Positions 1-64,000 of a stretch of 64,000 bases of DNA are shown in pieces. Origin of the DNA: Cornus controversa (Eukaryota; Streptophyta; Magnoliopsida; Cornales; Cornaceae). The notes beneath the pieces are model-generated. The model saw only the letters and a program-made list of their open reading frames with translations, did not search any database and was not told the DNA's origin. The stretch is from contig CM048853.1 in the NCBI GenBank assembly GCA_026545225.1, forward strand, positions 17,176,755 through 17,240,754, in the 5' to 3' direction. Every line of letters begins with the position of its first letter. The stretch's first letter is position 1. A program made the position numbers and the translations under genes.

Positions 1-1112
1 ACCTTGTCTTGGCATGGTCTATACAAACTAGCATCACACATTCATTTAAACACCATTATCTAGCCATCATTTGCACTTCTTGTGGAATATGCAAATGTTG
101 TGCATTCAAGTGACAAAACCTACTCTAAGACAAGAATAAATTCCATATCAAATGAATATATAAAAGAAATGTATTTGTGTACATAATCACTAGGCCAAAT
201 AATCAACATTTAATTACAAGTCCCAAGAGCTACAAAGATGAACAAGTTTACATGGCTAGGGGTTGAAACCAACACCCTAGTAGAAGAGTTAGTTGCTCAT
301 GGTTACCTTGCACCCTTCCATTGATGAAGAGAATGAAGCTTCTTGGTCTGGTTCAGCCCTTCCTCTTCCTCTCCCGAAAGTCTCTCCTCTTCTTCTGATG
401 TCTATGTTGAGAGATATGAGATATGTGGCTTTTGGTGCTTTTTGTATGCTTTTTGGCTCCTTTGGGCCCACTATATATATATATATCATTATATATATCT
501 CTTGTATCAAGGAGGCTCCCCAAAAGTCTTGTTCAAGTCAGACAATCCCCCTAAGTCGTGCAAAAAGGGGGATTTTGTTGCAAGTGGGAGAGCAGGTGAG
601 CAAGTGGCCAAGTGGGCTCTGCAGCATTTCGATTGATCGAAATTGCATTTCGATTGATCGAGATTTCGATCAATCGAAATGATATTTCGATCAATCGAAA
701 TTTCGATTGATCAAAATCCACATTTCGATCAATCGAAATGCCTTGGTAACAGCTTCTGATTTCATTGCAAGTGGGAGAGCAGGTGAGCAAGTGGCCAAGT
801 GGGCTCTACAGCATTTCGATTGATCGAAATTGCATTTCGATTGATCGAGATTTCGATCAATCGAAATCCACATTTCGATCAATCGAAATTTCGATTGATC
901 GAAATCCACATTTCGATCAATCGAAATGCCTTGGTAACAGCTTCTGATTTCATCTCTTGACTGCAGAAAGCTTCCAACTTTGCTCCATTTACTCCAATAC
1001 CTGCAATACATCAAAAACACAAAAATACCGTAAACATATCTCGGTAAACGCAAAAATGGAACTAACATATGCAATAAAGAGGGTTCAAATGCATAGAATT
1101 GAACACTTATCA
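1..1112 (-). mobile_element. 3' LTR of Athila-like element ATH-H, cut by window edge
   Basis: On the minus strand the LTR starts at 1112 with TGATAAGTGTT, alignable to the ATH-1 LTR start TGATAGGCGTT. The block at about 236-345 (minus) matches the ATH-1 LTR stretch that reads CCATGAGC..CTAG..ACTAGGG, which fixes the family. Upstream of that lie a TA-rich tract at 471-502 and a palindrome-rich double repeat at 578-953. The LTR runs off the window at position 1, so its 3' end is not seen. A weak G-rich tract (ACGAGGGGGC on minus) just before 1112 may be the polypurine tract. Confidence 0.75.
578..953. repeat. Two ~187 bp tandem copies rich in CGAT-NN-ATCG palindromes
   Basis: The first copy starts at 578 and the second at 765, both opening with TTGCAAGTGGGAGAGCAGG and ending near GGTAACAGCTTCTGATTTCAT. 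Each holds five or six copies of ATTTCGAT-tg/ca-ATCGAAAT in both orientations. The array sits in the upstream part of the ATH-H LTR, where promoter or enhancer elements would be expected. Copy number of the palindrome differs slightly between the two units. Confidence 0.9.
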
Positions 1113-1948
1113 GAAACCAACTCTAGCCCCCTCGTGAAAAGTGAACTAGCATTCATCAATGTGGTTTAACCCGGTCCTGAGTGAGCAATTACAAATTCCT
1201 TCAATTCATTGGATCCCCATATTGAATTTATCACTATAAACATGAACACATGCAAAAAAAAAAAATCTTTTTTTTATTTTTTTTATTTTTATGGTTGTGC
1301 AATGCCTAAGTTTATTAGGTATTCGAATTGATCCATGTAGCAAGCTTTTAGCCAGTGACTCCCAAACTAAATGGCTTTAGGGCACTAGGTTTCAAGATAC
1401 CCCGACGGACCTAATGACTTAAACCAAAACGGCCACAAACCACAGACTAACCACTTATGCAATACCCAAGTTTATTAGGCTTTTGAATTGATCCATGTAG
1501 CAAGCGTTCAGTCAGTGACTCCCAAACCAAATGGCTTTAGGGCACTAGGTTTTAAGATACCCCGACGGACCTAATAAGTCGAACCAAAACGGCCACAAAC
1601 CGCAAGTTATTTATTTATTTATTTATTTTGTTTTACAAGTATAGCATGTTTAAAAAGTTTATTCTCAAGGGATACCAACTTATATTTAACACGTATAACT
1701 GATAACTCAAAACCAAGTACATACCCCACCAACTCTGCTAGTATGTTTGTGAATTGTGAAAAGAATTAGAGTCAACCACTACAAGTCATGTCAATGCAAA
1801 TATTGATTTAAACCACCACATTCAAACCACAGTTTCTAGAAATTTTATGCATACTCTACAATTGCAAGTCAAGACCTACATAAAGTATTAAACTCTTGAT
1901 TGATGTTAAAACAAAACAATCTATAAAAAGAAAACTACCAAATCATTC
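1113..1948 (-). mobile_element. ATH-H internal 3' untranslated segment
   Basis: Non-coding. It is the reverse complement of the 3' part of the ATH-1 internal region: the phrases around 1365-1400 and 1510-1545 match 15155-15215 in reverse, including CCATTTGGTTTGGGAG. Those phrases are duplicated here about 130 bp apart (1300-1430 and 1455-1595). A (TTTA)n run lies at 1611-1627. The segment continues at 17309 on the far side of ATH-1. Confidence 0.7.
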
Positions 1949-4788
1949 TGATAGGCGTTGAATATTACGCATTCTAGCCTCTTAACTTATGTATTTTATT
2001 CTCTTAGTGATAGATTATTTTGTTATTGTAAGGACCGAAATAATTTTGACCGGTCCCGGATGATTTTTGGACCGAATTGATTTTTTTTGAACAAATTAAA
2101 TTCGGTAAGGCGTTATATATATATACATATAGAATTATATATATATAAAGAGATGGAGAAGATTTTGTACGTGGAATTGTAGTCATGCCGGAGGAGGCGT
2201 GTATATATATATATATGGATATATTTATATTAAATTATAAATATATCTATTGAGTACATGCGTTGTTATATATACACATAAAAGTGTGTATATGTGTGGG
2301 CATATATATAATATGTGTATTAGATGCCCATGTGATACAAATATATATATATATATATTATGTATTATAAATATATGTGGCTGTAAGTGGTGGACAAAAG
2401 TGTGTGGACCAAAAGAAAGGAAGAAGAAAAGAGACCAAAAGTGGTCTCGGCTGGCAGATAGAAAAAGAAGAAAGAAAAGAAAAGAAGAAAAGAAGAAAGA
2501 AAAGGAAAAAGAAAAAGGAGAGAGGAAATGAGATCGGGAAGAGAGAGAAAGAGAACCCGAGAAGAGTGAGATCAGGGGAGAGAGACGACTGAGAGGGGCC
2601 TGCTGCCGGGGGAGGCCGCCACGATTCGCGGTGGTCCGGGCTTGCACGGCTCGACGCCCTTAGGAGCTGGGTCTCTCGACGGCCAGCCACGGGTGATGGT
2701 AGCGGCAGCGGCAGTGGGAGTTCGACTGGGGTTTGTGGGTCTGTTCACGGCAGTCGCTGGCCGTGATGGTGTCGATGAGTGGTTGTGTGGTGGCTGCCAT
2801 GGTGGTCGTGTTCAGCAGTGGCTTGGGCTGTCCGTTCAACGGCTTCGGGTGGTCCGACCATGGGGGTTCAATTTTGACTCCTTTGTTCTCGGCTTGGGTT
2901 GGCTTCAGATGGTTCTAACAAGGAATTTGCGAACCGTTTGGCTGGGTTTTCAAAGTGGTCCATGGTGGTTCGTAGTGTTGGTTCTGGCAGAGTTTCGGAA
3001 TTTGGGTTATGATTCGGCTGGTACATCATGGTTGTGGGTTATTTTGGTGGCAGCACGTGTGGCTTACGGTTGTGAAATGGCTGGTGGGGAAAACCCGGAT
3101 AGAAGAGCTTGCGGCTGTTGACTGGGTGGTGAAGATGGTGGTTCGGCCATAAATGATTGTGCATTTCTTATGGAGTTTCAATAGGCACAAAATGGACAAT
3201 GGGCTGCCTATTTACATGGTTTTGATTGGAGGATTTCCTGGGTTGAATTTAGTGCAAGTGTATATACTGGAGTGTGTGTGTTCAACAAATTCATATATGG
3301 GTTGGGTTGGACATGATAGTGAGCTGAAATTGGTTATTTGGGTTAATTTCGATGTGGGCTGAAATTAGTTACAGGCTTGATGGGTCTGGTTCATGGAGCT
3401 TAGTTGTTCCATGGTAGTTGCTTGGTATGGTTGACATATGATTTGAATTTGAGGATTAACTGGGTGAATTTTGATTCGGCCTTCTTGTAGTGGTGATACA
3501 TAAGTACATATATATGGATGATGGTTTGTGCATTGGGCTTAGGCCTTGAGTTTGTGTTGGGTTTCCAATGGAACTAGAAGTGGGCTGGAATTAGTCCAAT
3601 GGATTTGCTCGTGTGGACTTCGACGCAGGACTGGATCGAACTTGGAAACAGGCTGATTTGCAGGCACGGACCGGTTGGGAGCGGGACCTAAGGCAAGTTG
3701 ATTCTTGCCTCTCTCTCGTATGTATATTTTATTTACGTTGAGTAATTTACATATGTCTTAACTTGATCATATGTGTTATGTGTATATACATGTATATATA
3801 GGTGCTTATATATATATGTGGGTATAGGTGGATGTTGTACATACATGGGATGTGAGAGGATATATATATGCGTGTGTATATATATATGTATGTGTGGGTT
3901 TGGGAAGCAATAACATGTTAGACTTATCACCTATTTGCATTGGGAGATGCATGTATGTATATATTAAAGTCTACGAAAAGTATGCTAAATAATATCTGTT
4001 TAGCTATGTGTTGTCTTGTATGCATATGTGGTTCTTATGCATGATGTTCAGTATATATATATATATGTGAATATATATATGGTTGCAGTGACAGAAATAC
4101 ATGCTAAGTATTAATATAACTTTTGACGTGCATTTGTAAAGCATGATTACGATGTGCTAGGTGTTCTATATGTTCTTAATACATATATGGTGATGGAATA
4201 TATATGTGTGTGTTTATATATATATTATATTGTGATTGGAATGCATGTTGATCATTTGTAGTGAATACATGCATTGGCTGTGAGCATGATTATGTTTATG
4301 CTAGTATATATATGCATATGTGACTATATGCTGGATGTGACATATACGTGTTTATATATGAGAACGTGAGTATGAAATGCATGCTAGCTTTATTTATATA
4401 TCGAATGTATGCAGTGGTTGTAGCATGATGAAAACGTGCTAAAGTTGAGATATTTTGCATATGTGAGGTGTTATACACGTCTTGGAACATGTATGTGCTA
4501 TATGTGTTGGAATGTGATGAAAAGCATGCTAAATACTTCTTTTTAGTATTCATAGGCATGAGTTGATGCATGAAAATATTATGCTATGTATATATGCATA
4601 CATATTGCATATATGGGAGGGAAATGACACATACGTGGTTATATGTGGGTTCATATAGAGAAAAATGCATGCTATGTACTTATATACTAGTTGGTGCATT
4701 GGGATAGCATAAAATTGAATGATTGGTTACGTATGCATCCACATTGCATATATGGGAGGTTGCAAAAAAATTAACGCAAAAAGAGGTG

Positions 4789-5192
4789 CACGGGACTTCG
4801 GAGTGGTCCAACCGTGTCACAAGAAGTGGTATAACTATCCACTACGTATGGCCCTCGGAGTGGACCCGCCATACAAAGGCTTTATGCGTAGAATCAGAGT
4901 ATGTCCAACATTTGTGAGCTTCAGAGTTGCCCCCTCACAATTTGGCAAACCAATATATTGCCATTGGAGTGTGTCCAACAAGTATGGCCCTCGGAGTGGA
5001 CCCGCCATACTCAGGCGAAATGCCTGGAATTCAGAGTATGTCCAACGAATGTGAGCCTCAGAGCTATCCCCTCACATAATGGCAATCCTATACATTGCCA
5101 GGGTAGAATGACCTTTCGGAGTGGTCCAGGTCATAGGATGGTTATCGGAGTTGTCCTAGGTCACATGATCCTCGGAGCGGGCCAATCATGTG
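4789..5192. repeat. Hairpin array with constant centre and variable paired arms (A1)
   Basis: Paired arms flank a centre of the type ccTCGGAGTGGtCC, 13-18 nt long. They are CACGG 4789-4793/4812-4816; GTATGGC 4846-4852/4868-4874; TTGTGAG 4912-4918/4934-4940; GTATGGC 4982-4988/5004-5010; ATGTGAG 5049-5055/5071-5077; ATGACCT 5108-5114/5128-5134; TAGGA 5134-5138/5154-5158; CACATGAT 5162-5169/5185-5192. In each case the right arm is the reverse complement of the left. Confidence 0.9.
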
Positions 5193-5949
5193 GGGTATCG
5201 GATGAGGACCGAGAGCGAGAGTATGTGTAAGCTTTGATGCTTGTATTATGTATCGGATTATGACCGAAAAAGGTGAAAATACCTTTATGCTTATGTGTTT
5301 ATCTGTTAAGCATATTTTTTTGTTTAAATGCATCTATATTGCATTTGAGGTGAGCTACTTGACGAGTAGGAGATGTGGTAGTTGATTTACATTGTTTATG
5401 TAAATGTGTTGACATATATGTTCTATATACATATTGGTGCTGGATGTGTACTGCTTTCAAGCATGTTGAAATGATTTCTAAAATCATGTGTAATGGATTT
5501 TGTATGTTCATATGTTCTAGAGTAGCCATATACATCATTGGTTTAGCATGCTAGGTGGGCCATGGTCTTAAATATTGTGATATATTTAAGTACATGTATA
5601 TTTTTTAAGAATATGTGAGGATCGACCTGCTACAGCGGTGATAGTATGGTTCTACATACCTTGTTGGGCCTTTGAGCTCACCCCCTCCCAGGTTTTGCAG
5701 GTATTGCTGGTTTTGGAGTTAGTTAGGGGACTGACAGCACCGGTTGCAGAAGTAGTATCTAGATTCCTTAGAATCTAATGTATGTCCAGGATAGTGGATA
5801 GATAGATTCTTTATATTTGGATTAAATGTATAAAGCGATTTATATTGATTCAGTTCCTTCAATTGTATTTTATTCATGTGATGTATGTATATAATACGGA
5901 CATTCAAGGACTGAGACATGTATTTTTGATTATATTATGCATGTTGTAG

Positions 5950-6090
5950 AAATGCTGGGGGGACACGTGCCCAGAAGTGTCCATTTTTATTGTTTAGATA
6001 TAAATGCTGGGGGGACATGTGCCCAGAAGTGTCCATTTTTATTGTTTAGATATAAATGCTGGGGGGACACGTGCCCAGAAGTGTCCATTT
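5950..6090 (+). repeat. Three tandem 52 bp repeats near the end of A1
   Basis: Units begin AAATGCTGGGGGGACA at 5950, 6002 and 6054. Each holds GGACAC(or AT)..GTGTCC as a short dyad around GTGCCCAGAA. A2 (52036-52125) and A3 (56260-56350, reversed) have two units each. Confidence 0.9.
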
Positions 6091-7717
6091 GAATTGTAAA
6101 GCAGGTATAACATGCCAGGAGCTGATTATTTAAAATGGGTCATGCCCAAATTTCATAAAAATAATAGGAAATTGAGGGTGTATGATCAGGTGAAGGTTAT
6201 ATCGTGAGGGTAATCTCACGGGGTTCACACCTCGGTTTTCGGGCCTCGGGAATCGGGGCGTGACAATTATTTTACTTCATTTTAGTGTTTTCTGTATTTT
6301 CAGGGCCTTAATGATTATTTCAGTTAAAACCAAGCTTTTGGGCTTTTAAAGAAGACATCCAAGATGGTTAGATGAAGCCTACATCAAAAAGGAATCATTC
6401 AACTACTTATTTTAACTCAAATCAGCCCAAGAAAGAGGTTCAAGAGAATTACAGCTGCTTAAGAAGGTTTCGGGCCTGAAGCCCAAATCTGCGCATAATA
6501 CAGTCTTAATCCTGTTTTGGAAAACGGACTAGAAGTCTTATTTTCGAGCCTCAAATCGACATTATTTTCACGTAAGGTTGAACGAAATTTGATTCTGCAC
6601 ACTTTTGTATTTCACAAAAATTCCATAAATCAGACTTCTAGTGGGTCAAAAGTTGGGCCGAAGTCAGCTGAAAAAACCCACCTGATTAGTGCTGCGGGAA
6701 ACCCTAATTTATTCCTAATTGGATTAGGACTTTAGTGTATTCTCTTGGGAAATAAAGTAAAGACTTAGAGGCTGAATTGAGGAGAGAACAAGGAGATTAA
6801 CAGAGAGATTGGAGAGTCTAAGAGGGCTGGGAAGAGAACAGAAACATATTTGTAAAGCCATTGGAGAACGAAGTCATACGCATAATTCATAAAGATGAGG
6901 TCTTCTTCCTCAACAGTTGAAGCTTCTTCTTCTACCATGAGCGGCTAGTTCATCCACTAGGGTTTTGATGTAACCCTAACAAAGCATCAATGGTTTGATT
7001 GTTTTAATTATTGGGGACCTTTATATACATGCATAGATTGTGTAATTCAGAGGATTCTTATTATAGAATTGAGCAATAAAAGTCTTGTAAATTCAGTTTC
7101 AATGATTTCTTATCTTGTCTTAGATATTTAGTTGTTCTTATTGAACTCAATCTCTCTTGTTTTCTGTGATCATGAGAGAGATTATTACACAATGGTAATC
7201 ACTGAATATATTGTTAAGAGCTTTGATGGATTATGCCTAGAGAAGATGAACCATACTGCACCCTAGATTAGAGTAGTTAGGCAGATGGCCCATGCCAATC
7301 GAAGATAGTCCATGGCTTAGCCTTAATCATATGTTATCTTCTTGACGGATGAAGGTGAGCTTATAGCCACCAACACCACTTATGCATGATGTAATTCCCC
7401 TATAGTTGATTCAATTGACCATTGATTGTGGAGTTAGTGGTGAAGTCAAGCACCCTAGATTTCTCTCATATTATCTTCACTATCTTGTTTACTTTGATTT
7501 ATTTTATTTTATCTTTTTATTTAGTTTAAAAATCAGAATTCTTTTCTTATAAATTTAATTAGAATTAATTCCGTATTCCAACTCATCAGACCATAATCCC
7601 TGAGGTACGATACCCCTTTCGATAGCCTTATTCTGCAAGGAATTCGTTCTATTGCGAAGCGTGAAAAATTTTAATTGATATACTTTTTGAGTCACACTTA
7701 CACACGAATCAATTTTT

Positions 7718-7734
7718 TGCGCCGTTGCCCGGGA
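7718..7734 (+). other. Primer binding site of ATH-1
   Basis: TGCGCCGTTGCCCGGGA lies six bases after the 5' LTR end. It resembles the TGGCGCCGTTGCCGGGGA type seen in Athila elements, with one G changed and one spacing change. Confidence 0.75.
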
Positions 7735-7856
7735 TTATCTATTTGATTGATTGAATTTTACATAATTAATTTTAATTGGATTTTTAGTTTAGGAAATTTT
7801 TATCTTTTATTTTTAACTTTGTTTTTATTTTCTTTTCAAGTGCTTTTGGCTAATAT

Positions 7857-9488
7857 ATGCAAGGTCATCGTTCTGTAGCTGATCCTTTGATACCTCTTGA
7901 TCCTGAGCCTGAACGTACTCTTAGACAACAGAGGAACATCCCAGTTGATACCATTGTGCAAGAGGAAGAATTACTTGAAGACATGGCAGAAGAGAGGAAT
8001 AACAACCTTATTCCTAATGCTGATGGAGAAATAGCTAGATTACTTAGGGACTACTATGTTCCTGAGACATATACCTCACCAGCAGGTTTTCAACTGCCCA
8101 ATGTCACAGCACAAAATTATGAGATCAAGTCCAGCATTATTCAGATGCTACCATCTTATTTTGGACTGACTCAAGAAGACCCTTACAAGCATCTGGATGA
8201 CTTCATTGAAGTGTGCTCAACTATAAAAATTCACAACTTCTCTGAAGATGCTTTCAGAATGAGGCTTTTTCCATTCTCTCTGAAAGACAAAGCAAAGTAT
8301 TGGTTCAATTCTCTACCGGCTCATTCTATCACGACTTGGACTCAGATGCAACATGAGTTTCTCAAGAAGTATTTTCCAATAGGGAAGACCAATCAGTTCA
8401 GACGTGCTATCACTGGTTTCTCCCAACATGAGGGGGAACAATTTTATGAGACATGGGAAAGATTCAAGGACCTTCTTAGGAAGTGTCCCCATCATCAAGT
8501 TCCTAAGTGGCAACTAGTGCAGAGTTTTCATGAAGGGCTGACAGAAGCCAACAGATAGATGGTTGATGCGTCGTGTGGAGGTACTTTTATGTTGAAGAGT
8601 GAAGAAGAGGCATGGACCTTATTTGAAAATCTTAGTGACAACTCTTTACAACATGTGTCCTCTACTCGTTCTAGCAGACCTGCCACTACAAGGAAGACTG
8701 ATGGGATTTTTGAGGTTGGTGCTTTAGAAGCTATGCCAACCGACATTGATTTAATTGCAAAGAAGGTAGCAGCAATTATGGTTGCCAATCAAACTCCTTC
8801 TACTTCAAATTCTTCATTGTTAGGCCCTTGTGAATTTTGCTCTAGTCCTATGCATAATGTGAGAAATTGTCCTTTAGTGGGGCAATTTTCTGAGATTCAA
8901 CATGAGCAAGTTCAAGCTACATTCAGTGGACCAATGAATCCTCCACGCGGTAATACTTACAATCCCACATGGAGGAATCATCCTAATTTCTCTTACAGTA
9001 ATCAAGGGGCAGCAATGCAACCATCATATCAACCTAGGACTTTTGTGCCTCAACAACAATATCAAACACAAAGTCCTATGGCCCAAAGAATTTTTGCTAT
9101 TGAAGACAAGCTGACACTTACCTTGTCTAAATTTGATAAGCTTGATTCTCTTATCGAGACAGTGCAAGCTACTGTAGCAACAGTACAATCTATAGTTCAG
9201 CTAGTGCACTCGCATTCTCAATCCATTGCCAAACTGGAATCTCAGTTTGGACAGCTTGCTACTTCATTGAGTAGAAGAGAAGAAGGGAAGCTCCCTAGTC
9301 AACCAATTGTTAATCCTAGAGGGATGCAAGCTTCCACAAGCAACTCACACCATGAGCAAGTCCAAGCTATTACCACTTTGAGAAATGGGAAAATAATTGA
9401 CAATAAGGTGGGTGAGAAGAAAGAAGAAGAAAAAGTGACCATAAGTCCAAATGCTGAAATTCCTTATGAGCCCAAGGCTCCCTTCTGA
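7857..9488 (+). pseudogene. gag: Athila gag (capsid/nucleocapsid), with in-frame stop
   Basis: Gag packages element RNA in virus-like particles. The frame opens at an ATG at 7857, about 145 bp after the LTR. It runs through the retrotransposon gag core (residues ~95-230, with DPYKHLDDF, RLFPFSL and KAKYWFNSLP). A TAG at 8556 interrupts it, then the frame continues unbroken to a TGA at 9486. A CCHC zinc knuckle (C-X2-C-X4-H-X4-C) is encoded at 8829-8870. A Gln-rich stretch and a coiled region with repeated HSQSIAKLESQ-type heptads follow. The TAG replaces what reads as a CAG in context. The same frame continues into the protease region after the TGA and a TAA near 9520, so gag and pol were one ORF, as is usual for Athila. 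Not functional as it stands. Confidence 0.88.
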
Positions 9489-10505
9489 CAACGTTTCCTT
9501 GAAGCATCTAGATTGGGGAAGTAAGGGGACAAGCTGCATGACATGATGGAGGTGTTTCGACAAGTGAAGATTAATTTGCCACTCCTTGATGCCATCAAGC
9601 AAATTCCTCCTTATATAAAATTCTTGAAGGACTTGTGCACTCAGAAAAGGCATTCTAAAAGTCATGTGCCAAAGAAAGTGATGCTGCCACAACAAGTAAG
9701 TTTGATAATTCAACAGTGTACTCCTCCCAAGTACAAAGATGCTGGTGCTCCAACGATCTCATGTATCATTGGGGAGCACCATGTGGATAAAGCTCTTCTT
9801 GATTTGGGTACAAGTGTGAATTTGCTACCCTACTCAGTCTACTTACAATTGGGCTTGGGAGAATTGAAGCCTACCTCGGTGATATTGTAATTTGCAGACA
9901 GATCAACAAAACAACCCGAGGAATCATAGAAGATGTGCTCATTAAAGTGGACAAGTTCTACTTTCCTGTTGATTTCATTGTATTTGACACTGAGCCGGTT
10001 CACAATCCAAAGAGGCACATTCCAGTGATCCTTGGTCGACCTTTCTTAGCTACTGTTGATGCTTGCATAAATTGTAGGTCAGGGATCATAGATATTTCAT
10101 TTGGCAACATGAATGTCAAGCTTAATGTGTTCAATGCTATCCAACATCCTCCAGATCAGAGTGATGTGTTCTGCATGGATGATATTGATGAATGTGTAGA
10201 GGAATTTGTTTCATCCTCTATATCTCGAAACTCCTTAGAGGTATGTAAGTCTCTTTATGACTTTGAGAAAATTAATGATGAAGGGTTGTGCGAAGAGGTA
10301 CATTCTATGCTGGAAGTGGATGCTATTCAGAATACTCCACCTTGGAGAATTCCAATTGAGCCACTACCTTCTCTCTCTAGCACTCCCCTAGTGCCTTCAT
10401 TGGAGTTCCCTCCAGAATTAGAGTTAAAGCCTTTGCCTGACAAATTGAAGTATGTATTTTTGGGGGCACAGAAAACTCTTCCTGTTATAATTGCATCTGA
10501 TGGAG
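9489..10505 (+). pseudogene. Athila protease region, frameshifted
   Basis: The aspartic protease cuts the gag-pol polyprotein. The frame of gag continues past stops at 9486 and near 9520. It encodes the pre-protease segment (QVKINLPLLDAIKQIP) and the active-site motif LLDLGTSVNLLPYSVY at about 9793-9840, where the catalytic Asp of D-x-G is present. It stops at 9888. The remainder (GRPFLATVDACI, flap and C-terminal side) lies in another frame from 9935 to about 10500, so a one-base deletion lies near 9915-9925. A long acidic linker leads to RT. A further frame change near 10500 is needed to reach the RT frame. Confidence 0.82.
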
Positions 10506-11883
10506 TGTTGCTGATCTTAAGGGCATTGATCCCTCAATTTGCATACACAAAATTCATCTAGAAGAAGGATGTAAGCCAACTAGAAAGGCACAGAGGCGAC
10601 TGAACCCCAACATAAAAGAGGTGGTAAAGAAAGAGGTTGTCAAGTTACTTGATGCAGGTATCATTTATCCAATTTCTGACAGCACATGGGTGAGTCCAAC
10701 ACAAGTGGTTCCAAAGAAATCTGGCCTTACCATTGTCCCTAACTCTATGGGAGAGCTTGTTCCACAACGTACTGCCACAGGTTGGCGTGTTTGCATTGAT
10801 TACAGAAAGCTCAATTCTATGACAAGGAAGGATCACTTCCCTCTTCCATTCATTGATCAAATACTTGAAAGGTTAGCTGGTCAGAGCTATTATTGCTTTT
10901 TGGATGGCTACTCTGGTTATAACCAAGTGGCTATGGATCCAGAAGATCAAGAGAAGACCACTTTCACTTGTCCCTTTGGTACTTTTGCTTATCATCGTAT
11001 GCCTTTTGGATTATGTAATGCTCCGGCAACATTCCAGAGGTGTATGATGGCCATCTTTTCTGACATGGTGGAAAAATTCTTGGAGGTGTTCATGGATGAC
11101 TTCTCTATTTTTGGATCATCCTTTGAACACTGTCTGAGTAATTTATCACTAGTACTTCAAAGGTGTCGAGAACGGAATTTGGTACTTAGTTGGGAGAAGA
11201 GTCATTTTATGGTAAAAGAGGGTATTGTATTGGGCCATATTATTTCAGAAAGGGGCATTGAAGTTGATAAAGCAAAGATCGATCTAATTGCAACTCTGCC
11301 TCATCCAACTTCGGTAAGGCAAGTTCGATGTTTCTTAGGCCATGCTGGGTTCTATAGAAGATTTATCAAGGATTTCAGTAAAGTTGCTCGACCATTGTGC
11401 CATTTGTTATCTAAAGATGTTCCCTTTATCTTTGATGAAGATTATGTGCAAGCTTTTGAAAAGCTTCGGTCTCTGTTATCCTCTGCACCAATTATGCAAT
11501 CGCCAAAATGGGCTTTACTTTTTGAAATCATGTGTGATGCCTCTGATTATGCAGTGGGAGCAGTGTTGGGACAAAGAGAAGAGAAACAGCCATATGTCAT
11601 CTATTACACTAGTAAGACTCTCTCTGACGCCCAACTCAATTATACAACCACAGAGAAAGAGCTTTTAGCTGTAGTATTTGCCTTGGATAAGTTTCGTTCT
11701 TATTTATTGGGGTCCAAGGTGGTTGTCTACTCTGATCATGCAGCATTAAGACACTTATTGGGGAAGAAAGAAACCAAACCGCGTCTTATTCGATGGATTT
11801 TATTGCTGGAAGAATTCGATTTGGAGATAAAAGATAAAAAAGGGGACGGAGAATGTGGTTGCGGATCATTTATCTCGGATTGA
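10506..11883 (+). pseudogene. Athila reverse transcriptase and RNase H, best-preserved pol part
   Basis: RT copies element RNA and RNase H degrades the RNA strand. The frame enters at [20 protein letters not shown] just after 10505. RT follows with the finger motif [14 protein letters not shown] (about 10783), [23 protein letters not shown] and the catalytic box FMDDFSIFG near 11092, the FMDD variant of YxDD. The RNase H domain carries [26 protein letters not shown] and VYSDHAAL, so its D, E and D catalytic residues are all visible. The frame ends at 11881 because a small indel near 11855 shifts it; the usual chromatin-side [10 protein letters not shown] motif is in another frame just after. 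No internal stop interrupts the 420 codons from 10621. Confidence 0.92.
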
Positions 11884-12058
11884 GTTTGAGCCGGTGATCG
11901 ATGCATTACCTATTCGAGACTCATTCCTGGATGAGCAATTGTTTGGAATTGGTTTGATGAAAGATAATGGGCAAAGGTTGAAGCATTGTGTGGAAGGATG
12001 TGTGCCAAAAAGAGACGTAGAGTCCGTTGACTTGACGAATCCCGTCTATCCAACTTAA
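11857..12058 (+). pseudogene. pol tail: RNase H/integrase junction with integrase core deleted
   Basis: After the shift near 11855 the frame reads [23 protein letters not shown], then directly NGQRLKHCVEG and a short tail to a TAA at 12056. The first part is the normal linker after RNase H. The second looks like the C-terminal end of an Athila integrase region. The zinc finger (HHCC) and the DDE core that normally sit between are absent. The junction keeps the reading frame. Integration by this copy in its present form is not possible without help in trans. Confidence 0.72.
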
Positions 12059-12947
12059 TCCCTTCGGAGAGTTGATCATCCCCTATGGACATTTAATTGT
12101 AGGTTTTGTATGTATTTCTATACTTTATTTGTTTTAGTTTTCTTTGATTTTAATTTTTAGTTTTAGTTTCTTAAGTTTTCTTTCAATTCTAGTTGCGTTT
12201 TAATATTTTTTCTTTGAGTTTTTGATGTATAAGTTGCTTCCGGAGGATGCCAAGAGGTGTACCAAGGTATTTGGACTCAAGACGGGTGAAAAATCGTGCT
12301 CTTGGTCGACCTTGGGTGATGGAGACTCAAAAATATCAAGTCTCGGTCGAACTTGGGCGATGGAGGGTCCAGTAGGCTACCAGAAGGGGGATTGATCACC
12401 CCAGAGGAGGGGGATCGATCGACCCATGATTTTCCAAGAGAACACCCACCAGCAGGTGGGCGATCGATCGCCCACCCTAGGGGGGATCGATCGCCCAAGC
12501 CCATGGGTGGGCTGGCCGAAAGTTTATGCTATAAATGGACTCCTTATCCTCCTATGTTGCTACTACTTGCATCCTAGACCTTTTTGAGCTCCAATTCAAG
12601 TCCTACTTCAACCGGAAAATTAATTTCTTCAATTGGTGAGTATTAAACAAGAATTCAACATTGATTATCATCATCATCAACATCAAAACCGGATCAAGAA
12701 TCACTAGTTCTCAAAAGAAGCTCTCACTTTTTCAAGTTCAACATCAAAGTAAGTGAAGTTTTTCTTTGGTGAAATTGTGCAATTCTTTTTGAAGGCTTTT
12801 GAAGACCAAGTTTGGGGGATCAATTTGGTGTAATTACTTGTTCGATTTGGGTGGAAAAATTACTGAAAAGAGGAGGTTGAAGGTTACAAGTTAATTGTGC
12901 ACGCCAAGTGTTCGATTTAATTCCTCAACAACACTTTTTCTACTTCT
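12059..12947 (+). other. Non-coding spacer between pol and post-pol ORF in ATH-1
   Basis: T-rich from 12110 to 12230. Near 12275-12410 two partial repeats occur (ctcttggtcgaccttgggtg and ctcggtcgaacttgggcga types). A GC-rich palindrome cluster lies at 12387-12500. An AT-rich leader ends at the ATG at 12948. No ORF with codon structure is seen. Confidence 0.6.
12387..12500. repeat. GATCGATC palindrome cluster, one perfect 22 bp palindrome
   Basis: 12455-12476 is a perfect palindrome with 10-base arms GGTGGGCGAT around central CG. Related imperfect copies are at 12387-12402, 12409-12425 and 12481-12496. CCCACC-agca-GGTGGG at 12445-12460 overlaps it. Confidence 0.9.
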
Positions 12948-14171
12948 ATGGCACCAAAGAGAGCAAGTCACCAAGGTGCTTCAAGTTCACGTAATCCTCG
13001 CCGAGCGAGGCATGACCCGACCATAGGTTCTTCACGATCTCGCCGAGACGGTATTCAAGAGAGATGGCATCCAAGGGCATTGAACTTTGAAACTACGTTT
13101 GACATAGCCGAACTTTATGGTATGTTTCCCGAGACACGATGGGAAATTTCTAACATCCTTCGTCGTCGGTTGGCATCCATTTTTGTTCCACTCTCGACTA
13201 CTATTTACCCGAGGCTTGTCAAGGTATTTTATCAGAACTTAATGCCGACACCTGATGAGCGGGATGTGCTTACTTCTTCAGTACATGGAACAATAGTTCG
13301 AGTGGACATGTCATCCATTGCCATTGCCATGGGTTGTCCTCATGAGTGCCCAGATGATTTATCTCATATCTATACTCCTCTACCCGATGATTTGTCAGTG
13401 GGTAATTTGGTTGCACGTTTGTGTGCTAATCAGTTTTTCGGGCCGAAAAGGAATGCAGCTTCAAAGTCTTCAATGCCAAATCATTTATGGTTCCTTGACG
13501 TTGTTCTACTCAAGAATGTATGTCCAATTGGACATAAGATCGAGAGACGTCAAGAGTTCCTCAGAGCCTTATATGCTATACATTTTGGGCATTGGCTGTC
13601 ATTCCCACAGATTATTTGGGGCCAGATGGAGAAGTTTTATTCCAAGGTTGTGGCCAAGGCACCAGACAGTGCAAGTGACTGGGAGTTTCCATTCCCTACT
13701 ATTATTCATCAGTTACTTGTGGCATAGGGGTATGCAGTCCATGAGGACGAGCTTGCCTTTTCACGTGATCTTCATTATGACACGCATGACTGAAATTTTA
13801 GCCGATCTCATATGCACCAGAGAGTCATAGCGGCGCCTGGTGAGGTATCTCAGTTGGCCTAGGGAGGAGAGCATATAGATATACCACCACTGGTGGAAGA
13901 TCCTGAGGAGATGGGAGCAGAGGAAGAGGAGGTCCATGCACAAGCTGGTGGCCATGATTATCAGTATTTAGAGGGACAGATTGCTTGATTGATAGCCCAG
14001 TTTGGCACCCTACGGACAGAGCTATCCACACAGTTTGGAGCAATGAGGATTGAGATGGCGGATCACTTTCGTGACACTCGCCAAGAGCAACTAGAGATAA
14101 GGAGGATGATGCGTGCACTGATGCGCCAAGCAAACTTGGATCCAGATGCTCAGTCACCACCACACCCTTGA
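12948..14171 (+). pseudogene. Athila post-pol ORF (env-like position), broken
   Basis: A clear ATG at 12948 opens 259 codons starting MAPKRASHQGASSSRNPRR. A basic, Ser/Arg-rich N-terminus of about 45 residues is followed by a globular region (WEISNILRRRLASIF, CPHECPDDLSHIYTPLP, GHKIERRQEFLRALYAIHFG). After a TAG at 13725 the same frame continues through three more stops to a TGA at 14169. It includes an acidic stretch and a C-terminal QFGAMRIEMADHFRDTRQEQ coiled segment. This matches the plant retrotransposon/transposon-associated ORF found downstream of pol in Athila-like elements. No signal peptide or membrane helix is visible in the intact part, so the env-like label is positional only. 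Function unknown. Confidence 0.72.
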
Positions 14172-15794
14172 TAGGAGGGTAACCATCTTTTGTATTTTAT
14201 TTTATTTTTAGTTTTTATTTTATTTTTATTTTTATTTTTCTTTTTGTAGTTAGATTTTTATTGTTAAAAAAAAATGAAAAAAACTTTTTTTTTAGGATTT
14301 TTCTCTTTCATATTTATTTTTACCCATACTATTTCACTTGATCTGTGGGGTATAGTGGTTTTTTTTTACAGGTTTTAACATCCAAGTTTGGGGGTGTGCT
14401 TGCATTGCCTTCTTACAACTTGGTGTGCTCTATTTTCTTGCCACTACTCCTTGGTCCTGGTAACATCGTTCTTACTCTTCTATATGCTTTAATTGGGTGT
14501 ACATAAAGGATAATGTACAGTTTAAGTTTGGGGGTGAGGCGATGCCTATTTGTGTGCTTTATGGCAATATGGGGGAATTTGTGTGAAATTCTTTTTGTAT
14601 TAGGATTTTATTTTATTTTATTTTCTTAGTTTGTTTATTTTATTCTATTTTGGTTTGTTTTTAGATAGAATGTTTTGACATTATTCAAGGGATTAATACC
14701 TTATGTAGGTGCATAACTTGCAATTTTTTAGTATGTTTTAGATTTTTGAAAACTATGGTTTGAATTAAGTGGTTTTAATCAGGGTTTGCAATAACACGTT
14801 TTGGAGTGATTAATTTTAGTTTCCTTACATGCACAAACACACTAGCATAATCTTGTGGGGTATATACTTTGGTTTTGAGTTATTGAGTTACATATGCTTG
14901 ATATTAATTAGTATCTCTTGAGAATGAGTACCAATGATGTGTTTACTTGACTTCAAAAGAAAGGAAAAAAGAAAAAAAAAGAAAGAAGAATATGTTGAAA
15001 GCAAATCAATTTGATCCTTTTCATAAGTAACCGAGCCTCTATGCCTTAGGAAGCACGGAGTGTTCGCGTCAAAAGTGAAAGGGTGAGAAAAGATGACCAT
15101 TGGTTGTCTTGATTTGTAGCTTGATTGATTCGAGTAATTAGGTCTTCAGGGTATCTTAAAGCCTAGTGCCCTAAAGCCATTTGGTTTGGGAGTCACTAAC
15201 TGAAAGCTTGCTACATGGATCTTTCAGAAAGCTTAATAAATCAAGACATTGCACAACCAATAAAGCAATGAAAAAAATATGAAAGAAAAAAATCATGTAT
15301 TCATGTTTGGAAGTATGATTTCAATAAAGGGAGCTAGTGAGTTGAAAGGGTATGTGCCTTAATATATTCAAAGCTTGGTTATGCTACATGAGATGATTGC
15401 TAGTTCACTTTACACGAGGAGACTAGAGTTGATTATTTTGAGATATGTTGATGTGAATTATGCATGGGGACCATTGATTTGAATTATGAAATTTGAAAAT
15501 TTGAAATTATTCTTGAATGCAAGTTTGTAACTATATATTGTAATTTTCTTCTTGAATTAATGATTGAAACAGAATTTTGAATGTTTGTGGGTAACCTTTC
15601 TGGAAACCCTCACGAGACTATACTCTTCCACTAGGGGGAACCTAGGGGTTTAAAGGCTTGTTGCATATGCTAAATGCAATCGTTTCTCCCACAAAAGTGG
15701 AGTTGGGTAGTTTAGTTAGTATTTAGTAGTTTCTTTGTTTTAGTTTTGTTTTATTCTATTGCTAAGGGACTAGCAATTTGTAAGTTTGGAGCTG
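14172..15794 (+). other. 3' non-coding region of ATH-1
   Basis: T-rich, no ORF with support. The phrase AAGTTTGGGGGTG occurs at about 14384 and 14525, and a shorter relative (GTAAGTTTGGAGCTG) sits immediately before the 3' LTR as the likely polypurine tract at 15780-15794. Homologous phrases are found reversed in ATH-H at 17390 and 17525. Confidence 0.65.
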
Positions 15795-17308
15795 TGATAG
15801 GCGTTGAATGTTACGCATTCTAGCCTCTTAACTTATGTATTTTATTCTCTTAGTGATATATTATTTTGTTATTTTACTTCGTTTTAGTGTTTTCTGTATT
15901 TTCAGGGCCTTAATGATTATTTCAGTTAAAACCAAGCTTTTGGGCTTTTAAAGAAGACATCCAAGATGGTTAGATGAAGCCTACATCAAAAAGGAATCAT
16001 TCAACCACTTATTTTAACTCAAATCAGCCCAAGAAAGAGGTCCAAGAGAATTACAGCTGCTTAAGAAGGTTTCGGGCCTGAAGCCCAAATTTGTGCATAA
16101 TACAGTCTTAATCCCATTTTGAAAAATGTACTAGAAGTCTTATTTCCGAGCCTCAAATTGACATTATTTTCATGAAGGGTTGAACGAAATTTGATTCTGC
16201 ACACTTTTGTATTTCACAAAAATTCCGTAAATCAGACTTCTAGTGGGTCAAAAGTTGGGCCAAAGTCAGCAGGAAAAACCCACCTAATTAGTGCTGCGGG
16301 AAACCCTAATTTATTCCTAATTGGAATAGGACTTTAGTGTATTCTCTTGGGAAATAAAGTGAAGACTTAGAGGTTGAGGAGAGAACAAGGAGATTAACAG
16401 AGAGATTGGAGAGTCTAAGAGGGCTGGGAAGAGAACAGAAACATATTTGTAAAGCCATTGGAGAACGAAGTCATACGCATAATTCATAAAGATGATGTAT
16501 TCTTCCTCAACAGTTGAAGCTTCTTCTTCTACCATGAGCGGCTAGTTCATCCACTAGGGTTTTGATGTAACCCTAACAAAGCATCAATGGTTTGATTGTT
16601 TTAATTATTGGGGACCTTTATATACATGCATAGATTGTGTAATTTAGAGGATTCTTATTATAGAATTGAGCAATAAAAGTCTTGTAAATTTAGTTTCAAT
16701 GATTTCTTATCTTGTCTTAGATATTTAGTTGTTGTTATTGAACTCAATCTCTCTTGTTTTCTATGATCATGAGAGAGATTATTACACAATGGTAATCACT
16801 GAATATATTGTCAAGAGCTTTGATGGATTATGCCTAGAGTAGATGAACCATACTGCACCCTAGATTAGAGTAGTTAGGCAAATGGCCCATGCCAATCGAA
16901 GATAGTCCATGGCTTAGCCTTAATCATATGTTATCTTCTTAACGGATGAAGGTGAGCTTGTAGCCACCGACACCACTTATGCATGATGTAATTCCCCTAT
17001 AGTTGATTCAATTGACCATTGATTGTGGAGTTAGTGGTGAAGTCAAGCACCCTAGATTTCTCTCATATTATCTTCACTATCTTGTTTACTTTGATTTATT
17101 TTATTTTATCTTTTTATTTAGTTTAAAAATCAGAATTCTTTTCTTATAAATTTAATTAGAATTAATTCCGTATTCCAACTCATCAGACCATAATCTCTGA
17201 GGTACGATACCCTTTTCGATAACCCTATTCTGTAATGAATTCGTTCTATTGCAAAGTGTGGAAAATTTTAATTGATATACTTTTTGAGTCACACTCACAC
17301 ACGAATCA
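15795..17308 (+). mobile_element. 3' LTR of ATH-1
   Basis: 1514 bp, TGATAGG..GAATCA, uninterrupted. It is the reference used to rejoin the split 5' LTR and to recognise the solo LTR of the same family at 36242-37755. Confidence 0.93.
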
Positions 17309-18135
17309 CATTCCTAAAAATCAATAAAAAGTTTCCTAAAATATGCCACTACTTCGCATTCATATTTAAAACACATGAAATGTATCGTCTTACCCCCAAA
17401 CTTGAATTGTACAGTGTCCCGAATGTACATTGAAGAGAAACATACATGAGAGTCAGAACGATATTACCATGAGTAGTGGAGTGGAAAGATACAAACCAAT
17501 AGCTCGAAGTGAACGATGGTGTTCCCCCCCAAACATGGATGCAACAACTAAGTGGGTAGAATTGTCAAAATTTGGCAAAGCATTCACATGAATAAGGGTT
17601 AGCCATCCCCCCACACTTGGATGCAATAACCTATCATGAAAAACACAACTACACACCATGCATATTAAAAGGAAAAAAAAAATAAATAAATGCAAAAAAA
17701 TAAAAATAAAAACCACAATTAAAGAGATAAAAACTAACAATGACACACCAAAATTGAAACCAAAGGTACCCAATGGCTCCAAAAATACTCCTAACACTCA
17801 AAACTTATAAAAATAGAATTACAAACTCTATTCTAATTAATGCAAAATATTAATCACAAAACTAAAACAAAAGCAAAAAATATTAAAAATGAATAAATAA
17901 AATAAAAATGAAAACACACTCTCTAACTACCCTATACCACGTCTCTTTAGGAGATTTAACAGTGTCCCCCCTATTTTGTCCTCACTTTCATGTGCCGAAA
18001 TCCAAACAATTTTTAAGCACCGCTTATCTATATCAATGTGAGGTTTTAAGAAAAATAAATCAATCGAATAAAATTCGACCAATTCAGGAAAATATAACCC
18101 TTTAACTTGTTTTTAACTAATTTTCTCATTCATAT
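17309..18135 (-). mobile_element. ATH-H internal 3' region, second half
   Basis: Non-coding. It continues the segment broken at 1948. On the minus strand it carries several AAGTTTGGGGG-like phrases, the hallmark also seen in the ATH-1 tail. No reading frame with coding character was seen. Confidence 0.65.
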
Positions 18136-18831
18136 CTAATTTGTCACTACTAAAGTCAAAAAAACAAAGGTAAAAGGTGGACTGTCATTAGAACTGAAGT
18201 GATCAGACTTAAGTTCTTCATATAAAGTTTTGGAGTCCGGTATGAGTAATGGTTTCGCAAAGGGGCCATGGTCTAACTCAATTGGTTGTATGAGTTCAAT
18301 ATTGGTCATAGGCTGACTTGGAAGTTCCTCTTGATCTTCACAATTCAAAGCATTGGTTATTTTCTCGATTTGAACTTCCAACCTAGCTATGGATTGCGAA
18401 TGTGAATTTAACAATGTAGTTTGTTCCTCAACGTTGCCAATTCGTTCCTCAAGTTTACCAAGGGCGGCCAAAAAATTTTCCTCAAATCCTAGAGAATAAG
18501 TATGGGAAAATGGATCATCCCCCGGTATAGAAAAATTTGTATGTGTGTGTTCTTGATAAAAATTATAATATTGTTCCGCAGTAGGACAATTTATCACATG
18601 ATGAAAAGGACTAAAGCAACATGCACATTACTTATATGGTATGGACGAGTGAGTAGGAGTAGGAGCAGGACTAAAAGCCCTAAATTGGTCCAATCTCCAT
18701 GATAATGCATCCAATTTCTTGGACACATCCATTGAATATTCACTCAAATCTTTCATATATGCAAAATTATTAATATCACAACCAAATTAATCTAAACATG
18801 CTTCCAAAGAGTCTTCAAACTCAACCAACAT
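18136..18831 (-). pseudogene. Short gag-like ORF of ATH-H with zinc knuckle
   Basis: On the minus strand an ATG at 18831 opens a 231-codon frame ending at 18136, with two in-frame stops in the first third. The N-terminal part is a likely amphipathic segment (KDLSEYSMDVSKKLDALSW). It is followed by a CCHC knuckle encoded at 18586-18627 (C-X2-C-X4-H-X4-C) and a heptad region LNSHSQSIARLEVQIEKI that parallels the ATH-1 gag coil. The large gag capsid core is absent, and no pol follows. The whole internal region of ATH-H is only about 2.9 kb, so ATH-H is a deletion derivative or non-autonomous relative of Athila. The order knuckle then coil is the same as in ATH-1. Confidence 0.7.
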
Positions 18832-19103
18832 GTTTTCATTTTTTTTTTTCAAAATTAAAATAAACTAACAATCCTAAACAAAAGTGTATGAATTAGAATA
18901 CAAAAACTCACAACATGTCCTGAAATTTTAACTTCTTTCCATTTGTGTAGAAGCTCTTGTATCTATATTCAAACACACAGAACACCTAAAATAAATTAAA
19001 AACAGAATACATACAGGTTCAAAATTTTAATTAAACTAGACTTAATCTTTAAACTTAACAACACAATCATAACCACAGTCCCCGACAATGGCACCATTTT
19101 GTT
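18832..19103 (-). other. ATH-H leader with primer binding site
   Basis: AT-rich leader between LTR and ORF. The primer site reads TGGTGCCATTGTCGGGGACT on the minus strand (19096 down to 19077), the same kind as in ATH-1. Confidence 0.7.
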
Positions 19104-19496
19104 TGTTGTGCAAAACGCAATAAAATATTATGTAATAATATCGTTGTTTTACACTTCTACAAAAGAGAATTTATAAAAACCTTCAAATACTCGACTAAAA
19201 CTAGTAAAGTAGTGAGTAGGGGTCGAACTCACAGATACTACGTTGGTTTTGTTGTTAAGCTATCAAGACCTTATCTAATTTAATTCAAAGGGAATTTATT
19301 TTGTTTTTAAATTAAAGTGTTTTAATTAAATGACATAAATAAATGATAGATACTGGAGGGAGAGAGTCCTGAGAATTGACTTCGCCACTAACCTTCTGAC
19401 AATGACAAATGTATTAATTTGGGACGTCTAATTGATGCATTCAAAAAAGAATAACTAAAAGCCCAATTCAGTTCTATCAAGAGAGTTCCTTCACAT
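19104..19496 (-). mobile_element. 5' LTR remnant of ATH-H (3' part only)
   Basis: The minus strand ends TTGCACAACA just before the primer site. Phrases such as GTTAGTGGCGAAGTCAA (minus) match GTTAGTGGTGAAGTCAA in the ATH-1 LTR. It is broken at about 19496, where chromovirus LTR sequence starts. The upstream part was not found after 25423. Confidence 0.65.
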
Positions 19497-19911
19497 TTGC
19501 AAGCAATGCATATATATATAAGAATGCATTAACACATATCATGCCTCACAATTTGAAATGAAAGTATTATCACACACTTGTTTCTCTCTCGGACTCAACC
19601 CGGTACCCTAGCATGATTATTGACCAACCATGCGACTTGGGACATTTCCCACACAAATTTTGAAATTTACATCATCAAGAACAATGATCCTACTAGGTAA
19701 TAAAACTGTTTCAGTACGTACCACTAAGAACATCAGTCCTACCAGGTGATGAGATCATTTCAATATGCACCACCGAGAACATTGGTCCTACCAGGTGATG
19801 AGATAATTTTTGGAATGCACCACTAAGAACATTGGTCCTACAAAGTGACAAGATATTTTTGGAATGCACCACCGAGAACATCGATCCTACCAAGTGATGA
19901 GACCCTTTCAA

Positions 19912-22683
19912 TGTCACGCCCCGATTTTTGACACCCGGTTAGGAGCGAAGGAAACGGGGGTGAATCCGTAATTTCACCTCAAGTTCCCACACCATAATCT
20001 CATTATAATCATTTCTATTACAGAAGCATTCTATATGCACACCCTTCAAGTGGCATTAGATCATCAAAGGCCCTTGCAAATGATTTTCATTGGTTCCATA
20101 CATATAAACCACTAAGTTCTGGACCTCAAATTTTTACATAGATGGAATTTGATTATGAAACCTACACCATTTGATAGAGCTTTTAAAAATACTCAATTTC
20201 AAAAAAAACCACGTTCAATTCCAATTTAAAACGAAGAAATTGCATCGAAACGAAGTCTGGACAATTTTTGAACCTTGATGTGAATAGTAATCTCGATCAA
20301 TCGAGATTGGATCTCGATCAATCGAGATTCATCTCGATTAATTGAGATTTTGACCCCATTAATTGAACAAAACACCCCCTCGGTACTTTGGACCTGAATT
20401 ATTTCGATTAATCGAAATTAAGCTTGAAAATTCATAAAATCTCGCAACCATTTCGATCAATCGAGATGGGCATCTCGATTAATCAAAATGGGCATTTCGA
20501 TTAATCGAAATGCACTGCCCAGAAATTCCCAAACACCTATACAAGATCAAATTGAACCCAAATCTCAACCAAACCACCTTAGATCATTCATATCTCATAT
20601 AAATCATCTATCATTGATGTAGAATCATACTCACACATCAACCTATACATTTGAATCTCAAATCTTGCATAATCATAGAAAACTCATCCTAAGTTCTCAA
20701 TGCACATAAAATTCAAGTGAACCAAACCATCCTCATTTTTTCAAATGTGATCTTCAGTAACCCAACCATGCAATCTAACTTATACATTGAGATCCTATCA
20801 CCATGATTCCACATAAATCCATAACTCTAAACCTTCATATCCACGAAATTAAGATACAAGAGACAAAAGAATACATTCATCCATTTAAATTCCAGATCCA
20901 TACATAATCCATGGAACCATACATATAAAAATTCAAATGGCCCTTTTTGCATGCATTCAACAAGTCTCAAATAAAGGAAGCCATTATACATACATTTCAT
21001 CAAAAAAATCACTTTCCTACAAGTGTGGCACTTACATTTGGATTTCACATACATAAGAAGGTACAAATGTAAAGGCAACACCACAACCATTGTCTACATG
21101 CCACAAGCCGGCATGGACATTTATCTACCTCTCAAAAGAGCAAAAGTCCAAAAATAAGCTCAACATATCCATAGAGCTAATCATACTTCGTCTTCCATTG
21201 GCGCCTTATCTGAAAAAGTTTATATAAATGGGGGGTGAGCAACACTGCGGCTCAGTAGGAATGATCCACCCAACCCCACTCTAACTCAGGCGGCCATGCA
21301 TGGATGCATATGAAATCTCTACATGTCTACATGACAAGTATACTGCTTTTAACCCATAAACAAACACATTTTTCAAATCATGCGTGATGTTTCACATCTC
21401 AATGCATTTACATATATATATATATATATATCCAATTGAGTAGGCCACAATATATACATATATAACTCACGCCACTTAAATTCAAAAATCAATTCAACTG
21501 AGGACTTCGCTTATCACAATCCGTAGTAAGGGTCACGTTGGGACCACATACTCTGCTCATGCTTTTCAGGCTACTAACCTGACGGAAGTGACACCCGCTT
21601 AGCCAAGTTTTGGGTCTTGCACCATAGAGTTCAATACCCTTATTAATTCTCACACATGCCCCAAAAACCTCGTTTTTCATATAATGTACACTTATCAAAT
21701 AAATGCACAAAATCCACACAATGCAATGCTTTTATCAAAACAATGCACTTTTCTTCCTCATCTCAAGCTTGTCACAATGTCAACACACTCATACCATGAA
21801 AATCATCATGCTTATGCATTTCACAAGAAAAAATCATATCCTTCATGCATAAGTCTATAAAACTCACATTTTTCATATTTTTATTTGCACATACACAACA
21901 CATATAAGTTCTAACCAACATGCTAGACATTTATATATGCACAATCACATTGGTATACATATATACACATATACATAATCCTAAACTCAAGAAATCCCAA
22001 TCTATCTTTCATGTCACAAGTATGTGACCTATAGAATCAAAGTAAAGATGAGTCTAGCACCCCGACCTCAAATTCCCAAGCTTTGAATCCAACTTTGAGA
22101 AATTCCACCTTTCTCAAATTCATGAAACGGAGACTTTGATCAGTTCAAATCGATGCCCTTGATGTCCCCTACACTTTTTCCTTCTCAAGATCTTCCAAAT
22201 CACACTTTAAGGCCCTCGAACTCTAGAGAGAAGGGAGAGAGATGAAGTGGGATACGTAGAGAGAGAGAGAAAGATCTGTAAAATGAAATGTCTCAGACCC
22301 TTTTTGATATTTATCTCAACCCTAGGGGCGCAAAATGATCATTTTACCCCCGGCCACTTAATGTACCTTCCCGAGCTCGGAATTAATTCCCGAAAACTCC
22401 GTTGGACTCAAAATCACTTCCTTAACACTCTAAATATTTCGTTTAATCCATAGTCAAAAATAAAATTTCTCAGATTTTTCGGACCCACTTAAACTCATCC
22501 CGGGACCCCGTTGACCAAAAAGTCAAACTTCTTCAAAAGTCCCCAAAACTTCCCAAAACCATATTCCAACCTTCTAAACACATTCCCCGCATTCAAAACA
22601 TGTTAAATATTATTTAAAATATGCTTAAAGTAATAAATGATAAAATTTTAAAAAACCGGCCAAAATTGGGCACGGTCTCTACA
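19912..22683 (-). mobile_element. Solo LTR B1 (LTR family B)
   Basis: On the plus strand it reads TGTCACGCCCC..GGTCTCTACA, that is TGTAGAGACC..GGGGCGTGACA on minus. The target duplication TTCAA is perfect (19907-19911, 22684-22688). 2772 bp, no PBS, polypurine tract or ORF. The 3' third on minus holds a palindrome cluster (20289-20520). Its end sequences match B3, and the family is tied to Tekay-like pol by the arrangement at 23882-24258. Confidence 0.92.
20289..20520. repeat. CGAT-NN-ATCG palindromes in B1
   Basis: 20289-20308 is AATCTCGAT-ca-ATCGAGATT (9-base arms). Two more of the TCTCGAT type follow, and then an ATTTCGAT-ta-ATCGAAAT type at 20495-20512. Two arm sequences therefore coexist within one LTR. 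Confidence 0.9.
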
Positions 22684-23882
22684 TTCAAGATTTTCACCGA
22701 GAACTCCTACCCCAAGGTGGTTACACCACTTTCCCCCGTTTCCTCACAATGGACACATACATGCATTTCAATCATATATAGATGCATTTAAAATTTATGC
22801 TTCACAATACATACGCTAGTTATAGAGGAAGGTAGCATGCATTTCATATCCATCAATCCACACATATAATCATCTATATGTGACAACCCTAGCATAAGTT
22901 ACATGTGCTCACAAAATCCATATAAGCACATATTTGTCATGCTTCATCAATGCATATATTTTCTATATAAAGAAGGCATGTATTTTAACTCACACAATAT
23001 CATATAACACAAATATGCTCATTTAACACATTTTCACAAAGGTGTACTAAACCCTAGCATATAAGTGTACATGTCAAATTCTCTCACTCATTTACCCTTC
23101 TTATCATGCATAACACCATATACATTTCCATTGCACATAAGAGACTATAGAGAGATAGAAAACACTCACATCCCACCCCTATTACCACTCTAAAACATGT
23201 AATACACAACCCTAGTTCTCACTGCTTCACCCGAAACCCAAGAATCGACATATAAATGAAGAGTAGAACCCTTACCTCAAAAATGGAGGCCTTCCAATCA
23301 CTTCTCAAAATCAAAAAAATGTCAATCTTACTAAACTACAACTTTGATCGGTTCAAAAGAATGCCCTAGCTGTCCTCTACATATCTCCCTTCTTTGGCGA
23401 GTCTTGAATCCAAGCCGAATGGGTCCGAAATGTAAAGAGAATGGAGAGCTATGTAAATGGAGACTTTTAGAGAGAGAAAGAGGCATGAGATATGGCTGAA
23501 ATATCTCTACCACTAATATATAAAATATCTAGGACGTGTGAAAAGACTGAAACGCCCCTAGGCCACATAACGTACCTTCCCAGACTCCATTTTTGATTTT
23601 AAAAACTCCTGCGGCTTCAAAATCACTTCCTCTACTTTCTAAATATTTCATCTAAGCCATTCCCAAAAATAAATAATTTCAAAAAAAATTCAGATTCTCA
23701 GGCCCTGGTTTGACCAAAAAGTCAAACTTCTCCAAATCTTACAAAAATTTTTCAAAACTTTTAAAACACTTTCCAAACATGTTCCCCACACTCAAAACAT
23801 GTTAAACACCACTCAAAACGCATTTATGGCAATTATAATGTGAAAAATGTAGAACTAGCCAAATTTGGTCATGGTCTTTGCA

Positions 23883-23897
23883 ACCTCCCCTCCTTAA
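23883..23897 (-). other. Polypurine tract of the chromovirus
   Basis: AAGGAGGGGAGGT on the minus strand, immediately upstream of the LTR start at 23882. The same kind of tract (AAGGTGGGGAGG) precedes B4 at 54454-54465. Confidence 0.8.
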
Positions 23898-23929
23898 AGG
23901 AATTTCATCCTTGAAATTTGAAACATACC

Positions 23930-24258
23930 TCAAGTAGTGAACAACTCGGGATACTTTGAGCGGACTTCTTTTTCACGCTCCCACGTAACCTCCTCGACTC
24001 CGTGATGCCTCCAAAGGATTTTAACTAACGGAATGGTCTTGCCCTGAAGTACTTGCTCCCTAATATCCAAAACCTGTACCGATCTTTTCTCATAAGACAC
24101 GTCCTCCTCCACCTCAAGATCCATCCAATCTAACACATATGAAGGATCTGGCTTATACTTTCTCAACATAAAAACGTGGAAGGTATTGTGCACACTTGAC
24201 AACTACGGTGGCAATGCCAAACGACATGCAATGTCACCCCACGATCCAATATAATTCC
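23930..24258 (-). pseudogene. Chromovirus integrase C-terminus with chromodomain
   Basis: Minus strand. The frame reads IGSWGDIACRLALPP, then an in-frame TAG, LSSVHNTFHVFMLRKYKPDPS (the integrase C-terminal SH3-like part), then a linker. A chromodomain-like tail follows (YEKRSVQVLDIREQVLQGKTIPLVKILWRHHGVEEVTWEREKE is represented, with WERE marking the end), and the frame stops at 23930. In Tekay/Del chromoviruses this tail steers integration to heterochromatin. It sits 33 bp before the polypurine tract, as expected. Everything upstream of about residue 110 from the end is missing: at 24258 the sequence switches to an LTR fragment in the opposite orientation. Confidence 0.88.
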
Positions 24259-25423
24259 AAAATTTGTGTGGAAAATGTCCCAGGTCGCATGGTTGGTCAA
24301 GAATTATGCTAGGGTATCGGGTTGAGTCTGAGAGAGAAACAAGTGTGTGATAATGCTTTCATTTCAAATTATGAAGCATGATACGTGTTAATGCATTCTT
24401 ATATATATATGCATTGCTTGCAAATGAACATGGTATATGTTGGATGATACAAGTAATGTAGTGACATGTATTCATGTAGGTTATGTCAGGTTGGCACTTA
24501 GGTGGGTTGGGGTATCTCTACTGAGCCGCAATGGTGCTCACCCCTTTATTCTAAACTTTTTAGATAATGCACCAATAGAGGATGAAGCATGAGTAGCTCA
24601 ATGGACCTTGTTGAGTACCATTTTTAGACTTTTGACCTTTTGAGATGTAAATAGATGTCCATGTCGGTTTGTGGCATGTTGACTGTGTTAATGAGGTTAT
24701 ATTTACATTTGATTCATGTTGATATACTCTAGTTCAAGTGTAATGATCATATATGGATCATATGTGATTTGTGGGTTTTGAATGGAAGAAGTTGATTTTT
24801 ATTCCATTATGTATAAATTATTGGAGATATAGATTTATGTTTAAAATGATGTTTGATGATATTTTTATCATTTGTATATATTGTGGGTGATGTTTTGATG
24901 ATTTTTAGGCTTCTAGATGAGTTTTGGAGCCTAAAAGTTGAGATTTTTGAGTCTAAGATAGTAAGTTTTGATACTTACAATGATACATGTTCAATGCATC
25001 ATAGCTTCGATGCATCTAACTCCCCAGTTCGATGCATCGAAGTTATTATTCATAGCATTCTCCAAAATCTGCCCAAACTTCAATCGGGCATAACTTCTTC
25101 GTTTTAAATTGAAATTGAGTGTGATTTTTTTTAAATTAAGTATTTTTGAATGCTCTATCCAATGGTGAGGGTTTCAGCACCAAGTTCCAGTTACACAGGG
25201 AGTTGAGTCTAAAAAATTTAAGGGTTATGTAAGTGTGGCTTGATGTGGGACTCTTTTAGGTTGGTTGTGGTTAAGGTTGAACTAGTACATCCATGTTCAA
25301 GAAAAGAGTTAAGCTTCTACAATATTTAAGAGTATACAGAGTTCATTAGTAATTGATAAGGTGATTCAGTGAGTGACAATTCAGTCACCCTTGGTTTTCA
25401 GAGAACGAAAATCGGGGCGTGAC
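24259..25423 (+). mobile_element. B-type LTR fragment, plus orientation
   Basis: It begins inside the LTR (CCAAAATTTGTGTGG) and runs to the family end CGGGGCGTGACA at 25423. The first 160 bp match the minus-strand remnant at 19497-19660 in reverse. It carries TTCGAT-gc-ATCGAA at 25028-25041. The 5' LTR start is absent. Confidence 0.75.
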
Positions 25424-26365
25424 AATATATGTATATATAGGATTAAATATAGTGAGATCTTCAATTTCTCTTACCCTCCATTAAAGAGAAACAAACAATT
25501 TATTTAATTAAGTTTAAAAAATCTAGATTAACAAAAACAAACATGTTTACTTAAGTTTGCAACCATAGATTAAAAGAAACAAGTAATTTTACTTACCTCT
25601 AACAATTAATTTCAAGCTTTATAATTCTCTTGTATTCTTTAGTATCTTCTACTCCTTCTTTTTCTTTTCTCGAAAACCTTCGCTCTTTTTAGAAAAACTC
25701 TAAAGAAAACACAAAATCTTTCAAAATAAGGGTTTTTTTTTGGATTAACCTCAACCGTAGATTTAAACCATCCAATCTTAACTGTAGGACTTTGTTTTAA
25801 TCTAGTGCATGCAACCATAGGGTAGGGTCATGTTCCCACCACTTAGATATTTTATAAATTTATTTTTAATTTGGGTCTTTACAAACATAGAGCCCTTAAC
25901 TCAGTATTTTACAAACACACCACACACACACAAAAATTTGTCTCAAAGTCAAAAACATGTAATTGAATACGTTTGACTCTCCATTCTTTGGTAAATATCT
26001 TAAAAAAATTTCAAAATAGCCCTGTTATCTCGAGGGGTCGAGACCTAAAAGCTAAAATCTAGGGCCCTACATGGAGACCAAAAAACTAAAATTCACAAGT
26101 ATACTCATACCTAAAAGCCTACAAAAAATGTGATCCTAATAATAATGTAGAAAAAAGGTTAATTTTGTGGTTTTTTTGAATTCTCTGGCCACGACCTAAG
26201 GCCTTGGGCTTTGAAAGGACCCAAAAGGTCTACTGGACATAAAAGCCAACTAAAACGTATGGTAACACTGATTCTAAAGTTCTACGGTAAAAGCCTACTA
26301 GAACGTATGATAACAATTGTTCTAAAATGGAGAGCTCATCAATCTCATCTATTGTTCATATACGA
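25424..26365. other. AT-rich stretch, no recognisable feature
   Basis: No ORF with coding character and no LTR match to other parts of the window. It contains a (CA)n run near 25920 and a polyT near 25735. Confidence 0.5.
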
Positions 26366-26389
26366 TGTACAGTTTTAGTAGCTTTCATA

Positions 26390-26426
<37 letters not shown>

Positions 26427-26879
26427 ATGTTTTTTTTAGAGAGAGTTTGATTTTGGGTACTAATTTTCTTTTCTTTTAGTTTTCTTCTAGAAATAGATTT
26501 CCTTTTCTTGTTAGAATTAGAATTTCTACAAGTTTCCTTTTTTTTTTTTAGGTTTTCTAGTGCTATTAGGTTTAGGATTTATCTATTATAAATATGTGTA
26601 CTGCATATGGCATAAATCAATCAAACAATTTATCAATAATATACCAATTGCTTTGCATTTTTTTTTTAACTTTGTAGATTCAAAGTTGTTTATCTTGTTC
26701 ATGCACGAACGTTCATAACTTTCGCTTTGTCAGTTGGTATTCCCTGATTTGATGGTAATTGGTTGTTTTGGTTACACCCACTTTGTCGAAGAAGATCACA
26801 AAGTGAAGGCCCCTTGGGCAGCCATGCATACTCATTAATGGCAATTTCATGAACGTTGTAGATAGATTGCTAGTTTTGG

Positions 26880-27390
26880 GATTGGTGGCAACCAAGTTCA
26901 TAGTCTAGTTCAGGATGATGTTGGAGTTGCTTCTCGCAGCCAATCGAATATAGGTTATGTTCCTGTATATCAATGTAGGCCTCCAGCCTATGAGGATTAT
27001 TTTGATGATGAGGAGTGGATTCAAAGGAGTTGCGGTTGATCGACGTGATCAAAGTAGACGTGACAGAGTCTGTAGATATCCAAACAATTGTGAGTTTTGA
27101 AGAAAACTTGATCTACTCACTTTTCGTGGAAGTTTTATTATTGAGGAAGTCTTGGATTGGCTTGAAGAAATTGAAGAATTTTTTTGCGTATTTTGATATA
27201 CCTGAAAACAAGCAAGTTTCACTTATAGCCTTCAAGTTCAGAGGATGTTCTTCAGCTTGGTGGGATCAGACACGAACTAAATGGATGAGGCAAGAAAAAC
27301 AACGTGTGCAATCATGGTACAAGATGAAAAAGCTGATTAAAACTAAATTTCTACCACTAAATTATGAGCAGATGATGTATAACAAGTATT
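26880..27390 (+). pseudogene. gag relic of element E
   Basis: One frame gives GIGGNQVHSLVQDD..PPAYEDYFDDEEWIQR up to about 27025. Another, from 27015 to 27390, gives the gag core: LKNFFAYFDIPENKQV, AFKFRGCSSAWWDQTR and FLPLNYEQMMYNKY. The AxWWDQ and FLPxxYE motifs are typical of plant Ty3/gypsy gag. A frameshift near 27020 separates the halves and a TAG ends the core. The usual zinc knuckle is not seen. Confidence 0.75.
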
Positions 27391-27671
27391 AGAATTGTAG
27401 CAGAGAGGTTTCATCTATCATCGAGTCAACAAAGGAGAGTAATCATAATTTTGTAGAAGCAACCAGTGATTATCAAGAGGTTGATTGTGAGAAACATTTT
27501 GTTGCTTCACCCCTAGTAGTTGAAGATGACAATAATGCTACCAAGCAAGATGATGAAGTTATCCATGTTCTTACAGTTGAAGATGATAAAGATATAGATT
27601 CCATAATCATAGCAGATGAGGCTTCTAATAATATATCTTCAAAGACCCACTTTGAAGACTTAGTTGATGGT

Positions 27672-28343
27672 GTGAGAAAAATAAACATGGAATATTGCGA
27701 TGAAGAGGAGCATAGGCCAGAAAAGACTGATGAACATAGGCGGGAACATGACGAGCTCTTAACAAAGATGCAAGTAATAGCTTTAGTTACAATGTCAGAT
27801 GTTGTGGTGACCACTACAAGACATACTGTGGGCCAATTGCACTATTCGATAGTTATAGATTTGGATGATCTTCCATTACCGACTTATGATAAGGTGCACC
27901 ATCAAGCGCTTCGTCTAGATATGTGGCCTAATTCCACCAAGGATGACTTGAATATTCTTTTTGAAATGACAGTAACTATCCCAGTGAAACTCATCAAGTG
28001 CTTGAGATCTATTAAGAAACATGGTTTTGCTACATCAAAATGTAAAAGCAAAAGCAAAGACATGGTGAGTAGTTGTTTCAAGCTTGCAAGTCCCACCATA
28101 GTTCTATCTTTCATCCAAGTTGCTTGCCTAGCCAATGTCCACTTCATTACTTGTCAAGAGAATAGGCACGACATAGTAGTATTTTCAATTGCTGATGCTA
28201 AAATTTGGTCAATTCCCATAAAGAGAAATAATGATGTTTATGAAGCTTTGAGATTAGGTCTTGCATGGTATAAAATTCTATTTCTGCATGGTATAAAATT
28301 CTTTTCATTCTCATATATGATAAACTGTCTTCTTCACAACTAA
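27672..28343 (+). CDS. Unrecognised 223-codon ORF in element E
   Basis: Longest uninterrupted frame of the element, from an ATG at 27672 to a TAA at 28341. The N-terminal 40 residues are very charged (NMEYCDEEEHRPEKTDEHRR). A Lys/Ser patch (KCKSKSKDM) lies near residue 130, followed by a hydrophobic stretch (SFIQVACLANVHFITC). No RT, protease or integrase motif and no clear family. It occupies the place where pol would be. It may be a captured sequence or a chance frame; there is no independent sign of expression. The upstream acidic segment (27430-27670) is open in parts in the same direction. Confidence 0.35.
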   Translation: MRKINMEYCDEEEHRPEKTDEHRREHDELLTKMQVIALVTMSDVVVTTTRHTVGQLHYSIVIDLDDLPLPTYDKVHHQALRLDMWPNSTKDDLNILFEMTVTIPVKLIKCLRSIKKHGFATSKCKSKSKDMVSSCFKLASPTIVLSFIQVACLANVHFITCQENRHDIVVFSIADAKIWSIPIKRNNDVYEALRLGLAWYKILFLHGIKFFSFSYMINCLLHN

Positions 28344-28713
28344 ACTCGAGGACAATTTTTTTTGAAGTGGATGGGACTAATGTAGGATAGTTTTAGTAGG
28401 TTTCATATTATATATAACTATATATATATTTAATATTTTTTTTTAGAGAAAGTTTAATTTTGGATACTAATTTTCTTTTATTTTAGTTTACTTTTGGAAA
28501 TAGATTTCCTTTTCCTGTTCGGATTAGGATTTCCTTTTCCTAGTACTGTTACGATTAGGATTTCTATATTATAAATATATGTACTACCATAGGGCAGAAA
28601 TCAATCAATCAATTTATCAATAAGATACTAATTGCTTTGAATTTTTTTAATTTTGTGGATTCAAAGTTGTTTATATTATTCGTGCGCGAATGTTCATAGC
28701 TTGTGTTTCGTCA

Positions 28714-29147
28714 ATATATATATTAATGAACTTACTAAGATGTCATTAAGTTTTTCTTACAATCATCCTTCATATAAATAAGAGTAGTGTTACACTTGCC
28801 GATCGATTTTTTTTGCACTCCAATCATTTGTGTCCAACAAGGACTCTTAATAAGTAATGGATATAGATAATGTCTCTCTCCTCCAAAGTGTTTAAATGAA
28901 TAACTGACACATCAGTCGGTACTAATACCAATTCGATTATTTTATCATTTTCCTATAAATAAATATATGGGCCGCAGTTTGCTTCAATTTATTGATTTGA
29001 GCTTGTATCGCAAGTTTTATTAACTCTAAAGAATCAAACATTGTGTTGCTTTTTCCCGATAATGGCACTGCGATACGTCTATTCATTTTCTTCTTAGGGT
29101 GGGGTTGATATGGCATTGTATATACATATAGATAGATGCATATATAA
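28714..29147. other. 3' flank of methylesterase relic, nothing recognised
   Basis: AT-rich, with TA runs near 28715 and 29120. Likely downstream sequence of the pseudogene on the minus strand. Confidence 0.45.
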
Positions 29148-29432
29148 TCAAGAATACTTCTCTGCAATGTCCTGAAGAAGAGCCCAAAGCTCGAGTGGCT
29201 TAGACATCATGACCATATGATCAGACCCAGTGATCTCTCTCACTTCATCAGGTGAATTTTTGTTTATCATCCACCATTGAAAATCCTTCTTTGCCACCCT
29301 ATCTTTATCAGACAAGATGAAGACTCTGCTAATCGACCCATAATTCTTGCCGGATAGTGTTAGCTCCTTTGACATGTCCTCTTCAGTGTACAAACGTATC
29401 GGTCTCATCAACATGCTTGCCAAAGCTAAATC
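29148..29432 (-). pseudogene. Methylesterase exon 3
   Basis: 94 codons and a stop. It starts DLALASMLMRPIRLY after an acceptor AG at 29433-29434. RVFILSDKDRVAKKDFQWWM is the segment holding the catalytic Asp region, and GSDHMVMMSKP contains the catalytic His. It ends LLQDIAEKYS, the usual family C-terminus. No stop or frameshift inside. Confidence 0.85.
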
Positions 29433-29524
29433 CTGTGTGTGCATGTGTGTTACAAATGCATGTGGCAAACATGCATGGTAAGAGAGAGAAGCAATCAGTC
29501 TAATTGTGTAGGCTAGCTAGGTCA

Positions 29525-29567
<43 letters not shown>

Positions 29568-29635
29568 TTATTAAGACATGCATTAATCACTATATATGTT
29601 GTTTGTTATGAATATATTTCTATGTACTTACTTAC

Positions 29636-29759
29636 CTCAGTTGGGCTGAGCTGATAAACATCTGCTGATAAGTATAGAGGGCCAAAAATGAAAGTTGTTG
29701 GAGGGTTGTTTTGTCCGCTACCATATGTGAAACGACTGTCTAGTAGAGAAGTTTGTCTG
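29636..29759 (-). pseudogene. Methylesterase exon 2
   Basis: Reads TSLLDSRFTYGSG, then PPTTFIFGPLYLSADVYQLS, matching the cap-region segment of MES proteins between the LD and the FGPxxL motifs. The donor is GAG/gtaagtaagt. The acceptor is AG at 29760-29761 (a second AG lies 3 bases further). The 200 bp intron 2 (29433-29635) includes a long TA microsatellite (29530-29563). Confidence 0.78.
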
Positions 29760-30426
29760 CTGAATGACTTTAATTAAAAGGGATCATTAATGAGAAAATA
29801 AAATCAAGGGCTACAAAGCAATTTTTTGAATACTTAAAGTACTGAATATATATCTTTTTTAAGGTAAACAGACAAAAATTAATTCATAATTTTCAAGTAA
29901 AAAATATACTTCAAGCCCAAAAAAAAAAGAGATGAAAAAATTTATAACGCATTATGCCAATGTTCTCTTCTATAGCCACTTCAAACCTCACAAACGTAGT
30001 TATACAGGAGCATATTTGGTTGTGAAATTGTTTTCTTAATCCGGAGTAATCTTTGCATAGGTTGTTCAGACAAATAGGCTCAGACCAACCAAAGGTTAAA
30101 ACTTGTAACTAGCCCCAAAAATTAAACTACTCCAAGTGTCTAGGCTAGTTTGGCCTAATTTATATATAAATATATATTAATTACCTCCTTGTGTTTGGGA
30201 ATTTCTTTGCCGGGTTCTTTTTAGATGAAGAAGTTGGAACTCTAGTTCCACAATAACTCTAGAAATCTAACAAATTAAGACATCAAATTATAAATTATTT
30301 TGCCAAGATGGTAATGCACAAATTTTCTAAGTTTTGTATCAAAGCTTAGCTAACCTATACGGTAAGGTTGTAATTCTTGATAAACTTAAACAAGGACAAT
30401 CAATGATGGATCATCATGGAGGTCTG
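29760..30426 (-). other. Intron 1 of methylesterase relic, 3' end
   Basis: AT-rich, no ORF, no repeat matching elsewhere in the window. Further intron pieces are 33445-33757 and 43386-44779. Confidence 0.5.
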
Positions 30427-30477
30427 TGTTAGGAATTGTGGCTCATATTTCATAGTTAATTAGGTTTCCATTATAGA

Positions 30478-32923
30478 TGTCATGCCCTGAAATTCGAGTC
30501 ATTAGAATCCAGCAGTGACATCCGTCCATTACACCCTAATAGACTATTTCAACACCTCAAATACCGCGGAAGCATACCTCACATGTACGCACGTATGTAG
30601 GTGCAATGCAGACCTAACCAACCCCAATGGGCCCCACACGTACTCCCATACATCAGTCTATCTGGCACCTTTTATCCATTGATTACGATGTATCGTAATC
30701 ATGGTTACGATGCATCAAAATTAGGATGCATCGAGCATGTATCGTTTCACATTGTTAAGCTCTCAAAACTTTTGATTTCAAATTATCTGTAGAAATTACG
30801 ATGTATCGTCTTGTCCATTATGATGCATCGCCCCATCGTAACGAGGATTATGATGTATCGTAACCCCTCGACTAATACTTCTGCAGAAAATGCTACAGAC
30901 TTGCAATTGGTACCTTTGGTACTCAAAATCCATTCTATCATCCTAAGTCCATCCACACAACATTAAAATCATAAACGAAAGGTACTACCATCATACACAA
31001 GTCCTAAATCATGCAATTGGTCAAAATCATGCATCCATCCAAGCCTCTGTCATCACTACATACATTTTTATATTCATCTATCTACCTCATTATATACATA
31101 GTTGAGTCCAAATGTTTCTTACATTAACATCACATGCTCAAGTCCGTAGTCATTATATGAATTATATGCATATAGCCCAAAAGAGCATTATAATTCATCC
31201 ATGATTGCAATTAAAGTGTAAGTCAACATGCCACAAGTCGGCATAGATATCCATATACAAAAATATCCAAAAGAAAGCTATAAGCTAGAAAGAGTTCCAC
31301 TTGGATGCTTAAGTCTCATCCGTCATCGGAGCCTTATCTGTAAAATGTTTGGGGGAAGAAAGAGGGTGAGCAACTTAACGGCTCAGTAGAAATACTCTAA
31401 CCCACCTAGGCATCAACTCGACACCGACCTACATGAATGTATGTCGCTACACTACATGCCACATCCAACAATCACATGTCCATTCTAAGCAATGCAAGTT
31501 AAGGATAATCGCATTAAATCACATATCATGCTTAGCAATTTAAAACACGTAAGCAACAAGATATGCATATTCTCTCACTCTCGGCCCTAATTCAATACTC
31601 GAACATGATTGGTCCACTTCGAGGATCATGTGACCTTAAACACCTCCGATAACCCCTATGTGGTTTGGACAACTCCAAAACATCACACATCATTAACAAT
31701 ACGTCAATTTGCCATAATGTAAGCAAACAATTCCAAAACTCACTAGCTATGGACATACTCTTATTCTAGGCCTTAGTTTTGGTATGATGGGGCTTCTCCG
31801 AAAGGTCATACCGTCATGGACTATTGTACCACTCTTTTAGCATGGTTGGACCACTCTGAAGTCCCGTGCACCTCCCTTGAACCATTTCCCACAACCTCTT
31901 ATATATGCAAATTGGACATATACTACACTTAGCATATTGTATTCATGCTCTTCAATTGCTCATCAATGCTATAATCATGACAAGCATGCATTCTCACTTC
32001 TCTATCAATATATACTCACATATATATTCAACTCATGCATAAAAACCACATATACATAGTACATAGCACATAATTAGTCATGCTACCAAATTATGCACAT
32101 TACACATACACATTCCCCACATTGTACATATCATCTTATACCTTATTTTTTTTGTACACAAGAATCAAGGAGGGAGGAGAAAATATTAAATCCCAACCAC
32201 TCTCACCACTCACATACATGTAAACTAATCTTCCACCTTTCCAACCCATCCGAAACCGTAGAATCAACACTTAGAAAAGAAGGAGAACCCCTACCTCAAG
32301 TTTAAAGACCTTCCAAGCAATCTCCAAGATTTCTCCCAAGTTCTATCTTGCCAAAACTTGAGTTTTTTTGGTTCAAACCGAAGCCCTAGCTGCCCTCTAC
32401 GTGTTATCCTTCTTTGGTGACTTCCGAATCTTACTCGAAGGCCTCCGAAATGAAGAGAGAATATTGCAAGATGAAGTGGGAGAGAAGAGGGATGTTCAGG
32501 CATGTGAGTTTCTATGACAGTTATGAGGGAATCTCAGCAACTTGGATATTTATATCCCACTAGGTGAAAAAAGACCAAAATTCCCTTAAGTCACTTAACG
32601 TACCCTCCCGACCTCCATTGTCGATTTCAAAAGCTCCTATGGCCTTAAAATAACTTCCTTAATTCTCTAAACATTTAGTTTGGTCTAAATCTAAAAATAA
32701 TTATTTTTCAAAAAATTCTCAGATTCTCAGACCCACCCGGACCGCATCCTGGGGCCCCCCGTTGACTGAAAAAGTCAAACTTCTCCAAATGTTCCCAGAA
32801 CCTCTATACCACTCTCAAACATGTTATCCACATGTAAAACATGTTAAACATCATTCAAAATGCATTTATGACAATTTTGAATAATAAAATAAAAATCGAC
32901 CAAAATTGGTGACGGCCTTTACA
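30478..32923 (-). mobile_element. Solo LTR B2 (LTR family B)
   Basis: Plus-strand ends TGTCATGCCC..GGCCTTTACA, target duplication ATAGA perfect (30473-30477 and 32924-32928). 2446 bp. It carries a palindrome cluster at 30681-30860 and the hairpin module (for example ACATGAT 31603-31609 with ATCATGT 31625-31631). No ORF of note. Confidence 0.9.
30681..30860. repeat. TTACGAT-gt-ATCGTAA palindromes in B2
   Basis: 30681-30700 is GATTACGAT-gt-ATCGTAATC, 9-base arms, perfect. Four or more partial copies follow, some with GATGCATCG centres. B1 has AATCTCGAT arms at the equivalent place. Confidence 0.9.
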
Positions 32924-33444
32924 ATAGAATTGTATCTTTTAGGTAATTTCTTAGTAGGCATGTCTTAGTCTCAAGAAGGAAATTTCTTGTTAGGCAAGGC
33001 TTGGACTCTAAATAATTGTAATTCTTATCCATAAAGGAATTGGTTTATTTTGTACTGATCTATAAATAGATGTCTAGGTCATGGATTAAGACTTAGAGGA
33101 GAAAACAGAATGAATCAATGATTGAGAAAAGAAAATAGTGAGTGGATAAAAGAGTATAGAGATATAGCTTCATAGAAATCGATGATTGTGTAGGTGTAGA
33201 GATGATGAATGATGATGATGTTCAAAATCTCTTCGAGTGTGATTTCTCATGAGGTAGTGGGTGAGTGTTGAGTGTTTGTATTCTACCATTGTCATCTCTT
33301 CTTGATGTTGGAACTTATTCTCTCTGTGGACGTAGGTCAAGTTTGGCCAAACCCCATAAATATCATTCTTTTCTTTGTATTGTTTGTTTGTTTCTTGATG
33401 GAATTTCCATGTTTCATTGTGATCTACTTCCGCTGGACCCAACA

Positions 33445-33757
33445 GGGGGATTTCTCCTAAGTTTTTTTTATATTCCCACACATTTTGGAAATGTTAAATT
33501 ACCCTCACACTCGTAATCTTTAGATCCCAATTTAATCTCTCTAATCACTCAACACTTTTGTTTTCATATTTTAATCCTCTCTTTTTCTATGTTACACGAT
33601 TCTTTTTTAATTATTCCCTCTTTAATGAATAAAAACTAAAAATAGTTCAAGTTATACAAAGTCCAATTTCATTCATTTAATTTTTAGTTATTTCAAGCGA
33701 GAACTATTTAATTTTATATAGTCTTAACTAATTTGATTTATTGGATAATTTTTAATA
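33445..33757 (-). other. Methylesterase intron 1, middle piece
   Basis: AT-rich, no feature recognised. Confidence 0.45.
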
Positions 33758-33762
33758 GTATT

Positions 33763-34153
33763 TGATAAGAGATTTTTGTAGGATAAGGTAATTCAAAGTC
33801 CTGCCAGACAAATAAGATAAGGCAATTCAAAATAGTTCTACTGGACAGATAAGATAGCCAATTCAAATTCAGATGATGTGAAAGAGATAAGACAATTGAA
33901 CAATTGGATAGGAAGGAAAGAGTCTGAGGAACCCATGTCAATGATGCCTCCATAAATAGAGAGGGGGTCGGCTAGTGAGATATAGAACAATTAATGGAGC
34001 CTTTATTATTCTCTTTGATAACTCTAATTACTGATCAACTTGAGCATTGGAAGGTCTCGATTGGCACTCCACCAGTGTTGGGCTGATCTCATCTCCTCTC
34101 TATCTTACAGGAATCTAGTGCCAAATCAAATCGTGAAGTTTTTTCCAACAACA
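33763..34153 (+). mobile_element. 5' LTR of element H
   Basis: Matches 40734-40946 plus 43247-43385 throughout, including GACAGATAAGATAGCC against GACAGATAATATAGCC and the TATA-like CCATAAATAGAGAG near 33951. It ends CCAACAACA, directly followed by the primer site at 34154. Confidence 0.85.
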
Positions 34154-34485
34154 GTTGGTGTCATCTGTGAGAATCACTTAGTTTCCTAAATAAAGTAACT
34201 CATTTTCTTATGTTAGGGTAGATAACATCTATATAATGATAGAGGTAACTACCAAACACAGTGTTAATGCATAAACCAATTGAAGAGTTTTGTTCTTGTG
34301 AAACTTCAACACATGTCCCTATGTAGCGACCCATCCAAAATTCCTATTTTGTTTCTTTACCCACCATCCTGGAATATCTCTATAACTGTTAATATCTTTA
34401 ATCCTGTAGATGTCTAAAACTCTTAAGCAGTTATGAGATGTCATATCCCAACATGTAATCAAATGAAAGTTAAGTGACATTCCTC

Positions 34486-34734
34486 TTAACACATTATAAT
34501 GGCCTTGCTTAAACTTTTATTACAGTGCATTTCATTTTTTTCCTTAATCTCCTCAACCATTGTGTCTGCAACACCATATATTAATATACCAAGGCTCAGT
34601 GTTATTGGAACAATCCTACAAGAACTTGAAATAGAACCACCAGCAATCTCATAGGACTTTGAAACATTTTTTTTTACACCCAAACACTTGATCACTTCAA
34701 TTACAATCTTGAAATCTATGCCACTTTCAACCAA
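34486..34734 (-). CDS. Unrecognised 82-codon ORF
   Basis: Begins [16 protein letters not shown], then [25 protein letters not shown] with one hydrophobic stretch. It is antisense to the element. Composition looks more protein-like than its surroundings, but no family is recognised and there is no splice or promoter evidence. It could be a captured exon fragment or chance. Confidence 0.25.
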
Positions 34735-35639
34735 AGATATGTAATGAATTTTAAATACTGGGGTGGTGTGAAAGAGTGCGCACTAATCTTCGTGTCGAGG
34801 CTCCATGTTAGGTTTCTAACTGATAATGCCACTAATTTTAAAGCTCACTTAATCTATATAGAGCCTCGGTACTATGGAAAATGAATTCCATTTGGATCAA
34901 TGGAAGAAGTGATAAAAAGTTATAGTACTTAAGATTATTTCAACTCAACTCAAGCAATACCAAATTATGTAGAGGTAATTATATACCTCAACAAGAAATT
35001 AGGAATCTCCTATTATTGTCGTTAGAGGATCCTATAGAGGAATGCTTCGATCATGGTTTCAGCCAAAGTATCCCCACATTGCTCTCCGAGCTCTTACTTC
35101 ATCAGCACTTATCATTTGCTTCAAAGATATCACTCCACAAAATGGATATTATGCGATTGTCACAAAGAATTTCAAAGAAGACAACAATTAAAAAGTTAAT
35201 TTGAGCTCAAGGAATACCTGGAATCTATCTATAATTTTACAGCTCAATATAATCTTCCACCAACATCACTCAGTTACTATGGTCTATAATGGCATTGATG
35301 GAGCACATAAAAGAACTGATATTCTTGGCTAGATGTTTGCTGGTGTCGTTGCTTATAGAGGGAAGCAATCATGTTATAATACGACTATAAACCCTACTCA
35401 AACAAATGTGTGGTGGAGATGGTAAACATGTAAGGAGATGGTGATGCCCATGTTCCAACTTGCACCTTTCAATTTAAATGAATTCATTAAGGACTACAAG
35501 ATAATCCATGGCGTATCACCAAGACCGCATTGGGTCACAACCTATTAGGGAGGCCATTGTCATCCATAATTAAAAACTAAGGGCATATTGTCATTCACAG
35601 AGTCATCTATAACTCCCCTTATAAAAGAGTCAGCCAATT

Positions 35640-35995
35640 CTTCCCCCTTACTAAAGGGTAGAGCCGACACCTCCCCTTATTAAAGGGTCAATCAGAACAG
35701 TTCTCTTTAATAAAGTGAGCCGATAAACCCCCTTATTAAGGGACAAGCTCACAAAGCTTGAGCATACAGCCCTCTTAAAGAGTTGAGTGAAGTTCGGAGC
35801 TACTACGAACCTCCTTATTAAAGGAGTGAGACTATGAACCTTCTTAAAGGGCTTAGTAAAGTTTGGAGTGATGACGATAAACCCCCTTATTAAATGGCGA
35901 GCATGCAAACCCCCTTAAATGGCTAAGTAAAGCTTAGAGATACTACAACTCCTTTATTAAAGGATTGAGACAACAACTTTTCTTATTAAAAAGGC
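35640..35995. repeat. CCCTT-ATTA-AAGGG dyad array in element H
   Basis: Dyads with different arms: CCCTT/AAGGG at 35674-35687, CCCTTA/TAAGGG 35730-35742, CTCTT/AAGAG 35772-35782, CTCCTT/AAGGAG 35811-35826, TCCTTTA/TAAAGGA 35950-35964, CTTTT/AAAAG 35977-35993. Spacing is irregular, 40-120 bp. The centre is TTATTAA-like in most. Confidence 0.85.
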
Positions 35996-36194
35996 AAGCT
36001 AAATAGGTTTGAGAGGACTATAACTCCCCCTATTAAAGGGTGCAAGCAAATAACTCCTCAAAAGGGTCGAGACAGTTGTGATTGACATGTTTAGCCCAAG
36101 TTAAAACTACACAACCAAACAAAAAATACGTTTGATTAAGCTCGATTCTTGAGTGAAAATATAATTTTAAAAAGAGCCTACGCTAGATTTAAAA

Positions 36195-39100
36195 TGTAGA
36201 GACCGGAACGAAGTTTGACCAATTTTTGAATTTTGCATCATTGATAGGCGTTGAATGTTATGCATTCTAGCCTCTTAACTTATGTATTTTTATTCTCTTA
36301 GTGATAGATTATTTTGTGATTTTACTTTGTTTTAGTGTTTTCTGTATTTTCAGGGCCTTAATGATTATTTCGGTTAAAACCAAGCTTTTGGGCTTTTAAA
36401 GAAGACATCCAAGATGGTTAGAGGAAGCCTACATCAAAGGGAACCATTCAACCATTTATTTTAACTCAAATCAGCACAAGAAAGAGGTCCAAAAGAATTA
36501 CAACTGCTTAAGAAGGTTTCGAGCCTGAAGCCCAAATCTGCACATAATACAGTCTTAATCCCGTTTTGAAAAATGGACCAGAAGTCTTATTTTCGAGCCT
36601 CAAATCGACATTATTTTTGTGCAAGATTGAACAAAATTTGATTCTGCACACTTTTGTATTTCACGAAAATTCTGTAAATCGAACTTCTAGTGGGTCAAAA
36701 GTTGGGCCGAAGTCAGCAGGAAAAACCCACCTGATTAGTGCTGCTGGAAACCCTAATTTATTCCTAATTGGATTAGGACTTTGGTGTATTCTCTTGGGAA
36801 AGAAAGTGAAGAATAAGAGGTTGAGTTTGAGGGGGGAGATTAGAGGGAGATTGGAGAGTCTGAGAGGGCTGAGAAGAGAATAGAAACATATTTGTAGAGC
36901 CATTGGAGAACGAAGTCATACGCATAATTCATGAAGATGGCGCCTTCTTCCTCAACAGTTGAAGCTTTTTCTTCTACCATGAGCGGCTAGTTCATCCACT
37001 AGGGTTCTGATGTAGTCCTAACAAAGCATCAATGGTTTGATTATTTTAATTATTGGGGACCTTTATATACATGCATAGATTGTGTAATTCAGAGGATTCT
37101 TATTATAGAATTGAGCAATAAAAGTCTTGTAAATTCAATCTCAATGATTTCTTATCTTGTCTTAGATATTTAGTTGTTGTTATTGAACTCAATCTCTCTT
37201 GTTTTCTGTGATCATGAGAGCGATTATTACACAATGGTAATCACTGAATATATTTTTAAGAGCTTTGATGGATTATGCCTAGAGAAGATGAACCATACTG
37301 CACCCTAGATTAGAGTAGTTAGGCAGATGGCCCATGCCAATCGAAGATAGTCCATGGCTTAGCCTTAATCATATGTTAGCTTCTTGACGGATGAAGGTGA
37401 GCTTGTAGCCACCGACACCACTTATGCATAATGTAATTCCCTATAGTTGATTCAATTGACCATTGATTGTGGAGTTTGTGGTGAAGTCAAACACCCTAGA
37501 TTTCTCTCATATTATCTTCACTATCTGTTTACTTTGATTTATTTTATTTTACTTTTTAATTAATTTAGTTTAAAAATTAGAATTCTTTTCTTATAAATTT
37601 AATTAGAATTAATTCCGTATTCCAACTCATCAGACCATAATCCCTGAGGTACGATACCCCTTTCGATAGCCCTATTCTGCAAGGAATTCGTACTATTGCG
37701 AAGTGTGAAAATTTTTAATTGATATACTTTTTGAGTCACACTCACACATGAATCAATCATTTTTGCTATAAATATGTTTTGAATGATGTTATGGATGTTT
37801 CAAGAGTGAAAAACATGTTTGAAAATTTGATTAGTGGTTTTTGAAAGTTTTCATAAAATTTGTACAAAGTTAAAATTTTCGAGTCAACGGGACCTGGGAA
37901 GCGGGTCGGGTGGGCCCAGAAATCTAAAAAAATTTGTACAAATGAAATGTTTAAGAAGTTAAGGAAGTGATTTCAAGGCCATAGGAGCTTTCAAAATTAA
38001 AAACAGAGGTAGAGAGGGTACGTTAAGTGGCCCGGTGGCATTTTAGTTATTTCGTGCCATGAATATGATAAATATAAAAAATTTCATAGATATTTCATAT
38101 CTTTCTTGTCCCAATAGCCGGCCATGGCTCTTCTTCTCTCCCTCTTCTTCCCTCTTCCTTCTATCTTCATTTCGAGGCCTTCGGGCATTATTCAAATGTT
38201 GCTGAAGAAGGACAACACGTAGAGCTTGGTTAGGGCTTTGGTTTGAACTAAACAAACTTGAGTTTTGGTAAGGTTAAACTCGGTGAAAATCTTGGAGATT
38301 GCTTAGAAATCCTTTATTTTAGAGGTAGGGGTGCTCTCTCTCTCGTAGTCATTAATTCTAGGATTTCGGGTGGTTTGGAGAGGTGTAGTATGTATGAGAG
38401 ACATGGGGAGGGGCTGTGGTTTCTAGTTTCCTCTCTTTCCTTATGGTTCTACATGCTAGTATAATTCATGTTGATATATATCTATATATATATGATGTGT
38501 GGGCTGAATATATGCATTATGAGAGCATGTTTAGCTTTGATATATATTATATGTATATGTAAGTTATGTGCATAGTGGTGTCATATATGTGCTTATATGT
38601 TGATTATGGAGGTATAGGAATATTGTATGCATGCTAGACTATATAGAAAGTATGTGCATTAGACAAGCATGAATAATATAACTTAGGTTGTGAATTGTTT
38701 GCATGTGAGAGTAAAATGCATGTTTTGTGATATATATGCGGCTATATGTTGTATATGAGTGTGGAATGCATGCTAGACTAACATTTCAATGATATATATT
38801 AAAAAGCATGAAAATGACATGTTTTGTGGTATAGGTGCCTAAGGAGCATTATATATAGTCAAAGTGTTAAAAAGGGAGAAATGCATGGTAGTCGAAAATG
38901 CCCAACCATGTGTTTGAAGTGGAGAAATATTTGGTCACTTATGTGTTCTAATATGCCTAACCATGTGTTTGAAATGGAGAAATGGAGTTGACCAATTGAG
39001 TCTATGTATCGGATTATGACTGAAAATGTGAGTATATATTTGGTTGCTTATGTGTTCTAACCATTAAGCATGATATATGTGTTGAATGCAATCATTCATG

Positions 39101-40660
39101 ACGTGCATTGGTGTTGTTGGCATAAGAACATTGGTATGCCATGTAGTGTAGCGACATGTAGGTCGGTGTCAGGTCGATGCCTAGGTGGGTTGGGGCGTTC
39201 CTACTGGGCATAGTTGTATGCTCACCCCGTTCCCCCAAACCACTTTTTAGGTAAGGCACAGATGATGGAAAGGACTTGCTTAGTCACTTGGAGCTCATAG
39301 GAGCACATTGAGACATATTTTGAGGTTTTATGTATGGATTGTATATTTAGCTAACCATGCCAGTATGTGGCATGTGGATTATATTAAGATAGTAGTTAAA
39401 TTCACTTATATGTAACTTGTATGTTTCATTTGGACCTTGTATATATATGCAATAGAATTGGTTTATGGATATTGTGGATGTATGTAATGATATATGCATT
39501 TTGATAGAAAAGTATAAGGAATGTGAGATTATAGTGATTCCAATGCATGATTTAGAGTATGTGTTTGATGATATATCATGTGTAGATGATTAGAATATGG
39601 TATGGTTGATCCTAGGTTGTTAGAATGAGAATTGGGGGCAAAATGATCAAGTGTGAGGTTGTAGGATTTTCTATAGATTGTATTTCGCATATGGAAAATG
39701 GCCATTTCGCATGTGCGAAATTTTCAATTGCATCCAAACTTTAATCGGGTGTAACTTCTTTGTTTTAGATCATAATTGAGTGTGATTTTCTTTTAAATTG
39801 AGTATTTTTGAATCCTCTATCTAATGGTGTAGGTTTTAATTTCAAATTCCACTCACACAAGGAGTTGAGTTCTAAAATTTAGTAGTTTATATGTGTGGCA
39901 AGTTTGCAATGGGTAAACTGGGTTGGGATGGGATGAATGATGTTATAACATTCTATTGATTGTTGAAAGGTTGTGTGAATGTATGCGGATGAATATAGGT
40001 TTCTAGAATGGATTTTGGTGCATGAAATGGACTAATTGCAAAAGTATAGGATTTTTAGCATAAGGTATTTCGATAATCTAAAATATCCATTTCGCATAAT
40101 CGAAATCCTTTGATTGTGCAAAAATGCACTTTCGATCATATGAAAATTTGTAGGGTTTTGAGTGGCAAAAGTCCCTAATGATGAAAAACTTTGATAGTAT
40201 TTCGCAAGCATTTTGATTGCATTGAGAAATTTTGATCATGTTAAAGCATGATTTCAATTGTGTGAAACTGATGTTTCGATCGTGTGAAATTGCATTTTTG
40301 ATTGTGCAAAAAATTGTAGGCCATTACAATGTTGGTTATGCAAGTATGGCTATGTGTGGGGCCCATTGAGGTTGGTTAAGGTCAAATTGTGCACATCTAT
40401 GTGCAAGACTAGGGTTAAGCTTCCGCAGTATTTGAGAGTAAGGAGGGTTCATTAGGGTTAATGGATGGGTTCACCCTTGGTTTTTGATGACTTAAAAGTC
40501 GGGGCGTGACAATTAGTATCAAAGCATGGTACTTTAGTAGGAGTATTGAGGTAAGGTCTTGGTATCAAAATATGATATCAAGAGAGATTGTGGTTTGAAG
40601 TGTGATTCGGTAAACATCAATCACACTCGGTTCTCGGGAGTCAAAAATCGGGGCGTGACA
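36195..40660 (+). mobile_element. B3: LTR, primer site and terminal stub of a collapsed B-type element
   Basis: The target duplication TAAAA is perfect (36190-36194, 40661-40665). From 36195 a full B LTR runs (TGTAGAGACC..GGGGCGTGACA, ending 40511, about 2.8 kb once the Athila solo LTR is removed). Next comes ATTAGTATCAAAGC at 40512-40525, close to the initiator-Met primer site TGGTATCAGAGC. About 85 bp of leader follow, and then only the last ~60 bp of a second LTR, ending GGGGCGTGACA at 40660. The interior and almost all of the 3' LTR are therefore gone. ATTTCGCA-tg-TGCGAAAT at 39704-39721 is its palindrome. Confidence 0.88.
36242..37755 (+). mobile_element. Athila solo LTR inside B3
   Basis: 1514 bp, TGATAGGCGTTGAATG..CACACATGAATCA. 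Target duplication ATCAT perfect (36237-36241, 37756-37760). Same family as the ATH-1 LTRs. The 105-codon frame inside it at 36566-36883 is not a gene. Confidence 0.93.
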
Positions 40661-40733
40661 TAAAAGGTCGAAAGAGCATAATCAACTCAACATTCCCTAC
40701 GTTTGGTAAGCAAACTTAGGAATGGGGGGCAAC

Positions 40734-43385
40734 TCATAAGGAATTTTGATAGGATAAAGTAATTCAATGTCCTACCAAACGAATAAGATAGGGCTATTCA
40801 AAATAGTTTCGTCGGACAGATAATATAGCCAATTCAAATTCAAAGTCAGATAATGTGAAAGAAATAAGACAAACGAACAACTAGATAGGAAGGGAAGAAT
40901 TTGAGGACACCACGTCAACGATACCTCTATAAATGGAGACAGGGTTTGTAGAGCCCCAAATTTTTCTTTGATTTTAATAAAGTGTTAATTAAGTTTAAGC
41001 ATGATTAGTTGTTTAAATTGTATGCTTGGTGAGTCAAAAGGTTCTTTGGTGCTTTCATGTATGGGTGTGGGATCGGGATGAGTTCAGGTAACCCAGAAAG
41101 TGACTATAGACTCTTATGAGTTGGCATAGGGGTATAAGTGAAAGTTTGAGTACTTAAGTGAAATTTAGTGAAATTTGAGAGCTTTGGAGCTCTATTAGGG
41201 TCTTGGAGAAAAAAGAAAAATTGTTCCCCTTCTCTTCCTCTACTTTCTAACCAGCTCAAAGTCCAGATTTGGTGAAATTTGGAGCTTGGAGATTCTAGGG
41301 TTTTGATAGGAAAGCTTGGATTTTAAGGTAGAGGTGTCTTCTCATTCTTAACATCGATTCCCCTAGGTGCTTGATTTGTGGTTATTTAGCATGTTTAGAA
41401 GAGTTGAAAAGTTTTTATCTTTGAGTTTGTGTATTTCTTCTTGTTATGAAAATGTCAAATGTGATATTTAGTGTCTAAATATGGTATACTTGGTGTACAT
41501 GAACAATGTGTATGTGTGTAATGACTTTGTTCCTTAAAAGTATGTGCACTTGTGTATAAACATGATTTATAAGTGTATATGATGATCATATGTATTGTAT
41601 ATGTTTATCTCGAGAAGCATATAGCTCATTGAAGTCACCTATAGGTTATAGGAATTGCATATACACATATAGGACACCACATGTTTGATAAAATGCATAA
41701 AAGAAAAATGTTTTGTGAAAATGTATAATAGTTTGTATAATATGAGTTGAATGGAATTGCATTGAGATATTCATGGTTTGAGTGTGATGTGCATGGGCTA
41801 TAACGACATTTAGAATGCACTTGTGATGAAATTGACAAATTCTTGAATTGTATGTGTTTGGCATACTTGAAAACCTATGTGATTGTTAATTTTGGAAAAA
41901 AATTGGAAAAAGCAAGATGGGCCCGAAGCCCTAAGTTGCAAAGCCCAAAACTTAGCCAAGATAATTTTTTCTAGACCTTCAGGTTAGTAGCCCGTAAAGT
42001 AGAATATTGGATATTTGATCCGAATGGTACTTATCCAGCGGATAAACGACTACTCCCACATTTGTTTGACTTTAGATTTACATGACTTAGTGTTTAAGTC
42101 TTGTTGTTGAATTGTGAATATGTGTGGAGATATTTGACTTGTGGTAGTCATACTTGATGTTATCTTGCTTATATTATTGATTAAGCATTTCTTGATACAT
42201 CATGTTGAGTTGCACAATTGTGTCATTGACATCACGGGCATTGTGAAGCATGCCATGTAGCAGAATAAGAATGTCATGTTTCATTCTATATACATTTGTA
42301 TTGAGACAATGCTTAGGTTAGTTTGGGTATTCTTACTGGACATGTTGTCGCTCATCCATCCCCCCCCCCCCCACCAAAACATTTTTACAAATAAGGCATC
42401 AGTAGTAGATGACGCTTAGAAGTGCTATGGTTGGAAGCACTTGGACATTATTTTGAGTTTTTGTATATTTTGCTAGTGTGTGCCATGTTGGTCACATTAA
42501 GAAGAAATGGAATATTAGATAGGAACAAGTGATGACATGATTAAAGATATGTGTGTTTTGTACTTTTTAAATTGTTCCCTTCTAATCTTCTCTCATTATG
42601 ATTCAAGTATATATCTATGATGATGGTTGGACAAATGTATTCATTTTGGTTTCAATGTATATATATATAATTCGGACATGATTCCGTTTATGATTATGTA
42701 TTATGATATTGTCACTATATATGCATGCTATAATTGATTTGGAATTGTATTAATCTAATGAGAATGTATACATGTCGAGGAGTGATGATTGGACATTAAT
42801 GGCCTTGTATGGGAAACAATGCCCCTTGCTAGAGGAATCCGATAGATCGGATTCCCTATTTCGATAGATCAAATTTCATGGCTACAATAATGGAATTAAA
42901 TTGTAGAAATTGGCCAACAATCTAGTAGATTCCACACGATAATCCGATAAATCACCGATAGATTGAAATTTTTGATAAATAAGATTTCCCAACCTGATAT
43001 CAGATTTTCCCAATCAGATAGATTGGATCCACTAATCTAATAGATTGGATTGCCCTACAGGTTTGTATAATTGATGACTTAGGTTGAGGGACCCACTAGT
43101 ATGAGTTGTTTATGTATATGTATATGCTTCCGCGGTTATGAGATTGTGAGCTTGACATTAGTTAGATTTGGAAGGTGTTCATGATCATTTCCTTTATCCC
43201 TTCATTTTCTTTGGTCTTAACCGGGTGTTGAAAATTGGGGCATGACAAGGTCAGCTAGTGAGGTACAAAACAATTAATGGAGCATTTATTATTCTCATTT
43301 GATAACTCCAACTACTGACTTGAGCATCAAAGGGTCCCAACTGATTCCAACGCCAAATCGGATCCCGAAATGTTCTACATCAACA
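40734..43385 (+). mobile_element. 3' LTR of element H (40734-40946, 43247-43385), split by C
   Basis: Rejoins to match the 5' LTR. It starts TCATAAGGAATTTT where the 5' LTR has TGATAAGAGATTTTT, so the terminal G has mutated. It ends CTACATCAACA. Confidence 0.82.
40947..43246 (+). mobile_element. Solo LTR C (B-related)
   Basis: TGTAGAGCCCC..AATTGGGGCATGACA, 2300 bp. The flanking 5-mers GGGTT and AGGTC each differ by one base from GGGTC, which is the order expected from the intact H LTR. It contains a 12-base C run (42361-42372) and the palindrome GGAATCCGAT-ag-ATCGGATTCC at 42834-42855 with related GATAGATTGGAT copies to 43060. Confidence 0.8.
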
Positions 43386-44779
43386 GTATTCATTTAAGAG
43401 GGAATAAGGGAGCCACAAGAACACACAACTAAATTTGTTTTACGCAACTCTGTTACTTAAATATACATAAATTTTTCTCTTTAATTTGTTTGAATATCTT
43501 TCTTAATATAAAAATTCACTGAAATCTAATGTAAATATAATAAAAGGAAATATTATCATTCAATATCAAGTTCTTATATTTATTATTTTGTTCAAAAAAT
43601 ATTTATTTTGTTATTCTTTAATGTCACCCCTCAAGTAACACAAAAAAACATTATTTTCTTTCAAGAAATAGATTTACTAGGTAAACGAAGTAGTCATGGA
43701 GATCTAATTAATGAATATGAAGTTTATTTAGGTTTTCATAATGAAGAAATACAAATTTTCATGTAAACATTAGAATTATCAATTGGTCAAAATCAATGCA
43801 TTGACCATAAGCATACCTCGTGGTCATTCAACAATGCATCGAGTCAAAAAGGTTTGCAGTCAATTCACCCTTGGTCAAGGAGGCATTATTGATAGCAAAA
43901 CAATCAGTGGCCATTCAGTAATGCATTGGGTCAAAATAAAATAAAATAAATTTTTGTAATAAAGAAAGTCAAAGAAAACATATCAATTCTCATCAAAATT
44001 TATCTCTAATCAACTATTCTACTTTTATAATTTAGTAAAATCTATTCTTGTCCGAGCGAAATAATGTAGTAATTACTATATCTCCTATGTAGTAGTCACT
44101 GATGATATATGTGTGTGTATCCGCTAACGGCCCAAGGAAATAGAGTTGTTTTTGTATCATTTGGCACCTAGATAGCACGGACATGAACTCAGGACATAGA
44201 CATACTATAACATGTAGTGTGAATTTTTTCTTCAAAGAAAAAGAGGTTGGACATTTTGAACTATATGTATATCATTTTCAAGATTGTTATATGTTTGTAT
44301 TGAAAATTGTAAAATGTGTTGGTCAAGTGTCGGGAAAGTGTCAACCAAGTGTCTGAATTAATAAGAAAAAAATTTTAATTATGGACACTTCAAAAAAGTA
44401 TGGGACACGTGTTAATTAAGTGTCCACGAAATTTTGTATTTGACATAGTATCTAACACGGACACGGCATAGCTTAACACCTTTTCTAATTTATATTTCTT
44501 ATTTTATTTTTCTTTCATACTTTCCCTTCTCTAAAGAAAGTAAAAAATACATTCAAAATAGAAATTCAAAATTACCTCATTTGTTGCCACACAATCCAAA
44601 ATATGATTTCCCTTAGACTAAGAATGGAATGGACCAAAGCGAGTCAGTAATTTTAATTCCTCATCCTCAAATCAACCCTTGTCATGAATTATTTTCTCAA
44701 CGAATAATTACCTATAGGAGTGAAATCTTGATATAATTAAAAAAAAAACAACATTCATGGCAATAAAAAATGAAAATAC
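43386..44779 (-). other. Methylesterase intron 1, 5' part
   Basis: No gene recognised. 44320-44470 repeats GTGTC/GACAC phrases (tgtcaaccaagtgtctg, gacacttc, gggacacgtg), possibly the remains of a small DNA transposon, but I cannot place ends. Confidence 0.4.
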
Positions 44780-45110
44780 GTGCGTACTTCTTGATTGATG
44801 GTATAAATGTTGAGGGTAGGACCAGGCATCAAGGCAGCGACAAAAATGGCCACTAAAATTTTGTGAGAAAAAGTTTACATGGCCTGAGAAATAGCCAACC
44901 CACCCAGGCTATGTCTTATGATGATCACTCTTTCATTCAGAGGAAGAGCAATCATGAAGTCCCTCTTGATAGGATACCATCCACCTGTTCCAAGTCGATC
45001 CTCGACTCAGCCAAGTTAAGGGCTGTCACCTTGTGCTTGTGGTGACTGATGATGTTATTATAAGTTCAACAAGATTGTACCAAGACAATGCTTAGCCCAT
45101 TGTGGGGACA
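44780..45110 (-). pseudogene. Methylesterase exon 1 relic
   Basis: From the N-terminal side: WYNLVELIITSS (one frame), then HKVTALNLAESRIDLEQVDGI (second frame), a short deletion with a TGA. Then LPLNERVIIIRHSLGGLAISQAM, a TAA, and HKILVAIFVAALMPG up to a possible donor at 44778-44788. These are the strands and helices around the nucleophile elbow of the MES fold. The first Gly of the GHSLGG elbow is Arg here. The start codon and the oxyanion HGA motif are too decayed to place. Confidence 0.75.
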
Positions 45111-45351
45111 ACTATCACTAAAGTCATTAGAGAATTCTTCTCTAATGGTAAGTGTAGACAATAAAAAATTATATGATGGACAAAAAATATAATTTGAGTT
45201 TATCTTTAGTTTAGCCTACCTTGAAATGTGACCCAATGAGTCAGATAATTTAAAGTCCAGACCCCCCACAAATAAATGGGTCATTGGTTGATCCAAATTA
45301 TCTAAAAACGTCCAAACCCACTTGAAAATGGGTCAAATGGATATATATATA

Positions 45352-45500
45352 CACTACAAGAAAATTCATTTTTTATTACAGACTTTTTAAGGCGGGCCCG
45401 CATAGCCCGTCTTAAAAGTTACTTTTTATAACGGGCCCACATGGCCTGTTATAAAAAAATACATTATTAAGGCAGGCTTCAATGGCCTGCAATGAAAAAT
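45352..45500 (+). mobile_element. CACTA transposon terminus with subterminal dyads
   Basis: CACTACAAGAAAATT at 45352 is a standard plant CACTA (En/Spm) terminal inverted repeat. Three subterminal dyads follow: 45385-45417 (12-base arms, one mismatch), 45424-45456 (14-base arms, one mismatch) and 45472-45490 (6-base arms). No matching right end (..TTCTTGTAGTG) was seen up to 47640, so the element is truncated or its end was lost to later events. 45500-46430 has no recognisable gene; it contains a (CT)n run at 46002-46021. Confidence 0.75.
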
Positions 45501-46435
45501 AGTTTCCAGGACGGACTAAAAGCGCCTTATATAATCATATTATTAAAGGCAATTTTGAACTGATATAACAAAACAAATATTTGAAGACACTGCCTCACCG
45601 CCTTTAATTATCTAAATTTTGTGCACACGAATTGTTTCGTGTGACATACCCACAGTAAAGTAGATTATGTTAAAAAAAATACTCTATCACCTGTAAGTGT
45701 TTTCGATCAGTCCATTTCCCCTTTCGATAGAACCATAATTTTCTCTCTAGTTAAAGTCCACCAGCCCTAACTGTAGGGCTTCCCTCTCACTTGATTCCCC
45801 CATTCCATCTCTAATTTCATTCCTTTGGTTCTAGTTGCTAATTGTTACCTCTCACTCCAACCTAGGGCTTACCTCTCATGATAACAATTGACTACCATCT
45901 GACAACCACCGGTGATGTCTTGCAAGAGTTTGCTACCCTCTGTTGTGCCTTTAACAAATTCAACACCACTCTCCAAACTGGGCATAGTCAGGTAGACCAC
46001 CTCTCTCTCTCTCTCTCTCTCATCACCATTGAAGCATTTATCTTCTCTATTTTAACCTTCAGTAACAATAAGCGGGAACATTTGGCGATAACATATTTTT
46101 GGTTAATATTTTTCTTTATTTCCTAGATATTTTCTTATTCCTTATTTCTCTCTCATTACGTTCTACTGGTCTCTCTCTCATTACATTCAAACCATATTCA
46201 GTTTTTTTCATCGATTTTCTCTCAATAGTTTGTAACTTCCTCATTACGCTCAATTCAATCATCTTACAGGTTGGTGTAAACAATTGGTGTATTTGGATGG
46301 TTCACTTAACGATTTCTTGTTATTGTAAATTATTTGTTACTGTTGGATGTCTTCCATTGCTGGTGATTGGGATTTTGAATTTGAGTGTTTGTTGAATTGT
46401 TTCACATTATTGCAGGTTGGGTTTTTTCTATGGAT

Positions 46436-46760
46436 TGAGTGTGAGTGTGTTGTTGGATGCTTAGAATTGTAAATTTGGTGTGTATTGAGTATATTTATTG
46501 GCTATAAGTCTTTGGATTTTCAAATTGTTTCATTTTGGGAATTTTTTGTGTATTAAGTGTGAGTGTGTTGCTGGATGATTAGAATTGCAAATTTGGTGTG
46601 TATTGAGTGTGTTTATTGGCTATTAGGGCTTCTTTGAAATTTCAAATTGTTTCATATTGGGGATTTTTTGTGTATTAAGTGTGTGTTGCTGGATGCTTAA
46701 AATTACAAATTTTGTGCGTATTGAGTATGTTTATTGGCTATTATGGCTTCTTTATAATGT
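46436..46760 (+). repeat. Three ~120 bp imperfect tandem repeats
   Basis: Units begin near 46436, 46556 and 46676 with GTGTGTTG(t/c)TGGATG and share AAATTTTGTGCGTATTGAGT-like cores and TTTATTGGCTATTA. The last is cut short. They lie between the CACTA end and the coding relic. Confidence 0.75.
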
Positions 46761-46764
46761 TACA

Positions 46765-47335
46765 GTAAACCATCCTACCAATGTAGCCATAACCAACAGC
46801 TTGTGTAGAGTCACGTATCCAGGGAGCATGTGGATGGCCTGAAGGCACCATAAGGTTGTGGCCCATCCCACTAATTTAACCATAATCAACAGCTTGTGAA
46901 GATTTGATCATCAATATATCATTTGGACCTAAAGGCTCCATAATGTTGTAGCCCATCCCAATAGTGTGTTTCACTCCCCAACTACTACTAGTACCACCAC
47001 CAGAACTTCTGTAATGGTAGTTCCTCCTCTGCTTGTGCAAATGGATAGGTCCATACCCACCAGAATTAGTACTATTAAAGCCTTACCTCCCATACATGTT
47101 AGACCTGATTGAAGGTTGCCCCATTGGTGTAGAAACAACACCACTAGTACCTGGACCACTCTGAGGGACAGTTACCCTGTAGTTTACAGTATAGTCTACA
47201 GTACCAATATTGCTACCCTGAACACCAATTGAAGGAGTATACCTGCTCGCTTTTCCTATATAGGCATTTAAGTTATTTAAGTAACCAACAAACGATTGTA
47301 GGTAAGTTTTAGTAGTTGTTTGCTACTGCTGTTAC
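46765..47335 (-). pseudogene. Unrecognised Gly/Ser/Tyr-rich coding relic
   Basis: One minus-strand frame is open for about 185 codons apart from four stops. It starts with a Gln-rich piece, then TYLQSFVGYLNNLNAYIGKA and a Gly/Ser/Thr/Val region (VQGSNIGTVDYTVNYRV). Next are a basic Tyr/Asn patch (RRNYHYRSSGGG) and two related ~30-residue units (GMGYNIMEPLGPNDI and GMGHNLMVPSGHPHAP, each closing with QAV.YG). The consistent frame and the protein-level repeat argue for former coding. I do not recognise the family. It may belong to the CACTA element or to a host gene. Confidence 0.45.
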
Positions 47336-48013
47336 AAAAATCTATTACCATCATAGAGTGTCTTTTTTAGTTTACTATAAGTTATTTTTATAATAATCTA
47401 CTTTGGTTCAGATAAGAGCCTTATCCCTTTGGGAGAGCATTAATCATTTTGTGACTGTAACGTCTCCATCAAGTCCTAGAAATGTTTGGAATGACTGAAC
47501 CTAATTCAGGGTGTAATCTGGGTTGGACTGACTCAACCTAAGGTCGGATGCGAGTTACCGTCTTATACATGTGCAAGTGGACAAATTAAACAAAATGCAG
47601 ACATGAAGATTTGAATCCAAGACCTCTCAGAGTATAATATTATATTCACATCCTTGGCTTGTTTTGCACCAGAAGTGATTCCTACCGAAGAACTTACAGT
47701 GAAGAAGTTTGTGGGATGTCTCCGAACTTCCATAAGGGATAGAGTGACAGTTTTAGGTTTGATAAGTTATGCTATGACAGTAGAGGAAGCATTGGTAGCA
47801 GAAAAGGTTAACAAAGGTAATCAAAGGATACAAGGGGCCAGGATTCGGGCTAAGGATGTCAAGACATCTTTTGGTAATTAGGGAGCAAGAGACACAAAGA
47901 TGACCTATCATTTTCTCAAGGGCAATAGTAGGTTGGCTCGACTCCATCAATGTCTTTGCCCGTTGGATCTTCACTATCAAAAGTGGTGTGTCACCATTGT
48001 CAGCAACCTGGTC

Positions 48014-51000
48014 TGTAAGGACCGGAATTTATTTTGACCGGTTCTGGGTGAATTTGGACCGGATTAAATTTTTTTGGATTAATTAAAATTCCAGAAAGGG
48101 TAGGGACATTTATGTTTCCATCCAAGTGGAAGGTGTGTGTATATGTATATATATATATATATATAGTGCTTATATTTATATTAAATTATAAATATAGGGT
48201 GGGCTCATGTGCAATTAAAGGTAAGTGTGGAGAAATACATAGAATACATGTATTTTGTGTATGGTGTGGTATATTATATATATATATATATAATATATAT
48301 GTAATATGTGGACCAAAATAAAGAGAAGGAGGAGACCAAGTATGGTCTCGGCTGGGAAAGAAAGAAAAGAAGAAAGAAAAAAAGAAAGAAAAAGAAAAGA
48401 AAAGAAAAGAAGAAAAGAAAGAAAAAGAAAAGAAAAGAAAAGAAGAAAAGAAGGAAAAGAAAAAGAAAAGAAGAGAGAGAAGGAGAAGTCGGGGAGAGAG
48501 AGGAAGAGAAACCGAGAAGAGAGAGAGATCGGGGGAGACCGAGAGGAGCCGCCGATCCCGGCGACCAGCTATACGCGGTGGCTGAGGCGGTCGTGGTGGT
48601 GTCACCGATGGGCCATGTCGGTGGTGAATGGCTCGGTTCGGCTGGCCGTTCGCGAAGGGGGTTTCGCGGCTGGAGCTTGTTGGTTCCGGCGAGTGTTGGT
48701 GACGGCGTGGGTTCGCTGGCGGTGGGCCGGTGACGGCAGCTCGCGGTGGTTGCAGGTGGGTTCGGTGGTGCGAGCTGCCTGGTTCGCAGCTTCAGTTGGT
48801 GGTGATTCGAGCGAGGGGGCTGTCGTGGGTTTGGGTTCACGGCGGTGGCTTCGGACGATGGTATGAGGCTGTTTGGGGCTTGTGACAGAGGTGGCCCATG
48901 GTGGCTCGTGGTGTTTGGCTTCGGCTGTTAGGACCTGTCAGGTCGTTGGGTTCAGTTGAAATTTGGATCATGGCTTGCCGCGGGTGCACAGGTGGCAGCG
49001 ACTGGCTGTGAGGGTCGTTGGTGGTGGGCTCTTCTATGTGGGTTCAATTTCAAGGTTTTCATGGCGGATTGGGTCCGACTATGGGTCTTCACCGAAGTGG
49101 TGGGTGATGGTGGTTTCGGCCGTGGAGCTGGGTTTTCACGATTGTTTGGGCAGCTTGTTGGGGTGGTTCGGCTTAGCCGTGAGGTGTCCGGGAAAGGTTT
49201 GTTTGGGTGGTCTCAGTGTGGCCATTATAGGCTGGCTGTGTGGACTGGTTTTGGATTGTTTGGCAGCAAGGTGATGGCTCAGTTTGGGGCTATTTGGGTT
49301 CTTTGCTGGTAGGTTGTATTTAGAAGGGAATCTAGCTGGGTTTTCTTGATTGCTTACTTCGTTTGGACAGCCGTGGTGGTTGGTTTGTGGGTGCTTACTG
49401 CGGGTTCGGTTTGGACAGCTAGTAGTGGTCACGATTAGTGGTGGTTTGGGGCCAGAATGGTTACCTTGTGGCGTTGGGCCTTGACGGCCATAGTGGGGGA
49501 GCCTGACTTAGTTGTCCATAGTGGAAGCAACCATGGTGAAGGTTGAAGGTGGTTCCAAATTGGGTTGATTCACTTTATTTGGGTTGGACCGGAAATGAAT
49601 AAGGAAACGAAGTGGCCCGATGGATTGTTCGGGTGGGTTTTGACACAGGACTGGACCGGACCAGACTTGGTAGAGGCCGATTTGCAGGCACGGGCTGGTT
49701 GAGAGCTGGACCTAAGGCAAGTTGATTCTTGCCTCTATCTCTTACGTAGATTTTATTTACGTTAAGTAATTTACATATGTCTTAATTTGATCATATGTGG
49801 TATGTGTATATACATATATATGTAGGCGCTTATATATATATGTGTATAGGGAATGTGGTACATACATGGGATGTGAGAGGATATACATATGTGTGTGTGT
49901 ATATATATATGTATGTGCGGGTTTAGGAAGCGATAACATGTTAGATTTATCACCTAATTGCATTGTGATATGCATGTATGTATAGATTAAAGTCTATGAA
50001 GAGTATGCTAAATAATACATGTTTAGCTATATGTTGTCTTGTATGCATATGTGGCTTTTATGCACGAGGTTCAGTATATATATAGGTGATTATATATATG
50101 GTTGCAACGGTAGAAATGCATGCTAAGTATGAATTTAACTTTTGACGAGCATTTGAAAAGCATGAAATGTGCTAACTATTTTATATGTTCTTGATACATA
50201 TGTGGGTGACGTAATATACATATGTGTGTATATGTGTTGTGATTGGAATGCATGTTAGCTACTTGTAGTGAATACATGTATTGAATGAGAGCATGACTAT
50301 ATTTATGCTAGTGTAAGTGCATATGTGATTTATATGCATGATTTGACATGTACGTGTTTACATGTAGGGTTACGTGAATGAAATGCATGCTATCTGTTTA
50401 TAGAAAATGTATGCATTGGTTATAGCATGATAAGAATATGCTAAGTTGGAATTGTTTGCATATGTGAGGTGTTATGCAAGTATTTGAACATATATGTGCT
50501 ATATGTGTTGGAATGTGATGAAAAGCATGCTAAATACTTCTTTTTAGTATTCATAAGCATGGGTTGAAGCAAGAAAACATTATGCTATGTGTATATGCAT
50601 CCATATTGCATATATGGGGGGGAAATGACACATGTGGTTATATGTGGGTTTATGTGGAGATGAAATGCATGCTATGTTCTTTTAACTAGCTTAGGCATTG
50701 TGAGGCATGAACATTGAAATGTTTGGTTATTATATGTTCGAAATGCATATATGGTGCTGTTGTGAGGAAACGGAGAAGTGTGGTTGAATAACCTAGAGTA
50801 GGTCAATACTCGGTTAGGGTTGTGGTCATAAAGTGGGCAAATCATCCAGAGTAGGTCAATACTCGGTCACGATGAGAGCATTGGAGCGGTAACGTCATCT
50901 TGGAGTAGGTAAATACTCGATGACGGTGGTCTCCACACCTTGGAGTAGGTAAATACTCGGTGTGGATTCCAAAAAGATGCCCAATCACCTTGGAGTAGGT

Positions 51001-52295
51001 AAATACTCGGTGATTGTGGTTTATTCACCTTGGAGTATGTGATGACTCGGTGACAAACTATTTAACCGCCTTAGAGTATGTGATGACTCAGTGAGGAAAA
51101 CTATCTAACCACCTTGGAGTATGTGATGACTCGGTGATGAATTCCAAAATCAACTAATCACCTTGGAGTATGTGATGACTCGATGGCAGTGTTGGAATTG
51201 TGTGGGAGGCGTCTCGGTCACATGATTGGTTAAGAATCATGTTAGGATATTGAGTTGAGTCCGGGAGAGGGACAAGTGTGTGAACTTGCTTGCATTATCT
51301 ATTGTGAAGCATGCTTCATGTTTAACGCATTCTTATATATGCGTTGTTTGTGACAGAACATGATATATGTTGGATATCTATTGCTTTTGAGCATGTTATA
51401 TGATTTAAATGCATTTTTATTACATTTGAGATATGCTACTTGACGAGTAGGAGATGTGATAGTTGATTTACATTGTTTATGTAAATGTGTTAACATATAT
51501 GTTCTATATACATATTAGTGCCTGATGTTTACTGCTTTCAAGCATGTTGAGAATGATTTCTAAAATCATGTGTGGCGGATTTCGTATGGTCATATGTGCT
51601 AGAGTAGCCATATACATCATTGGTTCATGCATGCTAGGTAGAGCATGGTCTTAAATATTATGATATATTTAAGTGCATAAGTATATTTTTGAGAATATGT
51701 GAGGATCGACCTGCTGCTGCAGTGATAGTATGGTTCTACATACCTTGTTGGGCCTTTGAGCTCACCCCCTCCCAGGTTTTGCAGGTGTTGCTGGTTTTGG
51801 AGTCAGTTGGGGAAACTAATAGCACCAGTTACAGAGGTAGTAATTAGATTCCTTAGAATCTAATTTATGTTCAGGATATTGGATAGATAGATGTATTACA
51901 TTTGGATTAAATGTATGAGGCGATTACGTAGATTCAGTTCTTTCAGTTGTATTTATTCATGTGATGTATGTATTTAATACGGACATTCAAGGACTGAGGC
52001 ATGTATATTTATGATTGTTTATGCATGTTGTAGAAATATTGGGGGGACACGGGCCCAGAAGTGTCCATATTTATTGTTAGATATAAATGCTGGGGGGACA
52101 CGTGCCCAGAAGTGTCCATATAAATTGTAAAGCAGGTGTAATATGCCAGGAGCTGATTATTTAGAATGGGTCATGCCCGATTTTCGTAAAAATAGTAGGA
52201 AATTGAATTGTATGATCAGGTGGAGGTTATGTCGTGAGGGTGATCTCACGGGGTTCACACCTCGGTTTCTGGGCCTCGGGAATCGGTGCGTCACA
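48014..52295 (+). mobile_element. Solo LTR A2 (4.2 kb LTR family A)
   Basis: TGTAAGGACCGG..AATCGGTGCGTCACA with perfect target duplication TGGTC (48009-48013, 52296-52300). 4282 bp. Same plan as A1: TA zone, purine tract 48315-48540, GC-rich block to about 49450, hairpin array 50789-51190, 52 bp repeats 52036-52125. No internal coding region. Confidence 0.93.
50789..51190. repeat. Hairpin array with variable paired arms (A2)
   Basis: About nine units of 40-50 bp share a centre ttGGAGTAGGTAAATACTC or ttGGAGTATGTGATGACTC. Arms: TAACC 50789-50793/50812-50816; CGTCATC 50893-50899/50919-50925; CCACACC 50933-50939/50959-50965; CAATCACC 50982-50989/51009-51016; TCACC 51025-51029/51049-51053. The remaining units pair in 4 bases or fewer. 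Confidence 0.92.
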
Positions 52296-52412
52296 TGGTC
52301 ACTACAAATCTGAGTGTCCCCGCATACAGTTGGCACCAGTGATAGAGCATACTTATTATCACTGCCACCAGACTGGTCACATCAAGTAGACTATCCTTTT
52401 GAGACAAATTGT

Positions 52413-53422
52413 ACAGGGTGAGATAGGGTCTCAATAGAGTACCACTTAATTTTCGGTGGGTCAGCCTAGTTTTAGGGTATTACCGCTGTTGCGGCTAGAA
52501 TAGCTTGCTGAGGGTTCACGAGTAGTGAGAGGGGGTCAACCCTATTATGTCTGATCTATAGTCCATATATTAAAGGACTCCATGAGGACTGAGGTATGAT
52601 TATGGTTTTAGCTTATGAGCCAGAGAGTTGAGCCATTACGTAAGTCATGTAGTACCTCTTGAGTCGTTTGTTACATTTAGTAATACATGTTTAGTTTTTA
52701 TGCTATTTGAAATATGTGGTATACTGGGTATTTAGCATGATTTACATGACAATTATTTACATGTTCAGGGTGAATAAGGGTTTCCATTAAGTGTCACGTT
52801 GCATATGTGGGCAATTTTTTTCCTTCCTTTCAATAGATGTTAGTTTTGATGTTTTGATAAACCAGGTTAAAGGTTTGGACTTGAGTAAGGTTATGATAGA
52901 TGAGATATATGAGTTGGGATAGACTCCAGTTGTGGGAACTTAGAGCTTTGAAAAGTTCTTAAGTAGTGATTTTCATGTGGGGAATGGATTATTATTATAT
53001 ATTTGAGGGAATTAAAAGGTGAGGACAAGAAAGGCATATTGCCGGGGTTGAGCTAACGAGGTGAAATGGCCCAGTCAAACATTTTTCTTTGATTAGTGAT
53101 TCTCTTACAATATGTCAGGTCCAAGTAATTGTGGAATTGACTCGTTAGGTATTGACGAGTAAGGAAATGAGGTTTGAGTACCTTGAGTGTAAAAGATTTT
53201 GCTCATGGATGATTGTATGACTGAGAAAAAGGTTGTGATGATAAGAGTAGGTCCATTTTAGACCACTCTTGAGATTATGAGTTCTTGATCTCATGAGAGG
53301 ATGACGATGAGAATACCATTAGTTTTGTCTTGGTTAGTTGTTAACCGAAGAAAAAAAGCAATGTGTAAGCACTAGGATTTTCAGTTGAGTTTATTTTTAT
53401 ATGAACCATGCCTTGTGGTAAT
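52413..53422 (+). other. Decayed Tekay-like internal sequence
   Basis: No open frame of note. Short phrases suggest continued gag-pol decay, but I cannot place protease or RT motifs. Confidence 0.4.
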
Positions 53423-53992
53423 TGTAATACTCCGCTCCAACACATGGTATGATATTGTCCGCTTTGGGTCTGAGCATGCACGATTTTGCTCTTGGGTTTT
53501 ACCCCAAAATGCCTCATACCATTTGAAGAGAACATACTACATATAAGCACATCCCCTTTTCCACACCCAGACGATGTGGGATTGAGCACCTTGTACCCTG
53601 TCAATGTGGTAGCTTAGCCCAGTGTCTGTCTTCACACCCGCCCACTCACACCCGTCCACAAGGGTTACTACAATCCACCCCCCTACGAGGCCCGACGTCC
53701 TCGTTGGCACACTTCCGGCTGGGTTCAAGCTCTGATAGCAACTGTAATACCCCGCTCCAACACATGGTATGATATTGTCCGCTTTGGGCCATAGCCCTCA
53801 CGGTTTTGCTCTTGGGTTTTACCCCAAAAGGCCTCATACCATTTGAAAAGAACATACTACATATAAGCACATCCCTTTTTTCATACCTAGGCGATATGGG
53901 ATTGAGCACCCTGTACCCTGTCAGTGTGGTAGCTCAGCCCAGTGTCTGTCTTCGCACCCGCCCACTCACACCCGTCCACAAGGGTTACTACA
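53423..53992 (-). mobile_element. TRIM element, two 250 bp LTRs
   Basis: Direct repeats 53423-53672 and 53743-53992 are each exactly 250 bp and nearly identical. On the minus strand the LTR reads TGTAGTAACCC..GGTATTACA. The 70 bp interior holds a primer site next to the upstream LTR (TTGCTATCAGAGC, compare TGGTATCAGAGC of initiator tRNA-Met) and a polypurine tract (GTAGGGGGGTGGA) next to the downstream LTR. No coding capacity. An extra polypurine-like piece (ATCCACCCCCTAC on plus) lies outside the right LTR at 53993-54005. No target duplication was found. Confidence 0.88.
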
Positions 53993-54466
53993 ATCCACCC
54001 CCTACAACTTATACACATGGTGTTGTCTTGTGTACGAACTTTAGGGATTGTGATTCAAGGAGTATGAGTTACTAGAAAGAGATGCGTAGGTATACTTTCC
54101 CTAATTGAAAAATGGGTTGGTTGGAAAGTGAGGTGGTTATAGTTTTGATCCTCCTAAACTTAGTTTGGGAGATAGTGGCTATCGTGATGGATCATAGTGT
54201 GATAATTGCACTACAATCTCAGAGATGTCTGGAAACTGCTTGAGGTGCACCCAGTAGTTGGATATTTTGTGAAATGTGAGTGAAGTCGTATGATGTGATG
54301 ACCAAGTTGGTTAAGGAGTGAAAACCACGTGTTAGATACTGGCGAGTTTATGGCTATTACCATTGATAAAGGGAGTTAAAGCAGGTCACTTAAGGTGTTG
54401 CGACAACCTTTTGGGATTAGGAGTACGTTGTAATTTTGAGAAAAAATTCTTTCAAGGTGGGGAGGT
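53993..54466 (+). other. Decayed pol end and polypurine tract of the Tekay-like relic
   Basis: No open frame of note. The tract AAGGTGGGGAGG at 54454-54465 directly precedes the LTR start, as in a complete chromovirus. Confidence 0.6.
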
Positions 54467-57400
54467 TGTAGACACCAGAACCAAATTTGATCGATTTTTG
54501 AAATTTTCATCATTTTCACCACAAATGTGTTTTAAATGATGTTATGAATGTTTCGAGAGTGAAAAACATATTCGAAAAGTTCTTTTAAGGTTTTGGAAAG
54601 TTTTGAAAACATTTGGAGAAGTTTGACTTTTTGGGGCAACAAGGCCCCAAGAAGCGGTCCGATGGGCCCCCTGAAAAATTTTCAAAGAAAAATTTTTTTT
54701 GGTTGTGGATCAAATGAAATATTTAAAGAGTTAAGAAAGTAATTTCAAGACCGTAGGAACTTTCAAAATCGAAAATAGATGTCGAGAGGTTACATTAAGT
54801 GATTCGGGCGTTTCAATCATTTCGCACCCCAAGAAGAGATAAATATCTTGGATGGGCTGAGATATTTTATTTTCCAACAATCTCTCTCTCTCTCTCTAAC
54901 TATCCCACTTCATCTCTCTCTCTTCTCTTTACATTTTGGAGGTGCTAGGTTGTGATTTGGAAGTTATCGAAGAAGGGTAGATTTTTCCTCGGGCTAAGGA
55001 CATCGGTTTGAACCAAACAAAGTTGATTTTTGGTAAGGTAGAAAGGGCTGAAATTTTGGAACTTAGCTTCCAAGATTGAGATTCGAGGTAGGGTTGTGAA
55101 ATTCTTCTTTGCTCTGATTCTATAGGTCACATACTTGTGACATGAAACGTTTCTTTGACAATTTTAGGAATATATGATTTTTGCATATATGTGTTGAAAG
55201 TCTAACATTCTTTATTTAGAAATTATAAATGCATACGAGTGGTGGAAGTTTATGAATGCAAATTTATGAGTTCTGATCATTTAAGGGGCTTTGTAGAATT
55301 TGATTTCAAATAATGAATTAAGGATGAATAACGTTTTCTAAAAAAAATATTGGTTGTAATTCCAATGAAATGGATGATTTTCATTGTGACAAGCTTGAGG
55401 TGAAGGTGTGTGCATAAACTTGACATAGGTTATGCATTTGGTGAGAATTGTGAGAATCATGAATTTTATGCATTTATGTGATAAGTGTACATTATGTGGC
55501 AATGTGAAATTATGTGAGAAAGTCACATTTTTTGACCATATGTGAGAATTAAGAAGGGCCCGGAGCCCTAAGGTGCAAGACCCAAAAATTGGCCAAGCGA
55601 GTGTCGCTTCCGTTGGGTTAATTACCCGAAAAGCGTAAGCAAAGTTTATGGTTTCAAAGAAACCTTACTATGGATTGTGACAAGCGAAGTCCTCAATTGA
55701 GTTAAATTTCGATACATGTAGAGTGAGTTTACTTGTGAGTTGTGAATTCATTCAAGTTGTTATATATTAAAATATAAAGCATCACTCATGATTTTCAAAA
55801 CTTGAATATTTTTAGGGTGAAAAGCATGGATAATTGTTATGTAGACATATAGAGATTTCATTATGCATTCATACATGACTGCTTGAGTTAAGGTAGAGTC
55901 GGTGGATCATTCCTACTGGGCATAGTTGTATGCTCACCCCGCTCCCCTAAACTATTTTGCAAGTAAGGCATGAATGACGGAAAGGACTTGATTAGTCACT
56001 TGGAGTTCATAGGAGCATTTTTGGGATATTTTGATATATCATGTGTGGACTATGTATTTGGCTATCCATGTTGACATGTGGCATGTCACGCCCCGATTCC
56101 CGAGGCCCGAAAACCGAGGTGTGAACTCTGTGAGATCACCCTCACGACATAACCATCACCCGATCATGCAACCTCAATTTTCTATTATTTTTACGAAAAT
56201 CGGGCATGACCCATTCTAAATAATCAGCCCCTGGTATGATATACCTGCTTTACAATTTATATGGACACTTCTGGGCACGTGTCCCCCCAGCATTTATATC
56301 TAAACAATAAAAATGGACACTTCTGGGCCCGTGTCCCCCCAATATTTCTACAACATGCATAATTCAATCATAAATATACATGCCTCAGTCCTTGAATGTC
56401 CGTATTGAATACATACATCACATGAATAAATACAATTGAAGGAACTGAATCGATATAATCACTTTATACATTTAATCCAAATGTAAAGCATCTATCTATC
56501 CACTACTCTGGACATAAATTAGATTCTAAGGAATCTAACTACTACCTCTGCAACTGGTGCTATCAGTTTCCCCAACTGACTCCTTAATCGGCAATACTTG
56601 CAAAATCTGGGAGGGGGTGAGCTCAAAGGCCCAACAAGGTATGTAGAACCATACTATCACCGCTGCAGCAGGTCGATCCTCACATATTCTCAAAAATATA
56701 CGTGCACTTAAATATATCACAATATTTAAGACCATGCTCTACCTAGCATGCATGAATCAATGATGTATGTGGCTACTCTAGCACATATGAACATGCAAAA
56801 TCCGCCACACATGATTTTAGAAATCATTCTCAACATGCTTGAAAGCAGTAAACATTCAGCACCAATATGTATATAGAACATATATATCAACACATTTACA
56901 TAAACAATGTAAATCAACTACCACGTCTCCTACTTAACAAATAGCACATCACAAATGCAATAAAGATGCATTTGAACAGGAAAACATGCTTAACAGATAA
57001 ACACATAAGCATAAAGGTATTTTTCACCTTCCACGGTCATAATCCGATACATAAGACAAGCATCAAAGCTTGCACATACTCTCACTCTCGGTCCTCATCC
57101 GATACCCCACATGATTGGCCCGCTCCGAGGATCATGTGACCTAGGAAAACTCCGATAACCAACCTATGACCTGGACCACTCCGAAAGGTCATCCTACTCT
57201 GGCAATGTATAGGATTGCCGTTATGTGAGGGGACAGCATCCGAGGCTCACATTCATTGGACATACTCCGATTCCCAGGCTTTAAGCCTTAGCATGGAGCC
57301 ATACTTATTGGACATACTCCGATGGCAATATATTGGTTTGTCAAATTGTGAGGGGGCAACTCCGAAGCTCACAAACGTTGGACATACTCCGATTCTAGGC

Positions 57401-60400
57401 ATAAAGCCTTCGCATGGCGGGTCCACTCCGAGGGCCATACGCAGTGGATAGTTATACCACTTCTCGTGACACGGTTGGACCACTCCGAAGTCCCGTGCAC
57501 CTCTTTTTGCGTTAATTTTCCCGCAACCTCCCATATATGCAATATGGATGCATACGTATCCAAGCATTTCATTTTATGCTATCCCAACGCACCAGCTAGT
57601 ATATAAGTACGTAGCATGCATTTTCCTCTACATAAACCCACATATAACCACATATGTGTCATTTCCCTCCTATACATGCAATATGGATGCATATATACAT
57701 AGCATAATACTTTCATGCCTTAACCTATGCTTATGAATACTAAAAAGAAGTACATAGCATATTTTTCTCCACATTCCAACACATATAGCACATATATGTT
57801 CAAATACTTGCATAACACCTCACATATGCAAACAATTCCAACTTAGCATATTTTTATCATGCTATAACCAATGCATACATTTTCTATAAACAGATAGCAT
57901 GCATTTCATTCACGTAACCCTACATGTAAACACGTACATGTCAAATCATGCATATAAATCACATATGCACACACACTAGCATAAATACACTCATGCTCTC
58001 ATTCAACACCTGTATTCACTACAAGTAGCTAACATGCATTCCAATCACAACACATATACTCACATATGTATATTACGTCACCCACACATGTATCAAGAAC
58101 ATATAAAACAGTTAGCACATTTCATGCTTTTCAAATGCTCGCCAAAAATCATATTCAAATTAGCATGCATTTCTACCACTGCAACTATATATATAATCAC
58201 CTATATACATATACTGAACTTCACGCATAAGAGCCACATCTGCATACAATACAACACATAGCTAAACATGCATTATTTAGCATACTCTTCATAGACTTGA
58301 ATCTATACATACATGCATATCACAATGCAATAGGCGATAAATTTAACATGTTATCGCTCCCCAAACCGCACATACATATATATACACACACGCATATGTA
58401 TATCCTCTCACATCCCATGTATGCACCACATTCCCTATACACATATATATATATAAACGCCTACATATATATGTATATACACATACCACATATGATTAAA
58501 TTGAGACATATGTAAATTACTTAACATACATAAAATGTACGTAAGAGATAGAGGCAAGAATCAACTTGCCTTAGGTCCAGCTCTCAACCCATCTGTGCCT
58601 GTAAAGCGGTCCTCTTCCAAGTCCGGTCCAGTCCTGTGTCAAAACCCACCCAACTGATCCAACTGAACCTTCGTTTAAATTGACCCAATTCCAAGGTCTA
58701 ATTCATTACTCTAAACTTGCTTCATAAACCATGCTTAGCCCACTTGCCCAATTTAATCAACTTGAGGCCCAATTCACATCAACCAAACCTAATATGGAAG
58801 CCCAACCCAGCTGAATTATCTACTGTCATGGGGCCAATTCCATTGATACCCAAACCGTGAGAAATCTCCACATGGCTGCCAAGGCCCCATAGCCGAACTC
58901 CATATACTCACTATCAACTATGATAGCCCATCAACCATGGTCACCCTCACCATCATCAACCCCAAGCAAAAACCATGCAAACCAGCCCATTGAAGCTCCA
59001 TGAACAATTCACAGCCATTAATGGCTGACCCAAACATTATGAATCACCAAACACCCGCCATCCCCTTGGTGGTGCACCAGCCCCTCTACGGCTAGGGCCA
59101 TCACCATGAGCCATACAAGCTCAACCCGCACTGAGCTTTCTCAGCACCACCATCATCGGCCACCACCAACAAGCCAAAATAGTCAACCGGACCACCATTT
59201 CCACAGCCAAATAGACCCACAACCGTGACCACTACGGGCTGTCCAAATCGAACCTCCATCGACCACCAACAGCCACCATGAACCGCCATTCAGCCGAACC
59301 CAGTCTCACACCTCCAGTCGTCTTCCCCGACCAACCATCACCTCTCCATGATCGGACCACCATGAACCCAACCCAACTGAGTCAAACACGACCCAGTCGT
59401 GCTCAGCCGAACCGCCGAGCGACACCACCGCGAGCCGCCGTCACCAGCCCACCGCCAGCGAACCCACGAACCCGCCGAGCTAAACCCCGGCCGAACAGCG
59501 CCTCACCGGCCGTGAATCCCCTGCCGGACGAGCGCACCAACTGCCGAAAGGACCCTCTTCGCGAACGGCTCCATCGCACCGAGCCACCCCGCGTCACCGG
59601 CACACCACCTCAACCCCTTCGGCCACCGCAAACCACCGACAGCCAAGCCACCGCCGGCGCTGAGATCGGCGGCCCCTCCTTCCCCGAGTTTCTCTCTCCC
59701 CGATCTCACTCGGTCTCTCTTTCCCTCTCTCCCCGACTTCTCCTTCTCTCTCCTCTTTTCTTTCTTCTTTTCTTTTTCCTTTTCTTTCTTTTTTTCTTTT
59801 CTTTCTTCTTTTCTTTTCTCGGCTGAAGCTTCTCTCAAATATACACCACACATTTTTCTTATTCTCCTCCACACACAAATATATACATAACATATGCACA
59901 TATACTTGTAATCTTGCATGTGCACCCACACTCCTTCATAATTGCATATAAGCCCACACATATACACACTTTTATGTGTATATATAATAATGCATGTACT
60001 CAATAAATATATTTATAATTTAATATAAATATATTTCATATAAATATATATATTTCCATATATATATCTATATATGCATCCTCCGTCCAATCTATATATA
60101 TATATATATATATCCACATCTTTCCGAATTTAATTTATTCGAAAAAATAAATCCGGTCAAAATTCATCCGGAACCGGTCAAAATAATTCCGGTCCTTACA
60201 TGGCATGTGGATTATGTTGAGTTATAGTTACATTCACATTGTATGTAACTTGTATATTCATTTGGACCTTGTTTGTATAACCAATGAAGTTGGTGTATGG
60301 ATATTGTGAATGTATGCAATGATATATTCATTTTGAAAGAAATGTACGAGGATGGTAAGATAATAATGATTCAAATATGTGATTTGGGATATTTGTGCAA

Positions 60401-61379
60401 TGATATATCATGTATAGATGATTTCAATGTTGAGGGAATAATCCTAGGGTGTTAGAATGAGATTAGGACCCAAAATGGGCAAAATGTGAGGTTGCAGGTA
60501 ATTCTGCAGAGTGTAATTTCGATTGTGCAAAATGGCAATCAGTCATAACCTCTTCGTTTTAGATTAGAATTGAGTGTGATTTTTTTAAAAATTGAGTATT
60601 TTTGAATCCTCTATCTAATGGTGTAGGTTTGACTTTCAAAATCTAGTCACACTACGAGTTAAGTTCTAGAATTAAGTAATTTTATGTGTGGCAAAATTGC
60701 AACTCTTGAGGAAAGTTTCGATGAATGTGTTTGGATCATATGAGGGATGTATGGATCATTTAGAATGTTTGGAACTCTATAGAAAGTGTATGAGTTTTAT
60801 GGAATGAGGAGTTGGCTTGAAAATGGCCATTTGAAGAATTTTAGGATTTCTACAGAGACTATTTCGAACGTGTGAAATCCACAATTCGCATGATCAAAAA
60901 TTTTGATTGTGCAAAACCCATCTTTCATATGTGCGAAATATTGTAGGATTTTTGCGTGGTAAAGGTCCTGAATGACAGAAATCTTTGATTGTACTTCGAT
61001 AGTACATCGCATGATCGAACATTTCGATTGTGCGAAGATGGCATTCGATCAATCAAAAGGCAAATTTTGATTGTGCAAAAATGGTGACCAGCAGTTAATG
61101 TTGTGCAAGTGTGGCAATGTGTGAGCCTTAGTTAGAGGTTGGTGTTAGGATATACGTAGAGACACATATACATGAAATTAATCTTCTGCAAGTGTAAGGT
61201 GTTGATGTGAGGTGATAATGATGTGAAAATACTATTCACCTTGATTTTCGGGAGACAAAAATCAAAGTGTGATAACTTGGTATCAGAGTATGGTACTATT
61301 GTAAGATTAGAGACATGAGATGATGATGTGACAACCTAATCACCCTTGATTTTCAAGAGCCAGAAATCAGGGCGTGACA
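54467..61379 (+). mobile_element. B4: B-type LTR, primer site and terminal stub, split by A3
   Basis: LTR 54467-56083 plus 60202 to about 61274 (TGTAGACACC.., decayed end GTGATA). A primer site TTGGTATCAGAG is at 61277-61288. About 65 bp of leader follow, then only the last part of another LTR, ending CAGGGCGTGACA at 61379. Because a polypurine tract precedes 54467, this LTR is also placed as the 3' LTR of the gag relic. LTR, primer site and second terminal stub in this order imply a former tandem (LTR-interior-LTR-interior-LTR) that later collapsed. Confidence 0.8.
56084..60201 (-). mobile_element. Solo LTR A3 (4.2 kb LTR family A)
   Basis: Plus-strand ends TGTCACGCCCCGATTCCC..CCGGTCCTTACA, perfect target duplication TGGCA (56079-56083, 60202-60206). 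4118 bp. It carries the same modules as A1 in reverse: 52 bp repeats at 56260-56350, hairpin array at about 57108-57515 (for example CACATGAT 57108-57115 with ATCATGTG 57131-57138), GC-rich block 59270-59680, pyrimidine tract 59690-59820 and a TA zone to 60110. It resembles A1 more than A2 in the array. Confidence 0.93.
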
Positions 61380-62377
61380 GGAGTTGATCAACACTTTCGT
61401 GTCATTGGAGTTTTCCAACACCACATGATCGTCAGAGTTGACCAATCATACATATGTATCAGATTATGACCGAAGAAGATGTAAATATCTTGATGCTTAT
61501 GTGTTTTAACTATTAAGCATGCTATATGATTTAAATACATATTTGTTGAATTGCATTTTTGAAGTGTTGAACATGAGAACATTGATATATGTCATATAGT
61601 GTGGCAACATTATAGTTGCATATCATGTAGGTTGGTGTCGAGTCGATGCCTAGGTGGGTTGGGACATTCTTACTAGGCATAGTTATATACTCGCCCCTCT
61701 CCCCTGAACTTTTTACTAGTAAGGCGCCAATGATGGATTGTGCATTAAAGTCCGAATAGAGTTCCTTTTGTCATTTTGGATGTATTTTTGAATATCTTGT
61801 ATATGGCTATCCATGCTGGCTTATGGCATATTAATTTCTTATAGATGTAGTCATAATTGAATTGCTAGTGTTTTTGGACAATATACATGTAATTCATATA
61901 ATGACTATGAACTTGGAGGACCACATTTATAAGATGTATGATTAGATTCACAGTATGGATGGACCTTATGTTTATGTATTGAGAAATTTATTTCATGGAA
62001 TGTATAGGAATTACCATTTCAAAGCAAAGTAATACGAATGATTCTAGGATGTTAGAATGAGAATTGAGTACAAATGCGTCAAGTGTGATGAATCAAAAAA
62101 TACTGCAAAGAGACAATTTCGATCGTGTGAAATGCCTTTTTTGCACAATCGAAATGCCTTCGATTGTGCGAAATGGCATCGAGAATTTTGATAGAAGAGG
62201 GTCCAATTTCTAGTGGGATTTCGATTATATTTTGCATGAACTTCAATTGAGCGAAGCATTTTGATCGTGCAAAAATTAGATTTTGCATGATCGATTATCT
62301 TCAATTATGCGAAACTACAATTTCAATTGTGGGAAATTTGTATTCCACTCTATGTTTGTTATGCATGTATGGCTACG
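61380..62377 (+). mobile_element. B-type LTR fragment B5
   Basis: It begins in the hairpin module (CATGATCG..CAATCATAC) and runs through the usual middle (CTAGGTGGGTTGGGACATTC) to the palindrome-like zone (AATTTCGATCGTGTGAAAT, TTCGATTGTGCGAAA near 62160). It is cut by B6 at 62378. The LTR start is missing. Confidence 0.7.
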
Positions 62378-64000
62378 TGTAGAAACCATGACCAATTTTG
62401 GACAATTTATATTTTTTGCATTATAATTGCCATAAATGCATTTTGACTGATGTTAAGCATGGTTTGATTGTGGAGAATATGTTTGGGAAGTTGTGTAGAG
62501 GTTTTGGTGAGTTTTTGGGATATTTGGAGAAGTTTAACTTTTTTGTCAAACGGGAGCCCGAGTGCGGTCCGGGTGGGTCTGGAAATTTGAAAAATTTTGG
62601 AAAATAATTATTTTTGGTTTTAAACCAAATGAAATTTTTAGAGAGTTAAGAAAGTGATTTCAAGGCCATAGGATCTTTCGAAATTGAAAACGAAGGTCGG
62701 GAGGGTACGTTAATTGGCCCGGGGGCATTTTAGTCATTTGCGCATCCTAAATATTTTAAATATTAAGGCTGAGAGATTCCAGCCATATCTCACAGCTGTT
62801 TCTCTCTTTAAACTCTCCCATATTAATCCCTTCACATTTTCTCTACATTTGGAGTGGCTTTGGCTTGGATTTGAGACCTGCCGAAGAAGGAAAGTGTATA
62901 AGGGATGGCTAGGGCTTCGATTTGAACCGAACAACCTCGCGTTTTGGAAATATCTTCCTTGGTGAGATTCTTGGAAGTTGCTTGAAAGTCATCCAACTTT
63001 GAGGTAGGGGTTCTCCTTCTTACTTAGTTGTCAATTCTAGGGTTTCGGGTGAAACGGTGAGAATGTGTATTGCATGAATGAGAGTGGTAAGAGGGGTAAG
63101 ATTAGGTGTTTTCTCCTTCCCTTGAGTCTCTCTATACAAATATGGTGTACCTTGTGATGTGTATAACATGAGGGGCAAGTATGTGAAAGCTTGAGAAAAT
63201 GAGAACATGTATGCTTATGTGCTTAATTTGATGTGCATATGTGACTATGTGCAATGTGAAACATATGTGATTGTGTGTTGATAATGTGATTTGAAATGCA
63301 TGCGAATTACTCATAGTAAGTGTATGCATTGGACAAAGTATGAATAATATGTGCTAAATTAAAATTTGTAGGCATATATAACTTATATACAAGACTTGAC
63401 ATATATGTGACTATATGTGTGTTTACGTGGAGGAAATGCATGTTAAGTACCTTTAGAACTAGCTTGTGCATTTGAGAAGCATGAAAATGATATGCTTGAC
63501 TTTATATACTCAAAATACATATATGGGGTAAATGTGAGGAGACGAGAAAAATGGACCGTGCATGGAATGTCAGAGAGGTCCAACCATGCTAAGTAGGGGC
63601 ATTCTTGTCCAATGAGGTATGACTATCGGAGTGGTCCCATCATACCAAGGCTAAGGCCTAGAATCAGATTAAATCCACTTTTGGTGAGTTGTCGGAGTTG
63701 TCCACTCACCTTGGGTCAAACCAAAATATTGCCAATGGAGTATGACATTGTCGGAGTTATCAATGTCATACAAATGAGTCAGAGGTGTCCTAGGTCACAT
63801 AATCTGTCGGAGCAATCCAAATCATGTTGGGGTATCAGAGTAGGACCGAGAGAGGAAAGACTATGGCCTTCCTTACATGATTTTTACTAAGCATGATATG
63901 TGTTTTAATGTATTCTTATATATGCATTGCTTATGTTTAAACTTGTGAAAGTTGAATGAGACATGTAATGTAGTAACATGCATTCATGTAGGTCGATGTC
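62378..64000 (+). mobile_element. B6: B-type LTR, 5' part, runs off the window
   Basis: Starts TGTAGAAACCATGACCAATTTTGG. It keeps the GAGGGTACGTTAATTGGCCC block seen in other B LTRs and a hairpin array at 63560-63770. It ends at the window edge in the CATGTAGGTCGATGTC region, so solo or full element cannot be told. Confidence 0.8.
63560..63770. repeat. Hairpin array with variable paired arms (B6)
   Basis: Arms around a tGTCGGAGTtGTCC-like centre: GCATGG 63560-63565/63584-63589; GGTATGA 63616-63622/63640-63646; GGTGAGT 63683-63689/63704-63710; TATGACATTG 63741-63750/63761-63770. All four pairs are perfect complements. Confidence 0.92.

Follow-up and report, generated by a model that had tools for sequence, protein, structure and literature searches.

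Several known systems resemble the hairpin rows described here in part. According to the portion of PMC7612645 considered here, the hepatitis B virus packaging signals comprise several hairpins whose loops share one short core-protein motif, RGAG. RNA structure serving dimerisation and packaging is expected close to the 5' end in the leaders of Ty3 (PMC11381356) and BARE (PMC3735527); the portions of these papers considered here describe no row of hairpins with like loops. Retroviral LTRs with a long R region and stem-loops have both sides of the stem conserved within R, and the corresponding portion of PMC3601003 mentions no tandem units and models no plant chromovirus LTRs. Moreover, matched multi-base changes in stems are described for hairpins maintained by template switching (portion of PMC8794818 considered here), a process that alone would leave loop conservation unexplained.

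The window analysed here is a stretch of 64,000 nucleotides of Cornus controversa (contig CM048853.1), and it contains rows of hairpins with a common loop and differing arms within LTRs (Table 1). To our knowledge, little is known of how plant Ty3-type elements signal packaging and dimerisation in cis. A literature search yielded no description of such hairpin arrays. The search for relatives elsewhere, with patterns and protein against viral contigs and with one pattern against genome contigs, gave no confirmed locus. As in hepatitis B virus, several hairpins share one short motif: RGAG was present in 21/24 loops of A1, A3, D31, E63 and G61 (F39 left out) and in 8.3% of 15-mers drawn at random from the window, where the loops share descent and do not amount to 21 independent events. 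Unlike the viral signals, the hairpins lie side by side in a plant retrotransposon LTR, their loops are longer, RGAG lies within the inner stem in B1, and binding is putative. The likeness may serve as an analogy for how the row works, not as a sign of kinship, and the match of four letters may be due to chance. Both the slow change of arms and loops and the length of the loops set the row apart from template-switch hairpins.

The hairpin row and the LTRs that carry it

The window contains three solo LTRs (A1, B1 and A3), each about 4.1-4.3 kb long, with TG...CA ends and a 5-bp target duplication that was exact in B1 and A3 and 4/5 in A1. A1 has no internal region and is nested inside another LTR element. 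The LTR of that element is formed by 1949-2026 and 6266-7714, and an uninterrupted copy of it lies at 15795-17312. An internal region was also absent from A3 and B1. A place of A1 among the Tekay (Del) chromoviruses, which would have a chromodomain pol beside the LTR and a primer-binding site immediately behind the 5' LTR, is putative. No primer-binding site was found at the ends of the solo LTRs in a search with primer-site patterns. D31, E63, F39 and G61 are older fragments of a related second LTR family. At 23900-24260 (-), an LTR of the D31/E63 family comes after a pol remnant, which we take to be chromoviral, and a purine tract; 0 Pfam hits were obtained on the 90 residues of the remnant tested.

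Other features of the window were also recorded. An Athila-type pol is present; the named proteins among the 120 matches listed came from flowering plants (Tanacetum, Pyrus and Malus among them), and JGI proteins among the matches listed reached 83% identity. The Rfam 15 search of the window gave one match, to snoR71 at 8395-8500 (-), inside a gag frame of the Athila-type element, and none above the gathering score in the array. A ribozyme (retrozyme) reading was rejected, the array being without an Rfam hit. At 5950-6097, A1 carries a 52-bp tandem repeat with GGACACGTGCCC in 2.8 copies, and fewer copies are present in B1 and A3.

Table 1. Positions of the hairpins, their host LTRs and related features in the window.
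Feature	Position	Strand	Description
Solo LTR A1	2027..6265	+	ends TGTAAGG...GTGACA; flanks GTTAT / ATTAT, 4/5 alike
TATA-like TATATG	4749..4754	+	39 nt upstream of hairpin 1 in A1
Hairpin 1	4788..4817	+	GCACGG / CCGTGT, loop GACTTCGGAGTGGTCCAA
Hairpin 2	4846..4874	+	GTATGGC / GCCATAC, loop CCTCGGAGTGGACCC
Hairpin 3	4912..4940	+	TTGTGAG / CTCACAA, loop CTTCAGAGTTGCCCC
Hairpin 4	4943..4963	+	TGGCAA / TTGCCA, core absent from loop
Hairpin 2'	4981..5011	+	AGTATGGC / GCCATACT, copy of hairpin 2
Hairpin 3'	5049..5077	+	ATGTGAG / CTCACAT, copy of hairpin 3, one compensated pair
Hairpin 4'	5080..5100	+	TGGCAAT / ATTGCCA, copy of hairpin 4
Hairpin 6	5108..5134	+	ATGACCT / AGGTCAT, loop TTCGGAGTGGTCC
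Hairpin 8	5162..5192	+	CACATGAT / ATCATGTG, loop CCTCGGAGCGGGCCA
Dyads without core	5286..5346	+	TATGCTTA / TAAGCATA and AAATGCA / TGCATTT
Array C19	19670..19899	-	five units of about 49 bp; arms e.g. CATCACC / GGTGGTG; inner stem AGGAC / GTTCT
D31 array	31602..31869	-	older LTR copy from another LTR family
Remnant F39	38883..38911	+	hairpin 1 arms GCATGG / CCATGT; loop without core
Solo LTR B1	48014..52295	+	flank TGGTC duplicated; array of nine other units, 50785-51189
Solo LTR A3	56084..60200	-	flank TGCCA duplicated; array 57498-57108; loop of hairpin 2' gone
Remnant G61	61402..61452	+	hairpin 8 plus trace of hairpin 6
E63 array	63560..63828	+	older LTR copy; truncated by window end
Second palindrome set	625-740, 813-928, 20289-20513, 39682-39721, 40067-40106, 61012-61051, 62116-62169

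The loop core TCGGAGTGGTCC occurred with at most 4 mismatches at nine sites within 4780-5215 of A1, and a perfect stem of 5-8 bp was located close to the loop at seven of them (arms CACGG, GTATGGC, TTGTGAG, AGTATGGC, ATGTGAG, ATGACCT and CACATGAT). The core sites 4964 and 5145 had no such stem in the tested geometry. The preliminary description had reported eight dyads at this place in A1 that share a loop type, with arms that are unrelated in sequence yet always complementary. The dyads were recovered there, seven of them with perfect stems, and "always" proved slightly too strong in view of the two sites without a stem. Site 5145 sits off-centre within AGGA (5135-5138)...TCCT (5154-5157), and this dyad may be the eighth of that count. 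Five arm sets, not seven, are unrelated, because a 137-bp tandem duplication at about 4846-5100 copied two hairpins, giving GTATGGC twice as well as the pair TTGTGAG/ATGTGAG; these five are the sets that the preliminary description listed by name. Between the halves of this duplication, the arms differ at 2/40 positions (one compensated pair), the loops at 7/39 and the linkers at 18/53. Dyads without the core also occur between and beyond the core hairpins, up to about 5346. A dyad homologous to hairpin 8 is present in A3, D31, E63, G61, B1, C19 and C24. The loop was also considered as a piece of a tRNA primer-binding site, and the shared TCRGAG was judged a likely chance match.

Pairing and covariation of the arms

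The stem score of the A1 arms with their own partners had a mean of 5.89 and that of swapped arms was 2.72; the former was reached in 0/10,000 permutations. In the same geometry, a score of at least 5 was obtained at 3.1% of 10,000 random window positions. In the other arrays, the permuted arms did as well in 2 (A3), 1 (E63) and 147 (D31) of 10,000 permutations. After alignment by the loop, the six A1 hairpins gave a covariation of 0.883 versus 0.312 (sd 0.075) for shuffled-arm controls, with 0/500 shuffles reaching the observed value, and slid alignments scored at most 0.200. Standard pairs made up 91.5% of this alignment, and both sides had changed in 7/8 pairs. Hence, the claim that pairing is kept while the arm sequence changes held for A1.

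A covariance model built from the six A1 hairpins had 21 matches in the window at E <=0.05, six of which were the training rows. Arrays A1, A3, D31, E63 and G61 contained 20 of the 21, and one partial match lay elsewhere (47148, -). For matches outside the training rows, taking base pairs into account raised the score above that of a sequence-only model by 12-17 bits at 63616, 31602, 57165 and 31781; the gain was 7 bits at 61422, 2 at 47148 and none at 31844. The lone partial match outside the LTR arrays (47148-47170, -) scored nearly as well by sequence alone.

The arms of six homologous hairpins were compared across up to eight copies. According to this table, which was aligned by hand with the register picked by eye and is therefore biased towards pairing, 203/233 cells were Watson-Crick, 10 were G·U, 10 were A·C and 10 were other. 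Hairpin 2' of A3 (loop deleted), hairpin 6 of D31 and G61 (unalignable arms) and the F39 and G61 hairpins apart from F39 hairpin 1 and G61 hairpin 8 were omitted from it. A double Watson-Crick change across copies was present in 7/42 pair columns. When whole arms were swapped among copies, the Watson-Crick count was matched in 0/5000 swaps and the count of compensated columns in 207/5000. At one pair of hairpin 1, A1 and A3 have C-G where E63 and F39 have T-A and D31 has C·A; copies also differ at the outer pair of hairpin 2, with C·A, C-G, A-T and G-C all present. Moreover, unguided RNAalifold on four arrays recovered hairpins 1, 2, 3, 6 and 8, with 13/79 pairs changed on both sides. Each hairpin keeps similar arms between copies with compensatory changes, and the arms differ among the hairpins of one array.

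Divergence of the arrays, strand and predicted transcript start

Between A1 and A3, with 15 columns deleted in A3 set aside, the arms diverged at 4/125 positions, the loops at 4/108 and the linkers at 21/157. Fisher tests gave 0.0003 for hairpins versus linkers and 0.003 for arms alone, and this contrast was equalled in 0/404 circular shifts of the mask. The flanks diverged by 15.7% upstream and 8.3% downstream. The contrast of arms with linkers was weaker with the older copies: p was 0.135 (A1) and 0.144 (A3) against D31, 0.025 (A1) and 0.019 (A3) against E63, and 0.032 between D31 and E63. Sense and antisense matches to the loop numbered 7:0 in A1, 6:0 in A3, 4:0 in D31, 6:1 in E63, 9:0 in B1 and 5:0 in C19.

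Selection and template switching at quasi-palindromes, which had been posed as rivals, predict different outcomes at this locus. Template switching copies one arm onto the other, so that matched arms would change together and be kept up by mutation without selection. The pairs are almost all Watson-Crick and strand-symmetric, which agrees with this process, and the part of PMC8794818 considered here presents it as able to make and repair stems. Such correction alone, however, would be expected to leave the arms at a near-neutral rate and the loop unprotected, whereas both changed more slowly than the linkers between A1 and A3. Template switching may also invert loops, and one antisense loop match, that in E63, was found over all arrays. 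Furthermore, the switches in that part of PMC8794818 were enriched at four-nucleotide loops, whereas most loops here measure 13-18 nt. Upkeep by mutation without selection is accordingly regarded as unlikely. The conservation of arms and loops while the linkers drift, together with the nearly constant loop orientation, makes selection a better account than template switching alone, mainly from the one copy pair A1-A3; with the older copies, the contrast on which this preference is founded is weak.

The TATA-like box begins 31-40 nt ahead of hairpin 1 in A1, A3, D31, E63 and F39, and it lies about equally far upstream of the first unit of B1. TATATA occurs within 1.1 kb just 3 times in D31 and 3 times in E63, but 29 times in A1, where the box proves little. 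A transcription start near 4778 is predicted in A1 from this box. If the box is used, transcription begins just before the array, and the array forms the start of R. Hence, the array may open the transcript. The single orientation of the loops suggests one acting strand.

Folded one at a time, the 13 hairpins ranged in minimum energy from -5.6 to -17.7 kcal/mol. For the whole arrays A1, A3, D31 and E63, folding was not better than in shuffled sequences (z -0.32, 0.44, -0.17 and -1.09), and B1 folded better (z -3.5 sense and -5.35 antisense). Global folding energy was thus set aside as a proof of structure, with support from B1 only. For the alignment of four copies, z was -4.92 (0/100) on the antisense strand versus -1.94 (2/100) on the sense strand; the weaker sense value reflects the abundance of G and T on that strand, shuffled versions of which fold well. 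In array A, 10 cells were G·U and 10 were A·C, and the distinct types numbered 7:9, indicating no preference for the sense strand. C19 alone leaned to the sense strand, with 57/60 cells paired including G·U and 16 G·U versus 3 A·C, where the cells are not independent.

The strand-symmetric pairing and the nearby TATA-like box would also agree with dyads that act as DNA near the transcription start, as palindromic promoter or silencing sites or as cruciforms. However, a DNA protein that reads sequence has no need for arms that vary by unit, and stems of 7-8 bp with loops of 13-18 nt make poor cruciforms; action at the DNA level also appears unlikely. Alternatively, the hairpins may matter while the element is reverse transcribed, both in the RNA of the R region and in the complementary first-strand cDNA, where they would aid strand transfer. 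Such a role would explain both why the loops have a single orientation and why G·U pairs are not in excess in array A, but it requires the predicted R-region position and fits poorly with the 16 G·U cells of C19, and we consider it rather improbable. Chance dyads and ordinary tandem repeats are a very improbable explanation. The 137-bp duplication does multiply two hairpins and other dyads are plentiful (190 in the whole window versus 37-60 in five shuffles), but this reading is refuted for A1 by the 0/10,000 permutations and 0/500 shuffles. The hairpin array is real and probably selected.

Putative role and exchange of the array

With moderate confidence, we propose that selection maintains the array as a set of hairpins acting single-stranded, most likely where the 5' leader (R) of a retrotransposon transcript begins, with the constant loop recognised and the arms serving for pairing only. 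The constant loop around TCRGAG would be what a partner recognises, and the arms would merely pair and display the loop, so that they could drift through compensated changes. Adjacent copies of the hairpin would create a multivalent site. The likeliest partner would be the Gag/nucleocapsid of the element itself, packaging or dimerising the RNA, and a host RNA-binding protein is a possible alternative. Array A resembles a packaging signal in having several stem-loops that share a loop motif and vary in their stems; this combination is weak in B1 and C19. Evidence against the proposal is given by hairpin 2' of A3, which has lost its loop, and by hairpin 1 of F39, the loop of which has neither the core nor RGAG. 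An array in which the arms have been replaced many times and the loop kept amounts to a natural mutational scan showing which letters matter.

Arrays of this architecture but with other loops occupy the matching LTR position, and the homologous hairpin 8 comes after them. This recurrence suggests that a hairpin cassette was exchanged between LTR families. B1 shares the upstream and downstream parts of its LTR with A1 and A3 and differs between them, at about 50755-51384, where nine units have a core RGAGT...ACTC plus outer stems. Full outer stems are present in only three of the nine units. Three adjacent units share identical 19-nt loops, and their arms are fully paired and very different (CGTCATC, TCCACACC and CAATCACC). 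Covariation was within the range of shuffles across the nine units of B1 (120/500) and among the five units of C19 (400/500). A wider proposal, which we find doubtful, is a modular RNA platform for Gag binding and selective packaging, in which tandem paralogous hairpins at the 5' end carry one recognised loop and freely drifting arms, the cassette is exchanged between LTR families, and the loop type can be switched (A, B and C) with the architecture retained. If this proposal were true, whether elements can use each other's particles may depend on their loop type.

B1 resembles a recombinant LTR, with sides like those of A1 and A3 and a middle (50755-51384) akin to 19514-19656 and 24264-24445. 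A second set of palindromes with short loops of the type ATTTCGAT..ATCGAAAT and changing arms (AATCTCGA/TCGAGATT and ATTTCGC/GCGAAAT) was also observed in the window.
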